Assembly (NCBI GenBank): GCA_949425635.1
Contig: CASPWD010000008.1
Coordinates: 1-64,000, forward strand
Direction of reading: 5' to 3'
Length of the DNA: 64,000 nt
DNA from: an uncultured Bacilli bacterium
Lineage (GTDB): Bacteria; Bacillota_I; Bacilli_A; RF39; UBA660
Shown in pieces: positions 1-64,000 of the stretch (the stretch's first letter is position 1; the number at the start of each line of letters is the position of its first letter). The notes under the pieces were generated by a model. That model ran no database searches. It saw only the letters and a list, made by a program, of their open reading frames with translations, and was not told the origin of the DNA. The translations under genes were made by a program, and so were the position numbers.

Positions 1-87
1 TATTGCCTCATCTCTACTATCAAACTTTTTCAATATATCTCTTACTTCTTTAAATACTTCAATAGCATTTTTAACTTCATTATTCAT
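1..87 (-). CDS. Partial hypothetical protein (MNNEVKNAIEVFKEVRDILKKFDSRDEAI...), runs off the left edge
   Basis: ATG at 87 with GGAGATGAGAAT upstream; open to window edge. Confidence 0.5.
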   Translation of the reverse strand, partial: MNNEVKNAIEVFKEVRDILKKFDSRDEAI

Positions 88-119
88 ATTCTCATCTCCC
101 TTTCAAATTGTAATTTGAA

Positions 120-872
120 TTACGATATAAGTTCTATGTTTACTGCATTGATTTGTGCTGGATTTGAATCTTCAATTAAACCACTAAATGTAACTCTTAC
201 TTTATTGTTTACTACATAATAGTCATTTGTACCATTTGTTGGTCTTGATATTTTCATTGTTACTTTATCCTTCACTTTAAATGATTTACTATCTTTTAAT
301 ACTTCAACAGTTATATAGTTTTCTTCTGCAACAATGATTTTTCCTTCAAAAACATCTTTAGATTCGACAAATGTAATTATTTCTTGATTATTTATAGCAT
401 CTAATATTTTTGCTTCATCATCAATAAATATTTTCTTAATAAACTTTTCTTGTTCTTCTTTACTATTATTTATTAAGCCGACTACTACTTTGTTAGTTAT
501 ATCATCAACATAATTGAATGCAAAATTAGATATATCATTATTATCTTCTAAATAATTAATAATGTAATTATTGATTTCTTTTGCACTAAGTTTTTGTTCT
601 AATTCGTATTTCATAAACCAACTACCCATTTTAACACCAATATTATTTTCATAAGGTTCATTCGGAGATACTCCAACATATCTAATAACTTTATACCCCA
701 ATCCCCAATAAGTTACTTTACTACCATCATCACTAACTATTTTAATACAATACTTTGGTTCGTGTCCTGTTGTTACTCTGCCACTATCTGCATAATTCGT
801 TATAATTCCCATCACAATAAGTCCTATCAAAACAATTCCTACACTAATACATATTTTCTTTTTCATAATCAA
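120..872 (-). CDS. Membrane-anchored/secreted hypothetical protein
   Basis: ORF track; likely start MKKKICISV with N-terminal hydrophobic segment. Confidence 0.6.
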   Translation of the reverse strand: MIMKKKICISVGIVLIGLIVMGIITNYADSGRVTTGHEPKYCIKIVSDDGSKVTYWGLGYKVIRYVGVSPNEPYENNIGVKMGSWFMKYELEQKLSAKEINNYIINYLEDNNDISNFAFNYVDDITNKVVVGLINNSKEEQEKFIKKIFIDDEAKILDAINNQEIITFVESKDVFEGKIIVAEENYITVEVLKDSKSFKVKDKVTMKISRPTNGTNDYYVVNNKVRVTFSGLIEDSNPAQINAVNIELIS

Positions 873-943
873 TCTCCTCTACAAATTACTATTTCTGCAC
901 AACTTTATATTAAATATTATAGCATATTTTTACCATTATTTCA

Positions 944-2908
944 TTAATTGTTATTCAACAAAATCTCAATTTTTGAATTTCTATTTTTTCGATTTATTTT
1001 TTCTTTACTTGATATAGCATTATATGTAAAACTATATTTTTCAGTTAAAGTTTGTAAACCTGCTATATCACTTGTTGATAATGGTGGAGCTAAATAAACA
1101 TCTGCTTGTAAATTATCTATATTATATTCTATGTTAAAATCCACTTTACCAAAAATATTTAATACTTCATTTGCAATATTTTCTAATAACTTTCGATTTT
1201 CCTCTAAACTAGAACTATTTTCAATTTTTTGTGGTACTACATTTTGTTTATTATTTTCTACAATTAACTGATCTACTGTGAAATAAGTATCTATTAATCT
1301 TTCTAAAGGTCTTTTTTCTCTAGTAATACACCCTTTTTGATAACAACTAAACTTATCATATGTAACTGTATCTCTAAAAATAGGATGTCCTATTGTTGGA
1401 AAGATAATAGTTTTAAAATGCAATTGCTTTATCTCATCAGCAGTCAATAATCTTCTTGAAATTAAACTTGTTCCTTTACTACCATTATTATTAGTAAAAC
1501 TCATTGAATAATTTAATGATGTAGTCATCACCCCATGATTTCCTATGCGAACGCTAACAGCTTCTGCAGTTTCCTGTGTATTCGTTTTAAGGTACGCAAG
1601 ACCACAGTTGTCTTGAATAATTTGACTAACTTCTTTTCCATATAAATTATCAAGTTGCTGCAAACTTTGTAAATAGTAATTATAATATAAACCTCTACTT
1701 CGCCCTACACTAGTCATTGAAATTATATCATTTAATGGAGGCGTATTCCCAAATTCATCAAGTAAAAACACCAAATCATAAGGTAATTTCTTATTTTCTT
1801 GGTCATTACATAGCATAACTAATGTTTTATACATTAAAGATACAATAATGGAAACAAGAGAATAATATATTTTTGACTCATCTGGAATACAACAATATAG
1901 TACAGTAGGTTTCTTTCCTAAATCATCTAATTCAAAATCTGAATCAGATGTTATGTTTTCTACATTAACATCATCATATAATGACATTCTCTCATTAAAG
2001 GTAGATGTGATAGAACGATATGTTGTATCAGATATATTTAATAATGGTAATAACTTATCCCTACTTTTCATATCATAAGTTTTTGATTCCATATACTTTT
2101 TTAATTTTTTATTATTTGTATCAGTCATAGAACTATTTTGGAATTTTTTAATAGATGTTAAAGTGATTTGTTCTCTTCGTACTTTGCCATTTACATATTC
2201 TTCAAAGAATAAAAAAATAATACCATATAATAAATCACAGGAACTATTATTCCAAAACTTTTCTTTGGCAGTATCATCATTCATAATCATAGTAGATAAA
2301 TCATTTACAAGTTGATTACTTTGAGCAAAATGAACAATAGATTTATTTTTATAATCCATAGATTTCTTATTATCAGTTTCTTCTTTACTTAATTTTAAAT
2401 ATTTATCATATAACTCATATTCTCTTAAAGCAGGTTCTAATAAATTATTGTGATTAGAAAATTCTGGATTTCTAAAATCTAAAGTCAAAACATCATAACC
2501 ATTATTTTTAAACATTTGACTAGTTGTTTGAAATATCTCTCCTTTTGGATCTGTGATAAAAACACTTTTTTTCTTTTCAGCAGTAGCAATGAAAGCACAA
2601 GATACAATCACTGATGTTACAGACTTTCCACTACCAGTACTTCCCAAATGAATCCAATGGGGTGTTTGATTATCAAACCATACTTTTTTATTATCTTTAC
2701 TATAATAGATAGGAAAACCACTCTCTTTAATGTGTGCAACATTTTCCTCACGAAAATTTTTTTTGATTTCTTGTTTAGTTGCCCATCTTGCAGAACCATG
2801 TTCATTATTATCTTTTATCTTTTGGCGAGTAAAAAGAGGTTCAACAAAATATAAGAAAATTAGTATTAAGGAAACAATTACTAAAATCATTATATATGGT
2901 AAAGGCAT
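944..2908 (-). CDS. VirD4/TraG-type type IV coupling protein
   Basis: Walker A GSTGSGKS, Walker B VFLLDEFGN, TraG-like NCGLAYLKTNTQETAEAVS region. Confidence 0.9.
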   Translation of the reverse strand: MPLPYIMILVIVSLILIFLYFVEPLFTRQKIKDNNEHGSARWATKQEIKKNFREENVAHIKESGFPIYYSKDNKKVWFDNQTPHWIHLGSTGSGKSVTSVIVSCAFIATAEKKKSVFITDPKGEIFQTTSQMFKNNGYDVLTLDFRNPEFSNHNNLLEPALREYELYDKYLKLSKEETDNKKSMDYKNKSIVHFAQSNQLVNDLSTMIMNDDTAKEKFWNNSSCDLLYGIIFLFFEEYVNGKVRREQITLTSIKKFQNSSMTDTNNKKLKKYMESKTYDMKSRDKLLPLLNISDTTYRSITSTFNERMSLYDDVNVENITSDSDFELDDLGKKPTVLYCCIPDESKIYYSLVSIIVSLMYKTLVMLCNDQENKKLPYDLVFLLDEFGNTPPLNDIISMTSVGRSRGLYYNYYLQSLQQLDNLYGKEVSQIIQDNCGLAYLKTNTQETAEAVSVRIGNHGVMTTSLNYSMSFTNNNGSKGTSLISRRLLTADEIKQLHFKTIIFPTIGHPIFRDTVTYDKFSCYQKGCITREKRPLERLIDTYFTVDQLIVENNKQNVVPQKIENSSSLEENRKLLENIANEVLNIFGKVDFNIEYNIDNLQADVYLAPPLSTSDIAGLQTLTEKYSFTYNAISSKEKINRKNRNSKIEILLNNN

Positions 2909-2910
2909 AA

Positions 2911-3510
2911 TTATCTTTCCTGTTCATCTTTTGAGTTTTTTTCTTTATCATACTCTAAAGAAGCATCATACTGTAAGCTACTTATTTCCCCTTGACTAAG
3001 ACCAGATGTTTTCTTTAATTCCTCTAACTTTTCATAAGGAATAACACCTCTCCATGCTGATTTATAAGCACTCTTCATATTCTCTACCAAATTATGATAT
3101 TCTTCTACTGTATATGTACCTGAAAGCGTTGTAACTGTTGATTCCATAGTTTCTTTATAACCTTCATGTTTTTCTAAAAAAGATTCTACTCCTTCCATGT
3201 CATATTCCTTTAATTTTTCTAAATCTACATTTACTACTTGGTATTTAATATTACCATATTCTTTAATTTCTAAAGTTTTACTGATTATCCCTCTATCTAA
3301 TAACAAATATTTAACTCCATTTGAAATATGATTAGAAAGTAATATTTGATTATCATCTTTAAGTTCAACAAGAGGTTGATTCACAGTAATATCTTCTACA
3401 TATTCATCATTATCTTTACAAACTGTAATTGCTAATCTATTACTATTATAATAACTACCTACTTGTAAATAATATTTTTCATGAAATTCTTCATCAAACA
3501 CTTTTTTCAT
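2911..3510 (-). CDS. Element hypothetical protein
   Basis: ORF in conjugation operon; C-terminus KDEQER. Confidence 0.55.
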   Translation of the reverse strand: MKKVFDEEFHEKYYLQVGSYYNSNRLAITVCKDNDEYVEDITVNQPLVELKDDNQILLSNHISNGVKYLLLDRGIISKTLEIKEYGNIKYQVVNVDLEKLKEYDMEGVESFLEKHEGYKETMESTVTTLSGTYTVEEYHNLVENMKSAYKSAWRGVIPYEKLEELKKTSGLSQGEISSLQYDASLEYDKEKNSKDEQER

Positions 3511-3763
3511 TTTTATCTTCTTGCTCCTTTACTAAATTTTCTAAAAATTCATTTTCATTTTTTAATATGGTTATATATAAATGTGCCATGTCTTTTTCTA
3601 TTTTATTTTTTGTATTCTTCATTTTTGTTTCATATTTACTAATACTTTTTAAATTTTCTTTAATATGTAAATTAATTAAAAGAACTATTTCAGTATATTT
3701 AGTTACTGTCTTTTGCATATTAGAGAACTCTACATTTAATTTTGAAAAATCCATTATAATCAC
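3494..3763 (-). CDS. Small coiled-coil hypothetical protein
   Basis: ORF overlapping the next gene start. Confidence 0.5.
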   Translation of the reverse strand: MIIMDFSKLNVEFSNMQKTVTKYTEIVLLINLHIKENLKSISKYETKMKNTKNKIEKDMAHLYITILKNENEFLENLVKEQEDKNEKSV

Positions 3764-4093
3764 CTACCTTTCTTTATTTTCAATCAGTAAATCTATATTA
3801 TTTTCTTCTAAAGCATCATATAAATCTTCTTTATCGAAATTTTGTAATTGTCTTAAAGTAAACTTATCATTTAAAAAGTTTATAGAAATGAAATTGGTCA
3901 TTTGTACCAAATCGTAATTGTAGTATTCATCATGAAATTCCATGATAAATTCTCTCAAAGAATCAATAGTAACATCTGTTAAACTTATTTCTTTAGATTT
4001 TGCATTGTCATATATTTCCCTATATATGATAAAACCTTCAAGAAAAGATTTATCTTCTGCTGACAACATATTATATCTTTCTAACATTTTCAT
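3764..4093 (-). CDS. Element hypothetical protein (start trimmed to MKMLERYNML)
   Basis: GGAGGG SD upstream of trimmed ATG. Confidence 0.55.
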   Translation of the reverse strand: MKMLERYNMLSAEDKSFLEGFIIYREIYDNAKSKEISLTDVTIDSLREFIMEFHDEYYNYDLVQMTNFISINFLNDKFTLRQLQNFDKEDLYDALEENNIDLLIENKER

Positions 4094-4094
4094 T

Positions 4095-4226
4095 TTATTT
4101 TCCCTCCAATTCATATATCCTTTTGCGATAAACTAATATTTCTTTTATCAATTTATCATTTTTATAAATTCTATACCTATGTCCCCAAAAATTAATCCAT
4201 AGTCTTTTGAACTTTTTCATATTCAT
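4095..4226 (-). CDS. Basic 43-aa microprotein MNMKKFKRLWINFWGHRYRIYKNDKLIKEILVYRKRIYELEGK
   Basis: Manual translation; stop abuts next gene start; not in ORF track. Confidence 0.35.
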   Translation of the reverse strand: MNMKKFKRLWINFWGHRYRIYKNDKLIKEILVYRKRIYELEGK

Positions 4227-4323
4227 ATTTCTCTTCTTCTCTTGAAATTCTACTTGATACTACACAAGCAGACCATAAAAAAATCACTAGTAGCATTACT
4301 AATGATATAAAAAAAATCATCAT
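4192..4323 (-). CDS. 43-aa single-TM microprotein MMIFFISLVMLLVIFLWSACVVSSRISREEEKYEYEKVQKTMD
   Basis: Manual translation; AAGGAGAAATAATT SD before ATG. Confidence 0.4.
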   Translation of the reverse strand: MMIFFISLVMLLVIFLWSACVVSSRISREEEKYEYEKVQKTMD

Positions 4324-4325
4324 AA

Positions 4326-4757
4326 TTATTTCTCCTTCTCTTCACTTTGTCTTTCCTTCATTTCTTTAGACATTTTAATTCTATTTTTATAATTTTCTTT
4401 TTCAAACGCTGTAAAAGCTTCAGAAAGTGCTGTTTTTAATTCTTCAACATCTTTGCAACTATGTTCAGAATCAATTAAATCTCCAGATTTTACTTTTACT
4501 TTATTATCTTTTTTAGAATAATCTATATCCATACTAAAATCTTCTTGAAATCTTGGATAAGGATATTCTTTAAAATCAGTTGATTCTTTATCATTGTAGT
4601 CTAGTTCTACTTCATCATTGTTATACATTTCTTCAGCAATAAATAGTGCTTCATCAATATCTTCTGCATCTACTTCGATAACCCTACTTAAAGTTTCTAC
4701 TATTTCTACATTAAACTTTGCCATAAGTTCCTCCTTTCCTCCAAATAAAAAGAACAA
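4326..4757 (-). CDS. Element hypothetical protein (DpnD/PcfM-like acidic N-terminal domain); true start likely MAKFNVEIVETLSRVIEVDAED
   Basis: N-terminal FNVEIVETLSRVIEVDAEDIDEALFIAEEMY pattern; SD GGAGGAACTT. Confidence 0.5.
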   Translation of the reverse strand: MFFLFGGKEELMAKFNVEIVETLSRVIEVDAEDIDEALFIAEEMYNNDEVELDYNDKESTDFKEYPYPRFQEDFSMDIDYSKKDNKVKVKSGDLIDSEHSCKDVEELKTALSEAFTAFEKENYKNRIKMSKEMKERQSEEKEK

Positions 4758-4776
4758 CTAAAATAAAGTTGCTCGA

Positions 4777-6135
4777 CTATTTTTCACTTGAATAATTAAA
4801 TAATTTACTAAATTCTTGCGATGCTTTTTCCATCTCATAATTGATATTTTTAATTGCTTTTTCCATTCTATATTTACTAGGAAATTTTAACATACTATTA
4901 TTACCTTTAAAATAATTGTCTAGTACTTGCTTTCTTCTTTCTTTATCAATTCTATTTTCTTTTTTAGAATTTTGATAAGCAATTTCTTGGATTAAATCTT
5001 CTATAGTAATATGATCCAAATTATTTTTATTTTTTACAATAGATGAAATATGATTGTATTTATATAAAGCATGGTTAACAATAGAGTTCAAAATATAATT
5101 ATCAATATATTCTTCCTTTTTATTAACAATACTATTATTTTTGATATTACTTTCAATATTATTTTCATTATCAAGTTTTTCAAAATATTTATTTAGTTTA
5201 TCTAAATCTTCTTTTATTTCTTTTCTACAATCACATAAAAGAGATGTATCATCATTTAAAAGATATTTCTTTATTTCTTTAGTTAGTGATTTAATTTCTT
5301 TTCCTAATTCATTATTCTTTATAGAGTTATATTTGATTTTATTAGAACTTTGATTATTGATACTACGATATTCTTTTACAAGTTCTCCTAATTTCATAAT
5401 CTTTTCCTCTATAAATATTTCTTCTACATTTTTAAGAATGAAATTCTTTTCACTAGGATTAAAATAAGATTTTAAATAATCAATATCTTCATTTGTTTTC
5501 TTTAATAATGGTGTATAATATTTTTCCCTTTCAATAGAAAGTTCTATAAGTCTTTTCAAATACCTTTGTTCATCTATTGTAATTTTCCCTTTTCTTCGAT
5601 AATTAACCTTTTTATCACAATAAAGATAATTGGGCTTCTTTTCTATAAAGGAGATATGTATATGAGGATGTTTTTTATTTGTATGAATGGAAAATACATA
5701 ACTCATATTTTTAATATCTTTAAAACCACAATATTTCAAAAATTGAGGCATTATTTCTTTTGCCATCTTTTGTTCTAAATCATGGATAGAAATATTTTCA
5801 GTAAGGTATTCTGGTTTAAAACTAATAATACCTTTCCATAAATTAGATTTTTCAATATACTTTTTATAATCTTCTTTAACTCTTTTTATATCCTGCTTTG
5901 TTGCATATTTTCCATTTTCTAAAACAAGGTTAACATTTTCTCCTCTAGTATGTCCCATGTAGTATTCAAACATTCCAACTACTTTCTTTTTAGCATTAGA
6001 AAAATAATCAATCATATCATCAACATCTTTTAACCTATCTTCTTTATAATTTAAAGAATTATTTTTGTTATCAATACAATTAAGTGCCAAACAATATTTA
6101 CTTTTAAAAATAACATTAGGACTTTTTTTATTCAT
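4777..6135 (-). CDS. MOB_P/MobL-like conjugative relaxase
   Basis: Histidine motif HTNKKHPHIHISFIEKKPN; downstream of RHH proteins. Confidence 0.8.
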   Translation of the reverse strand: MNKKSPNVIFKSKYCLALNCIDNKNNSLNYKEDRLKDVDDMIDYFSNAKKKVVGMFEYYMGHTRGENVNLVLENGKYATKQDIKRVKEDYKKYIEKSNLWKGIISFKPEYLTENISIHDLEQKMAKEIMPQFLKYCGFKDIKNMSYVFSIHTNKKHPHIHISFIEKKPNYLYCDKKVNYRRKGKITIDEQRYLKRLIELSIEREKYYTPLLKKTNEDIDYLKSYFNPSEKNFILKNVEEIFIEEKIMKLGELVKEYRSINNQSSNKIKYNSIKNNELGKEIKSLTKEIKKYLLNDDTSLLCDCRKEIKEDLDKLNKYFEKLDNENNIESNIKNNSIVNKKEEYIDNYILNSIVNHALYKYNHISSIVKNKNNLDHITIEDLIQEIAYQNSKKENRIDKERRKQVLDNYFKGNNSMLKFPSKYRMEKAIKNINYEMEKASQEFSKLFNYSSEK

Positions 6136-6457
6136 GATAATTTTTATTCTTTCCTAAAATCTCATTTAAACATTTATCATCTTTTATATCAGCATTTGAT
6201 AAATACCCATGATTAGCAAAATGTTGTGATGATATATTAAAATGTAAATACTGTCTTTTAGATATAGTTTCAATTTGTTTGGAAATTATATCTAATCTTT
6301 CATCTAATTCTTTTAAGAAATTTATTTCTTTAGGTTGATCCATAAACTGTTTTAATATGGAAGCAATAATTTTATTGATAGATGTTTTATTTTCTGTTGC
6401 AGTTAAATTAAGTCTATCATACATATAATCTTCAATTCTTATAGTTAATTTTTTCAT
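6128..6457 (-). CDS. Ribbon-helix-helix MobC-like relaxosome accessory protein
   Basis: KKLTIRIEDYMYDRLNLTATENKTSINKIIASIL RHH pattern; overlaps relaxase start. Confidence 0.65.
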   Translation of the reverse strand: MKKLTIRIEDYMYDRLNLTATENKTSINKIIASILKQFMDQPKEINFLKELDERLDIISKQIETISKRQYLHFNISSQHFANHGYLSNADIKDDKCLNEILGKNKNYHE

Positions 6458-6467
6458 AAAACACCTT

Positions 6468-6881
6468 TTATTTTAATGATACTGGAAAAATATTTATCTC
6501 ACTATCATTTATTTGTAATAAAAAGTATTTAGAGCAATCGTTTAATTTTTTTTGATTAACTGATTCTATATTTTTACGATTAGATGAGTATGTATATTTA
6601 TTTTTTGCAACAAAATATTCATCTCCATACATTTTATACTTTTTTATCCAAGAACACAATCTTTTTTGTGGAGTTCTTTCATCAAGTATATTCATATCAA
6701 AACCTGCACTCTCAAAAATTTGTCTAGCAGTTTTCTCTGGATGAGATAATTTTTCATAAATCGCCCAAAGTTTAAATTCTTTTTTATATACAATTTGGCT
6801 TTTATTTTTAATGGATAAAACATTACCACTTTGGAATAATCTTTTTATTTCTTCATCAGTATATACTCGTATTCTACTCAT
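6468..6881 (-). CDS. HTH protein resembling IS3/IS1202 transposase OrfA N-terminal domain
   Basis: SRIRVYTDEEIKRLFQSGNVLSIKNKSQIVYKKEFKLWAIYEK...ARQIFESAGFDMNIL. Confidence 0.55.
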   Translation of the reverse strand: MSRIRVYTDEEIKRLFQSGNVLSIKNKSQIVYKKEFKLWAIYEKLSHPEKTARQIFESAGFDMNILDERTPQKRLCSWIKKYKMYGDEYFVAKNKYTYSSNRKNIESVNQKKLNDCSKYFLLQINDSEINIFPVSLK

Positions 6882-7083
6882 TATTTACCACCTCGCTTTT
6901 AAGTTTCTTATTTTGTTCTTCATAATACTTATCAAATTTTTCTATATAAGTTCCATAACCTAATTCAATAATATAAATTAACATTTTATTAAAACTTAAA
7001 TTATTTTTTATAGCTAACAACTCTATTCTCGTTTTTAAATTATTATCAATTCTTAAAGTTGTTCTAATTAAACCTCTTATCAT
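6874..7083 (-). CDS. Arc/MetJ-type ribbon-helix-helix protein
   Basis: IRTTLRIDNNLKTRIELLAIKNNLSFNKMLIYII. Confidence 0.6.
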   Translation of the reverse strand: MIRGLIRTTLRIDNNLKTRIELLAIKNNLSFNKMLIYIIELGYGTYIEKFDKYYEEQNKKLKSEVVNNE

Positions 7084-7108
7084 AAAACCTCCATTTCTAA
7101 TAATGAAT

Positions 7109-7355
7109 GGTAGCCACTTTCCACATTTTCAATGTGTTTTCTTAATAAAAATATTGCATATTTTTAATGGGCATAAGAGAATCGACACCACAAACTTACT
7201 TTTCCCTTATAAAATAGGTATAAATTATGGTGTCTTACTTTTTTTGCACTTGCAAAAATGACCACTTTTCTTGTGGAAAGTGGCTACCTATATTGTTTTT
7301 TATCTTTTATTTCAATGCTTTTCTATGACCACATATTATGTGGAAAGTGGCTACC
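7109..7355. repeat. Putative oriT/relaxosome region: GGTAGCCACTTTCCACA (7109-7125) and two inverted copies TGTGGAAAGTGGCTACC (7272-7288, 7339-7355)
   Basis: Three exact 17-bp copies read directly, in the intergenic region upstream of RHH/HTH/MobC/relaxase. Confidence 0.75.
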
Positions 7356-7358
7356 TAC

Positions 7359-8294
7359 CTAATTTAGGGGTTTAAATTGTGCTTCCCCATGATTAAAACT
7401 AGGTGGATTATAACCATTGTTAGGTGTTCTTGATAAAGTAAAATCTATGAATTGCATTCCATCACGCAATGTTCCATTTTCTTCTTGCACTTGATAATGT
7501 AAATGATTCCCTGTTGAATGTCCTGTTGTCCCAACTGATGCAACTTCAGTCCAATGACTTACCTTATCTCCAACTTTTACTTTTGCACTGTTTGGATAAA
7601 GATGAGCGAAAACTACATAATAAGGTTCTGCATAATCTTCATCACATTTTATGGTTATTGTATTACCAATACTATTCCCACTTTGATCGTATGGAATATT
7701 TTGGCTTTGAGTATAATTTACTTTTTCTACTGTTCCACTACAAACTGAATAGACTGGAGTTTGTGCAGGAACTGCTAAATCCCAACCATTATGGACATTA
7801 CTTTCTCCATAAATAATTCGTTGTTCATTAAAAAAACTAGTTACTCTATAGGAAGCAACATCTAATGGAAAATTAAATCTACCTGTACTTACCACCAAAT
7901 AATCTTCATTTTCTTTGATATTAGATTCAATACAAGCACCCATATTTTTTACTCGTAAATCTTCACAAACTGTACTCATTTCTTTAGCAGTTTTTGCTTC
8001 AATATTTTGATTCATGATATAAAGTGTATCAATTGTTAGACCATTATTTTCTAAATAGAAATATAATATTCTTTGCAATGGCACATAACCATTTTTTAAA
8101 TTTCTATTTACTGTTTCTACATAAGCATCTGCATAATCTGCGTTATTGCTTACCTTTTCTTTAGTTAAATTAGTTCCAAAAAAATCTAATAACATAAGAA
8201 TACAAATTAAAATAACCATAAAAAATGATATGGATAAAATGGTACTACCACCAACAATTTTTAAAAAAATATTTTTCTTTTTCTTGCTTTTCAT
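7359..8294 (-). CDS. M23 (LytM-type) peptidase, conjugation cell-wall hydrolase
   Basis: GESNVHNGWDLAVPA...TGHSTGNHLHYQVQ. Confidence 0.85.
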   Translation of the reverse strand: MKSKKKKNIFLKIVGGSTILSISFFMVILICILMLLDFFGTNLTKEKVSNNADYADAYVETVNRNLKNGYVPLQRILYFYLENNGLTIDTLYIMNQNIEAKTAKEMSTVCEDLRVKNMGACIESNIKENEDYLVVSTGRFNFPLDVASYRVTSFFNEQRIIYGESNVHNGWDLAVPAQTPVYSVCSGTVEKVNYTQSQNIPYDQSGNSIGNTITIKCDEDYAEPYYVVFAHLYPNSAKVKVGDKVSHWTEVASVGTTGHSTGNHLHYQVQEENGTLRDGMQFIDFTLSRTPNNGYNPPSFNHGEAQFKPLN

Positions 8295-8476
8295 TATTTA
8301 TACTTGTGAAAATTAGAATAAAAAAATCTATTCCCTTTTAAAAGCATTTTTAATAATATATTTCTAGGAATTAAGTCTAATAAAAAATCCATAAATGATT
8401 CGTTTGGATCTTCAAATTCTTCTTGATACATCTTTTTAAATCTATTTTTTAATTGTCTATCTGAAAGTTGTTTCAT
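8294..8476 (-). CDS. Small element hypothetical protein
   Basis: ORF between VirB4 and M23 with ATGA-like overlaps. Confidence 0.5.
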   Translation of the reverse strand: MKQLSDRQLKNRFKKMYQEEFEDPNESFMDFLLDLIPRNILLKMLLKGNRFFYSNFHKYK

Positions 8477-10989
8477 ACTTTAAGTTCCTCTCCCATAAGT
8501 TCTACTTCGATAGGCGTTGCTAAAATCTTTACTCGTATTCTCTTTTTAGGATTAACAGTTAGTAAAAATTCTCCCATTTCTGCTTGCATTAAAAATTCTT
8601 TTTGAGTATCAGTTAAAGGATTTTGATAAAACAATTTTAGGTATGTAGTTAAGTCATCTTCTTTTAACATTCCTACAAGTTGATACTGGCAATTATTAAA
8701 TATTGCGGTAGCACTTCTAACTGAATCATCATCTCCAATAAAGTCATGAATACTTTGCGTAGCAGGAACAAATGAACCATGATACTTTCTAATTCGCCTT
8801 GCGATTTGTTCAAATGTTAAGATAACTTCACTATCAGTATTTTTAAGATATAAATGAAATTCATCTACTACAACCATAATATTTTTAATTCTTTTGCTGC
8901 CTTTTTCTTTATCATTAACAATTTTATTGCTAACAATGATGTTATTAAGATATGTTAGTAAATTAACTAATTGAGTTGTAATAATTCTTTTATTTTTGCT
9001 ATATAACAAGTCCTTAACATTAAATGCAATTAAATCTGAATCAAGATTTACTGAAGTATAACCATTGAATAACATTGCATCAGTTCCTACTTTAAATCTA
9101 TCTAGTAATATTTCCAATTTATCTACTATTTTTAATTGCTCTGGATTAGTAATCATATTCCTATAATCAGGAAGAAAATCTATCAAATCACTAAAAATAG
9201 GATAATCAGTATTCTCTAATTTTTCTAAACTAGAGATTTTCGTATGTTGTGTAATGCCAAATCTTTTATATAATTTTTCAATCATATCTAGCATTACAAC
9301 TACTTCACTCTCTTTAATTTCTTCAAAAGCACACTTAATGAATGTTTCTAATGAACCTAAATGTTTTGCTAAAGGACAATCTTCAAAGTTAACCTTATCT
9401 ATTGCAGTATCTTCTTTTTCTTCTCGATCACTTGGTAAAAATCTAACTTGCAAAGGATTTATTATTCCACCACTAGAAGAATATAAATCAATATATTCTC
9501 CATGATTTTTAGTTACTAGTTTTTGATACTCGCCTTCAGCATCAAACAAAATTGCACGATTTCCACGATTTATTTCATTGATAATCATTTTCTTTAATGT
9601 AAAACTTTTACCTCCTCCTGTTGAAGCAATAATAGCTAAATTACTCGAAGGTCTAGTTTTATCTTTATGAAATAAATCAAAAATAGTTGGTAATGCAGTA
9701 TGAATATCAGTTCCTAGCATATAACCAGTAGAATCGTTAAAATGAGTAATGGTTAAAGGAAATGCTGCTGCAAGAGTTAAACTTGGAAGATAATTATGGT
9801 AATCATTAAACCCATCTTTTGTAATATCAAAAGATTGCCATCCCTCTAATTGCCTCATACGAGGTACATCTAATTTAATTTGATAAACATCTGCTATCTT
9901 CTTTAATTCCTTTATTTTATCTTCTCTTTGTCTTTTATTTCCATTTATTACAATGATTAAATCTACTTCTTTTATTTTCTCATCCCCATTTTTAATTTGA
10001 GTCATGAGTGCCTGAAAGTTTTCTCTTTCAGTATCCATTTGCGTTGCATCAGATAACTTTCTTGTGGTACTTCTTTCAGAGATTAAAAATTCATAATTAC
10101 TATCTAATCTTCTAATAAGTTCTTCAGTTGGTATTGTATCTTTTATATGAATACAACTTCTTGTATCTGGAACATTAAATAATTCTTCAAAAAATAGTTC
10201 ATCAATAAATGGTGGGATTTTTTTAATGGTTACAACTTGTACCTCTTCCTCATCTACTTTTAAATAATTCATATTTTCATTAACAAAAAAAGGAGCAACT
10301 AGTTCTACTAGATCACTCCACATGATTTGTTCTATACTTGCGTTTGTTAAGTACAAGTTAACTAAAAACTGATATATTTCTAATTTATTTGTAATTTTTT
10401 GAATATTTAATCTTGGTGTCATATTGTAGCATTGAATTTCTACCTCTTCAGAAATATGTTCAAGTGCTTTATCATTATCACTAATGATTACAAAATAATA
10501 TCTACTTGTTGTAGTTAGATGTTCTCTTTCTAAAATATCTAATCTTTCGCATCTTTCTTTTAAGAAAGTAACTTTATTTTCATCATTGATAAATTCTTCA
10601 ATGAGTTTATTATAATAGTCTTTATTCGCATTCAAATCAATCATATCATCTAATTTATAAATACGCAAATTCAAATCTCTCAATTGATATAAAAACTTTA
10701 ATTGATTAAAAAAGTTCTTCTTTTGCGTATTTGATGTTAAAGATAAATCTATTGCATCTACTGAATAAACTCTAGCGTATTCTCCAGTTTTAAGTTTAAT
10801 CATACCATCATCTGATACTGTATCTGCATTTGTGAAAGTTTGAGAATTTCTATATTTATTTTTTAACATTTTTTTAGATAAATATGGTTGCTTTTTCTTT
10901 TCTTTTTTCTTAACAAAGGAAGAAATAATTTTTTTCTCTTTTACTTTTCTTTTTTCTTCTTTACTAATTTTCTTTTTCAACGAAATCAT
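8473..10989 (-). CDS. VirB4/TraE-type T4SS ATPase
   Basis: Walker A ASTGGGKSFTLKKMI; Walker B IMVVVDEFH; ATQSIHDF. Confidence 0.9.
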   Translation of the reverse strand: MISLKKKISKEEKRKVKEKKIISSFVKKKEKKKQPYLSKKMLKNKYRNSQTFTNADTVSDDGMIKLKTGEYARVYSVDAIDLSLTSNTQKKNFFNQLKFLYQLRDLNLRIYKLDDMIDLNANKDYYNKLIEEFINDENKVTFLKERCERLDILEREHLTTTSRYYFVIISDNDKALEHISEEVEIQCYNMTPRLNIQKITNKLEIYQFLVNLYLTNASIEQIMWSDLVELVAPFFVNENMNYLKVDEEEVQVVTIKKIPPFIDELFFEELFNVPDTRSCIHIKDTIPTEELIRRLDSNYEFLISERSTTRKLSDATQMDTERENFQALMTQIKNGDEKIKEVDLIIVINGNKRQREDKIKELKKIADVYQIKLDVPRMRQLEGWQSFDITKDGFNDYHNYLPSLTLAAAFPLTITHFNDSTGYMLGTDIHTALPTIFDLFHKDKTRPSSNLAIIASTGGGKSFTLKKMIINEINRGNRAILFDAEGEYQKLVTKNHGEYIDLYSSSGGIINPLQVRFLPSDREEKEDTAIDKVNFEDCPLAKHLGSLETFIKCAFEEIKESEVVVMLDMIEKLYKRFGITQHTKISSLEKLENTDYPIFSDLIDFLPDYRNMITNPEQLKIVDKLEILLDRFKVGTDAMLFNGYTSVNLDSDLIAFNVKDLLYSKNKRIITTQLVNLLTYLNNIIVSNKIVNDKEKGSKRIKNIMVVVDEFHLYLKNTDSEVILTFEQIARRIRKYHGSFVPATQSIHDFIGDDDSVRSATAIFNNCQYQLVGMLKEDDLTTYLKLFYQNPLTDTQKEFLMQAEMGEFLLTVNPKKRIRVKILATPIEVELMGEELKV

Positions 10990-11266
10990 TCTCCTTTCCT
11001 ATATTTTGATATATAAATATTTTTTGTCTAGAAATAAACTGAAACATTAATCCTAAAACTTTATACATTCTATTTTTTTTACTTACATTTATTGGTAATA
11101 AGCAAAAAATACCAACAAGTAAAAAAATTAATGATGGTATTTTAAATGATGTAAAACAAAATAAAATGATGAAAAGTACAATTATAGGAAATGCAATAAA
11201 AATATCTGCTATTTCTATACCTTTAAAGCCTAAATTTCTTTTAATTGATTTTAATGTTATATACAA
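10964..11266 (-). CDS. PrgI/VirB3-like membrane protein
   Basis: Two TM segments, ~100 aa, directly upstream of VirB4. Confidence 0.65.
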   Translation of the reverse strand: MYITLKSIKRNLGFKGIEIADIFIAFPIIVLFIILFCFTSFKIPSLIFLLVGIFCLLPINVSKKNRMYKVLGLMFQFISRQKIFIYQNIGKENDFVEKEN

Positions 11267-11277
11267 ACTTACACCTC

Positions 11278-12678
11278 CTAAATCATATTTTTTCTTCGCC
11301 TATAATAAGAAGCATTATAACTTGCTCTAGGCATTACTTTTCTAACTGCACCATTTAAACTACTAGCACCAAAATTCATCATTGCATCACTGGCACTAAA
11401 CTTATTGGAATCACTTTTACTTTGCATTTTTTGACCTGCCATCCACATTTTAGTGCCCATTGCTTTTGCTATTTTTTGAGCTCTTGTCGGAGTTCCACCA
11501 CTTGAAGAATCTGGAGTTCCTGCCATTCCTAATGCCATACCAACTCGTGATAAAGCATCTGAACCTACTGCTTTTCCTGCCTTAATTCCTGTTCCAGTTG
11601 CAAGTAAACCTCCACCAATTGCAGCTCCTGCTCCAACAGTTGCTCCAATACCTGCCATTTTTCCATAACCCATTAAAGACATTAACTGTTCTCTTCCACT
11701 TGCTGCACTTACATTTGAGCCAATAAATCTGTTGATAACTTGACTTCCTGTCATGATAAATGTTGCACATCCTAGATAAAATAAAGTTTTTGTAGTAATA
11801 TTCATAAATGAATTAGTAAAAAATGTTGTATCATTTACTTGTTGCATAACCATTACACTTAATGTAACAACAAGCATAACTACTGCACTTTGGAGTGCTA
11901 ATGATACTAGTTGTTCAATAACTGCTCCTCTTCTTTGCTTATTACAAATACTAGTTGCAAAAACAATAGGAGCAATAGAAAATAAGAATAAAAATTCAAT
12001 TTGCCTTCTGCCTAACATAATACCTGCAAAAAACAAACTATAGAGGAAAAATCCTCCACAAAATACTGCCATTAGCCAATTGATTTCATATTTATAATCT
12101 TTTTCATCTGCAAAAATAATTTTTGCTTTTGTTACATATTTTGATAGATATAACTCATCATTATCAAATGAGCCATCCTTTACTACATCTGCAATGCTTT
12201 TAGATTCATCAAACTTATCACTATTCTTATAACTATCTTTATAAGAGATAAACATTGTTAACATGGTGTTACTCATTGTTGCATTATTACTACTTTCAAA
12301 AATACTTCCAGTATAATTTGAAAGTGATATGGAAAAGTTAGAAACTTGGACAAATAGAAATGTGGAAAGCATAATAAGCGAACCACATTTTACTATTTCC
12401 ATAATAATTATTTTAAAAGTTGTTTCTTCATCTGGATCTAAAAGTTTATTGACAAATTTCCATATAATAAATAAGGCAAACACAGTTACTGCTATTGCCA
12501 TTGCTCCAGTATAAAAATTTCTAAATGCTTGATTATCAGAAATAGAATTGATTATATCAAAAGCATTTAATTTTTTTATAATGGATAAAAGTGCATCTAT
12601 CAAATCATATATAAAACTTACCAAATACCAACCTAGCGTTCTTAATAAATCAAATACTTTTAACATCATAAGAACCAC
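11278..12678 (-). CDS. VirB6/TrbL-like polytopic membrane protein
   Basis: Multiple TM segments, glycine/alanine-rich region, position between VirB2-like and VirB3-like genes. Confidence 0.75.
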   Translation of the reverse strand: MVLMMLKVFDLLRTLGWYLVSFIYDLIDALLSIIKKLNAFDIINSISDNQAFRNFYTGAMAIAVTVFALFIIWKFVNKLLDPDEETTFKIIIMEIVKCGSLIMLSTFLFVQVSNFSISLSNYTGSIFESSNNATMSNTMLTMFISYKDSYKNSDKFDESKSIADVVKDGSFDNDELYLSKYVTKAKIIFADEKDYKYEINWLMAVFCGGFFLYSLFFAGIMLGRRQIEFLFLFSIAPIVFATSICNKQRRGAVIEQLVSLALQSAVVMLVVTLSVMVMQQVNDTTFFTNSFMNITTKTLFYLGCATFIMTGSQVINRFIGSNVSAASGREQLMSLMGYGKMAGIGATVGAGAAIGGGLLATGTGIKAGKAVGSDALSRVGMALGMAGTPDSSSGGTPTRAQKIAKAMGTKMWMAGQKMQSKSDSNKFSASDAMMNFGASSLNGAVRKVMPRASYNASYYRRRKNMI

Positions 12679-12960
12679 CTAAGTAAACAATCTAATGATT
12701 ATATTGACTAATGAAATTGCTAAAATAATACCAAAAATTCCTAATAATGTTTGTGTAATTCTTGTTTTAACTCTTGGTTTTTGGTCAACATCAACAACTG
12801 CATACATGATAAAACTGATTACTAAAGCAACACCTGCAAGTGAAATACCTACTGCTAATGCCCAATCAGTAATTTGCTTAATAACTTTTAAGATGGTATC
12901 AACAGTATATGTACCACCTTCTAGTTGTTGAATTGCTAAAACATTTAATAAACCTTTCAT
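12679..12960 (-). CDS. VirB2-like (pilin-type) small membrane protein; start trimmed to MKGLLNVLAIQQLEGG
   Basis: Two TM segments; AAAGGGTGATACA SD upstream of ATG at 12960; longer ORF start overlaps a hairpin. Confidence 0.65.
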   Translation of the reverse strand: MKGLLNVLAIQQLEGGTYTVDTILKVIKQITDWALAVGISLAGVALVISFIMYAVVDVDQKPRVKTRITQTLLGIFGIILAISLVNIIIRLFT

Positions 12961-12985
12961 TGTATCACCCTTTCTTTTGACTAAA

Positions 12986-13042
12986 AAAAGCCAAAAAAAA
13001 AGAACTGTGCAATTACTAATCAAAAAATGATCAATAACTACA
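12986..13042 (-). terminator. Intrinsic terminator/attenuator upstream of the pilin-like gene
   Basis: GAACTGTG...CACAGTTC hairpin followed by T9 on minus strand. Confidence 0.65.
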
Positions 13043-13077
13043 CAGTTCCAATGAGCAACACTTGTCCTTCAAAAAAT

Positions 13078-13107
13078 GAAAAAACTACACTGTATTAAGT
13101 GTAGCTA
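13078..13107 (-). terminator. Intrinsic terminator
   Basis: CTACACT-TAATAC-AGTGTAG-TTTTTT on minus strand. Confidence 0.7.
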
Positions 13108-13144
13108 TCAATCAAGTTTTCAAAGAACATACAACAATTCTTTT

Positions 13145-13816
13145 TTATTTAGACATTTCTTTCTTGTATTTATTTTCTAATCTATTTTTTAAGTCATTAC
13201 TCATAGCAGAATCAATTAAGTCTTTATTCATAATGACTTCTTTTATATCAACTTTATCATCATTACCTGCAAGATAAAATTTGCCATCAAAGGAATTATC
13301 TCTATCACTAAAATTCCTTTCAAAAATTAATGGAACACTATTCTCACAGTTAGAATGATAAATTGCAAAAAAACCTTTTTGTTTTGCTTTTAAGGAATTA
13401 TCAACATAAATATCATTATCAACGATAAAGCCGATAACTTCATAATATTGATTAAATTCTTTACTATATGCTTGACCTCTTACAAGTGGTCCAACATCAG
13501 TTGGTCTTAACTCTAAATCACTATTATTAGAATTTTGTATAATGTCCAAGCATCTTTTAATTTTTTCTTCAGTAGTAGCATTTTCTAATTCTTTTATAGA
13601 TTGATAGTACCATGTACTGTTTTCTATAAGTTCAGATTTCTCATCTAATATCTCTTTAATAAACAAATTACTTTTTTCCATATATTTTTGTTCTATGTCT
13701 GTCCATAAATCCAAACTGGTAAAAAGTATTTGGTCATCATAATCCAAACCTAAAAAGTAATATTTATTATCATCTATACCAATAAATGCTTGACCTTTTA
13801 CTAATTTATCTTTCAT
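13145..13816 (-). CDS. Element hypothetical protein (start trimmed to MKDKLVKGQAFIG)
   Basis: SD GAAAGGAATG; overlaps upstream stop. Confidence 0.5.
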   Translation of the reverse strand: MKDKLVKGQAFIGIDDNKYYFLGLDYDDQILFTSLDLWTDIEQKYMEKSNLFIKEILDEKSELIENSTWYYQSIKELENATTEEKIKRCLDIIQNSNNSDLELRPTDVGPLVRGQAYSKEFNQYYEVIGFIVDNDIYVDNSLKAKQKGFFAIYHSNCENSVPLIFERNFSDRDNSFDGKFYLAGNDDKVDIKEVIMNKDLIDSAMSNDLKNRLENKYKKEMSK

Positions 13817-14309
13817 GCCCATCATTCCTTTCTCTATTATCATTAAAGCAACATTGTAATCCACCAAAGCCACATATTTTGTATTCTCCATCATCCACTT
13901 TAATATAATCATCTAAATAATATTTCTTAATTTCATTTTTAAGAGCATTTATATCCTCTTCTCTAAAATCATCTTCATCTTTCAGTTCTTCCCAGTCATT
14001 ATAATCAATATGACACATATTTGATTCACTCTCACATACAAAGTCATAAACATATGTTAAAAGTGGACTTAATTCACTTACCTTTGGTAAAGAAAATTCT
14101 AAACCATCATTTTGTTTTAAAAGCAATAACAAACACTCTTTGATTTCATCTGATGATGCACTACTATAATCGCATCCAATGTCTGATGTATTACTATATC
14201 CAACTGTATGAACTTGCGAATTATCCTTATTATTAGTTACTATATAATCAATATATAAATCATCTTGATCATTCCAATAATTAAGAATTTCATAGTTATA
14301 ATTGTTCAT
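13806..14309 (-). CDS. Element hypothetical protein
   Basis: ORF preceded by AAGATGAACAGGAAAGATAATTATG cassette. Confidence 0.55.
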   Translation of the reverse strand: MNNYNYEILNYWNDQDDLYIDYIVTNNKDNSQVHTVGYSNTSDIGCDYSSASSDEIKECLLLLLKQNDGLEFSLPKVSELSPLLTYVYDFVCESESNMCHIDYNDWEELKDEDDFREEDINALKNEIKKYYLDDYIKVDDGEYKICGFGGLQCCFNDNRERNDGHER

Positions 14310-14311
14310 AA

Positions 14312-14710
14312 TTATCTTTCCTGTTCATCTTTATTATTAGATATTTCTTGAACTTGTCCATCAGCTGAATAAATTTTATTATTGGTTCTATCAATAATCT
14401 CAAATCCTAAAATTTCAATTGCTTTATCTTTGTATGTTTTACCATTCTTTTCAATTTCTTTAGGATATGTTGTAATAATACCTTTTACAGTTATCCAATT
14501 TCCTTTTTCGATTTCATCTGCATAAGCATTTACTAATTCTCCTTTTATTACAATAGGAACAAATTGAGTATTTCCATTATTATTTTGTGCTATATCAAAT
14601 CTTAATGTTTTTTTACCATTTTGATTTTCATACACATCTCTAATGCTACCAATATTCCCTTCTAATTCAAATTTATTTACTGAATTTCTAACTTCTTTTT
14701 CATTATTCAT
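14312..14710 (-). CDS. Single-stranded DNA-binding (OB-fold) protein
   Basis: NKFELEGNIGSIRDVYENQNGKKTLRFDIAQN...GNWITVKGIITTYP. Confidence 0.65.
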   Translation of the reverse strand: MNNEKEVRNSVNKFELEGNIGSIRDVYENQNGKKTLRFDIAQNNNGNTQFVPIVIKGELVNAYADEIEKGNWITVKGIITTYPKEIEKNGKTYKDKAIEILGFEIIDRTNNKIYSADGQVQEISNNKDEQER

Positions 14711-15093
14711 CTTACATTCTCCTCCTCTAATTTTTTTGGTTCGTTAAAGATAATTCGATCATAGTCATCTAAACAAAGTTTTCCTTCTTTTATACATTCT
14801 AATTCACAGTCATGTTCTTTTAAAAATTTCATGAACTCTACTGTAAAATTATAATTTCTACTTATATCAGAAATTGAATTTACTATTACTTTGTCTATAA
14901 TTCCACTCTCAATATCTTCTTTTAATTTTTTTAATTCTATTCGTGATTCTGTATCAACATTTTTCTTAACAGTATCCACATATAACTTATAGTCATAATT
15001 ATTCATCAAGTGATAATTTGCAATTTGCTCCATTTTATGATTTCTTGATGAAATATTTGTTTTCTTTTTAAATGATGTATATGTTCCAATCAT
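14707..15093 (-). CDS. Degenerate resolvase-like (serine recombinase N-terminal domain fold) protein
   Basis: DIESGIIDKVIVNSISDISRNYNFTVEFMKFLKEHDCELECIKEG resembles the resolvase core. Confidence 0.5.
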   Translation of the reverse strand: MIGTYTSFKKKTNISSRNHKMEQIANYHLMNNYDYKLYVDTVKKNVDTESRIELKKLKEDIESGIIDKVIVNSISDISRNYNFTVEFMKFLKEHDCELECIKEGKLCLDDYDRIIFNEPKKLEEENVR

Positions 15094-15099
15094 AAAGCA

Positions 15100-15330
15100 T
15101 TATCTCTCCTGTTCATCTTGTATTCTTTCTTGGATTCGTTTATTAAAGCACTCTAAAGCTTCATCTAAATCTTTTCCAAAATAACTGCCTCCACCCCAAT
15201 TTCCAGTTTCTTTATTTAGATCAGATGCAATTATAAATTGCCCACTTTCATAAGCATAAATTAGAGAGTACAATACACCATCTTCTTTTAAAAGGACACA
15301 GTTTCCCATGCCACCATTTGTAAAATGCAT
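15100..15330 (-). CDS. Small element hypothetical protein
   Basis: ORF in operon, C-terminus QDEQER. Confidence 0.55.
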   Translation of the reverse strand: MHFTNGGMGNCVLLKEDGVLYSLIYAYESGQFIIASDLNKETGNWGGGSYFGKDLDEALECFNKRIQERIQDEQER

Positions 15331-15972
15331 TTAATATACCTCCCTGTTCGTTAATTCTGCAATAATGACAATTTGTTTATTTGTATTATGTCTGCAAGTA
15401 ATGAGTGTTAAAGTATTTGCATTATTATTTTTACTAATGCTAACTTGTCCAGTTTTTTCCACATCGTAAATATTTGTAATTTTATAATTAAATTTTTCTC
15501 CATTATAATAAACATAAATTAAATCATTTAATTCCATTTTATTAAGATTTTTAAAATAAGAAATATTACTATATCCACTATGTCCTGCCAAAATGAAATT
15601 ACCATTAGCAACATCAGGCATATTTGAACCTTTTATAATTTCAATATTTTTATTTACATTATTACTTTTGTCATTGATTGCTACTAGTCCTCGTTTCAAG
15701 TGAATACGAGGTATTTCTAAAACTGCTATGTAATTATAAGTAGATTCTTTTTTAGGTTCTTCTTTTGTTTCTTGAACCTCATCTACAATTACATTTTTAG
15801 TATCTTCTTGTTTAATTTCAAAAAAATCTTCAATAGCATTTTCTTCTTTTATATGAGTAAAATAGTTGTTATAAAGTTTTAAACCTATAACACCTAAACC
15901 TATAAAGAGAAAAAAAGAGCCAATAATTAAATATTGACTCATATTCTTATTTTTGTTTTTTCTTTTTTCCAT
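15331..15972 (-). CDS. Sortase
   Basis: FILAGHSGYSNISYFKNLNKM...LTLITCRH catalytic His/Cys/Arg; N-terminal TM. Confidence 0.88.
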   Translation of the reverse strand: MEKRKNKNKNMSQYLIIGSFFLFIGLGVIGLKLYNNYFTHIKEENAIEDFFEIKQEDTKNVIVDEVQETKEEPKKESTYNYIAVLEIPRIHLKRGLVAINDKSNNVNKNIEIIKGSNMPDVANGNFILAGHSGYSNISYFKNLNKMELNDLIYVYYNGEKFNYKITNIYDVEKTGQVSISKNNNANTLTLITCRHNTNKQIVIIAELTNREVY

Positions 15973-18724
15973 AAATAATTAAACAAACACCACTTAAAAC
16001 TGCAAGTCCTCCTAATAGGTATGATAGATCACAACCATCAATACCTGTATTTGGAACTGAATAGTTGATAAGAGTTGATTCAATGATTGCACCATTTTCA
16101 GTTACAGTAAAATATACTTTCTCATCATTTAAAGTAAATCCCTCTACTGTTTCTAATTCTTGATAGAAGAATTTTCCATATTCACTTACAAACTCGATAT
16201 CTCCATCTGCATTTGTATAATACTTTCCTAAAAGATTATTATTTAAATCAAAAATACCAATTAAAACTCCCTCTAATGGATTACCATTCTCATCAACTTT
16301 ATGAATTTTAATTGTAGATTTAATTTTTTCATTTACCATAGTGGATTTTATAATTTCTCCATCTTCCTTAACCTCAAATTCCATAGGTTCCTCATTAAGG
16401 ATAAATCCCTCTGGTGCCTCCGATTCAAAAAGCACAAATTTTGAAACAAATAATCCCTTAATAACTATTTTTCCTGATGAATCAGTCTTACCTTTAAAAA
16501 TAAGTTCTCTTTCTTCTTCATTATCACTATTATTTGTATAAATAGTAATAGTGGTATTTGGAAGAGGATTTCCTGCTACATCAGTTTTTGTAAATTCAAA
16601 GTCTGATTTTTTTAAGTAATTTTTAAGATTTAATGTATATGTAACTGTTTTAGTATATTGATCCTCATACTTTAATTCAAAGCAATAACTTGATTCATCA
16701 ATAACATGGTTTCCCACAGTTGCCTTTTCTTTTAGACGATATTTTCCAAGATATAAATCAGTTACTTTATAGAAGCCATCTTTAGTATAAAAATCTTTAA
16801 CTAATTCATTCTTTTTGTAAATAAGAGTTCCATCTTGAGAGTATATATCTTCATCAGCATAAAGTTCATAATGTACTCCATCAAGTTTGATTTCTTCATA
16901 CTTAAATGAACCATCTCCAATAACTACTTTTTCTCCAACCTTATTTACATTTAACTCTCCTTTAACTTGCTCGTTTGCGAACTTAACTTCTAAAAGAGTG
17001 CCATATTGTTCATCTTCTATAAAATTACTATTTTCTCCTATTTCAAAAATTAAAGGTTCATCATTCCATAAGTATCCATCTATTTTTTGATTTTCTACCT
17101 CTTCTAATTGATAGCGACCACTAGATAATGGATATGGAGTAATAATAACACCATTTTTATCCATTTCAAAAGTATCAAGAGTTTGAGCAGTTGGATATGT
17201 AATTGTTTGTTTTACATATTCATTTGTATCTAAATTCTTAATTTTAAATTTTAATCCTTCACGAATAATGACTTTTTGGGAATCTTTATCAATTTTTAAA
17301 ACTTTTAATTTTGCAGTTATAAGTGCATTTGAAAGTAGTTGATAATATGGATTTTCAGTATCTTCATTCACTGTTATTTCAAAGTCATCTACCTTTTCAT
17401 GATTTAAAGTTGAATTTTTTTGATGAACTCTCCATTTCCCATATGGAAGTGTAACTTTTAATTTCCCTTTATCATTTGTCGTTCCTGTTGTATAAAGTTC
17501 TCCTGTTGAAATTAAATAAAACTCAAAGTCAACATTTTTTTCTCCTGTTAAAATACCAGTTTGTCCATTAGCAAAAACTTTATATAATTCAACATCAACT
17601 TCAATGACATCTTCAAAAACTTTTAATATTGGATATAAATTATCTTTTGTGAGCTCGAACCAGTGCATAGACTCATCAAGTTGATAGCCCTTTCCACTAA
17701 TTTCTTCTCGAAGATAAAAGCGACCTAAACTTGGTAAGTAATCACTTGTACCTGTATTATTCTCTCCAATTGTTACTTGACCAACTCTAACATCTTGTTC
17801 ATTATATACCCCATAGACTGCACCTGTCAACTTGGCGTCTCCCAAAGGTTTATAACTTAATGTTTTACTATCTAGTTTTTCTGCAGTAATTTTACCACCT
17901 AAAATATTTATGTTTATATTTGTATCTATTGGATCATAACTGCCTACTTGAACAATGTTTTGAGTGTTTGGTTTTACATATACTATTGCAGAATGTGAAT
18001 ATTTCACATCTCGTTTTGTTAAAGAAATATTAGTATTACCTACTGCATTAGCAGTTAAATATAAATCATTACCATTTTTACTTGAAGAAATAAAAGAATT
18101 AGATGATACCTCATATTTTGATAATACACCACTTCTATCAGTCAATTTTAATGTTTGACCAATTACTGTTTCAAAATTACTTGCTCCAAAGTCTGGTGTT
18201 GCATAATGTTTACTTAATAATGCCTCCATCTCTGCCATTTCACTTGTATATTTACTAATTCGATTTCCATTTAATGAATCAGTAAAATAAATATCATAAC
18301 CACTTGGAACTGTTTGCCAAATCATGAATTGTGTTACTGAATACCATTTTAAATCACTATGATTTACTTCTGCATCACTGTACCCATATCCATAATATGC
18401 TAATAACTGTATTCTTCGCCATTGTGATTGTGTCATGTTTGCTACATATGCTTGGTCATAATCTTGACCTGTATAAATTTGATTGCTATCAAGTGGAGTA
18501 CCTGGTTCAATACAGTAAACAAATTGATTATCACTTTTTCTTGTAATCATTGTTAATTGTTGATACTTGGTATTTCCACCTTTTGTTTTATTTACCCATG
18601 TACTAGGAATCCACATATATTTATCATCAAATGATTCTTGATATGTTTGAGCATTTACATTGATACTTGGAAATAATGCTAATAGTCCAAATATTGCTAA
18701 TAAAAATTTTAATTTTTTCTTCAT
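15947..18724 (-). CDS. LPXTG-like surface adhesin with TQXA/thioester-type N-domain and CnaB/SpaA-type repeats
   Basis: Signal peptide; FVYCIEPGTPL; repeated E-x-xAPEGF/Y-type CnaB segments; C-terminal VPNTGIDG + TM + KKKKQK. Confidence 0.85.
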   Translation of the reverse strand: MKKKLKFLLAIFGLLALFPSINVNAQTYQESFDDKYMWIPSTWVNKTKGGNTKYQQLTMITRKSDNQFVYCIEPGTPLDSNQIYTGQDYDQAYVANMTQSQWRRIQLLAYYGYGYSDAEVNHSDLKWYSVTQFMIWQTVPSGYDIYFTDSLNGNRISKYTSEMAEMEALLSKHYATPDFGASNFETVIGQTLKLTDRSGVLSKYEVSSNSFISSSKNGNDLYLTANAVGNTNISLTKRDVKYSHSAIVYVKPNTQNIVQVGSYDPIDTNININILGGKITAEKLDSKTLSYKPLGDAKLTGAVYGVYNEQDVRVGQVTIGENNTGTSDYLPSLGRFYLREEISGKGYQLDESMHWFELTKDNLYPILKVFEDVIEVDVELYKVFANGQTGILTGEKNVDFEFYLISTGELYTTGTTNDKGKLKVTLPYGKWRVHQKNSTLNHEKVDDFEITVNEDTENPYYQLLSNALITAKLKVLKIDKDSQKVIIREGLKFKIKNLDTNEYVKQTITYPTAQTLDTFEMDKNGVIITPYPLSSGRYQLEEVENQKIDGYLWNDEPLIFEIGENSNFIEDEQYGTLLEVKFANEQVKGELNVNKVGEKVVIGDGSFKYEEIKLDGVHYELYADEDIYSQDGTLIYKKNELVKDFYTKDGFYKVTDLYLGKYRLKEKATVGNHVIDESSYCFELKYEDQYTKTVTYTLNLKNYLKKSDFEFTKTDVAGNPLPNTTITIYTNNSDNEEERELIFKGKTDSSGKIVIKGLFVSKFVLFESEAPEGFILNEEPMEFEVKEDGEIIKSTMVNEKIKSTIKIHKVDENGNPLEGVLIGIFDLNNNLLGKYYTNADGDIEFVSEYGKFFYQELETVEGFTLNDEKVYFTVTENGAIIESTLINYSVPNTGIDGCDLSYLLGGLAVLSGVCLIIYGKKKKQK

Positions 18725-18767
18725 ATATCTTTTCCTCCTTTACTTTATTGCATAAAAAAATTACCAA

Positions 18768-19415
18768 TTAAGGTAATTGTATTGTATGAAAATCATACTC
18801 TTTTCCAGTATTTCGTTCATATATAGTAAGCATATAATAAGTTGTTCCACAGTCATCTTGGTAGTTATCACAAAAGTATCCATATCCTGCTGCTTTATAT
18901 TTATCTCCCATTTGAGTGCATTCTCCAAAAGAAGAAAAATCTGCTCGTACAAAACTCATATCAAAATTTTTAGGAGTACAACTAGGTACTACTGGTTGTG
19001 GTTCTTCTTTTTTTGGTGGTTCTTGTACTGGCGTTTCCTTTTTAGGAACAGTTTCTGTTTTATTATTATTTTGATTATTGGTATTTTTATTATTAGAGTT
19101 ATTTGTTACATTGTTAGAACTTTGATTTGAAGAACTATTATTATCTGTTTTTGGAGTGTTATCAACTTTAGATTCATTATCTTTATTGATACTTTCTTCT
19201 CCCTTTTCTTCTACTTTTGATTCTTCATCTTTCTTATCATCATTTGATTTACTTTCTTGTTGCTTATCTACATTCAATGTCTTTTTATTTTCTTCTTTTG
19301 TTTTATCTTTAAACGAACTATGTTGTGTTACATAATAAGTACTAACACCAATAACTAATAATATAATTACACCTAAAAATATAGATTTTAAAGGTACTTT
19401 CTTTTTCTCTCTCAT
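18768..19415 (-). CDS. Secreted/anchored protein with N/K/S/E low-complexity linker
   Basis: N-terminal TM; NNSSSNQSSNNVTNNSNNKNTNNQNNNK; C-terminal Cys-containing domain. Confidence 0.6.
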   Translation of the reverse strand: MREKKKVPLKSIFLGVIILLVIGVSTYYVTQHSSFKDKTKEENKKTLNVDKQQESKSNDDKKDEESKVEEKGEESINKDNESKVDNTPKTDNNSSSNQSSNNVTNNSNNKNTNNQNNNKTETVPKKETPVQEPPKKEEPQPVVPSCTPKNFDMSFVRADFSSFGECTQMGDKYKAAGYGYFCDNYQDDCGTTYYMLTIYERNTGKEYDFHTIQLP

Positions 19416-19608
19416 TACTCATCAACTCCTATCATAAACTCGCTTATATGGTGTTTAAATAAGCAAATAATGAGTTTATCTCTTTATATATTTATCACTT
19501 AAAAAAAGAAATTTTGCAAGAGTTTTTTTGCAATTTTTTTAAATTTATGGGATTTTTAAAATAGTTTTCATGTTTTCCTCCTTCCATTAAGGAGAAATGG
19601 TAAAATAT

Positions 19609-20082
19609 TTATTTATATTCAATGATATTAAAAGCTAAGGCAAATCGTGCAATACTACTATTCTTTGCATCTTCAAATGTCTTTCTAGTAGCATTAAATT
19701 TTTCTTTCACAGAGTTTTCTGATCTATTACATAATAAGCAATCATTGATATAAGCAATTTCTATCTTTGACATTGTTTCATATAATTTACTTAAATGATA
19801 ATTGAACTCATTATATTCTTGTTCAGAATCTAACTTATATTCCACTGCATTACCCACCTTATCAGATACATTATTAGTAAATGCTTCTAATCTTGGCTGA
19901 TAATCTGGAGTTAATCTTAAATGATACCCATTTATAAAGACATTTCTTGCTTTTTTTAATTTTCTTATTCTTTCAAGAACATTATTAAAAGTTGCTTCCA
20001 TGTCAAACTCTTTTAATTCTTCTGGACTTAAAATAAATTCATCAATATACTCTTCGCTTTTTACATCATTTTCAATAATCAT
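19609..20082 (-). CDS. ArpU/MG284-like small regulatory protein (start trimmed to MIIENDVKSEEY)
   Basis: EIAYINDCLLCNRSENSVKEKFNATRKTFEDAKNSSIARFALAFN; leader terminator lies inside the longer ORF call. Confidence 0.45.
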   Translation of the reverse strand: MIIENDVKSEEYIDEFILSPEELKEFDMEATFNNVLERIRKLKKARNVFINGYHLRLTPDYQPRLEAFTNNVSDKVGNAVEYKLDSEQEYNEFNYHLSKLYETMSKIEIAYINDCLLCNRSENSVKEKFNATRKTFEDAKNSSIARFALAFNIIEYK

Positions 20083-20100
20083 ATCAAACCATTCCTCCCA

Positions 20101-20136
20101 TAAAAAAAGAGAAGATTTCCAAAATGATTCTTCTCT
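20101..20136 (-). terminator. Leader intrinsic terminator (putative attenuator) upstream of 20082
   Basis: AGAGAAGA-N13-TCTTCTCT followed by T-run on minus strand. Confidence 0.7.
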
Positions 20137-20297
20137 ACAAAATGAAAGAATTAAAAAAAGAAGGTTTCCCTCCTCGCATAATTTTTTCATTTTACCATAT
20201 TATAGCACTTGACAAATTCAATTCAATAGAATCATATGTTTAATTCATGTCATATTGTGCTTTTTTCATGTTGTTTTATGTTTTTACTTAATTTTGC

Positions 20298-20762
20298 CTA
20301 TGCAACAGCCACAAAAGTTCTTTCCAAAGTTTCATCAACAGTTTCTGACAAAAGATTAAATTTCAAAGCAACCTTAACATAGCAACTCTTTTTAATTACA
20401 AAATAAGTTTTGTATGTTTTTCTAACTCGATCACAAAGTTCTTTATCAGTTTCTCTATCTTCAATACTATATTGAAATACCTTTAATTCATCATCAGTAA
20501 AGGTAGTTTTAAGATTATCTATTTTTCTTTCAAACTCTTTTAAATACTTGACATAAGATTCTCTTTTTAAAACCGATTTCAATTCTTCACTTGAATTATT
20601 GAATTTGCTTTTACTATTATTTATAGTACTTGTACCTTCTATCATATGTTCTTTAACCAAACTACATATGAAATTATAATCATCAAATAATTCAAAAACT
20701 GCTTTACTTAAAACTTTCATATCAAAGTTATCTAGATACTTCTTTGAAATAAGTGCTTTCAT
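20298..20762 (-). CDS. ArpU/MG284-like small regulatory protein
   Basis: FTDDELKVFQYSIEDRETDKELCDRVRKTYKTYFVIKKSCYVKVALKFNL; similar C-terminal layout to the 19609 gene. Confidence 0.4.
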   Translation of the reverse strand: MKALISKKYLDNFDMKVLSKAVFELFDDYNFICSLVKEHMIEGTSTINNSKSKFNNSSEELKSVLKRESYVKYLKEFERKIDNLKTTFTDDELKVFQYSIEDRETDKELCDRVRKTYKTYFVIKKSCYVKVALKFNLLSETVDETLERTFVAVA

Positions 20763-20785
20763 ATTTATCCACCTCTAATCTCTTC

Positions 20786-20823
20786 AAAAAAGAGAAAACA
20801 CTATGTTCTAGTAATTTTCTCTT
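20786..20823 (-). terminator. Leader intrinsic terminator (putative attenuator) upstream of 20762
   Basis: AAGAGAAAA-N16-TTTTCTCTT followed by T-run on minus strand. Confidence 0.65.
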
Positions 20824-20949
20824 GATGTTGAAAGATATAAATTTGAAAGCATTACCAGAACCCCAAAACTGCTAATTACTACATAATTTATATTAAAAGA
20901 TAATATAAATAATTGTAGTATATAATACAACTTTTCCAAAAAATGTCAA

Positions 20950-20982
20950 GCATTTTTGCATATGAGATTGCATTTTTGCATA
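20950..20982. promoter_or_regulatory. Paired operator-like motif GCATTTTTGCATA (20950-20962, 20970-20982)
   Basis: Two exact 13-bp copies spaced 20 bp; same motif family at 23871 and 24851-24881. Confidence 0.6.
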
Positions 20983-20993
20983 CACAAAGGTAA

Positions 20994-21026
20994 AAAAATA
21001 AGACTTCATTTGATGAAAAGTCCTAT
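20994..21026 (-). terminator. Terminator after the MazG-NUDIX gene
   Basis: AGGACTTTTCATCAAATGAAGTCTTATTTTTTTA on minus strand. Confidence 0.6.
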
Positions 21027-21123
21027 TAATAACATTTTAACATGGTATTTTTGGAATGACAACAACCAAAATATAGTCATATTTATAGGTAAAAATATTG
21101 GAATATTTCTTCCAGTATTAGTA

Positions 21124-22668
21124 TTAGAATAATCTACTGAAAAAGCTAACTTTACCCATATTCAAAAATTTATCTTCATAGCATTTATTGATTATATCTT
21201 GATTTGTATTATTTTCGACCAATTCACATATCTCATTAAAATATTTGCTTGTTCCCCTTTTACTGCTAAATTCTTTTTTTAACAATTGTGGAATTGGTTT
21301 ATGATTGATAATCGCTAATAAACTTACAATATAATTATCAGTATTTCTATCAGTATTAACTAATTGTACTGAATATTTAATATTATCTTTCTTATAATCT
21401 TTTGAATTACATACTTTACCCTCATCAAAATAAAAATCTTCTGGTTTTCTTTTCTTCTGATGATTTGTTGTACGATAAAGCTTCCTAATTTTCCTTTGCA
21501 TAATCCCTTTACCCCTTTTTAAATTTAATTTTGTTAGTAATGATATATATAATCCATTTTTTATATATGCTTGATCTAAATCATTGATACTAATTACTAT
21601 ATCATTTTCTTCTGAATCTTTTCCTTTTATATTCTTTACCTTATAAATTAATAATTTAATTAAATCACTTATATCTAATTCTACGAATGAGATGACCTCA
21701 GATGTATCAAAATTAGTAAAATCATTTACTTGAATATTTAAATCTAAACTATAATAATATTGAAATTCTTTGATTTTATAATCTTTTGAAACAATTTTAT
21801 CGCATTTTCTCTTTTCTAAAAATATCAAATCTTCATAATCTACACTAAAACCTGTTTCTTCCTTTATTTCTCTAATCCCATTTTGCAATGTTTCTCCAGA
21901 AATAAGATGTCCCCCTGCAGTAATTTCTAAAAGTGGTTTCTTATTTATTTTATTATGGTTTGGATTTTTTAATTGCATAAATACTTTATGACTTTTACTA
22001 TTATAAATTAAGCAGCCAAATACCTTATGCCAATAACCTAATTTGTGAGCTTTATCTTTTTCACAATATCCAAGTAAATTTTCATCTTTATCATAAATGT
22101 CTATATATTCATTTACTTTGTTATTCCCTTTTCTAAATCTATCTAAAAAGCCATTAGCATCTTTTAACATATCTTCAAACTCTTTAACCATATTTAATTT
22201 ATAGTCTTTAGAAATATTATAAGTGATAATAAACAATTTAAACAAACGATCCTTCACAAAATCATAACTAGAATCAAAGCCATCTCTACTCTTTTTAAAG
22301 CGACACTCGTTAATTTCCATAACTGCTTCAGTTAGTTGTCCCAGTAAAATTGTAATACCATTTATATTATCATATTTAAAATCCTTATAATCTTTTATAT
22401 CATACATATTGATATTCATTATTTTTGCTAAATTGATAAGTTGTAATAATACATCAGATAACTCATCTCCTAAATTATCAATTTTTCTTTTAGATTCATT
22501 TATATCTTCATTAGCAAATAAAACATTGTAAACATGACCTAATTGAACATATAACTCATTAAGATAATCTCTAGGATTCCACTCTTTATTTTTGGTAATA
22601 TCAAAATCACTTACTAATTTTAAAGCAGATTTATAATGTGTATCTAAAAATTTAATAATATCTTTCAT
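21124..22668 (-). CDS. MazG-like + NUDIX hydrolase fusion with extra C-terminal domain
   Basis: LGDELSDVLLQLINLAKI (MazG-like) and AGGHLISGETLQNGIREIKEETGF (Nudix-like box). Confidence 0.75.
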   Translation of the reverse strand: MKDIIKFLDTHYKSALKLVSDFDITKNKEWNPRDYLNELYVQLGHVYNVLFANEDINESKRKIDNLGDELSDVLLQLINLAKIMNINMYDIKDYKDFKYDNINGITILLGQLTEAVMEINECRFKKSRDGFDSSYDFVKDRLFKLFIITYNISKDYKLNMVKEFEDMLKDANGFLDRFRKGNNKVNEYIDIYDKDENLLGYCEKDKAHKLGYWHKVFGCLIYNSKSHKVFMQLKNPNHNKINKKPLLEITAGGHLISGETLQNGIREIKEETGFSVDYEDLIFLEKRKCDKIVSKDYKIKEFQYYYSLDLNIQVNDFTNFDTSEVISFVELDISDLIKLLIYKVKNIKGKDSEENDIVISINDLDQAYIKNGLYISLLTKLNLKRGKGIMQRKIRKLYRTTNHQKKRKPEDFYFDEGKVCNSKDYKKDNIKYSVQLVNTDRNTDNYIVSLLAIINHKPIPQLLKKEFSSKRGTSKYFNEICELVENNTNQDIINKCYEDKFLNMGKVSFFSRLF

Positions 22669-23798
22669 TATCTTACACCTACTTTCAATACTAAAGGTCT
22701 AGCACCATTTAAAGTTGAATTATAAGTATTGGGAACAATATTATTTGTTGAAATATATACCTTTACTCCTAATTTATAAGATAAATAAGAAGCATCACTT
22801 ATTTTTAAATCTATATTTTTAAGTTCTAAACTTCCATATTCATCAAAAATAAAGCTTACATTTGAAACATCAAAATCTAATTTTTCCAATAAGTTTTTAC
22901 ATTGATTTATAGTTTTTTGTTGATTTAATAATTTATGTGCCATCATGCAACGCTTTCTTTGTTCCTCATTACAATGATTATAATTCTTACATTCAAATGT
23001 CCCATAGTATTGTGAAGATGGTCTTTTCAATTTTGCATTTAATCCACAAGTATTTGTTTGAAAAGTTTGTTGCTTATGCGAATATGAGTTATTAAAATAA
23101 TTCCAAGCACTTTCAGGCCAAACACTATTTGCTTTTAGTGCTTGTTCTTTATTTTCTTTAATTTCTTCCCAACATCCTATTTTATCAATAAAAGTTTCAA
23201 TTAAAGCAAGACCAGTAGTTACTGATACATCAGTATATTGATTTACAAAATCCAGTATTTCCTGAATCTTTTTAGGATCAGAATTTTGTGGTAAAAATGG
23301 TCTAAAATAGTGAATTGCATCTATATTATTTTTAATTAATATTCTAAAATTTTCTTTTAAAATCTCTTCTGATATTGCAGGTTCTATTTCCTTTCCTAGT
23401 CCTGAATAACTTATATAGAAAACTATATTTTGTCCTTTTGATTTCATTTGTTTTACTAAATCAATAACATTATCTGTTATTCTACATTTTGTAATAATCA
23501 CTAAATCATTTTTTATATTAAGTCTGCTAATCTCTCTCAACAATTCCATTAAATAACTAATAGTGTTTTCATTTAAAAAAGCATCAGTATTGGGTAATAG
23601 ACAAACTGGAATATCTAAATCATAATACTTATAATCCAATAATTGCTTTACTGCTTCTTTTGGTGTTGCCAAAATCTTTGGTTCATGACAATTATCATTT
23701 GTTGCTTGTAATAAACAATATTTACAATTATTAGTACATCCTACAATAGAATTAATTGCTAACCAACTTGAATGCATTTCAATTACTTGCATATACAC
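22668..23798 (-). CDS. Radical SAM protein
   Basis: CTNNCKYC (CxxxCxxC) near N-terminus; additional C-terminal cysteines CGLNAKLKRPSSQYYGTFECKNYNHCNEEQRKRC. Confidence 0.85.
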   Translation of the reverse strand: MYMQVIEMHSSWLAINSIVGCTNNCKYCLLQATNDNCHEPKILATPKEAVKQLLDYKYYDLDIPVCLLPNTDAFLNENTISYLMELLREISRLNIKNDLVIITKCRITDNVIDLVKQMKSKGQNIVFYISYSGLGKEIEPAISEEILKENFRILIKNNIDAIHYFRPFLPQNSDPKKIQEILDFVNQYTDVSVTTGLALIETFIDKIGCWEEIKENKEQALKANSVWPESAWNYFNNSYSHKQQTFQTNTCGLNAKLKRPSSQYYGTFECKNYNHCNEEQRKRCMMAHKLLNQQKTINQCKNLLEKLDFDVSNVSFIFDEYGSLELKNIDLKISDASYLSYKLGVKVYISTNNIVPNTYNSTLNGARPLVLKVGVR

Positions 23799-23870
23799 AC
23801 CTCGCTTTTAATGGAGTATATAATAGCACAAAGAAAACAATAAATCGTTATGAAATTTTACAAATGAATT

Positions 23871-23882
23871 TGCAAAAATGCA
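23871..23882. promoter_or_regulatory. Operator-like motif TGCAAAAATGCA upstream of the radical SAM gene
   Basis: Matches the motif seen upstream of the LysR-type gene and at 20950-20982. Confidence 0.55.
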
Positions 23883-23891
23883 AACAAAAAA

Positions 23892-23906
23892 GGTGTTATT
23901 AAACAC
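23892..23906 (-). terminator. Terminator of LysR-type gene
   Basis: GGTGTT-N3-AACACC + T-run on minus strand. Confidence 0.6.
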
Positions 23907-23916
23907 CCTATATAAA

Positions 23917-24789
23917 TTATTTAAAAAGATTCAAAAATTCTTTAGCAGATGGAGATAAATTTCCATTGATATATGAAATAGAAATCTCTTTATCTAATTC
24001 TATATCCAAATAATTTAATTCAGAATCTTTTATATATTTTTTTGGTAATAATGCATACCCTAAACCTGATATAGCATAGTCATAAGCAGTATCATAATTT
24101 GAAACTTCTAAAGACAAGTTTTTCTTAATTTTATTTTCACTTAATAATTGTTCAAATTTCATTCGATCCTGTCTATCACTAATCGGTAATATTAAAGGAA
24201 GATTATTCAATTGTTCAATAGTATTTAATTCAGTTTCAAAGTGATTAGAAGAGTATGCTATACAATATTTTTCAATACTTATACTTTTAGATTTTATATC
24301 ACTACTTGATTTTAAATCCCAATATTTTTCATCGATAACAAAGTCAATATAATATTTAGATAGCTTATCAAATAAATCTTTTGTTTCTCCTTCTACTATC
24401 TTTATGATAACATCTGGATATTTACTTTTAAATTTTTTTACTTTTTCAGTTAGTATATCTTTCTCAATATCTTTTAAAACTCCAATTGATAATTTTCCAG
24501 TATTTAAAGATTTACCTTGAATATAATTTTTTTCAGTAAAAAGTATAGTATTATATGCTTTTTCATAACCATCAAAAAGAGTTTTTCCATCTTCAGTTAA
24601 TTCAATAATATTTTTAGAATTTCTTTTTACTAACTTTGTTTCCATAGTATCTTCTAATTGCTTTATGTGTCTTGATACATTGGTATAATCAATATTTAAT
24701 TTACTTGCTGCTTCTTTATAATCTTTTGATTGTCCTACTACTACAAAAGTTCGTATGTAGTCTAAATTCATGGACTGCGTTTTTAACAT
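23917..24789 (-). CDS. LysR-family transcriptional regulator
   Basis: LDYIRTFVVVGQSKDYKEAASKLNIDYTNVSRHIKQLEDTMETKLVKR HTH; substrate-binding domain. Confidence 0.92.
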   Translation of the reverse strand: MLKTQSMNLDYIRTFVVVGQSKDYKEAASKLNIDYTNVSRHIKQLEDTMETKLVKRNSKNIIELTEDGKTLFDGYEKAYNTILFTEKNYIQGKSLNTGKLSIGVLKDIEKDILTEKVKKFKSKYPDVIIKIVEGETKDLFDKLSKYYIDFVIDEKYWDLKSSSDIKSKSISIEKYCIAYSSNHFETELNTIEQLNNLPLILPISDRQDRMKFEQLLSENKIKKNLSLEVSNYDTAYDYAISGLGYALLPKKYIKDSELNYLDIELDKEISISYINGNLSPSAKEFLNLFK

Positions 24790-24850
24790 ACTGCTTCCCC
24801 CTAATTGCCCTATATACTATAACAATTAAAGGAAAAAGTCAACGAAAATA

Positions 24851-24881
24851 TGCAAAATTGCAATAAAAATGCAAAATTGCA
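24851..24881. promoter_or_regulatory. Paired palindromes TGCAAAATTGCA (24851-24862, 24870-24881) upstream of the LysR-type gene
   Basis: Two exact copies, 19-bp spacing, about 60 bp upstream of start. Confidence 0.65.
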
Positions 24882-24930
24882 TATAGAAAGATATAAAAAA
24901 GCAAGGTAACTGCTCGATAAATGTAATTTA

Positions 24931-25338
24931 TCAATTTGTTGACTCAAATTCTTTATCCCAATCTACATAACCATCATCTGTATAATTCTTGCAACTAATC
25001 ATTATATCCCAATCCCATGTTCCAACTTCAATACATTTTGTTTTAATATATGCCTTGCAATATGATTTTTTATCTATATCTAAAAATTTTTCTTTATCCA
25101 TGCCTCCATTATATACAAGATCACGATGAGTTATTAAAGGAGTCCCATCTTCTGGATAACACTTTGGGGCTATAACATACATATATCTTTTTAATTCAGT
25201 ATCTATATCTTTTCTTATTTCTTCATATCTTTTTTGATTTTGCTCTTCTATTTTATGATTCTTAATATTAACAAATAATATACTTCCAATTATAATAATG
25301 AATACCAACAAAACTATTATAATTATTTTTTTCTTCAT
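24931..25338 (-). CDS. Membrane-anchored hypothetical protein
   Basis: N-terminal TM MKKKIIIIVLLVFIIIIGSILF. Confidence 0.55.
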   Translation of the reverse strand: MKKKIIIIVLLVFIIIIGSILFVNIKNHKIEEQNQKRYEEIRKDIDTELKRYMYVIAPKCYPEDGTPLITHRDLVYNGGMDKEKFLDIDKKSYCKAYIKTKCIEVGTWDWDIMISCKNYTDDGYVDWDKEFESTN

Positions 25339-25361
25339 ATTTTACTCACTTTCAACAATAT

Positions 25362-26489
25362 CTAATTACTTTCCAAATTCCAATTCAATCCATTATCATT
25401 ACTAATAAATATCAAACTTTTATTTTCATATCCATCTTTATTTGAATTTATTTGATATACCGAACATTTTATTTTCAAAATATTGTTTTCATAATATGGA
25501 AGTTCTTCTATACTAATATAATCAACATTTTCATTTGTATATTTAAAATTAGAAGATGTAAATGTTTTCCCACTGTCATTAGTGATATATAAACCAGTTT
25601 TTCTATTATCTAAATAAATCTCACCAGTATTAACTGCAAATCCTAAATTTTCATTTATAAAGCCAAATTTTGCTTCATTACTTACTTGAATTACATCATC
25701 AGATACTACATAATAATTTTTACCATTATCTTTACTTCTCAAAACATGAACTAACATATTTTGACCTAATACATTGTCAACTTTACTAAATCTTAATATT
25801 GTTTTATTAAATTTCTTTTCATATAATATTTCTTCATTTTCAGGCAATAAATAATTATCACTATCATCAAATTTATCTGTTTTATCAATATCTATATTAT
25901 AGTTGTTTTTATCTATTATTTGCCCATCTTTGTCCTTAATATATGTTTCACTTCTTTTTGATTTTATCTTTCCTTTATTATCATAATATGTATATTCGAC
26001 TCCATCAGCAGCATTTGGATTCACGAAAGGATCAAATCCACCTTTGCCAAAATCACCATGTACTTTTACCTTTGTCCCCATTAACAAAAATCCATAGTAA
26101 TCATAATAATCAACATCAACATGAAGAAATGAAGAAACAACTGCTACATACTTTTTATCATCTAACACTGTTGTATGTTCAGGTTTATAACTAAAAATTG
26201 CAATAAACCCTACAATGGGTAAAGAAATTAAAATAAGTATAATTATAGGTATAGTTCCTAACAATGATAAAATTATAGTTCTCTTTTTATTATCAGAAGA
26301 TAGATATATCTGTTGGAATATACCAACAATAAATCCAATAACAGATATTAAAATTATAAAGATAATAACCCATAATCTAAATCTCACATTCATTAGATAT
26401 AATATAAAATTAATTAGTATGTTTATACCTACAAAAATTAAATCACAAATAAGTATATTCCTTTTTATTTTATTAAATATTTTTCTCAT
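25362..26489 (-). CDS. Membrane protein with BNR/Asp-box-like repeats
   Basis: Three N-terminal TM segments; ITNDSGKTF and ISNDNGLNW motifs. Confidence 0.55.
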   Translation of the reverse strand: MRKIFNKIKRNILICDLIFVGINILINFILYLMNVRFRLWVIIFIILISVIGFIVGIFQQIYLSSDNKKRTIILSLLGTIPIIILILISLPIVGFIAIFSYKPEHTTVLDDKKYVAVVSSFLHVDVDYYDYYGFLLMGTKVKVHGDFGKGGFDPFVNPNAADGVEYTYYDNKGKIKSKRSETYIKDKDGQIIDKNNYNIDIDKTDKFDDSDNYLLPENEEILYEKKFNKTILRFSKVDNVLGQNMLVHVLRSKDNGKNYYVVSDDVIQVSNEAKFGFINENLGFAVNTGEIYLDNRKTGLYITNDSGKTFTSSNFKYTNENVDYISIEELPYYENNILKIKCSVYQINSNKDGYENKSLIFISNDNGLNWNLESN

Positions 26490-26500
26490 AATCCATCACC

Positions 26501-27523
26501 TTATTTTAAAGTAATACCTTTTTCATAGTCTTTGAGATAATTTTCTCTTAATATTAATTTTTGTTCTTTTATAACAAATGTTGATACACTTGGAATTTCT
26601 ACACTATTTTCATGTTCTATAATTTCAGTTCTATAATAAATCAGTTCATTGTTTATTATTTCAAATGTTCCAGATGATTTTTCAATTACTTTTTTGTTTT
26701 TTCCATCATCATAATAAATACTTAAAGTAGCAACCCAATCATTCTTATTATCACTTATTTTTAAACTAGGAAGAAAATATATTGCTAAATTTGAATCTTC
26801 AGTATACAAAGTACGAAATGTATTTAATGTTCCTAATCTTTTAGAATATTCTTTTATTTGCCACTCATTACAATAATTCCCATTTCTAATGTTATAAGAT
26901 ATGGTACTGTAAATTATGTTACCTTTAACATCATAATCAATAATAGTAATATTTGCATCAGAATCATAAAAATATGTAGTATTATTACAAGAAATATGTT
27001 CTAAAGTATTTACATAACTTTTCAATTCGCTTTTTAAAACACTTTTACCTCTAAAATTCTTATAAGAATAACTATTCTCATTATTTTTCGTTAAGAACGA
27101 AAATTTAGGAATACCTAGATTAATTATTTTATTTTCAGTATGTGTATATCTTGGATGTTCAATATTATAGCCAAAAGGTATAAGTTTAAAAAATATAATA
27201 CAACTAACAAAAATTATGGGTAATATATATATTATTTTTTTATTTAATTCTTTTTTTATTTTATTTCTTTCATCATTTAAGATTTTTTCAATATCTATGC
27301 TATTCTTTTTTTCTACTTGTAAAATACTATAAATATCTGTATCTAATTCATCTGCCAATTTTTCAAGAATAGTAATATCTGGTAAACTTAATCCTCGCTC
27401 CCATTTACTAACTGCCTTGTCAGTTACAAATAACTTATTGCCAAGTTCTGCTTGAGTTAATTTCTTTTCTTTTCTAAGAGATGCAATATATTTTCCAATT
27501 TTATTATTATCCATGCCTCTCAC
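26501..27523 (-). CDS. Membrane-anchored XRE-family regulator
   Basis: IGKYIASLRKEKKLTQAELGNKLFVTDKAVSKWERGLSLPD HTH; TM ~aa 95-115. Confidence 0.75.
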   Translation of the reverse strand: MRGMDNNKIGKYIASLRKEKKLTQAELGNKLFVTDKAVSKWERGLSLPDITILEKLADELDTDIYSILQVEKKNSIDIEKILNDERNKIKKELNKKIIYILPIIFVSCIIFFKLIPFGYNIEHPRYTHTENKIINLGIPKFSFLTKNNENSYSYKNFRGKSVLKSELKSYVNTLEHISCNNTTYFYDSDANITIIDYDVKGNIIYSTISYNIRNGNYCNEWQIKEYSKRLGTLNTFRTLYTEDSNLAIYFLPSLKISDNKNDWVATLSIYYDDGKNKKVIEKSSGTFEIINNELIYYRTEIIEHENSVEIPSVSTFVIKEQKLILRENYLKDYEKGITLK

Positions 27524-27654
27524 CTCAAATCCATTATACTATAAAAAAATTAATATAGTCTCGACTGTTAGTTTAGTTGATAAATTACTATTTAGCGATT
27601 AGTTTTATATTTATATTATATCACTTTATCTATTACTTTCATATAACTTAACCA

Positions 27655-27682
27655 AAAAACACCTCTAAATCAAAGAGATGTT
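27655..27682 (-). terminator. Intrinsic terminator
   Basis: AACATCTCTTTGATTTAGAGGTGTTTTTT on minus strand. Confidence 0.65.
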
Positions 27683-27699
27683 TATAAATATTAAATCAT

Positions 27700-27993
27700 T
27701 TAAGATAATCCCACTAAATCTGCATAATCATTATATTCTTCCATAAGAATACCAAAAGTTTTTTCAAGTTCTATTTCTAATTGTTTTCCTTTTTCCTCCC
27801 ATTCCTTATGACTTTTTTTAAATATCTTAAATGGTTCATTTTCTTCATGCTCTATTATTTCTCTTTGTAATCTTTTACATTTAAGCTCATAAAGGCTAAT
27901 AAATGTTTTTGTATTTTCATATATGAATTTATAAAAAGCATTAAATATTTGATTAAATGCCTCTTCAGTTGTATTTTCTTGTTTATTTTTCAT
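27700..27993 (-). CDS. Small coiled-coil hypothetical protein
   Basis: ORF track; co-directional with the two genes upstream. Confidence 0.5.
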   Translation of the reverse strand: MKNKQENTTEEAFNQIFNAFYKFIYENTKTFISLYELKCKRLQREIIEHEENEPFKIFKKSHKEWEEKGKQLEIELEKTFGILMEEYNDYADLVGLS

Positions 27994-28024
27994 TTAAATT
28001 CCCCTTTTCTTTTACATCATTTAT

Positions 28025-29101
28025 TTAATTCCAAAAATTGTATTCATTTTCTTTAAATCTATTTTGCTCTTCGATAATAATTATAAATCTTTTTAAATCT
28101 TCCAAAAAGTAAATTCTATCTTTGAATATAATTTTTTCTCCATCATATAAGTACAAATGTAACGAACCATATATCTTTCTTATTTTGCAATGGTATGTAT
28201 TTCTACCAACAATACTATTAAATGTATAAACTTCTATTGCCTCTTTTCCAATCACTTTATTACTATATTCAAAATTGTCAAAAATGATTTCATGATTAGT
28301 GTTTTTTAAAAATTTTGGTATTTGATTCAACACTTTTTTATCTTCATCTATTAAAAAATTAGGTTTTACTATAATGTTTGATTCTTTTTTATTGAAAACT
28401 TTTATAATATTTTTAAATATTTTATCTTCTTCTTTCGTTAAGTTTTCTATATCTTTTTTTGGCAAATTATATATAAACATTATCTCAACATCATTCAAAT
28501 TTTTACTAATTTTATAAACAAATTTTTTTAATAAAGTATCTTCTTTATCAACTTTGTAGTTCATTATATATTTATTACTAACTTTACCAAAGTAAATGTT
28601 ATAAAATAGTTTCATCTTATTAAGACCAGTAAAAAAATCATCAAACAGTAATATATTATTTTTTCTTACTATTTTTTGTTCAGATAATTCAGTATATTTA
28701 TTGAAAACATCTCCTGCTAAATCACTGCAAAAACAAGTCAATTTATTTTCATCTTCAAAATAATTATCGAGAAAAGTTTTAGAAATGCTTTTTCTTTTAT
28801 GGATTATTTCTAATGTTTCTAATAAACTATTAAAATAAACTAAAATATAAGTTAATGATAAATTAGATAAATAACTTTCTCTAGTGAACTTATATCGCCT
28901 TCTACTTAACTCAAATACCTTTAAAAGGTCTTTATCATTAAAGTAATTTATAATTATTTCTCTACGACTTAACTTATACTTTTCTAAAATATCTTTAATC
29001 AGATTTAATAATTGTTTATTACTTTTTATTATTAATTGCTCATTGCTTATTGTTTCAAATGAAATGTCCATCTTCATGCTATCTTCCCCACTTGTCCTCA
29101 T
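28025..29101 (-). CDS. Uncharacterised protein, shares a C-terminal domain with the 29079-30434 product
   Basis: C-terminal YHCKIRKIYGSLHLYLYDGEKIIFKDRIYFLEDLKRFIIIIEE. Confidence 0.6.
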   Translation of the reverse strand: MRTSGEDSMKMDISFETISNEQLIIKSNKQLLNLIKDILEKYKLSRREIIINYFNDKDLLKVFELSRRRYKFTRESYLSNLSLTYILVYFNSLLETLEIIHKRKSISKTFLDNYFEDENKLTCFCSDLAGDVFNKYTELSEQKIVRKNNILLFDDFFTGLNKMKLFYNIYFGKVSNKYIMNYKVDKEDTLLKKFVYKISKNLNDVEIMFIYNLPKKDIENLTKEEDKIFKNIIKVFNKKESNIIVKPNFLIDEDKKVLNQIPKFLKNTNHEIIFDNFEYSNKVIGKEAIEVYTFNSIVGRNTYHCKIRKIYGSLHLYLYDGEKIIFKDRIYFLEDLKRFIIIIEEQNRFKENEYNFWN

Positions 29102-30434
29102 ATTTTATAAACTCTACTATTCTTGTTGCATCTTCTTTTGTAAATATCCTATCCTTAAAGATATTTTCCTTTTTATAAGTTACATATGTAAACAACATAC
29201 CTTTTAATTTTGCAATTTTAATTTCATACTCTTTACTATTGATACTAATTATTCCTTCAAACAGTTTAATCATATATTCATTTTCTATATCTTTTAAAAT
29301 AACAAAGTTAGTAGCGACCATTCCTTCAATATGAACTATAGTATTTTTCAATTTTTCAACATATTCTTGAATTAGTTTATTTTCACTTACATTAACATCA
29401 TTACTTATAGCAATTGCTTTTGGATTAGACATTATTAAATCCTCAACAATTCTATCAATTTTTGATATATCAATAGATGATAAATCTTTTTCTCTAATAA
29501 ACGAAAGATAATATAAATCTAAAATACTACTATCAGACCATTTTTCGCTTATTCTATGAATTTGCATTAATATATCTTTATTTTGAGTTCTCTCAAAAGT
29601 TCTTATCTTTGAATTTGTATTCATTCCAAATTTTACATAATACTGCGTTTTTGTTTTTAGAAACCCTTGTTTAAATCTTCTTACTAATAAATGCTCTGCA
29701 TTTATTAAAATCTCTTTCTTATCTATTTCTTTATTTTGAACTACATTATATAATCTTTGAAAATTATTTTTTTGATCAAATAATATATTTATCATAAATT
29801 GTAATAAAAACTCATTATTTCTTTGAAAGGTAAAGTCAACTTTTGAAATATAACAATCGAAATAAATCATTAAATTAAATAAACTATATTTTGAGAATAT
29901 TAATTGATTCCTATATCTGTTATTGTCAGAAAAAAATAATAAATCCAAATCTAATTCATCCATTAATCTATAAATAACATCTCCATATAAAAAATTATTT
30001 TTTACTATAATAATTTTAATAATATCTAAAAATTCTAATTGATTTTCTAGGAGATTTTGACTGTAATTATTTTCATAAGAACATTTACTTTTACTAACAT
30101 ATTTTTTTCGCTCAATTATACTTTCTTTTATCCACTGTTTAATATTATCAAAACTTATAGTACTTATAATAATATTTTGTAATTCATAATTATCTATAAG
30201 AGTTTTTAAGGCATCTACTTTCTTCTCGCTATCTATAAAATCAAAATAATTTTCAAGAATTACAATAATTTCTTTTTGCTTTGTTTTATTTTTTTCATCA
30301 AAGAAAGATTTTATTACATTACAATGTAACAGACTTCTAACTACGCTATATGGATGCTTAATATCCATTTCTTCTACTATCTTTATTGTACTACTTACTT
30401 CCCTATTATGATTCATGTCACCATTTCCTTTCAA
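29079..30434 (-). CDS. Uncharacterised protein, paralogous C-terminal domain
   Basis: C-terminal YEIKIAKLKGMLFTYVTYKKENIFKDRIFTKEDATRIVEFIKYED; overlaps next ORF. Confidence 0.6.
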   Translation of the reverse strand: MKGNGDMNHNREVSSTIKIVEEMDIKHPYSVVRSLLHCNVIKSFFDEKNKTKQKEIIVILENYFDFIDSEKKVDALKTLIDNYELQNIIISTISFDNIKQWIKESIIERKKYVSKSKCSYENNYSQNLLENQLEFLDIIKIIIVKNNFLYGDVIYRLMDELDLDLLFFSDNNRYRNQLIFSKYSLFNLMIYFDCYISKVDFTFQRNNEFLLQFMINILFDQKNNFQRLYNVVQNKEIDKKEILINAEHLLVRRFKQGFLKTKTQYYVKFGMNTNSKIRTFERTQNKDILMQIHRISEKWSDSSILDLYYLSFIREKDLSSIDISKIDRIVEDLIMSNPKAIAISNDVNVSENKLIQEYVEKLKNTIVHIEGMVATNFVILKDIENEYMIKLFEGIISINSKEYEIKIAKLKGMLFTYVTYKKENIFKDRIFTKEDATRIVEFIKYEDKWGR

Positions 30435-30544
30435 AATAAATTAACAATTTTAATGGGTATTAAGTTTATTAAGATATAACTTTATAATTTATATGTAAAT
30501 AATTTTTATATTTTTAACTAATACTATAAGAAAGAAGGTGCAAA

Positions 30545-30808
30545 ATGAACACACAAGAATTACTTGGTCTTAATACAAAATGGTATAGATACCAAAAGAA
30601 AATGACACAAGAACAATTTGCTGAAAAGACAAAATTTAAAATGGCATATATCAGTCTTATTGAATGTGGTCATGCAAATCCAACTTGTAGTAATATTGAT
30701 ATAATTTCTGATGCACTAGATATTGAAGTCATAAATCTATTTAATAAACAAACAGCCATTAAAGCTAAAAAATTACCAGCTCGAGTTGATCAATATAATC
30801 GTAGATAA
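30545..30808 (+). CDS. XRE-family HTH regulator
   Basis: LGLNTKWYRYQKKMTQEQFAEKTKFKMAYISLIECGHANPT. Confidence 0.8.
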   Translation: MNTQELLGLNTKWYRYQKKMTQEQFAEKTKFKMAYISLIECGHANPTCSNIDIISDALDIEVINLFNKQTAIKAKKLPARVDQYNRR

Positions 30809-30832
30809 TAAATAATTTAATAAAAATGAATA

Positions 30833-30873
30833 AAGTGGTAGTACTGCTCTAAATAAAATACTACCACTTTTTA
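30833..30873 (+). terminator. Intrinsic terminator of 30545-30808
   Basis: 11-bp perfect stem AAGTGGTAGTA/TACTACCACTT + T-run. Confidence 0.8.
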
Positions 30874-30940
30874 TATTATAAATTGTTAATTTATAAATTA
30901 TCTACTTCACAAAGTTTATCATACTGTCAAGCATAAGTCA

Positions 30941-30952
30941 ACGCATATGCGT
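30941..30952. promoter_or_regulatory. 12-bp palindrome ACGCATATGCGT upstream of XRE gene
   Basis: Perfect palindrome read directly. Confidence 0.45.
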
Positions 30953-31015
30953 AAATTTTTATTTCTCTATTTTGATAAAATTATATATGAAATTAAAGAA
31001 AGTGAGGTGGATACT

Positions 31016-31258
31016 ATGACTTTTCAAGAAGCAGTTAGTAAAAGAATTTTTGAATTATGTGAAAAGTTTAATTATACACCTAATGGGTTAGCAGAAGCAT
31101 CATGTGTTCCACCTTCATCTCTGCAAAATATTACCAGTTGTAGAAATACTAATCCAAGTTCATTTGTCATTTTCCTATTATGTAATACTTTAGGAATCAC
31201 AATAAAAGATTTTTTCGATAGTGATTTATTTAATCCTAAAAATATAATTATTCAATAG
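31016..31258 (+). CDS. XRE/Cro-like regulator (start trimmed to MTFQEAVSKRIFEL)
   Basis: HTH NYTPNGLAEASCVPPSSLQNI; GTGAGGTGGATACT SD. Confidence 0.7.
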   Translation: MTFQEAVSKRIFELCEKFNYTPNGLAEASCVPPSSLQNITSCRNTNPSSFVIFLLCNTLGITIKDFFDSDLFNPKNIIIQ

Positions 31259-31287
31259 TTTGTTAGTAAAGCAAACTATTTTTTTAT
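31254..31287. terminator. Terminator between convergent genes
   Basis: AATAGTTTG-N9-CAAACTATT + T-run. Confidence 0.7.
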
Positions 31288-32057
31288 CGCTCATATTCTT
31301 CATATAAATCATAATCATCATCCCATAAATTCTCAATAGGATTTTTTAATTTATTGATATTACTCATGATAGCACTTTTAAAATAACCAAACTTATTCTC
31401 AATTCGATTTCCATCTTCATCTGCAAAATCTCGTTTTAATACTCTAGGTACTATATAATGTATAATTTGAATTAAATCTTTGTATGAATTATCATCTCCT
31501 AATAAATCTTCAAACAATTTATCATAATAGAAAATTTGAGTATCTGCTTCACTTATATATCCCCTGTCAATAAGTTCTAATGTTAAAATATTATGTTCTT
31601 CAGCAACAAAAAAAGATGATATGGTTTTATCATCTTTATCTATTTGTTTATTAATATTTTGTATATTAGTATTTATTTGTAGTTGATTTTCCACATTTGG
31701 ATTATCCATGTATGGACTTTCCATATCTGGATTATTTTCGTTATCTTGTTCTAATATATAAGGCTTTTCATATATCAAATAATTATACTCAAAATACCCT
31801 TTATTTCCTCTTACCTTTTCTATTTCTAAATAATGATTATCTTGTAATTCCTTTAATGTTGATCTAATTGCATCTCTATTCTCTTTGCTAATAGCACATA
31901 AACCTTTTAAAGAGTAATCCCAATCTGGAGGCAAACTCAACATGAAAGAAAGTAAACCTTTTGCTTTAAAACTTAAATTCCTATCTCTTAAATGGAAATT
32001 AGACATTATTGTAAAATCTTTTGTTTTTTCTATTTTAAATACAGACATTTTATTCAC
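31284..32057 (-). CDS. Replication-initiator-like winged-helix protein (RepA/DnaD-like)
   Basis: FTIMSNFHLRDRNLSFKAKGLLSFMLSLPPDWDYSLKGLCAISKENRDAIRSTLKELQDNHYL. Confidence 0.7.
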   Translation of the reverse strand: MNKMSVFKIEKTKDFTIMSNFHLRDRNLSFKAKGLLSFMLSLPPDWDYSLKGLCAISKENRDAIRSTLKELQDNHYLEIEKVRGNKGYFEYNYLIYEKPYILEQDNENNPDMESPYMDNPNVENQLQINTNIQNINKQIDKDDKTISSFFVAEEHNILTLELIDRGYISEADTQIFYYDKLFEDLLGDDNSYKDLIQIIHYIVPRVLKRDFADEDGNRIENKFGYFKSAIMSNINKLKNPIENLWDDDYDLYEEYER

Positions 32058-32072
32058 CCCCTAAATTTTTAC

Positions 32073-32102
32073 AAAAAAAAGAATATAGATTCATCTATAC
32101 TC
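32073..32102 (-). terminator. Terminator after full-length serS
   Basis: GAGTATAGATGAATCTATATTC + T8 on minus strand. Confidence 0.65.
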
Positions 32103-32116
32103 GTTTTCAAATTTAA

Positions 32117-33412
32117 TTATTTTTGTTTTGGTCTAATAACTTCTAAACCACCCATATAAGGTTGTAAAACCTTTGGAATTATTATGCTGCCATCACTTTG
32201 GTAGCCAGACTCGATTATTGCGATAAGTGAGCGTGGGCTTGCAATCACTGTGTTGTTTAGTGTTGAAAGGAATTGATTACCATTTTCAGTTTTCATTCTT
32301 ATACCTAATCTTCTTGCTTGAGCATCTCCTAAAGTTGAACAAGAACCAACTTCAAAATATTTTTGTTGTCTTGGACTCCATGCTTCAACATCACAAGATT
32401 TAACTTTTAAATCTGCTAAATCTCCACTACAACACTCTAATGTTCTTACTGAAACATCTAAACTTCTAAAGAATTCTACTGTATAACTCCACATTTTGTT
32501 ATACCATTCCATAGCATCTTCTGGTTTACAAAGTACTACCATTTCTTGTTTTTCAAATTGATGAACTCTATATAATCCTCTTTCTTCAAGACCATGAGAA
32601 CCTACTTCTTTTCTAAAACATGGAGAATAACTTGTCATAGCAATTGGTAGTTCTTTTTCATCTATAATTTGTCCTTTAAATTTACCTATCATACTATGTT
32701 CACTTGTACCAATTAAATATAAATCTTCTCCCTCGATTTTATACATCATAGCATCCATTTCTGCAAATGACATAACACCTGTTACAACATCACTACGAAT
32801 CATAAATGGTGGTATTGCATATGTAAATCCTTTACTTATCATGAAATCTCTTGCATATGCAATTGTTGCTTCATGTAATCGTGCAATATCTCCTACTAAA
32901 TAATAAAAACCATTTCCACTTGTTCTTCCTGCACTGTCTTTATCAAGACCACCTAATGCTTCACAAATATCTGCATGATATGGTATTTCATAATCTCTTA
33001 CAAATGGTTCTCCAAATTTTTCTATTTCTACATTTTCACTATCATCTTTACCAATTGGCACACTATCATCAATAATATTTGGAATTACCATCATTTTACT
33101 TTTTAAGTTTTCAGATAATTCACTTTCTTCTTTTTCTATACTTTCTAATTGATTGTTAATTTCTACTACCCTTTGCTTTTTAGCATTTGCTTCATCAACT
33201 TTCTTATCTCTAAATAAAGCTCCTATTTCATCACTTGTTGCATTTCTTTCTTGTCTTAAACTATCCCCTGTTGATTTTAACTCTCTAATTTTTTGATCCA
33301 ATTCAATTACCTCATCTACTAAAGGTAATTTCTCATCTTGAAATTTCTTCTTTATATTTTCCTTTACTTTATCCTTATTTTCTCGTACGAATTTTATATC
33401 TAACATTTCCAA
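32117..33412 (-). CDS. serS: Seryl-tRNA synthetase, full length (second, element-side copy)
   Basis: SerRS coiled-coil arm; TSEHSMIGKF, SPCFRKEVGSHG (motif 2), STLNNTVIASPRSLIAIIESGYQSDGSIIIPKVLQPYMGG (motif 3 and C-terminus). Confidence 0.92.
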   Translation of the reverse strand: MEMLDIKFVRENKDKVKENIKKKFQDEKLPLVDEVIELDQKIRELKSTGDSLRQERNATSDEIGALFRDKKVDEANAKKQRVVEINNQLESIEKEESELSENLKSKMMVIPNIIDDSVPIGKDDSENVEIEKFGEPFVRDYEIPYHADICEALGGLDKDSAGRTSGNGFYYLVGDIARLHEATIAYARDFMISKGFTYAIPPFMIRSDVVTGVMSFAEMDAMMYKIEGEDLYLIGTSEHSMIGKFKGQIIDEKELPIAMTSYSPCFRKEVGSHGLEERGLYRVHQFEKQEMVVLCKPEDAMEWYNKMWSYTVEFFRSLDVSVRTLECCSGDLADLKVKSCDVEAWSPRQQKYFEVGSCSTLGDAQARRLGIRMKTENGNQFLSTLNNTVIASPRSLIAIIESGYQSDGSIIIPKVLQPYMGGLEVIRPKQK

Positions 33413-33552
33413 TCTTCCTTTCTTACTAGGTATTATACCTCAACCATTTTTTATATTATTTGTGAGAATTTTTAGTAATTGCCTTTATACACAAACAGCA
33501 ACAATAACTTTCACATTTTCTAGATAAAATTTAACATTATTTTCGTTAATTG

Positions 33553-34791
33553 TTAAGCACTTATGAGAGTCGATTTTGCTTGAAAATTCAAGGATTTCAA
33601 CCAATTTCCTACTTGAGTGCATATGGCTACTACAGGATTATTTAGTGTATGAACATAATATGTTCCGTTTTCTCCTTTAGTACGTATACCTAAACGTCTT
33701 GCTTGAGCGTCACCTAAGTTAGAGCAACTAGCTACTTCAAAGTATTTTTGTTGACGAGGACTCCATGCTTCGATATCACAAGATTTAACTTTAAGATCAG
33801 CCAAGTCTCCACTACAGCATTCTAATTGTCTTACTGGAATGTCCCAACTTCTAAATAAATCTACTGTTAATTTCCACATTTTATTGTACCAATCCATAGA
33901 TTCTTCTGGTTCACAAACAACAATCATCTCTTGCTTTTCAAATTGATGAACTCTATATAGTCCTCTTTCTTCTAGACCATGAGATCCACCTTCTTTTCTA
34001 AAACATGGAGAATATGATGTCATATTAATTGGTAAAGTATCTTGTTTAATTATTTGATCTTTAAATTTACCAATCATACTATGTTCAGAAGTACCAATTA
34101 AGTATAAATCTTCTCCTTCTATTTTATACATCATTGCTTCCATTTCTGGGAATGACATAACACCTGTAACAACATCACTATGAATCATAAATGGTGGAAT
34201 TGCATAAGTGAAGCCGTGGTCAATCATATAGTCTCTTGCACATGCTAGCATTGCTTCATGTAAACGAGCCACATCACCAAGTAAATAGTAGAATCCTTCT
34301 CCACTAGTACGTCCTGCTGCTTCTTTATCTAAGCCATTAAAAGATGCTACGATATCAGCATGATATGGGATTTCGTATTCAGGAACTACTGGTTCTCCAA
34401 ATCTTTCTACTTCAACGTTTTCAGAATCATCTTTCCCTACTGGAACAGATGCGTCCATAATATTTGGGATTACCATCATACGACTCTTGATTTCTTTATC
34501 TAATTCCACTTTCGTATTTTCTAGTTCAGTTATTTTAGTTGCCATAGTAGCTATTTCTTCTTTAATAGCGTTTGCTTCATCGATTTTTTTATCTTTCATT
34601 AACATACCGATTTCAGCACTCTTTTTATTTTTATCCGCTTTTAAATCGTCTGCTGCTTTTTGAGCTTCTCTAACTTTAATGTCCATTTCATAAACTTCAT
34701 CTACTAATGGAAGTTTTTCGTCTTGGAATTTTTTCTTAATATTTTCTTTTACTAACTCTCTATTTTCTCTTATTAATTTAATATCTATCAT
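33553..34791 (-). pseudogene. serS: Seryl-tRNA synthetase truncated before motif 3; ends with 23 unrelated residues (33553-33624)
   Basis: Homologous to the 32117 copy until HTLNNPVVA, then ICTQVGNWLKSLNFQAKSTLISA. Confidence 0.85.
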
Positions 34792-35312
34792 AATATCTCT
34801 CCTCTTTCTTTTAGATAATCTTCTAATCTTATTATTTCATCTTTATATTTATTTATTAGATGATTCCTTGTTTTTTCATCTAATTTATTTAATCGTTCTT
34901 GATTAAAGTTATCACTCATATCTGAGTATTTTAATTTGATGGCTTCAATGTTACCACTTTCTAATATTTTAGTAATTTTATTGTGATATTTTTCTTGCCA
35001 TTTTTCTTTATTTAAAGAAATAGTATTTGGTTCATTCGTTACTAATCTAACAACATCAATAATTTCTTTATTAAAACCTAATGCTTTTAAATCATCAAAA
35101 GTTGTACTAGTATCTTCTACTGTATCATGTAACAGACCTGCTATTTTTGTATTGGGATTGCTTAATTTATTACTCACTCTTAATAAATGATTGATATAAG
35201 GTTCTCCCTCTTTGTCTGTTTTATTTTTAAAAAGATACTCTACTAATTTTAACGATCGTTTATAATCATCAGTGATTAATATTAATTCATCATATAATGA
35301 CTTTTTTATCAT
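34788..35312 (-). CDS. HD-domain (p)ppGpp hydrolase-like phosphohydrolase (start trimmed to MIKKSLYDEL)
   Basis: YINHLLRVSNKL...AGLLHDTVEDTSTTF. Confidence 0.8.
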   Translation of the reverse strand: MIKKSLYDELILITDDYKRSLKLVEYLFKNKTDKEGEPYINHLLRVSNKLSNPNTKIAGLLHDTVEDTSTTFDDLKALGFNKEIIDVVRLVTNEPNTISLNKEKWQEKYHNKITKILESGNIEAIKLKYSDMSDNFNQERLNKLDEKTRNHLINKYKDEIIRLEDYLKERGEIL

Positions 35313-35329
35313 ACTATTCCTCCTAAAGA

Positions 35330-35520
35330 AAAAAGGATGGTACAAAAGGAGTGCAAAAGCACGGTACCATCCTTAGATTAACTTAATTTAAATAACGGGA
35401 ATTACCCGGCAGTGATTAGCTGCTCTAGAAAGTAGATTCATTTATAAACTTAGTTCTGTTTACATCAACCACAGACTTTCTATGCTAAGTAAGATAAATT
35501 ACTGGTCTTTCTTAATCGAT
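35330..35520 (-). ncRNA. T-box leader (putative tRNA-Ser specific) upstream of HD-serS
   Basis: T-box core GGATGGTACCGTGC (35359-35372) and terminator hairpin 35333-35374 followed by T-run; specifier-like GAATCTAC with UCU (35434-35436). Confidence 0.88.
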
Positions 35521-35559
35521 TTATGTGATTATTTTATAATTTTTTTGATTTGTTGTCAA

Positions 35560-35919
35560 CTATTCATAATTGTTTATACAATTGTTATTATAATCATTTT
35601 TGTATTCTGAAATATTATTTATAAAATAGTAATTCGTGTCTTCATCAATAATCATTTCTACAGCTAATGATAAATTTTCTTCTTTTTGATTGGGATAATT
35701 AAATGTATATAGGTATCTAGTTTGATTTTGACAGACTAAATTTAAATTACTAATCTTAGTAATTTCAGAAGAAGTATTTAGTTTATCTAATATTATTTCT
35801 ATAACATGATTTTCATCAATTAAATTAGTTATTTTCTTATTTTCTTTATTACCGAAATTAAAACCAACAACGCTTGATAGTAAAAGTAATAAAATTAAAG
35901 TCATTATTTTTTTATTCAT
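35560..35919 (-). CDS. Small secreted/lipoprotein-like hypothetical protein
   Basis: N-terminal hydrophobic segment. Confidence 0.5.
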   Translation of the reverse strand: MNKKIMTLILLLLLSSVVGFNFGNKENKKITNLIDENHVIEIILDKLNTSSEITKISNLNLVCQNQTRYLYTFNYPNQKEENLSLAVEMIIDEDTNYYFINNISEYKNDYNNNCINNYE

Positions 35920-36346
35920 TACAATAGTTCTCCTTGTCTAAAGGATATTTATTTAATAGTTCTTCGCTAGCAAAGTAGTCTTCAGAATAGTACCCTAATT
36001 TTTTCTCCAAACCGATATAAATAATTCTATAGTCATTAATTAACTCAGGATTTTCATTTGGTGATGAATCGTATTTTTCTAAGTCGATACTATATAGAAT
36101 TTTTTTATCATTGTTACATAATATTTTAATTCCATTGTATTTTCGGTTTTCGAAATCATTATAATCTTGATGTAATGAATGAAGTTGAAGTCGTGCTGTT
36201 TCTAATAAGTCTTCTTCTGTTATATTCGTATTTATATTGTCTATGTTTTTTTGCTTATAATTCGATTTACCAATAAAGTAAAAAACATTAAAAGTTAATA
36301 AAAGTAATAAAATACTAAAAATATAAAATAATCTTTTCTTCATAAA
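35912..36346 (-). CDS. Membrane-anchored hypothetical protein (start trimmed to MKKRLFYIF)
   Basis: N-terminal TM; overlaps next gene. Confidence 0.5.
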   Translation of the reverse strand, partial: FMKKRLFYIFSILLLLLTFNVFYFIGKSNYKQKNIDNINTNITEEDLLETARLQLHSLHQDYNDFENRKYNGIKILCNNDKKILYSIDLEKYDSSPNENPELINDYRIIYIGLEKKLGYYSEDYFASEELLNKYPLDKENYCNE

Positions 36347-36501
36347 TGCCTCGCTATATCTTATTATTCCAATTATAAGGAGAAATATCATAGATTTTTT
36401 TCTTTTTTTGAATATATCATTATAATTTTAAAAAGTATATCGTCTTTTAGTTGAATTAATAAAGACCTAAGTAACTTCTTAGGTCAATTATTATATTTAT
36501 T

Positions 36502-37183
36502 TTATTTTTTTATGATAATTTCAATATTTTTACTTGTATCAGTTGCATTATTAAACGAGTAATTTTCATATAATTTATAGGACAAGTTATTTTTATCTAA
36601 TATTTTTTTAATTTTATCTATTTCATATATTATAAATTCATGAGTATCATTATAACTATGATTATTTATAATATATTCTATTTCTGTATGTTCTTTAAAT
36701 GTATCTTGGTTAAAAGACCATTTCATTATTCTTTTGTAATCTTTATTCACACTTTCTTTTTGACCACTTTGTCGACCATTATGTAAATCAATAATAAGTA
36801 AACCATCTTTATTCAGATGTTTATACCAATGTAAGATGCCTTGTTCAAATTCTTGATAACTTTTCAAATGATTGAAAACAGCAAACATAGAGATGATTAC
36901 ATCATATTGTTTCTTTATTTTAAAGTCTAATAAGTTGCCATTATATAAAGTTCCTTTTGTTCTAGATGATGCTATATTAAGCATTGATGGACTTAAATCT
37001 AATCCTTCTACAGAAAAGCCTTTTTCTTCTAATAAATGCATATGAATGCCTGTACCACATCCGACATCTAGAATTGTTTTTTTTCTTCGATTAATTCCAA
37101 AATATAATTTATTTCTTTTTCATATGATTTGTTACTATAAAACATATCATAATATTGAGCCATATCTTGATATTCGTGCATTT
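36502..37183 (-). pseudogene. Class I SAM-dependent methyltransferase interrupted by a frameshift at an A8 run
   Basis: MHEYQDMAQYYDMFY...LELIEEKK then shift to TILDVGCGTGIHMHLLEEKGFSVEGLDLSPSML. Confidence 0.8.
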
Positions 37184-37190
37184 TTTTGAC

Positions 37191-38408
37191 CTACCATTCT
37201 TTTTTTGAAAGATAACAATATGTTTCAATATGATGAGTAAATGGGAACATATCAAGTCCTTTTATTATTTCTATATTATAATATTCTTTTAGTTCTTTTA
37301 AATCTCGTGCTAGTGTTATAGGATCACATGATACATATATTATTTTACTTGGTTTAAAGTTAATTATTGTTTCTTTTGTTTTATTATCTAATCCTGCACG
37401 AGGAGGGTCAACAATGACAGTATCTACACTATCTTTTATTTTAGGAAGACAAGTTCCAACATCTCCTAGCATATAATTAATGTTATCTTTTTTATTTATC
37501 TTAGCATTAGTAATAGCATTTAAAACAGCATTTTTTACTATTTCAATACCATAAACATTTTTAGCATTTTTTGCTGCATTAATGCCTAATGTTCCTACTC
37601 CACAATAAAGATCTAGTATTGTGTCTGTAGATGTTATATTTTCATTAATTAGATTAAATATTATTGAACAGATATCTCTATTTATTTGGAAGAAAGAATC
37701 GTATGAAACAGTGAAGTACAAGTTATTAATTATTTCGATGAAGCTAGAATCCCCTGTTATTGGATGATCATTTAAAACTATTCCTGCTATTTTATGGTTG
37801 GATTTTAAATAGGTGATATCTGGCTTTATATCATCTTCTGTTTTAATCCAAATAAGTAGTTCATCGTTGTAGTTAGAGCGAATAATTAATTCACCATTTT
37901 TAATATCTAAATGATTTATGTCTTTGATGAAGTTCTGAATAGCTTGACTTGCTAGAAGACAGTTATTTATTTCGACTAATTTGTGACTAGATGTTTCATA
38001 GTATCCATATTTACCATCTACTATTTTAAAAGTTATTTTATTACGATAATTTAAAATATTAGGGCTAGATATTACCTCTATATCTTTATTAAATCCAGCA
38101 TATTTATTTATAATCTCTTTAAGTTTATCTCTCTTGTATTTTAGAGTGTCTTCATATGAAAGATCTAGAAGACGACAACCTCCACAAGTACTAAAATATG
38201 GACATGGACTATCTACTCTACTTGGGCTTTTTTTTATGTATTCAGTTACAATTGCTTCATTATATTTTTTATTTTCTTTTGTAAGTTTTATGTTTACTAT
38301 TTCCTCTGGTAAGGCATTAGATACAAATGTAATTTTATTATTTACGAAACAAATACCTCTTCCTTGATTATCTAGTTTTTCGATTTTTACTTCTTTCATA
38401 ATTAACAC
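37191..38408 (-). CDS. rlmD: RlmD/RumA/TrmA-family RNA (uracil-5-)-methyltransferase
   Basis: CPYFSTCGGCRLLDLSY; LDLYCGVGTLGINAA; VDPPRAGLD; YVSCDPITLARDL. Confidence 0.88.
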   Translation of the reverse strand: MLIMKEVKIEKLDNQGRGICFVNNKITFVSNALPEEIVNIKLTKENKKYNEAIVTEYIKKSPSRVDSPCPYFSTCGGCRLLDLSYEDTLKYKRDKLKEIINKYAGFNKDIEVISSPNILNYRNKITFKIVDGKYGYYETSSHKLVEINNCLLASQAIQNFIKDINHLDIKNGELIIRSNYNDELLIWIKTEDDIKPDITYLKSNHKIAGIVLNDHPITGDSSFIEIINNLYFTVSYDSFFQINRDICSIIFNLINENITSTDTILDLYCGVGTLGINAAKNAKNVYGIEIVKNAVLNAITNAKINKKDNINYMLGDVGTCLPKIKDSVDTVIVDPPRAGLDNKTKETIINFKPSKIIYVSCDPITLARDLKELKEYYNIEIIKGLDMFPFTHHIETYCYLSKKEW

Positions 38409-38558
38409 AACCTTTATTTTAGTTTATCATTTATTTAAAATATTTTGTATGGTAATAAGTTATTTGGTGCTATAAATCTCTTGCTTAATCATTTTAATTA
38501 TAATTTAAATATTGATTAATGAATAATATTATATATTAATATCTTGAAAAAGGAAGAA

Positions 38559-38582
38559 AAAAAGATAAGAATTTTCTTATCT
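38559..38582 (-). terminator. Terminator of rpe
   Basis: TAAGATAAGAAAATTCTTATCTTTTTTTC on minus strand. Confidence 0.65.
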
Positions 38583-39215
38583 TAATGAATCTATTTGTTT
38601 GTTATAGTCTTCGCTTTTACATACATATGAGCCACTAATAACCATATCAGCTCCAGCTTTACGAACTAGTTTGGCTGTTTCAGCATTTATTCCACCATCG
38701 ACACTAATTATATAATGGTATCCATTTTCTTCTCTTATATCACGAAGAGTTTCAATCTTATAAAGAATCTCTTTCATAAATTCTTGACCACCTTTGCCTG
38801 GTTTAACACTCATAACAAGAACTTGGTCAATGTGATTTAACAATGGAACAATATGACTTACTTTAGTTTCAGGATTTATAGCAATTCCTACTTTTAATGG
38901 TGTATGTCTTATCATATTTATTACATCAATAGGTCTTCTATGAGCTTCATAATGTAATGTTAAATATTCGACATTACTCATTTTAGCAAAGTCTTTAACA
39001 AATTTATTAGGAGAACATACCATCATATGTACATCTAATTTTTTATTACAATTTTTAAACATTTTCTTTATATCTTGAACTGTATAGTTAGAATTTTCAA
39101 CAAAGATTCCATCCATCATATCAACATGAATGTAATCTGCGTTAGATTCATCTATTTTATTAATTGTAGTTTCTAAATCATAATCACTACTTATAAAAGA
39201 TACTCCTACTTTCAT
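38577..39215 (-). CDS. rpe: Ribulose-phosphate 3-epimerase
   Basis: YIHVDMMDGIFVENSNY; VMSVKPGKGGQEF; SVDGGINAETA. Confidence 0.92.
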   Translation of the reverse strand: MKVGVSFISSDYDLETTINKIDESNADYIHVDMMDGIFVENSNYTVQDIKKMFKNCNKKLDVHMMVCSPNKFVKDFAKMSNVEYLTLHYEAHRRPIDVINMIRHTPLKVGIAINPETKVSHIVPLLNHIDQVLVMSVKPGKGGQEFMKEILYKIETLRDIREENGYHYIISVDGGINAETAKLVRKAGADMVISGSYVCKSEDYNKQIDSLR

Positions 39216-40051
39216 TTTCCTATTTCCTCCAAAAATAACAAATAATTATTGTATCTAGATTGTAATATTAATTTTTCTTCTAGAGCTTTTTTTACTCCAC
39301 AATCTTTTTCTTTATTATGCATGCAGTCTCTAAATTTACATGGATATTCACTAAACTCGACAAAACTATCTCGAAGTTGTTCTTTATCCATTTCATTTAA
39401 ATTTAGAGCAGAGAAACCAGGAGTGTCAGCAATATAACCTTCCGATATGTTATATAATTCAACATGTCTAGTTGTATGCTTACCACGACCTAGAGCCTCA
39501 CTTATTTCATCTGTTTTTATGTTTAAATTATTATCTAAACTATTTAGTAGACTACTTTTACCAGCACCAGTTTGACCAGCTAAAACGACTAACTGATTTT
39601 TTATTAATTTTTTTATAGTATTTGTTTCAGTGTTATATACAACTTTGATACCTATCATATTATAATATCTTTTTAAATTATCGATTGTTTCCTTTTCAAC
39701 TTCGTTAAGTAAGTCTACTTTAGTAAAACAGATTATTGGTTCGATATTATTAAATGTTATAACACTTATAAGTTTATCTAAAAGATTTAGATCTAAGTTA
39801 GGTTTTTTTACACTTGTAACAAGAATGGCTATGTCAACGTTAGAAATAACTGGACGGTCTAAAGAATTTTTCCTAGGTAGGATTTCTGTTATAAGATTGT
39901 TTTCAGCATCAATAATAACATTATCTCCTACCATAGGACTTATATTACAGGCACGAAATTTCCCTCTAGCACGACAGCCATATAAAGCTTCACCTACTTT
40001 GACAGTATATAAATTACTTATTTGTTTAATTATTTGACCATTCATTAGCAT
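39212..40051 (-). CDS. rsgA: Ribosome small subunit-dependent GTPase A
   Basis: GQTGAGKSSLLNSL; ADTPGFSALNL; Cys/His Zn site CKFRDCMHNKEKDCGV. Confidence 0.93.
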   Translation of the reverse strand: MLMNGQIIKQISNLYTVKVGEALYGCRARGKFRACNISPMVGDNVIIDAENNLITEILPRKNSLDRPVISNVDIAILVTSVKKPNLDLNLLDKLISVITFNNIEPIICFTKVDLLNEVEKETIDNLKRYYNMIGIKVVYNTETNTIKKLIKNQLVVLAGQTGAGKSSLLNSLDNNLNIKTDEISEALGRGKHTTRHVELYNISEGYIADTPGFSALNLNEMDKEQLRDSFVEFSEYPCKFRDCMHNKEKDCGVKKALEEKLILQSRYNNYLLFLEEIGK

Positions 40052-41823
40052 AAAGAATTTCCATCTTCATCAACGCCACATTCAGGGTCATCTGGATTTT
40101 CGGGATCAGTTGGTTCTTCTGGATCTGGTGCTTTAGCTATTTTAATAATAAGTTTACTATTTTTAGTAATTGTATATCCTTCTGGTCTACTTTGTTCGAA
40201 GATTGCACCTTCATCGACATTTGGATTAACTTCTCTTTCAACTACTAATGTAACTCCATATTTTTTACAGAAACTTCTTACTTCGTCTTCTGTATAAGTA
40301 CCATCAGTAAAGTCTGGATATTTATTTTCAACAAGTCCTAGATATAAAGTTATACTATCTCTAGCTCCTAGCTTTTCACCAGGTTTTACTGATTGATCTA
40401 AGATAGTTCCTTCTTCGTACTTAGAATCAGGATCTATTTCTTTATATTCTGGATAAACTAAAATATCACGAGCTTCTAAAGCACCTTTTATTTCTTGATA
40501 ATTTTTACCTGTAAAGTCTTCTACTTCATATTTAGAATCTCCTGTTGATACATAGATAGTTATAGTGCTTCCTTTACTTCGTTTTGTACCACTTAGAGGA
40601 TTTGTTTTTACTACTTTACCTTCTTCTACTTTGTCATCACTGATTTCTACTTCTTCATCAGCAACTTCAAAACCAAGACTTTGTAGTTCTTCGATAACTT
40701 CACTAACTGTTTTACCCTCAACCTCTGGAACGATAATGTCATTACGTTTAAGAATAGATGGTAAAAGTAATACGAATGCAGCTACTATAATAAATAGTCC
40801 TACAAATATTGATGCAAGAACAACTAATAATTTATTTTCTTTCTTTACTTCATCGTCTGTAACTTGTTTAACCACAACCTCATCTCCGTTTTCTTCCATA
40901 TCTTCAACTTGAATTGCTTTTTCGACTTGTTTAGTAAACTTCTTATTATCACTATCTAATTCAGGATATTGATATTCATATTTTTCTTCATTTATTCTTG
41001 AATCATCTAGACATGTTTTTAAATCTTCGTACATTTCACGGGCATCGTTATATCTGTTTTTAGGATTTTTTGATGCACTTTTAAGAATTATGTTTTCAAC
41101 ACTTTGTGGAATGTCTGGTAATTCTTCTCTAATACTTGGTAGTGGTTCTTTTAAATGTTTAAGAGCTATTTCAACAGCATTATCACCACGATAAGGTAAT
41201 ACACCTGTTAGCAATTCATACATTAAAATACCCATTGAGTAGATATCGCTTTTTAGAGTTGAACCCTTACCACTCGCTTGTTCTGGTGGTAGATAATGAA
41301 CACTTCCCATAACCGAATTTGTTTGAGTTAATTGAGTTGCATTCATGGCCATAGCGATACCAAAGTCTGTTATTTTAACCATACCATTTTCTAGTATCAT
41401 GATGTTTTGTGGCTTTATATCACGGTGGATTATATAACTATCATGAGCAATTGATAAACCATCAGCAATTTGGCTCATTATATCAACTACTTCAGAAGTC
41501 GTAAGTTTACCACGTTTTTTTAGTAAGTCTTTTAAATTCTTACCTTCAATATATTCCATTACAATGAAATATTGACCATTATCTTCACCTACATCATATA
41601 CTTCAACAATGTTTGGATGGCTTAGACTACTAGCATTAAGAGCTTCTCTTTGGAAACGTCTTACGAATTTTTCATCATTCGATAGGTCTCCACGTAGCAC
41701 TTTAACAGCAACATCACGGTCTAGAATAGTATCATAAGCTAAATAAACATTAGCCATTCCACCTTCCCCAATAGATTTAATTATTTGATAACGATCGTTA
41801 ATTTTTTGTCCTTTCATAATCAT
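40045..41823 (-). CDS. prkC: Ser/Thr protein kinase with PASTA repeats
   Basis: HRDIKPQNIMI; TM; PASTA repeats; acidic proline-rich tail. Confidence 0.93.
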   Translation of the reverse strand: MIMKGQKINDRYQIIKSIGEGGMANVYLAYDTILDRDVAVKVLRGDLSNDEKFVRRFQREALNASSLSHPNIVEVYDVGEDNGQYFIVMEYIEGKNLKDLLKKRGKLTTSEVVDIMSQIADGLSIAHDSYIIHRDIKPQNIMILENGMVKITDFGIAMAMNATQLTQTNSVMGSVHYLPPEQASGKGSTLKSDIYSMGILMYELLTGVLPYRGDNAVEIALKHLKEPLPSIREELPDIPQSVENIILKSASKNPKNRYNDAREMYEDLKTCLDDSRINEEKYEYQYPELDSDNKKFTKQVEKAIQVEDMEENGDEVVVKQVTDDEVKKENKLLVVLASIFVGLFIIVAAFVLLLPSILKRNDIIVPEVEGKTVSEVIEELQSLGFEVADEEVEISDDKVEEGKVVKTNPLSGTKRSKGSTITIYVSTGDSKYEVEDFTGKNYQEIKGALEARDILVYPEYKEIDPDSKYEEGTILDQSVKPGEKLGARDSITLYLGLVENKYPDFTDGTYTEDEVRSFCKKYGVTLVVEREVNPNVDEGAIFEQSRPEGYTITKNSKLIIKIAKAPDPEEPTDPENPDDPECGVDEDGNSLC

Positions 41824-42599
41824 ATTTCTTCACCACTTTCAAGAGATAAATATGCTACTGATATATTATCAGTTCCCCCTCTGGCATTACTTTTTCTAAT
41901 TAACTTAATTACTTGTTCCTCTATTTCAAGTTCTTCATCATTTAGAACTTTCTCAATTTGTTCTTTCGTTAACATTGAAGTTAAGCCATCACTACAAAGT
42001 AGAATTCCATCAACATTTCTATCTACATCAAAAACATCTAGTTCAGCTTTCTCACTACTTCCTAAAGCCTTCATTAATACGTTTCTTTTAGGATGATATT
42101 TCGCTTCTTCTTCTGTTAGGTCACCAGCTGCTACTAAAAGATTTACTAGAGTATGATCTTTCGTTACTTTGGTAAGTTTACCATTCTTAAAGACAAATCC
42201 AGATGAATCTCCGATGTTTCCAAATAGCAGATAACTATCAGTTAATAGAGCCATAACAGTTGTTGTACCCATTCCTAAAGCTTCTGGATGGATTTTTGTA
42301 TGCTCTAAAATTTCTGTATTTATTTCACTTATGTTATCTTTCATCCAATTAATTGCATCTAGTTTACTTCCAATAGAATTAAGACTATTAAATTTATTTC
42401 CCATATGATTTAAAACTATGGAACTAGCTACTTCTCCAGCTCGATGACCACCCATGCCATCGGCAACGATAAGAAGGTATTCGTTATTGGCATTTTTTAA
42501 GATTGTAACAGAATCTTCGTTATGATCTCTAACTTTACCAGAGTCTGTTAAATAAAATGATTTCATGCTTTCACCTCTTTGCTTCTTAGTTGACCACAT
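41820..42599 (-). CDS. prpC: PP2C-family protein phosphatase
   Basis: LLIVADGMGGHRAGEVAS; GGTDNISVAYL. Confidence 0.92.
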   Translation of the reverse strand: MWSTKKQRGESMKSFYLTDSGKVRDHNEDSVTILKNANNEYLLIVADGMGGHRAGEVASSIVLNHMGNKFNSLNSIGSKLDAINWMKDNISEINTEILEHTKIHPEALGMGTTTVMALLTDSYLLFGNIGDSSGFVFKNGKLTKVTKDHTLVNLLVAAGDLTEEEAKYHPKRNVLMKALGSSEKAELDVFDVDRNVDGILLCSDGLTSMLTKEQIEKVLNDEELEIEEQVIKLIRKSNARGGTDNISVAYLSLESGEEI

Positions 42600-43600
42600 G
42601 CAGCATCTATCTTACTTCCAAATTCTTTTCTTATTGTAACATTGATACCACGCTTTTTTAATGTGTCATAAAATTTCATTATTTGTTCTTTGCCTGCTCT
42701 TTTAAATTCAATATGATTTGTTTCATTATATGGTATTAGATTAACATAAACATTTAGTCCTCTTAATAAAGATGCTAATTCATTGGCATGAGCCTCAGAG
42801 TCGTTTACACCATCTAACATAACATATTCAATCGTTACTCGACGATTCGTTTTTTCAATATATTCTTTGATTGTTGCCATTAAAAGGTCTAGTTTATAAG
42901 CTCTATTTATTGGCATTATTTTATCTCTTAACTCCGTATTTGGAGCATGTAAAGAGATAGCTAAGTTAATTTGAAGACTTTCTTCCATTAAATCTTTAAG
43001 TTTGGGAACTATTCCACAAGTTGATAAAGTTATGTGACGAGCACCAATAGCAATACCTTTTGGATCATTAATTATTTTAATAAAGTCCATAACATTAGTA
43101 TAGTTATCTAAAGGTTCTCCAATACCCATAATTACAACACTTGAAATACGCTTTTTAATATCGGCTTCAACAAGTAAAATTTGTTCAACCATTTCATAGC
43201 TTCCAAGATCTCTTACTTTCTTTAGACGTCCTGATTCACAAAAAGCACATCCCATGTTACAACCAACTTCACTACTTACACAAATTGATAGGCCATAATC
43301 ATGTTCCATAAGAACTGCTTCAACAAAGTTATCATCAAATAAACGGAAAAGATATTTTTTTACACCTTTGTCTTCTTGTTTTTTTTCTATTTTTATCATC
43401 TTAAAAGAAAAGTCATGGTCTAATGTTTCTTGTAATTCTTTTTTTATATTCGTCATTTCATAGAAAGATTTTACTTTTTTATCATAAAGCCACTCAAAAA
43501 CTTGAAGTGCTTTAAACTTCTTTTCATTCATATTTAAAAAGTAATTTTCTAAGTCTTCTCTTTTTATACCATATATATTCATCATATTAACCTCTATCAT
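42563..43600 (-). CDS. rlmN: 23S rRNA (adenine2503-C2)-methyltransferase, radical SAM
   Basis: CNMGCAFCESGRLKKVRDLG; GIGEPLDNY. Confidence 0.93.
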   Translation of the reverse strand: MIEVNMMNIYGIKREDLENYFLNMNEKKFKALQVFEWLYDKKVKSFYEMTNIKKELQETLDHDFSFKMIKIEKKQEDKGVKKYLFRLFDDNFVEAVLMEHDYGLSICVSSEVGCNMGCAFCESGRLKKVRDLGSYEMVEQILLVEADIKKRISSVVIMGIGEPLDNYTNVMDFIKIINDPKGIAIGARHITLSTCGIVPKLKDLMEESLQINLAISLHAPNTELRDKIMPINRAYKLDLLMATIKEYIEKTNRRVTIEYVMLDGVNDSEAHANELASLLRGLNVYVNLIPYNETNHIEFKRAGKEQIMKFYDTLKKRGINVTIRKEFGSKIDAACGQLRSKEVKA

Positions 43601-43648
43601 GATTATATCATTAAATAAAGAATAATTACAGAAAATTTGACATAATAA

Positions 43649-43679
43649 AAGCCAATTATCGCTAAATAATTGGTTTTAT
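43649..43679 (-). terminator. Terminator
   Basis: AAAACCAATTATTTAGCGATAATTGGCTTTT on minus strand. Confidence 0.55.
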
Positions 43680-43686
43680 TGACAGA

Positions 43687-44523
43687 TTAAACATTTTCAA
43701 AGACAAACTTGTTTTTTTTATGGACTATTCCACATATTGAAAATGAATTTATAACGATAAATATGGCTACAACTGAGGTTATAACATATTTAAAGATATT
43801 TATAGTATCGATATTCACTGTTCCAACAATCGTTCCCGCATTTTGCCAAAAAACAAATTTACTGTATAGATTGTTTATTATATTAAACATACACCAAGCT
43901 CCAAAGATGTAAATAAGAGCGTTAATTATTATTGTAAAGGTATCGTATATGTAAATATTGATTTTAGATAAGTAATGATTTTTAAATTGTTTTGAAACTA
44001 CATTGCTCATTATGACCATTAATAAGGAACATCCAAATGATAAGAGTAAGAATAATAAAATGATACTACGTCTAAGATATTCATTAAACTCGGTTGATGT
44101 ATAGGATGATTGATAAGGGAATAATTCAACCTTGCTATCTAAGTAATTAAATCCTAAATATAAGAGTACTAATAATAGAGATGAAATAATTGCTATTTTA
44201 AAAAATGTTGCCAAACAAGTCGTGATTATATCTCTTTCCACTTTTAATTTTCCATCTTCCATTCCATCAGACGATGCGTGTTCACTAGCAAAATCATATG
44301 AGTATTCTTCCCCTTCATTATTCAGATAGTTGATTGTTGATTCGTTATAATTTTTAAGAGTATCAGGATTTATGACAATCGTTTTTGAATCGCTCATATC
44401 AGGGATACTTTGGTAGTTGTTTGAGCTTTCTTCTTGGTAGTTAGAATCATCATAAGCATTAAAGTACTTTCCACTATTAAGAGAATTTCTACCATTGGTT
44501 TTTTCTATTTTTATGATACCCAT
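43687..44523 (-). CDS. Polytopic membrane protein of unknown function
   Basis: About four TM segments after an acidic N-terminal region. Confidence 0.6.
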   Translation of the reverse strand: MGIIKIEKTNGRNSLNSGKYFNAYDDSNYQEESSNNYQSIPDMSDSKTIVINPDTLKNYNESTINYLNNEGEEYSYDFASEHASSDGMEDGKLKVERDIITTCLATFFKIAIISSLLLVLLYLGFNYLDSKVELFPYQSSYTSTEFNEYLRRSIILLFLLLSFGCSLLMVIMSNVVSKQFKNHYLSKINIYIYDTFTIIINALIYIFGAWCMFNIINNLYSKFVFWQNAGTIVGTVNIDTINIFKYVITSVVAIFIVINSFSICGIVHKKNKFVFENV

Positions 44524-44570
44524 ATAAGATCACTCCTATTATCTTTTTTAGTATATCATAAATTATAGAG

Positions 44571-45269
44571 TTATTCCAAATGAAGCTTTAGTTTTTTGAT
44601 TACTTTTTTTTCAATGCGTGAAATATAAGATTGGCTAATTCCTAAGAGCTCAGCAACTTCTTTTTGAGTATATTCCTCAGTGTTATAAAGTCCGTAACGC
44701 ATTACCATTATTTGTCTATCTCTTTCATTTAAGTTTTTTAAGTAATCCTTAAGTAATTCAATATCTGTTTTTTTCTCATATTCTTTGTATGTACTATCTT
44801 CTGAGGTACTGACAATATCTTCAAGATGTAATTCATTGCCTTCCCCATCAAAACTTAAAGCTTCTTCAAAACTGATATCATATACTCTTTTTTTATTCTT
44901 TCTAAGATACATTAGAATTTCATTCGATATACAACGTGAGGCATAGGTCGCTAAACGAATGTTTTTATCTATTTTATAAGTATTTATACCTTTTATTAAA
45001 CCAATAGTTCCAATGCTTACAAGGTCTTCTAATGGTTCTAAAGTACTTTCGTATTTTTTGGCAATAAAGACAACTAATCTTAGATTGTGTTCAATTAGCT
45101 TATTACGAGCAGCCATGTCACCTTGTTCAGCATTAATTAATAAAGAAAGTTCTTCTTCTTTCTCTAGAGGTGGTGGTAAGATGTCTGTACTTCCGATGAA
45201 GAAGAATTGATTATATTTTATTTTAATTTTAAGAATAAATTCTTTTATTATAGTTATAATTTTTTTCAT
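44571..45269 (-). CDS. sigE: Sporulation sigma factor SigE (with pro-sequence)
   Basis: Pro-region then GSTDILPPPLEKEEELSLL; ERDRQIMVMRYGLYNTEEYTQKEVAELLGISQSYISRIEKK. Confidence 0.92.
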   Translation of the reverse strand: MKKIITIIKEFILKIKIKYNQFFFIGSTDILPPPLEKEEELSLLINAEQGDMAARNKLIEHNLRLVVFIAKKYESTLEPLEDLVSIGTIGLIKGINTYKIDKNIRLATYASRCISNEILMYLRKNKKRVYDISFEEALSFDGEGNELHLEDIVSTSEDSTYKEYEKKTDIELLKDYLKNLNERDRQIMVMRYGLYNTEEYTQKEVAELLGISQSYISRIEKKVIKKLKLHLE

Positions 45270-46084
45270 TATTTTAAGCCCTCCATTATTTTGCTATTTA
45301 TAATACAATTGATACCATCTATAAAGAAATTTTCGGTGCTAATTCCAACTAAAAATTTATCGAATGTTTTCCCATCTATTTCAATTTTCGTCGCTTTATA
45401 GCATTCTAATAATCCATGATTATTGAGGCTATTATAAGGAACATATATGGGATTTTTTTTAAAATTTTTCAGCATTATGTTTTCATGGATGAGAATGATA
45501 CTTTTATCTGTATATGGATCTTTTAATTTGTTTCCTGTGTCGAGAAATGCGTTTACCTCTAAAGCACTATTATTGAAATATATTTTACATTTGTAATAGT
45601 TACTATAGTTCGTTTTTAAAACTTGTAAAGATTTTAGATATTTTAAATAAAGAAATATTCCTAAGATTAAGATTACGCCATAAGTATTATATAGACTTTT
45701 ACTAGTAAAAATTAGGCCATTACTACTATAGTTAAACTGACTATTTAAGAAGTATATTCCACCTCCCATAAGCATGCTTACTAAATAAAAATATAGAACA
45801 TTTTTAGAAGTATATTTTATATCTTTAAATCCAAAAGCTACTATAATCATAATAATACTTACAACAAATTTGTATATAAGAAGTTCGAAATTAGTCATAT
45901 TTATAAATAATATAAGAAGAGTTAGTGTACCAATAAGGCTACTTGTTATAAGTCTTATAACTGAGGTATTTCGCCGTAATATGTAATTAACACTACTTAG
46001 AAGAATTAAATCGAAAATACAATTTATTAACATTACTAAGTCTAAATATATTTTCATAAATATCACCCACATACAAAATACCAT
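45269..46084 (-). CDS. spoIIGA: SpoIIGA-like sigma-E processing peptidase
   Basis: Multi-TM N-terminus (YLDLVMLINCIFDLILL); aspartyl motif FLDTGNKLKDPYTDKSI; adjacent to sigE. Confidence 0.85.
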   Translation of the reverse strand: MVFCMWVIFMKIYLDLVMLINCIFDLILLSSVNYILRRNTSVIRLITSSLIGTLTLLILFINMTNFELLIYKFVVSIIMIIVAFGFKDIKYTSKNVLYFYLVSMLMGGGIYFLNSQFNYSSNGLIFTSKSLYNTYGVILILGIFLYLKYLKSLQVLKTNYSNYYKCKIYFNNSALEVNAFLDTGNKLKDPYTDKSIILIHENIMLKNFKKNPIYVPYNSLNNHGLLECYKATKIEIDGKTFDKFLVGISTENFFIDGINCIINSKIMEGLK

Positions 46085-46131
46085 TTATGAAAGATGAAAA
46101 AAGTCAAAAAAAAACGATTTATTAAAAATCG

Positions 46132-47277
46132 TTATTTTATTGTATATGTTGCTCCTTTAATAGTTTGACTTTTGAACTCGTCTTTTCCTTTTAAACCAGT
46201 AAATTTATCTTCATTTTCACTTGGAGCGAATCCTTCAACACTAGATGAATTTTCAATCATGTATGCTATTTTTTCGAAAGCTGTATCAATATTTTGTTCT
46301 GTTACACCCATTACAAAGCCACTTGCAACATGAGTTGTATCTAGAGAAGCTAAATAACTTACACCGGCGTCCCCATCTTTGCTAACAATAAAGGCATAAA
46401 ATTCTGTATTACTATATTTTATTTTACCATGATTTAAAACTGTGAATCCCTCTGTAGTTAATTCAGTTACAATTTCGTTGATGCTAGCTAGTGCAGTAGC
46501 ATATGAATAATTTTCAACAAAGAAGTTAAAATATAGATTTGCTGATGAAACACTATCTGTAGCTGTTATAGAGTCATTTGTTTTGTTATATATTAAGCCA
46601 TCAGGTAAAACAAAAGTAAATCCATTTAAAAGATGAGTGTTTTTGTCTGATGGTTTATTATCATCACCTTTATCGTCATCGTCGTCTTTATCGTCATCAT
46701 CTTGGCTTGGCTTATTATCATCTTCTTTTTTGTCATCTGGTTTTTTATCGATTTCTTTTGTTTCAGTTTTATCAGTTATTGTCTTATATGCTATAAATCC
46801 TCCAAGACCAGCAATTATAAATATTAAGACAATTAAAATAATTATAAATCCTTTATTACTATTTTTTGTATTCTGAGGCATTTGATTTGGATTCATGCCA
46901 TTATTTACTGGTGGTACCATATTGCCATAATTTTGATTCATTGGCATTGATGGTTGGACATTATTATAGTTATTATTAGGATTTTGCATTTGTGTTGGAG
47001 CTTCTTGAGGTCCATAATTTTGATTCGTCATTGGTTGTACTGGCACTTGTTGATTCATTACTGGTTGAGTTTGTTGATTAACAACTGGCTCGTTATTCAT
47101 TGGTTGAGTTGGTGTTTGAACACCATTTACATATCCTTGATTATTTGTTCCTTGGTTTACTTGATTCGTTATAGGTGTTCCCATATTTACTGGTTCACCA
47201 CAAACGCGACATATAGGGTCATTTTCATTTAATAAGTTTCCACATTTTCTACAATTCATTTTTTTTATTCCTCTCAA
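46132..47277 (-). CDS. Zinc-ribbon membrane protein with N/P/Q-rich and K/D-rich linkers
   Basis: MNCRKCGNLLNENDPICRVCGEPV; TM; low-complexity. Confidence 0.7.
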   Translation of the reverse strand: MRGIKKMNCRKCGNLLNENDPICRVCGEPVNMGTPITNQVNQGTNNQGYVNGVQTPTQPMNNEPVVNQQTQPVMNQQVPVQPMTNQNYGPQEAPTQMQNPNNNYNNVQPSMPMNQNYGNMVPPVNNGMNPNQMPQNTKNSNKGFIIILIVLIFIIAGLGGFIAYKTITDKTETKEIDKKPDDKKEDDNKPSQDDDDKDDDDDKGDDNKPSDKNTHLLNGFTFVLPDGLIYNKTNDSITATDSVSSANLYFNFFVENYSYATALASINEIVTELTTEGFTVLNHGKIKYSNTEFYAFIVSKDGDAGVSYLASLDTTHVASGFVMGVTEQNIDTAFEKIAYMIENSSSVEGFAPSENEDKFTGLKGKDEFKSQTIKGATYTIK

Positions 47278-49442
47278 TCTATCTTTATTAAATTTGAATA
47301 ATATTTATTATTTGTGATATCTGTTACTTGAAATAAGCAGTAGAATTCACCACTGTCTAAGTTAGTAGTAACAAATTCATATTCGTTATCTTTTAGGTTT
47401 ATAGAGAACAGATGCTTTGTATCCGTTCCTATCCAATTTTCGTTATATTTACCTGATTCATCTAGAATTTTATAACGATAATTAGTAAATTCAGCAATTG
47501 TGTAATCGTTTATACTATATATAGTTCCATAGGCGATTTCTTTCCCTGTCGGGATTACTTGTGAGATAAATAGTTTATTATTTTCGTCGTACGACAAATA
47601 TATTTTGGCTGAATCAAACTTCCATTCATCGGTACCAAAAGCTACATCTGAATTATGAATAACGGCAATTGTTTCATAAACATTCTTGGTACTATCATTG
47701 TTATTTTTTACAACTTGTAAATAAGCTTCAGAATTATCTTTTTTATCTATTACTTTTACTATTGTATCATTTATGTTCGTTGTTAGAGTATTACCATTTA
47801 AAGAGGCATTTGTATTAGTATAGATAGGCATGTAAGTATTGTCTTCCATCTTTTCAAAGATAATATATGATGCATTGGCATAGTTTTTTGCTTGGTCATC
47901 TGTTAAAGTAAGTGAAAATTCTTTCTTACTCATTGTTGTTTCATTCGCTGATATTTTATAATCAACAGCAAATACGCTTGGATTACTTTGAAGTTGAGCA
48001 AATGATTTTATGAAATCGTTATATTCACTACTAAATTCTAGTTTTTTGTAGACATCTAAGAATGTTACTTTCGCGCCTTCTTCCCCATTAAATGGGAAGT
48101 ATACTGATAAACCATGAGATTCTTTATTATTACTCCAATTATATTTTACCATTTTGTCTATTGTTTTTAAAAGTTTATCGGCGTTGGATGATTCGCTTTT
48201 TAAGTTATCCACTAAAGTATATAAGTCGACGGTATCGTATGAACTTATATTGGATGACTCTAGTGCGTATTGGTATAAGTTACTACGAACTCGAGCTATT
48301 TTTCGGTAATCTTCTTCAACATCTATATCAGAAATAAATGCTTTTAAGTCTCTTTTTAAATCATCTATTAAACTTAGGTCGACGATCGAATACGTTGAAA
48401 CTATACTTTCATGTGGATCTAGTTCGTTCATTTGTTTTTTATATGAAGATATAAATTTTTTACCAAACTCGATTCCATCATCTTCTGATTTGATATCATT
48501 TAAGAAACTTAAGACGTTTGTAAATCCTGAGCCAAAAGTGATTTCCTCAGATGCTATCATGTACTCAGCGTATGGAGCAAAAACATTGGCTACTTCAATC
48601 GTTCCGTTTAAGCATGTTCTAAAAAGAATAGTGTCTAGTTTATTTTTTTCATTAAACTTACTTTCAGAAAGAGCTTTACTCATTTCAGCTAGTGAAAGGT
48701 TATCATTAGTAAAATCATCATACATTGCTCCATCGATTGCGCCACCATGATTATACATAATAAGATTGTAACGATCTGCTTGGTAATTCTCATATCCATA
48801 ATCTAAGAATTCTTTTAATACTTCATAGTCTCCCATATTTTGAGAGTCATAGCTTTCTAGTTTTTCAAAGCCGTCTTCTTTTAGAATATAAATAGCATTT
48901 TCATCATTTTTAACAAAGTTGTGCCATTTTTTTGTACCACCTGTATATATTAAGACATTTGTTTTTTCTAAGTCTATTTTAGAAGGGGTTATTGCATTTA
49001 GGTCTGCTGTTACAATGGCACTGTCACTTTCTAAGTTACTACCTACAATATACATCATAATAGTTCTTGAACCATCGTTTGGTCGTGGCGGTCCATCTTG
49101 CTCCTGGCCCTTTTCTTTAAATAATATTATGCATATCGTTCCAAGGAGAAGAACTATTATAATTAATAATATTATAATAATGTATTTTTTTTGATGAGAT
49201 AAGTTAGAACCAGCATTCCCTACATTTGAATTTGGAATGTTGTTAATATTCTGAGCTTGAAAATCTATATTCTGATTATTCCAACTAATAGAATTATTTG
49301 GAAGTGGTGCTTGGTTTTGAATTGGGGCTGAACTTACCATATTATTTTGATATGGTTGAGGAATTAATTCTGTATTTCCACAATTCTGACAATATGTATC
49401 ACCTTCTCTAGTGATATTTCCACATTTACTACAATACATCAA
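47274..49442 (-). CDS. Clostripain-family (C11) peptidase with N-terminal zinc ribbon and TM
   Basis: YCSKCGNITREGDTYCQNCG; RTIMMYIVGSNLESDSAIVTADLNAI; NLIMYNHGGA; LFRTCLNGTIEVA. Confidence 0.85.
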   Translation of the reverse strand: MMYCSKCGNITREGDTYCQNCGNTELIPQPYQNNMVSSAPIQNQAPLPNNSISWNNQNIDFQAQNINNIPNSNVGNAGSNLSHQKKYIIIILLIIIVLLLGTICIILFKEKGQEQDGPPRPNDGSRTIMMYIVGSNLESDSAIVTADLNAITPSKIDLEKTNVLIYTGGTKKWHNFVKNDENAIYILKEDGFEKLESYDSQNMGDYEVLKEFLDYGYENYQADRYNLIMYNHGGAIDGAMYDDFTNDNLSLAEMSKALSESKFNEKNKLDTILFRTCLNGTIEVANVFAPYAEYMIASEEITFGSGFTNVLSFLNDIKSEDDGIEFGKKFISSYKKQMNELDPHESIVSTYSIVDLSLIDDLKRDLKAFISDIDVEEDYRKIARVRSNLYQYALESSNISSYDTVDLYTLVDNLKSESSNADKLLKTIDKMVKYNWSNNKESHGLSVYFPFNGEEGAKVTFLDVYKKLEFSSEYNDFIKSFAQLQSNPSVFAVDYKISANETTMSKKEFSLTLTDDQAKNYANASYIIFEKMEDNTYMPIYTNTNASLNGNTLTTNINDTIVKVIDKKDNSEAYLQVVKNNNDSTKNVYETIAVIHNSDVAFGTDEWKFDSAKIYLSYDENNKLFISQVIPTGKEIAYGTIYSINDYTIAEFTNYRYKILDESGKYNENWIGTDTKHLFSINLKDNEYEFVTTNLDSGEFYCLFQVTDITNNKYYSNLIKID

Positions 49443-49507
49443 ATCACACTCTCTTTATTCTTACTATATTAAATTATACCATATATTTTCATTTTGCGAA
49501 AAAAAAG

Positions 49508-49530
49508 AACAACTTTTAAAAGTCGTCTCT
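49508..49530 (-). terminator. Terminator of ftsZ
   Basis: GACGACTTTTAAAAGTTGTTC + T-run on minus strand. Confidence 0.6.
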
Positions 49531-50595
49531 ATTTCTTAAGAATGGTGGGATGTCAACATTATCAAAATCATCGTCATCGTCATTCATAAAAGATGTATTT
49601 GATGGTAGTTGGATATCGTTATCTAATCCTCCACCAATTTGTTCTCTAGCATCATCGAAACCTGTTGCAATAACTGTTACGATTACTTCATCATTTAAAT
49701 TTTCATTAATAACTGCACCGAAAATTGTATTGATATCTGTATTTGCAGCATTTCTTACTACTTCGGCAGCGTCTTCTGCTTCAAATAATGTTAAACTATT
49801 TCCACCTGTGATATTAATTATTGCATCCGTAGCTCCATCAATTGTTGTTTCAAGTAATGGAGATGCAACGGCTTGTTTAGCAGCTTCGATAGCTCTATCT
49901 TCACCAACACCTATACCAATACCAATAATGGCATTTCCTCTATTTTGCATTACTGCTTTAACATCAGCAAAGTCTAGATTTACTAAACCTGATACAGCAA
50001 TTAAATCTGATATTGATTGAACACCACGGCGTAAAACGTTATCTACTTCTTTAAATGCTTCAACAATTGGAGTCGTTCTATCAATCATATCTCTTAAACG
50101 ATCATTTGGAATAACGATAATTGTATCAACATGTTTCTTTAATTCTTCAAGTCCAACTTCAGCTTGTTCCATTCTCTTACGACCTTCAAATTTGAATGGC
50201 TTAGTAACTATAGCAACAGTTAATGCTCCTTGTTCTTGAGCTATTTCAGCAACAATAGGTGCAGCACCAGTTCCTGTTCCTCCACCTAAACCACATGTTA
50301 CAAATATCATATCTGCTCCAGCTAGAGCTTCTTCTATTTCTTTTTTACTTTCAAGAGCAGCTTCACGTCCTACTTCTGGATTTGCTCCAGCTCCTAGACC
50401 TTCTGTAATATTTTTTCCTATTTGTAATTTTGTCTCTGCATTACTTACATTTAAAACTTGTAAATCTGTATTAGCAACGATGAAGTCAACTCCACCTACA
50501 CCAGATTCAATCATTCTATTAACAGCGTTGCAGCCTCCGCCACCAACACCAATAACCTTTATTTTAGCAATTTGATCTCTTTCTAAATCATGCAT
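49516..50595 (-). CDS. ftsZ: Cell division protein FtsZ
   Basis: [28 protein letters not shown] tubulin signature. Confidence 0.97.
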
Positions 50596-50610
50596 TTTGA
50601 AATCCTCCTA

Positions 50611-51858
50611 TCAACCATTAAAAATATACCCGAACAACTTTCCTATAACACTATCCTGTTGTTCCCCAAAATTAGCACCACTCAACGCCTGTTGTTCTTC
50701 TATTGAAAATATCGAATAGTCTTTATCTTTTAGTCCTGCATTATACGCATAAAATTTTAGTAAGCCTAGACATGAACTATATTTATTGTTACGAACTCCT
50801 ATTTCTCTAATATTACCTATTGTAACATCATTTCCATAAACTTCTTGTAAAACAAGATTAAAGTCCTTAATTTCTGTTAAGCCTCCTGTAAATATTATAT
50901 AACTTATTTCTTTTTTTGTTAAGTGGTTTATCTCTTTCTTGCTTAAATTAAGTATCTCTAGCATCCTACTCATAACTATTTCACTAATTTCAAATTGGTT
51001 AATTTTAACATTAACAGAAGATTTATTTAATACTTCAACAGTATCACTAGCTTGAGCCATGTTTTTATGAGCTAATGTAAATTCTTCTTTTAACTTTTTG
51101 GCTTTATTAATTGGTATTTTATAAATGAATGAGATATCATTATCTATATTCTTACCACCTAATAAAGTAACCCCTGTATTAGTTAAGACCCCTTTATTGA
51201 ATACTGACATTGTTGTTGTTTCATCGCCTAAGTTTATAACAACTCCAACTTTTTTATCTAACTCTTTATTCTTAAATTCGAAATAATCGCCAATAGATGA
51301 TAAAGTAATATCTAAAACATCTACACCAAGTCTTTCTAAACACGCTAGAATTGGATAGATATTTTTTTTAGGTGTTGATACCATTACTCCTCTTACTGAT
51401 AAAACTTTGGATGTAAGACCTTTGGGATCTTTTACAACACGATCATCATCTAATGAAAAGCTTGTTGGCATCATCGAAATATATTCTAATTCATTACTTT
51501 TTTTACTTTTTATAGCCTTTTGAAGGACACGAATAACATCTTTTCCCTCAATTAAGTTACCTTCATTTGTAATAGCAACAGAACCTGTTACTACTTGAAA
51601 TTCCGCATTAAGAGCTGGAACAGCAACAATTATTTGGCGTATTTTTAAGCCGATTACCTCTTCGCATTTTTGTATAACATCTTGTAATGGTTCAAGTAAA
51701 AAGTTTGGTTCTTCGACTATACCATTTTTTACTCCTTTAGATGGAGTTTCAGCTGCAGCTAGTATATTAAGTTTTTTTCGTACCATTTCACCGACTACAC
51801 ATTTAATTGTGTCGGTTCCAACATCTAGACAAGCCATTATCTTTCGCATCTTCACCAC
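50611..51858 (-). CDS. ftsA: Cell division protein FtsA
   Basis: LDVGTDTIKCVVGE; adjacency to ftsZ; actin-like IIFTGGLTEIKDF. Confidence 0.9.
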   Translation of the reverse strand: MVKMRKIMACLDVGTDTIKCVVGEMVRKKLNILAAAETPSKGVKNGIVEEPNFLLEPLQDVIQKCEEVIGLKIRQIIVAVPALNAEFQVVTGSVAITNEGNLIEGKDVIRVLQKAIKSKKSNELEYISMMPTSFSLDDDRVVKDPKGLTSKVLSVRGVMVSTPKKNIYPILACLERLGVDVLDITLSSIGDYFEFKNKELDKKVGVVINLGDETTTMSVFNKGVLTNTGVTLLGGKNIDNDISFIYKIPINKAKKLKEEFTLAHKNMAQASDTVEVLNKSSVNVKINQFEISEIVMSRMLEILNLSKKEINHLTKKEISYIIFTGGLTEIKDFNLVLQEVYGNDVTIGNIREIGVRNNKYSSCLGLLKFYAYNAGLKDKDYSIFSIEEQQALSGANFGEQQDSVIGKLFGYIFNG

Positions 51859-51921
51859 TCCATATTATACTAACTTTAATTATACAAGAAGATACCGAAT
51901 AAATCAACTAAGGATAAAGAA

Positions 51922-51949
51922 AAAAATAGAATTTTAATATTCTATTTTT
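51922..51949 (-). terminator. Terminator of B-repeat protein
   Basis: AAAAATAGAATATTAAAATTCTATTTTT on minus strand. Confidence 0.6.
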
Positions 51950-53654
51950 CACTTAAATTGGCTTTATTTTTCTTGATTTTATTATAAATATATAGAATGA
52001 TAACTCCTACTACTACAACTCCTACAATAGTAAGAATAATTATATTTTTATACTTCGAAGAGGATTCTTCAACTAAATTTTCTTCAATCTTTTCCCATTT
52101 AGCATATAGATTTGTTGTTAGCTCATCAGAATCTAATTCGTTATCAAATATAGCATCCGATATCTCATCATAATATTCTATTTTGTGAGTATAATTTTCG
52201 TCTATATACCAGCCCACAAAATTGTATCCTTCTTTTTCAGGTATTGGTAGTTTGTTATCTTCATTTTTTTGTTCATAAACGACAACTTCTTCATTTTCAT
52301 TATCAATAAATCTAATAGTTACCTTATTATATTCAGCATAACGATAATATCTTGCATAAAGTGTGGCTTTTGAAGTGTTTTTACTGCAGCCATTTTCATC
52401 TATATCTTGTACAGAGTTAAGTTTGCTTAGATTAGAAGAAGTAGATGAGTCAATTTCAACAATATTAATGAATTCTGGTTCTGCATACCAACCAGCAAAA
52501 ACGTATCCTGCTTTAGAAGGAATTGGTAGTTTTACTTTTTCTTCACTACATGTTGGACATATGGATAATTTATCAACAGCTGTTCCACCATTTGTATTAA
52601 AAGATATTTCAATAATGCCACCTGTTATCTTAGGACAACTTTCTTTTTCCCATTTGGCATAAACTGTAGTATGTGAATTATTAGTTGGGCATTGTTTAGC
52701 GTTATCATAATATTCTAAAATTGTTTCTAATTTACTCAAGTCACTAGAATGTGTAGTTGTTATATTTAATTTCTTAGTTAAAGCTTTATCAGCATACCAG
52801 CCTTTAAAGACATACCCAGCTCGTGCAGGAGTTGGAAGTTTAAGTGATTCTTCACTACAAACTGTACAATAAGAAATTGCATCTATTTTGTCTCCACCAT
52901 TTGATTCGAAATAAATTGTCTTGCTACCGCCAGAGATTATTGGGCAATCTGTTTGATTTTTTTCCCATTTAGCATAAAGAGTTCCATATGAACTATTAGT
53001 AGGACAAGTTTTTTCTGCATCATAATATTCTTGTTCGAAATTTGCATCACTAATTTTAGAAGCTCTTTTAGTTAAAGCTTTATCACTATACCATCCTACA
53101 AAACTATAGCCGCTTCTGGTTGGTCTTGGAAGTTCTGATTCTGGTGAAGGAGTACACGTTGTACATTCTGATATTTCATTTATTTTACTGCCACCATTTG
53201 TTTCAAAATAAACTGTTCTACTACCACCAATTGCTCTCATGCAAGTCCATTTAGCATAAATTGTAGTGGTATAATCAACACCTTCTTCTTTCAAATCAAA
53301 TTGGTCTAATGACGGAGTTGTATTATCTATACTAACAGGTCTTGTTAACTTTGAATCAGCATACCATCCTTCTAAGAAAAAACCATTTTTATAGACTTCT
53401 GGAAGATTTAGTTTTTCAGAATTACTACTATTATAAGGTAGATATAAATCTCCTTCTATTAAATAATTACTATTTTCACTTAATATTTTACCGCCATTTA
53501 ATTCTAAATTAATAATTAGCTCTGGAGCTTTAACGGAATATCCAGGATTAATAAAATAATCTGTTAAGAAGAAAGTTAAGAAAAAAACAATTACACTAAT
53601 ATAGATATATTTTCTTTTCATAGTACACACCCTATTCTGTACTAAAGATAGCAT
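51942..53654 (-). CDS. InlB B-repeat (Listeria-Bacteroides repeat) surface protein, C-terminal TM anchor
   Basis: Repeated FxTNGG...GYxFxGWYxDxxLTK...LYAKWEK units. Confidence 0.85.
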   Translation of the reverse strand: MLSLVQNRVCTMKRKYIYISVIVFFLTFFLTDYFINPGYSVKAPELIINLELNGGKILSENSNYLIEGDLYLPYNSSNSEKLNLPEVYKNGFFLEGWYADSKLTRPVSIDNTTPSLDQFDLKEEGVDYTTTIYAKWTCMRAIGGSRTVYFETNGGSKINEISECTTCTPSPESELPRPTRSGYSFVGWYSDKALTKRASKISDANFEQEYYDAEKTCPTNSSYGTLYAKWEKNQTDCPIISGGSKTIYFESNGGDKIDAISYCTVCSEESLKLPTPARAGYVFKGWYADKALTKKLNITTTHSSDLSKLETILEYYDNAKQCPTNNSHTTVYAKWEKESCPKITGGIIEISFNTNGGTAVDKLSICPTCSEEKVKLPIPSKAGYVFAGWYAEPEFINIVEIDSSTSSNLSKLNSVQDIDENGCSKNTSKATLYARYYRYAEYNKVTIRFIDNENEEVVVYEQKNEDNKLPIPEKEGYNFVGWYIDENYTHKIEYYDEISDAIFDNELDSDELTTNLYAKWEKIEENLVEESSSKYKNIIILTIVGVVVVGVIILYIYNKIKKNKANLSEK

Positions 53655-53690
53655 AATCGTTCCTTTTTTTCAACATAATAACAATAAAAA

Positions 53691-53714
53691 AAGTAATCAA
53701 ATTAATGATTACTT
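53691..53714 (-). terminator. Terminator of rplT
   Basis: AAGTAATCATTAATTTGATTACTTTTTTT on minus strand. Confidence 0.65.
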
Positions 53715-54245
53715 AATAGCTGCTAACAATTCAGCTTTTTTCATTGAAGTGTATCCTTCAACACCTTGTTCTTTTGCAACTTCTTTAAGTTCAGCAACAG
53801 TCATTTTAGAATAATCTTTTGCTTCAGTAGTTTTAGCTTCTACTTTTGCTTCTTTCGTTTCTACTTTAGCTGCTTTTGGAGCAGTTTTTCCTTCTAATGC
53901 AGCCTTAGCAGTAGCAACTAATGCAGTAAATGCAGCAGGTTCTTCAATAGCGATTGCACTTAACATCTTTCTATTTACTTCAATACCAGCTTTATTTAAT
54001 CCGTTAATAAATTTAGAATAACTGATTTCATTTTCTCTACATGCAGCATTGATTCTTTGAATCCATAATTTTCTGAAGTTTCTCTTATTTTGTTTTCTAT
54101 CTCTATAAGCATATGCTCCACTATGGAATGTTTGTTCTTGAGCAGTTTTGTAAAGTCTATGTTTTGAACCAAAATATCCTTTAGCTGCTTTTAAAACTTT
54201 TCTTCTTCTATTTTTTGAAACGTTTCCGCCTTTAACTCTTGTCAT
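53709..54245 (-). CDS. rplT: 50S ribosomal protein L20 with C-terminal Rho_N/SAP-like extension
   Basis: L20 core [21 protein letters not shown]...; extension [35 protein letters not shown]. Confidence 0.92.
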
Positions 54246-54265
54246 TTCTTACTCCCCTTTCTGTA

Positions 54266-54460
54266 CTAGATAAAGTCTTTTAGACGTCTAGTATCTCCTT
54301 TACTAAGAACTCCTTTAGTTCTTCTTTGTCTTACTGCTTTAGCAGAATCTTTACCAGTTATATGGTTACCATTTGATTTTTTATATACTAATTGACCATT
54401 TTTCTTAGCTTTTAGAACTTTACTAGATGCTTTATGTGTTTTTTGTTTAGCTTTTCCCAT
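54266..54460 (-). CDS. rpmI: 50S ribosomal protein L35
   Basis: KQKTHKASSKVLKAKKNGQLVYKKSNGNHITGKDSA. Confidence 0.93.
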   Translation of the reverse strand: MGKAKQKTHKASSKVLKAKKNGQLVYKKSNGNHITGKDSAKAVRQRRTKGVLSKGDTRRLKDFI

Positions 54461-54486
54461 AATTTTCTACTCCTCTTTCTTATTAA

Positions 54487-55014
54487 TTATTTTTTTGGTG
54501 CTAATAGCATAATCATAGTACGACCTTCTAATTTAGGTTGTGACTCGATTGTAGATACTTCACTTAATTCTTCTGCGAAACGAAGCATAACTTCTTTACC
54601 TAATTCAGGGCGATCAATTCTTCTTCCTTTAAAACGAATAGAAACTTTAATCTTATGTCCTTTTATTAAATATTCGTTAGCATTCTTTTTACGAGTGTTG
54701 AAGTCATGAATATCAATATTTGGACTTAATTGATACTCTTTAACATCTTTATTAGTTTCTCTTTGTTTCTTTTGAGATTCTTTAAGTTTCTTTTGTTTTT
54801 CATAACGATATTTGTTGTAGTCCATAATTTTTCCAACAGCAGGCACTGAATTTCCACTCATTAGTACAAGATCTAATCCAGCATAATTTGCTAATGTTAA
54901 TGCATCAGCTAATTTTTTAACGCCCATTTGTTCTCCATTTGGACCGATTACCATTAATTCTGCCACTCTAATTTGATTATTAATTGGCATTTCATTTTTA
55001 TCCTTTGCTATAAT
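54487..55014 (-). CDS. infC: Translation initiation factor IF-3, probable AUU start
   Basis: INNQIRVAELMVIGPNGEQMGVKKLADAL; SD GGAGGTG then ATT ATA GCA AAG. Confidence 0.9.
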   Translation of the reverse strand: MIAKDKNEMPINNQIRVAELMVIGPNGEQMGVKKLADALTLANYAGLDLVLMSGNSVPAVGKIMDYNKYRYEKQKKLKESQKKQRETNKDVKEYQLSPNIDIHDFNTRKKNANEYLIKGHKIKVSIRFKGRRIDRPELGKEVMLRFAEELSEVSTIESQPKLEGRTMIMLLAPKK

Positions 55015-55029
55015 AAGCACCTCCACACA

Positions 55030-55165
55030 ATCAAAAAGGGCGAACATCTAGTATCCACCCTTAAAAACGAAATAAAATTTATATTTTTATTTAGCTCTTA
55101 ACCTATCGCAACTCACTGCAATCAGGTGGATGTGGATACATCGCTTTCTTTTCAATAACAAGTAA
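55030..55165 (-). ncRNA. infC-rpmI-rplT leader attenuator (L20-leader-like)
   Basis: Terminator hairpin 55036-55062 + T-run; GTATCCAC (minus, 55132-55139) can pair with GTGGATAC in the terminator 5' arm. Confidence 0.7.
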
Positions 55166-55249
55166 GATTATATACTAGAATCTTTTTCTTGTCAACATAT
55201 TCTTCTTTAAATTACGCATTTTCGCCCATATTTATGCTAAATTTGCTAA

Positions 55250-57103
55250 TTATTTTTTAATTAATTGTTTTTTATAACAGATTTCGGTAGTTGGTATTAG
55301 TTTTTTCTGTTTAATAACTGGTATAAATATTATGTTGCTAATATGTTTATCCTCTCCGAAATATACTCTTAAATGCCATGCTCCATTTAGTACTCGATCT
55401 TTTCGATATGAAGGAACTACACAAATTCCATTCTCTGCATCTAAGCCACTTTTGTGAATATGACCAAGTAGTTCAACATAAACATCATCTGATGGTATGT
55501 TATTTGTAATATAGTAGCTATTTATGGTATCCCTTATTTTTTCTGTTGAATAAAACTCTGGACCAACTGCTTCAGGATATCTTCTATTTGGATGATGCAT
55601 ACCTATACTATCTAAGATGCTAAAAGAGCCTTTAAATGTTATCTTACAATGACCATAACCTAAGTTAATAAAGTCTTCTCTGGCATCAGCTAATAATTTA
55701 ATAGGATCAACACCATCAGCAAACATATCTCGATCATGGTTGCCACCTAATATAGCATGTTTTATACCTTTACATTCTGGATATTTAACAATAGCTTTAT
55801 CAACAATTCTTTGACAAGTGGATCCTTTTCGTTTTCTTTCTAAACGTGACCAAGAAAAGAAATCTCCAACATTTAAAATTAATTTTATACCGTTTAATTC
55901 ACAATACTCATTTATTAGATCCATATCTTGAATGATTTCTTTACTAAAATTTGATAAGTGAAAGTCGGATACAACCATTAAATCCATGAATTTCGTATCG
56001 TCATATATGGAAATTAAATACTCATTATCTTCAGAAATACTATCTGCTAAACTAATGTGGTCTTCAGGTTTTGTACATGTCATTCTATTTTTTATTTCAT
56101 TAAAATGATCACGAAGTTCATTCGTACTCATAATATATCCATTACTAGCTAGATATATTTTAACTTCTTCTAAAGTACATTTCCCCATTAACATTTTTCG
56201 AATGATTAATCCTTCAATTTTATTTTTGCGGTCTTCATTATAATCTAATGAATTAGGAATAACTATTCTAAATTCTTCCTCTGATAATAGTTGGGCAATC
56301 TGTTTTTCCTTTTCCTCAAGACTTTTTCTTAAAGATTTAATTTCTGATTTTAAATGAAAATAATCACTTTGAATTCTATCTTTCAAATCAGAAAGGTAAT
56401 TATAACTCTCTTGTCTAGAGGATATCTCAGCTTTTAATGTTGCAATATGACTATTTAGTTGTTCAATCGTTGCTTCTAATTCTTTAATTTTATCTTCTAA
56501 TTTTTTTTCTCTTTGATGCCCCTCTTCTAATCTGCTGCTTAGTTTAGTATTGGCTCTTTTTTTACTTTCATATGCTCTTGTTTGTTTTTCTAATCTTGTA
56601 GTTAAACTTAGAATTTCTTTTTCGCTTTCAGATAAAGAAGCTTGTAATGTACTTAATTCTGCTATTAGTTCATCTAAATTAATGCTATTTTGTTGTTCTT
56701 CTACTTTAGGATAAAATTCAAATAAATCTTTTTCAAATGAGGAAATCAGCTCATCTAATTTAGTATTTCTATCTTCTCCTGATATAACTAAATGTTCTTC
56801 ATAACTTTCTCTAATACTATGTAATTTATTTATTAGCTCTATGTCTAGTTCTATTTTATCATCATGAAGCCATCCGATAAATGAAGTAAGTGTTGAGACC
56901 ATTTTATTTAGTAAGTTTAAAGAAGGTTGTTCTTTTTTTAGATTATCAATTATATAAGTTGCAAAAAAGTTAGTAAATTCAACATCCGTTATTTTAGATT
57001 TTTTTCCTAGATAATTAACTAAATCAGCATAATAAATATCACCAAAAGCATTTTCTCTAAAAAACTTTAAAATTTTCATTTTATCAACTTGTGTAATAGC
57101 CAT
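55250..57103 (-). CDS. Calcineurin-like metallophosphoesterase fused to long coiled-coil
   Basis: VVSDFHLS, NVGDFFSW, LGGNHDRD, LLGHIHKSG; heptad-rich middle. Confidence 0.85.
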   Translation of the reverse strand: MAITQVDKMKILKFFRENAFGDIYYADLVNYLGKKSKITDVEFTNFFATYIIDNLKKEQPSLNLLNKMVSTLTSFIGWLHDDKIELDIELINKLHSIRESYEEHLVISGEDRNTKLDELISSFEKDLFEFYPKVEEQQNSINLDELIAELSTLQASLSESEKEILSLTTRLEKQTRAYESKKRANTKLSSRLEEGHQREKKLEDKIKELEATIEQLNSHIATLKAEISSRQESYNYLSDLKDRIQSDYFHLKSEIKSLRKSLEEKEKQIAQLLSEEEFRIVIPNSLDYNEDRKNKIEGLIIRKMLMGKCTLEEVKIYLASNGYIMSTNELRDHFNEIKNRMTCTKPEDHISLADSISEDNEYLISIYDDTKFMDLMVVSDFHLSNFSKEIIQDMDLINEYCELNGIKLILNVGDFFSWSRLERKRKGSTCQRIVDKAIVKYPECKGIKHAILGGNHDRDMFADGVDPIKLLADAREDFINLGYGHCKITFKGSFSILDSIGMHHPNRRYPEAVGPEFYSTEKIRDTINSYYITNNIPSDDVYVELLGHIHKSGLDAENGICVVPSYRKDRVLNGAWHLRVYFGEDKHISNIIFIPVIKQKKLIPTTEICYKKQLIKK

Positions 57104-57244
57104 GTTACTTCTCCCCTTCTTTAATTATTACCAATATATTAAATATATAAGAAATAATTGTCAAACAAAAAGACTAAAAAATCTATTTTTAGTCTATAAA
57201 ACTTTTTTATGATTGTATAAAAACAAATTAATATAATATTCAAA

Positions 57245-58186
57245 TTAAATACTATTAAATTTCTTAAATTTTGATTTTTTTATAATTAATGTAACGCTAA
57301 TTAATAAAACGCTTCCAAATATTATAAAGGTAGTTATAAAGTCTCCTGTATTTGGATTTTTTATTTCAGAATTATCCTTATCTTCGTTATTCACATTATC
57401 ATTTTTGTTTTCATTGTCATTTTTATTTTCATTGTCATCTTTGGGAATTTCAGAACTACTATTGCTATCCCATCTTGCATATAAAGTAACTGTTGGAGCA
57501 ATAGGACAATCATGTTCATCTTTAGCAGGTTCTACTTGCAATTTTGTTGTCAACTTTGTTTGAACAGGCTTTTTAAATTCTTTATCATAAAACCAGCCAT
57601 CGAAGTTGTATCCTTCTTTTTTAGGAATTGGTAATTCTGAATCGATAGAGCCACCTAAAATAGTTATTCCTTCTAATTTGTTTCCACCATTAGTTTCATA
57701 TTTAATAGAATATACAGCTCCTGTCTTTGGACATTCATAAATTGGATCTTTAATAATTACTTGTGTCCATTTTGCATATAAATTTACTTCAATTATATTG
57801 GCTGGGCAACCATACATATCCTCTACATGCTTTTTATCATCAAAGTAACTATCTGAATCATCTTTAACCTTTTGTGTTAATGCCTCATCATAATACCATC
57901 CATCAAAATCAAAGCCATCTTTCTTTGGTACAATAGTCGGATCAATTATTGGATCGCTAGGGTTACTCCATGTTGTTGTCTTACTACCAACTTTAACTCC
58001 TTCACTATAATAATTGACTTCATATTTATTCATATTAGGATGTAGATCAAAACATCCATTATTCTCATATTCTTTATACGTCTTTACTGCAGAAACATTT
58101 GTAGCACCAACACCAAAGCCAAAAACAACCAATAACAAACCCAATAACATCTTTTTATTTTTCATATCTAAACTCCTATAATACAT
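57245..58186 (-). CDS. InlB B-repeat surface protein with LPXTG-like NPNTGD anchor
   Basis: Signal peptide; two-three GYxFDGWFYD...YAKW repeats; C-terminal NPNTGDFITTFIIFGSVLL + KKSKFKK. Confidence 0.8.
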   Translation of the reverse strand: MYYRSLDMKNKKMLLGLLLVVFGFGVGATNVSAVKTYKEYENNGCFDLHPNMNKYEVNYYSEGVKVGSKTTTWSNPSDPIIDPTIVPKKDGFDFDGWYYDEALTQKVKDDSDSYFDDKKHVEDMYGCPANIIEVNLYAKWTQVIIKDPIYECPKTGAVYSIKYETNGGNKLEGITILGGSIDSELPIPKKEGYNFDGWFYDKEFKKPVQTKLTTKLQVEPAKDEHDCPIAPTVTLYARWDSNSSSEIPKDDNENKNDNENKNDNVNNEDKDNSEIKNPNTGDFITTFIIFGSVLLISVTLIIKKSKFKKFNSI

Positions 58187-58237
58187 TTAGTATAACATAT
58201 AAAAATTAAAAATAAACAAAAATAGACAAAATAAATA

Positions 58238-58264
58238 AAAATAATGCCAATTAGCATTATTTTT
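58238..58264 (-). terminator. Terminator of helicase gene
   Basis: AAAATAATGCTAATTGGCATTATTTT on minus strand. Confidence 0.6.
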
Positions 58265-60299
58265 AAGAATAAACAATTAATTCATGTTGAGCTCTAGTAC
58301 AAGCGACATATAATAGATTCTTTTCATTTTTTAAATATTTACTTTCAACATCACTATATACGATAACGCTATCGAATTCTAAACCTTTAGCTAAATAAGC
58401 TGGTAATACAACAAGTTCTTTGTTAAATTCTTCAGTATTACTATTTAGTATTGATATAGGAATTGTGTCTTTTAGTTGTTCATATAATTTTAGTGCTGTA
58501 TTACTATCTCTTGTTATAACAGCTACACTTTTATATTTTGTTCTTAAGTATTCAATATCCTCAAGTAATTTACTATTATCTACGCGATGAATTAGTGGTC
58601 TCTTTTCTGTTTTTCTGATTGCACAAACATGATTAAGTCCTAATATTTTATTTGTAAATTCAATAATTTCTGGACTAGAGCGGTATGTTTTAGTTAAAGA
58701 GATACATTTACTTTTTTCAAAGATGTTAGATAGGATATCTAAACTTTCATATTTATAGTAAGGATTTATTGTTTGGTTAACGTCACCTAAAATTGTAAAA
58801 TTGCTGTTTCTGAATATTTTATTAATTATCAAATATTGTAGATAACTATAGTCTTGAGCTTCATCTATAACAACTTGTCTAATATTACCTTCGTAAGGGA
58901 ATCCTTCTAATAATCCTTTCATATAAACAAATAATAAAGCGTCTTCATAACCAATAGTTTTACTTTTATTAAATTTTCTAATGTCTTCGTCTCTTGCTCT
59001 TATCTTACAGAAGGAACTAGAGAAAAAGCCTAGATATATATCTTTGTAATCTTTTTTAAAACTGCTATTTTCCATTATTAGTTTTTTATAAGTTGCTGTT
59101 TTTTTATGACTTCCTTTGTAGTTAGCTTCGCTTAGTTTTTCTGCTATTATGTCTACTCTTTCGAAGAAAGGTAATGTGTTGTAACGTTTATGCAGTAATT
59201 CATTTAAATCTTCTTTATAAACTGTATAGACTTTGTTTTCAGTAAAGTCACTTAAAACTCTAGCTTTTCTTATGTAATCTTCAATATATAGATTGATATC
59301 ATTTATTATTTCGTCACTCTGTTTATATTTAATAAATTCAACATTTGGGACTTTTTCAGAATAGAATTTACCAATAAAATCCATAAATGGTTCAACACTC
59401 TCAAATTCAGTAATCGTGTTGCTTAAATAATCATTAAATGTTGTCTGCAAAGTATTGTCTTCCCCTAGTTCAGGTAATACATTAGAGATATATTCAGTAA
59501 ATATTTGATTAGGTGAAAAAATTAAAACATCATTGCTTGTTAAATTTTTGATTTTATATAATAAGAAAGCTATTCGGTGGAGAGCAACACTAGTTTTTCC
59601 TGAACCAGCGATTCCTGATACTATTAAGGTCTTGTCTCTAACATTTCTTATTACGTTGTTTTGTTCTTGTTGAATTGTATTAACAATATTTTTCATTTTT
59701 TCATTGCTATCATTTGCTAAAACTTCTTGTAATAAGTCATCATCTATATTCATGGAATTATCAAAAGCACTTTCCAAAATACGATTCGCTATTTTATATT
59801 GACGTTTTCTAATAAGTTGTCCTTTTACAGGGCCTCCTGGTGCTGCATAAGCACATGGACCTACTTCAAAGTCATAAAATAAACTACATATTGGACTACG
59901 CCAGTCATATATAATATTTCCATAGTCTTCATCTTTTAAGTAAGTTAGTCCTAAATATACACTAAATCTTTCCTTGTCTTCATCTTCAAATACGACTGAG
60001 GCAAAGTAAGGATTATCTTTAATACGATAAAGCTTTTTGAAGTAATCTTGCTTCATTAAAATTTTGTTTGCTTCAAATTCTGACTCTGCATTAGCTTGAT
60101 TTAATTCTTGAGCATCCATAGCACGCATATTATCCCACGTGTATTTTCTGAATTCCATAAATTTATCTTGGTCTTCAAATATAGTTTCGCCCATTTGAGC
60201 AAGTTTATCATCTAATAATTTCAAAACTTCCTCTAATCTTCTATTCTCTAAATCGAAATCTTTTCCTGTTATTGACATATAATACCACCCTCCTATCAT
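58263..60299 (-). CDS. helD: HelD-like UvrD/Rep superfamily helicase
   Basis: VSGIAGSGKTSVALHRIAFLLY; VIDEAQDYSYLQY; LLYVACTRAQHELIVYS. Confidence 0.85.
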   Translation of the reverse strand: MIGGWYYMSITGKDFDLENRRLEEVLKLLDDKLAQMGETIFEDQDKFMEFRKYTWDNMRAMDAQELNQANAESEFEANKILMKQDYFKKLYRIKDNPYFASVVFEDEDKERFSVYLGLTYLKDEDYGNIIYDWRSPICSLFYDFEVGPCAYAAPGGPVKGQLIRKRQYKIANRILESAFDNSMNIDDDLLQEVLANDSNEKMKNIVNTIQQEQNNVIRNVRDKTLIVSGIAGSGKTSVALHRIAFLLYKIKNLTSNDVLIFSPNQIFTEYISNVLPELGEDNTLQTTFNDYLSNTITEFESVEPFMDFIGKFYSEKVPNVEFIKYKQSDEIINDINLYIEDYIRKARVLSDFTENKVYTVYKEDLNELLHKRYNTLPFFERVDIIAEKLSEANYKGSHKKTATYKKLIMENSSFKKDYKDIYLGFFSSSFCKIRARDEDIRKFNKSKTIGYEDALLFVYMKGLLEGFPYEGNIRQVVIDEAQDYSYLQYLIINKIFRNSNFTILGDVNQTINPYYKYESLDILSNIFEKSKCISLTKTYRSSPEIIEFTNKILGLNHVCAIRKTEKRPLIHRVDNSKLLEDIEYLRTKYKSVAVITRDSNTALKLYEQLKDTIPISILNSNTEEFNKELVVLPAYLAKGLEFDSVIVYSDVESKYLKNEKNLLYVACTRAQHELIVYS

Positions 60300-60418
60300 A
60301 ACAAAATACCACTATCTTATAGCGGATTAATATCTTTTAAATTGTCTAAAGTAAAAAGTCAATCTTAGTATACAATTTTTGAAGTCTTTTTTCAAGAAAA
60401 AAAAGGCTTTAATATGCC

Positions 60419-60697
60419 TTAAATGTTCTTTGTATTTCGAATTATTTCTAGTTTATCAGAAAGTTCTATAGATTCTTCATTCTTATAACCAATATGACAA
60501 ATTTCTTCTATCTGGTCATGATTAAATAAGGCACTTCCACTTGACTCCAAAATCCCTTCTGGATATGGACATCCACGATAATCAAATATTTTATTAGATT
60601 TAGATTCAGCTACTCCACAAAAACCTGTTATCATTATTTTTTTTGTTCCACCTTTTAAAAGAACTACTGTACCGATTGGTAAATATTTTTCTTCCAT
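60419..60697 (-). CDS. DUF4176-family protein (T7SS-associated)
   Basis: YLPIGTVVLLKGGTKKIMITGFCG...FDYRGCPYPEGIL. Confidence 0.75.
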   Translation of the reverse strand: MEEKYLPIGTVVLLKGGTKKIMITGFCGVAESKSNKIFDYRGCPYPEGILESSGSALFNHDQIEEICHIGYKNEESIELSDKLEIIRNTKNI

Positions 60698-60715
60698 AAA
60701 TATTCTCCTAATATT

Positions 60716-61159
60716 CTATAAATTGATTGAATCAATTTTCTCAATTTCATTTCCAGATATTTTTTCAGCAGCAAACTTACTATACATATCATTACTGGAC
60801 AAAGTATCTACTGAATTTGGACTCTTACTTCTATTTTTAAGTCCTAGATTATTATCTTGCTTTAGATTATTGCTTGAAGTAACTAAGGATATTTTAGACG
60901 CTTCTTTTTCAATAAATTCTTTAAACTCTTCATTTTCTAGTCCTTTATAGATGACTTCAATTATCTGGTTATTATCAAATAAGCAAAAAATATTTTCTAT
61001 TAGTCCCTCTGGAAAAATACAGCCATTATAATCATATATTTTTTCTTCGTCGTTGTTTTTAGATGAATATCCAGTAATCATAACTTTTCTATTACCACCT
61101 TCAAGTAAAACGACAGTACCTATTGGTAAAAGTTCTTTTCTCATATAAACACCTGTCAA
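60716..61159 (-). CDS. DUF4176-family protein (T7SS-associated)
   Basis: LLPIGTVVLLEGGNRKVMITGYSS...YDYNGCIFPEGLI. Confidence 0.75.
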   Translation of the reverse strand: MTGVYMRKELLPIGTVVLLEGGNRKVMITGYSSKNNDEEKIYDYNGCIFPEGLIENIFCLFDNNQIIEVIYKGLENEEFKEFIEKEASKISLVTSSNNLKQDNNLGLKNRSKSPNSVDTLSSNDMYSKFAAEKISGNEIEKIDSINL

Positions 61160-62295
61160 TCTATTTTAGTTTCGTTGCTATTTTCTTTATTTTTTAAATT
61201 CAGTTCGTCACTAACTGCTTCACTAATAGCGTTCGTCTTATTGCTTACTCCAACAGAACCAACAAAGGCACTACCTAATAGTCCTCCAAAAAGTGCAACA
61301 CTACCCGCTAATGCAGCGTTGTTGTTAAAAACAGACTCTAATTTATTTAGATCTACGGATGTACTTGCTCCTATTGTTTTATAAATATTAGCATTTTGAG
61401 GATTAAATTCTGGTAAAATACCTTTTATAAATTCGTGTGAATATAAACCGCTTTGAAGTGTGTTTGTTGTAAATGTATTAGCGTTTTTTACTATGTCACT
61501 ATAATTAATATCGTATCCGTATGTTCTTCTTAGATAATCTGTAGCAATTTCATTATTCATTGTAGTATTAGTATAAGTATAAAAAGAACCTAGTGCTTCT
61601 GATGTTGTTGTTTTGATTTCATTACCATCTAAAGTTATACTTGTTTCTATACCTAAAACTGTCATGTTATCGCTATTTGAATGTTTTAATATGATGCCTT
61701 CTTTTGAAGCTGATTCTCTTAAATCAGCATATTTTTCATTATATTCTTCTATTTTAGTTAAGATTTTTTGCAAAGATAATTTTACGTTTTCTAACTTTTC
61801 ATCTAAATTTTTGATTTCCTTATAATTTGCTTGAGTTATAGTTCCTGTTTTTCCGTTACATTCATTCAACAATTTTTCAAAATTATTTTTGGCTTCATGA
61901 CGAAAATTTATTGCATGGAAATCATTTACAACGTTTCCTATTCCAACTGATGAAGTAAGAGGTGTTATTATTTCATCTATTATCCATCTATCTAATGAAA
62001 GCAATGATGATAATTTTGTAGTGGTTACGGAATTTGAAGCTAAAGTACCTGCATTTTTTAAATATTCATTATCTCGTATTCCACATATTGTTTGATCATT
62101 AACAAAAAGAGATTTTATCTTGTTTTTAGGAGTTTCATATAGTTCATCTAGAAAATTATTATTAATAAAATTATTATGTAATTGATTAAAATTCTCTTCC
62201 CATAAGTCGATTGCTTTTTCTACATAAGTTTTAGATTCTTCTACACTTTTTTGAACTTCTTTATATTCTTCGTAATTTAACTTAATCTTAGACAC
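61156..62295 (-). CDS. T7SS-linked substrate-like protein
   Basis: Helical N-terminus; overlaps DUF4176 gene; internal small-residue hydrophobic segment ALAGSVALFGGLLGSAFVGS. Confidence 0.5.
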   Translation of the reverse strand: MSKIKLNYEEYKEVQKSVEESKTYVEKAIDLWEENFNQLHNNFINNNFLDELYETPKNKIKSLFVNDQTICGIRDNEYLKNAGTLASNSVTTTKLSSLLSLDRWIIDEIITPLTSSVGIGNVVNDFHAINFRHEAKNNFEKLLNECNGKTGTITQANYKEIKNLDEKLENVKLSLQKILTKIEEYNEKYADLRESASKEGIILKHSNSDNMTVLGIETSITLDGNEIKTTTSEALGSFYTYTNTTMNNEIATDYLRRTYGYDINYSDIVKNANTFTTNTLQSGLYSHEFIKGILPEFNPQNANIYKTIGASTSVDLNKLESVFNNNAALAGSVALFGGLLGSAFVGSVGVSNKTNAISEAVSDELNLKNKENSNETKID

Positions 62296-62320
62296 ATTAT
62301 CACCCCATAACTATTGTTAT

Positions 62321-62752
62321 TTAATATTCAATATTTTCATTTTGAATTGATTCTTTCTTATACTGTCCAGCTACTGCCCAACCAAAATTGTATTCTAATT
62401 CTTTATTTATGTTATTTATATCTTCTAATAATGTCTTATAAAGTGAAGATAATTCTGATTTTAAATTGTTGATATCTCTTTCTATTTCATTACATACTAG
62501 TGTTAAATCCTCATAATCTCCACTAGACGAATCACCTCTGCAAAATGAAAATGCCGATTTGTTTTTAGTACTCTCTAAAGATTTCATGGCTTCCTCTAAA
62601 TTTTGGGGGATATCTTTTATTAGAAAATTAAAAGCTTCATTAATATTTTCTGTAATAAGAGAATATCCTATTCCTAATGTCTTACAACTATATGTTATTG
62701 TTGTATTTTGATTACCTGTAGTATTTGAAGCTGTTTTGGTTGTGTATGCCAT
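62321..62752 (-). CDS. T7SS-linked small helical protein
   Basis: Operon position; helical heptad-like composition. Confidence 0.5.
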   Translation of the reverse strand: MAYTTKTASNTTGNQNTTITYSCKTLGIGYSLITENINEAFNFLIKDIPQNLEEAMKSLESTKNKSAFSFCRGDSSSGDYEDLTLVCNEIERDINNLKSELSSLYKTLLEDINNINKELEYNFGWAVAGQYKKESIQNENIEY

Positions 62753-62777
62753 AAGTGTCCTCCTTAGTTATTTATTT

Positions 62778-63416
62778 TTATTTATATATAGTAAGTATTC
62801 CTTTAATATCTTTCGTAACATATTTTGCTCCTGTTTGTCCGTTACTAGACTGTGAAGTTTGTAATGATTTATCAAACTCTTGGTTTGAAGATACGGAACT
62901 TTCTTTTTGAATTAAAGGGCTTATCATTGTTGGAATTGTACCTAATGCTAAACTTGCTCCTGCAATACCCATGATTGTTCCAGCGCTCTTTGATGAATTG
63001 TTTTCTTGACTTGTATTTGATGAGTAATTTTCATAATATGAATTGCTATTTATAGTTTCTTTAGACTGATTTGTTATTCCTAATGGATTAGAAGTTTTCA
63101 AACCATTTACTTGTTCTTCAAATTGTTTGTAATTGTCAGTTGTTTTGGAAACTAGTGCAGCCCAATTTTGAAAGTTTGCTATAAATTCATTAAAATTTGC
63201 TGAAGTATTATCCCAATCTAATAAAAGTTGGTATCCTAAATCACCTGATATTGCTTCATTTTCAACATCAATATTTTCATGAATATCTTCATCAAGAGTT
63301 TTAAGAATTCCTGCAATAGAATCTTTGTCACTTGCATCGCCTACAATTTTTTGCATATTCTTGTATATTCGCGATACATTGTCATAATCAAATATTCTAT
63401 CATTCATTAAAATCAT
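62778..63416 (-). CDS. T7SS-linked protein with WXG-like N-terminal half
   Basis: LLLDWDNTSANFNEFIANFQNWAALVSKTTDNYKQFEE; small-residue hydrophobic segment. Confidence 0.5.
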   Translation of the reverse strand: MILMNDRIFDYDNVSRIYKNMQKIVGDASDKDSIAGILKTLDEDIHENIDVENEAISGDLGYQLLLDWDNTSANFNEFIANFQNWAALVSKTTDNYKQFEEQVNGLKTSNPLGITNQSKETINSNSYYENYSSNTSQENNSSKSAGTIMGIAGASLALGTIPTMISPLIQKESSVSSNQEFDKSLQTSQSSNGQTGAKYVTKDIKGILTIYK

Positions 63417-63437
63417 TCCTTTCAGAAAATATAAATA

Positions 63438-63749
63438 TTAGTTACTTTTTGTCATATTTTCAATTATATCGGTTAGTTCATTTGCCAAGATTTCTGTACC
63501 TTCAGCCATATTTTTTAAGTGAGTAGAATACATTTTTATTCCAGATGATAAATCGTTTAATGACTTTCTATATCCTTCTGTTCCATCTTTAAACATATTA
63601 TAGTCATCGCCTGTCCAGTATTGACCAAGTTCATCTATCGCAGAATACATATCTGTAATTCTCTCAGTATAAATTTCAGTATTTCTTTCTATTCTATCTG
63701 CTAATTCTTTTTGTTTTTCACTATCAATAGTAAAATCCCAACTTGCCAT
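63438..63749 (-). CDS. WXG100-family protein
   Basis: YWTGDDYNMFKDG WxG turn in a ~100-aa helical protein. Confidence 0.8.
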   Translation of the reverse strand: MASWDFTIDSEKQKELADRIERNTEIYTERITDMYSAIDELGQYWTGDDYNMFKDGTEGYRKSLNDLSSGIKMYSTHLKNMAEGTEILANELTDIIENMTKSN

Positions 63750-63776
63750 AAAACACCAGCTTTCTTAAAATAATAT

Positions 63777-63810
63777 CTTGTAAAAAGCTAAGTTCTTAGC
63801 GATTTACAAG
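63777..63810. repeat. 34-bp imperfect palindrome between two WXG-like genes
   Basis: CTTGTAAA-aa-GCTAAG-tt-CTTAGC-ga-TTTACAAG. Confidence 0.7.
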
Positions 63811-63833
63811 ATACTACTTTTCTAGTAGTAACT

Positions 63834-64000
63834 CTATAACGTTTCATAAAAATTATTGTTGTTATGAGATTGTTCAAATTGATTATATGCTTCGGCTGCT
63901 GCTTTAGCATTTTGCAATAATACGTTTAAATTGTTCAAACTAGAAACTAGACTAGGCATTAAATTATTCCATTCTTCCATTTTTATTCTAGCCCAATCAC
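63834..64000 (-). CDS. Partial WXG100-like protein, runs off the right edge
   Basis: Manual translation ...DWARIKMEEWNNLMPSLVSSLNNLNVLLQNAKAAAEAYNQFEQSHNNNNFYETL*. Confidence 0.55.
   Translation of the reverse strand, partial: DWARIKMEEWNNLMPSLVSSLNNLNVLLQNAKAAAEAYNQFEQSHNNNNFYETL

Follow-up and report, generated by a model that had tools for sequence, protein, structure and literature searches.

A LysR, radical SAM and MazG/NUDIX module with a shared operator, a candidate switch of mobile elements in Bacilli

Genes and operators at the locus

The window (the whole stretch of DNA analysed, 64,000 nucleotides of contig CASPWD010000008.1 from a gut-type Bacilli bacterium) carries genes for a LysR-type regulator, a radical SAM (rSAM) enzyme and a MazG–NUDIX fusion (Table 1), placed here by a first-pass annotation with which the ORF list and Pfam agree (MazG being weak alone). 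The LysR ORF matches LysR_substrate (2.3e-22) and, N-terminally, HTH_1 (2.5e-13), both above the Pfam cutoff, and its orthologues show 38-58% identity (L007, L034-L037, L039). The rSAM gene probably starts at an internal ATG at 23792. Its CxxxCxxC motif (C21/C25/C28) and the extra C-terminal cysteines (251, 270, 276, 284), both noticed at first pass, are invariant in the family alignment, the latter forming a probable second cluster. It scores 1.1e-6 and 29.3 bits against Pfam Radical_SAM (cutoff 29.5), where a chromosomal relative reaches 36.0. Its profile matches are KamA-type only, without a close characterised relative; the one PDB match, an AI-designed TIM barrel, was set aside, leaving no real PDB match for the profile.

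The rSAM and fusion ORFs overlap at base 22668 (stop/start TAATG), as had been read from the sequence. In the MazG-like domain E38, Q42, D68, E69, D72, Q111, E114 and E118 are invariant. The window domain alone matches Pfam MazG weakly (0.0035, 18-19.6 bits, cutoff 22), while among 18 family members 13 match MazG and 10 match MazG-like; the best PDB matches are nucleotide pyrophosphatases (E about 0.013). Within the EExxE...ExxD metal site, E38, E69 and D72 are invariant but Q42/H45 occupy positions where two acids are usual, so catalytic activity is uncertain. The NUDIX domain (Pfam, 1.1e-6) has an intact GGH...E...REIKEE box, whose G, E, RE and EE are invariant in 9 relatives, with a spacing one residue shorter than the consensus GX5E...REUXEE. 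AlphaFold models based on 2-3 sequences had low confidence (pLDDT 49.6 and 35.8). The C-terminal domain of the fusion, the degenerate site at the rSAM promoter and the ArpU-like head of the next operon were absent from the first-pass annotation.

Table 1. Coordinates of the module, its operators and the neighbouring element genes in the window
Feature	Position	Strand	Basis
Operator, lysR promoter, distal	24870..24881	.	exact motif, paired
Operator, lysR promoter, proximal	24851..24862	.	exact motif, paired
lysR promoter TTGACT-17-TAGTAT, operators 8 bp upstream	24814..24842	-	promoter sequence
LysR-type regulator, 290 aa, HTH_1 + LysR_substrate	23917..24789	-	ORF list, Pfam, orthologues
Terminator-like hairpin 3' of lysR	23890..23909	-	hairpin sequence
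Operator, rSAM promoter, distal	23871..23882	.	exact motif
Degenerate proximal operator TGTAAAATTTCA, rSAM promoter, over expected -35	23851..23862	.	motif comparison
Extended -10 (TGcTATTAT), rSAM promoter, without -35 consensus	23820..23825	-	inferred from sequence
rSAM enzyme, 376 aa	22668..23798	-	ORF list, Pfam, alignment
MazG–NUDIX fusion, 514 aa	21124-22668	-	ORF list, Pfam
MazG-like all-alpha domain of fusion, aa 1-180	22129..22668	-	alignment, PDB profile matches, Pfam
NUDIX domain, aa ~185-345, YfcD/IDI-like	21634..22116	-	Pfam, profile matches, alignment
Fusion C-terminal domain, ~130 aa, fold unassigned	21169..21501	-	separate ORF in L034 and L039
Operator, g154 promoter, distal	20969..20980	.	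exact motif, paired
Operator, g154 promoter, proximal, one mismatch, abuts -35	20949..20960	.	motif scan
g154 promoter TTGACA-16-TATTAT, 11/12	20922..20949	-	promoter sequence
g154 leader, GGGGUUCUGGUAAU element	20786..20864	-	pairing with 5' arm of terminator hairpin
g154, ArpU-like/sigma-like regulator, heads element operon	20298..20762	-	weak profile match, orthologues
Second ArpU-like regulator, 193 aa	19609..20190	-	PHROG_248, TIGR01637
ICE surface genes: SpaA/thioester adhesin (15947-18724), sortase (15331-15972)	15331..18724	-	
ICE transfer genes: coupling protein (944-2908), relaxase (4777-6135)	within 944..10989	-	
ICE transfer genes: M23 peptidase (7359-8294), VirB4-like ATPase (8473-10989)	within 944..10989	-	

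The five operator copies described at first pass are all found, four exact and the one at 20949-20960 with one mismatch. Motif matches number 6 against a shuffle mean of 1.98, the sixth being an unrelated one-mismatch match inside the rSAM gene (23026). Genome-wide, 4 of the 5 exact TGCAAAAWTGCA sites and 4 of the 8 distinct TGCAWWWWTGCA sites lie at the module, and the lysR and g154 promoters are the only places in the 2.39 Mb assembly with two sites 6-10 bp from each other; the motif is concentrated at the module rather than being equally frequent across the genome. The terminator-like hairpin after lysR suggests that the rSAM gene has its own promoter; an Rfam Histone3 match there (23887-23931, 27.3 bits, gathering 34) is attributed to chance similarity of a short hairpin. 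The proximal site of this promoter, kept as TGTAAAATTGCA in L007, L032, L035, L068 and L069, covers the missing -35, which suggests that LysR acts by activation.

Downstream, g154 has a weak profile match (PHROG_36, 0.0074) and none to TIGR01637, and its orthologues occur in elements carrying the module. Its 193-aa neighbour matches the PHROG_248 transcriptional activator (9e-7) and TIGR01637 (4.6e-4; 20.4 bits, below the cutoff of 43.1). The GGGGUUCUGGUAAU element of the g154 leader is able to base-pair with the terminator's 5' arm, giving an antiterminator versus a terminator, and such a leader is found at four or five ICE loci. A leader peptide (MGFW in several) was rejected, as it has no ribosome site and the element pairs with the terminator arm. 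The element in the window has the ICE hallmarks of relaxase, coupling protein and VirB4-like ATPase. Neither integrase nor attachment sites were found within the window, whose start is the contig end; L034/L077 has a serine recombinase-like ORF upstream of the module.

Occurrence in mobile and chromosomal settings

Among 20 rSAM loci, all have an adjacent MazG-like gene or domain, most have NUDIX and 17 have LysR, which is absent from the contig analysed in L032, L038 and L040. NUDIX is missing in L034, L037, L039 and G776 and is thus not essential. The co-occurrence of rSAM and NUDIX genes in other genomes is wide, and the coherent module with a shared operator, as first proposed, recurs in relatives. 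Mobile versions are present in L007/G015, G181 (two), G180, G144, G200, G802, G768 and G789. Downstream of g154 stand ICE genes (the window, L007, L034, L036, L039), phage-tail genes with holin, endolysin and Rhs (L035/L075, L069/L076) or inovirus-like Zot with a rolling-circle Rep (L037). In the rSAM tree ICE and tail-element copies interleave, one ICE copy grouping with tail copies at 100/100. The compared genomes are draft MAGs of one bacterial family, and no such rSAM was found outside the window's family in class-wide (395 genomes) and phylum-wide (340) samples. Plasmid and phage records contain no copy of the module; distant rSAM relatives occur on Streptomyces and a few other plasmids, and on no phages.

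In the mobile versions the TGCA-N4-TGCA palindrome is conserved at three fixed places, upstream of lysR, rSAM and g154, with 20 exact sites in 6,674 promoter positions versus 1 in 195,077 of background. The dyad pairs lie upstream of lysR's own and the predicted target promoters, as in the LTTR family. G789 has operators at lysR and rSAM, and its g154, on another contig, has a degenerate pair before TTGACT. No recognisable operator is present at g154 in L037, and in G732, which has a distant g154 relative, neither the rSAM gene nor the operator was found. A LysR–rSAM–MazG(–NUDIX) set is also chromosomal in six genomes of the host's genus, where it adjoins SUF iron-sulphur genes, pointing to a metabolic enzyme set. 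The operator is absent from these chromosomal versions and so goes with the mobile wiring. Taken singly, the operator and its regulon are highly likely in our view, and LysR is very likely the protein that binds the predicted sites.

A possible switch operated by a small molecule

In the mechanism that we propose, the rSAM, MazG-like and often NUDIX proteins would work as a conserved set with the LysR regulator, an association apparent from the sequences themselves. LysR would bind the palindromes at the lysR, enzyme and g154 promoters, which usually come in twos, 19-21 bp apart. The enzymes may act on a nucleotide-type metabolite and in this way set the level of the LysR effector, and since LysR would also drive the enzyme genes, a feedback loop is predicted. 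In the presence of the effector, LysR would raise g154 expression past the terminator/antiterminator leader, and the g154 product, as an ArpU-like late-gene regulator, would turn on the element operon, that is, adhesin, sortase and transfer genes in the ICE of the window and tail/Rhs or filamentous-phage genes elsewhere. Because the operators also stand at the start of the element's transfer operon, the module looks like a switch rather than ordinary passenger genes. The parts of the "cargo module" of the first-pass annotation thus stand, but not its role as mere cargo, since the same operator heads the element operon via g154. We consider control of mobile-element gene expression by the module rather likely, and the effector may be nucleotide-derived. 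That the effector is made or removed by the module enzymes is plausible, falling a little short of an even chance, and the whole chain of steps taken jointly stands at about even. Only tentatively do we suggest that the enzyme set makes a new nucleotide-derived signal sensed by the co-encoded LysR, the cassette being plugged into the late-gene switches of an ICE, a phage-tail particle and a filamentous phage.

The enzymes might instead clear or repair damaged nucleotides (the rSAM being SplB/KamA-like), with LysR sensing a damage product and releasing the element in an SOS-like manner. MazG and NUDIX are classical house-cleaning folds, on same-genus chromosomes a few genes separate the set from AlkD-type DNA alkylation repair and Y-family polymerase genes, and stress is a typical inducer of ICEs, tail elements and phages. 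However, the SUF genes are nearer to that set than the repair genes, and both a relative in a glycan cluster (L040, with pyruvyl transferase and glycosyltransferases) and Streptomyces relatives beside a murA-like gene, a class II aldolase and a hexapeptide transferase point to biosynthesis, which leaves this explanation rather unlikely. The same associations of rSAM and NUDIX/MazG-type hydrolases with glycan or natural-product genes would suit biosynthetic cargo: the host would gain a nucleoside-like antimicrobial or surface metabolite from the enzymes, and LysR would merely co-regulate them with the element. The terms rSAM and NUDIX also appear together in a tubercidin pathway paper (PMC6112128). 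The module has no conserved transporter or resistance gene alongside it, though, and the g154 operator is conserved across unrelated element kinds, which passenger cargo would not need, so that we regard this as doubtful.

It is less probable still that the g154 product, or another regulator of the element, is what binds the palindrome, LysR being merely a target. Although g154 accompanies the operator in nearly all mobile loci and sequence alone cannot fully separate the binders, a pair of palindromes spaced by 19-21 bp near -40 to -70, the regulator's own promoter included, is the standard geometry for a LysR tetramer, and in G789 lysR and rSAM keep their operators while g154 lies on a different contig. 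The anti-phage role floated at first pass, with the enzymes producing or breaking down modified nucleotides upon infection, is highly improbable: the module is mobile, L068 and L069 carry HEC-01-like AAA/TOPRIM-type pairs after g154 and Abi_2 adjoins rSAM in L032, but the enzymes have no defence-family match in PADLOC, chromosomal versions adjoin SUF genes and the operator targets element genes.

To our knowledge, little is known for most Gram-positive ICEs about the signals that set off transfer. For the proposed switch, the likely receptor, its predicted sites, enzyme partners and target operon are all in view at one locus, and the same cassette serves three element kinds. A cassette-made effector would represent a new signal class controlling horizontal transfer, and a damage metabolite would be a new trigger of element induction; either way, the effector is directly testable.

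Comparison with known systems

In LuxI/LuxR-type and other autoinducer-controlled conjugation, synthase-like and receptor genes with positive feedback drive transfer genes. The layout proposed for the module would be similar, whereas its enzyme families are unrelated and could equally destroy or make the effector. The Radical SAM mobile pair (TIGR04470 and partners) also combines an rSAM enzyme with a regulator on mobile elements, but in the module the second rSAM is absent and MazG/NUDIX are in its place, and the window rSAM scores 17.4 bits for pair B (TIGR04470) against a cutoff of 410. Prokaryotic viperin (pVip) was rejected, the window rSAM having no PADLOC viperin match; on the module PADLOC gives nothing for the enzymes and only weak HTH matches of LysR to CARF/Csa3 models. 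g154 and its 193-aa neighbour resemble ArpU-family late regulators (TIGR01637, PHROG_248) in heading late-type operons, below curated cutoffs, and g154 differs from them in having LysR-type operators and a leader attenuator ahead of it.

That LysR-type proteins can control ICE transfer is already known; of a dedicated rSAM/MazG/NUDIX partner set the searched literature offered no description, in keeping with the first-pass impression that no described system has this architecture. Documented LysR-type activators of ICE transfer include TciR of ICEclc (PMC4063739) and, with coupling to cargo expression, TraR of Tn4371-family ICEs (PMC11448139). Unlike the module, these regulators belong to Proteobacteria and have neither dedicated rSAM/MazG/NUDIX partners, nor a shared paired operator at the regulator, enzyme and late-regulator genes, nor a link to tail or filamentous elements. 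What the module would share with TciR and TraR is an element-borne LysR-type activator placed over ICE gene expression and transfer.

The module and its operator sites

The LysR, radical SAM (rSAM) and MazG–NUDIX genes reported in the first-pass annotation were all found where it places them, on the minus strand, and the last two do overlap, base 22668 being common to both. LysR has a clear domain assignment in a profile search with the window protein. The rSAM enzyme, whose top profile matches are KamA-like, carries the CxxxCxxC motif and four more cysteines that are invariant in the family alignment. The MazG–NUDIX protein of the window has three parts: an all-alpha MazG-like domain (the profile is weak for the single sequence and is matched by 13 of 18 family members), a NUDIX domain of the YfcD/IDI-like kind whose catalytic box is intact, and, at the C-terminus, a domain with a fold not assigned to any known type. 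Chromosomes of the same genus carry MazG and NUDIX as two adjoining genes, and thus the fusion in the window is a joined gene pair.

Table. Coordinates of the features in the window and the compared loci
Feature	Locus	Positions	Strand	Remark
193-aa neighbour of g154	window	19609-20190	minus	
g154, ArpU-like regulator gene	window	20298-20762	minus	heads the operon next to the module
g154 leader RNA	window	20786-20864	minus	mutually exclusive terminator/antiterminator pairings; also in L007, L034, L039, L070
MazG–NUDIX	window	21124-22668	minus	
rSAM	window	22668-23798	minus	
LysR	window	23917-24789	minus	
Two adjacent seryl-tRNA synthetase genes	window	32117-33412, 33553-34791		beside what is probably the element's right end
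Additional cargo cluster	L007	169-6272		upstream of the module
Inovirus-like genes	L037	1427-11122		
Decayed rSAM copies	L041	7761-10754		
Tail element (with L076)	L069	1-13006		
Chromosomal LysR-rSAM-MazG(-NUDIX) set	L085	7142-13671		same genus; also L086, L087, L088, L089, L090

All five motif copies claimed at the module are present; four are exact, and the one at 20949 has one mismatch. Allowing one mismatch, six sites were found in the window against about 2 (sd 1.5) expected by chance. The motif is not equally frequent across the genome, since four of the five exact TGCAAAAWTGCA sites of the 2.39 Mb assembly lie in the module region; TGCAWWWWTGCA has eight distinct sites in the whole assembly, four at the module, and the lysR and g154 promoters are the assembly's only places with paired sites. 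In mobile loci the palindrome TGCA-N4-TGCA recurs at fixed positions upstream of three genes, lysR, rSAM and g154. Exact sites number 20 in 6,674 promoter positions against 1 in 195,077 other positions, the 20 not being independent events because some loci, e.g. L006 and the window, are closely related. At the rSAM promoter the first site is followed 20 bp downstream by a second conserved one, TGTAAAATTGCA, which covers the expected place of the -35 box, and at lysR and g154 near-consensus -35 and -10 boxes stand directly below the site pairs. This layout would be the geometry of an activator.

The likely binder of the operator is LysR; that the g154 product itself binds it is a minor alternative. 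In genome G789 the module and g154 are on different contigs, and a degenerate site pair still precedes that g154. A distant g154 relative in G732, which is without the rSAM gene, has no operator, and the operator is absent from all six chromosomal loci.

The host element and the g154 operon

Judging by its genes, the host element of the module in the window is an integrative conjugative element (ICE). Coupling protein, relaxase, VirB4-like ATPase, sortase and SpaA/thioester adhesin genes lie to the left of the module, and on its right housekeeping genes start near position 32 kb. No integrase was identified in the window, which begins at a contig end.

The g154 product is a weak ArpU-type match and its 193-aa neighbour a clearer one. 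In the window, L007, L034, L036 and L039, the genes that come after g154 are ICE genes, the SpaA adhesin among them. Behind g154 in L035/L075 and L069/L076 stand genes for tail proteins, holin, endolysin, a Gp10-like fibre and Rhs proteins, the last called from reading repeats, not by profile. The g154-to-tail interval of these elements holds no open frame sized for terminase, portal or capsid, and thus they look like phage-tail-like particles. A HEC-01-like AAA/TOPRIM-type pair comes directly after g154 in L068 and L069. L037 encodes, downstream of the module and g154, two proteins of the kind found in inoviruses, one Zot-like and one for rolling-circle replication.

The g154 leader looks like an attenuator. 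The leaders of the window, L007, L034 and L039 contain a GGGGUUUUGG element able to pair with the 5' arm of the terminator hairpin just before g154, and the pairing is kept although the sequences diverge. The observed pairing energy was reached by 0 (window), 2 (L007), 30 (L034) and 0 (L039) of 1000 shuffles of the upstream part, and by 43 for L070 and 269 for L071, from a genome without an rSAM match. The leader in the window has no match in Rfam.

Distribution and descent of the module

Searches at order, family and genus level, with fetched regions, gave 20 loci with an rSAM gene, decayed copies excluded, and the proposed co-occurrence of the gene families holds in them. MazG-like sequence adjoins rSAM in all 20 (L006 is cut by the contig end) and LysR in 17, being absent from the fetched contigs of genomes G094, G153 and G036. 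L034, L037, L039 and G776 lack NUDIX, which is not assessable in L006; L034 and L039 encode the C-terminal domain as a separate gene. The compared genomes are drafts, all from one family, that of the window, and class- and phylum-wide genome samples gave no rSAM match outside it.

In the rSAM tree, the chromosomal copies fall together (98/98), as do the mobile ones (89/87). An ICE copy in G181 joins tail-element copies with 100/100 support, which indicates that the module has passed between kinds of mobile element. In most of the chromosomal sets, SUF iron-sulphur assembly genes come next, and an AlkD-type repair gene and a Y-family polymerase are a few genes away.

Intact Abi_2 adjoins rSAM in L032, and in L041 decayed copies of the rSAM N-terminus are arrayed in tandem, in alternation with Abi_2-like fragments. 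The additional cargo cluster of L007 comprises an ABC ATPase, two APH-like kinases, a second radical SAM (a weak viperin match) and thymidylate-kinase-like, NUDIX, HAD and GNAT genes. Distant full-length rSAM relatives (~30% identity) occur on Streptomyces plasmids (L002, L003, L004), each beside genes for a murA-like enolpyruvyl transferase and a class II aldolase. Hexapeptide-transferase genes also occur in their surroundings, as does, in two of the three, a glycosyltransferase gene; this neighbourhood appears to be an uncharacterised biosynthetic cluster.

Proposed mechanism and known systems

The regulatory wiring, as read from the sequences, is the firm part of the proposed mechanism. LysR regulators are usually placed beside enzymes of their ligand pathway. 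From this logic, the co-regulation, and the linkage, which the chromosomal and the mobile versions both retain, the rSAM, MazG and NUDIX enzymes would set the LysR effector, which might be a signal that is made, a metabolite that is consumed or a product of damage.

An element-borne LysR switch has its likeness in TciR, the LysR activator of transfer in ICEclc (PMC4063739), and in TraR, that of Tn4371-type elements (PMC11448139). The open-access literature searched joins rSAM, MazG, NUDIX and LysR nowhere, in agreement with the earlier remark that no described system with this architecture was recognised. Thus, the element-borne LysR switch is already known, and the new part is its set of rSAM, MazG and NUDIX partners.
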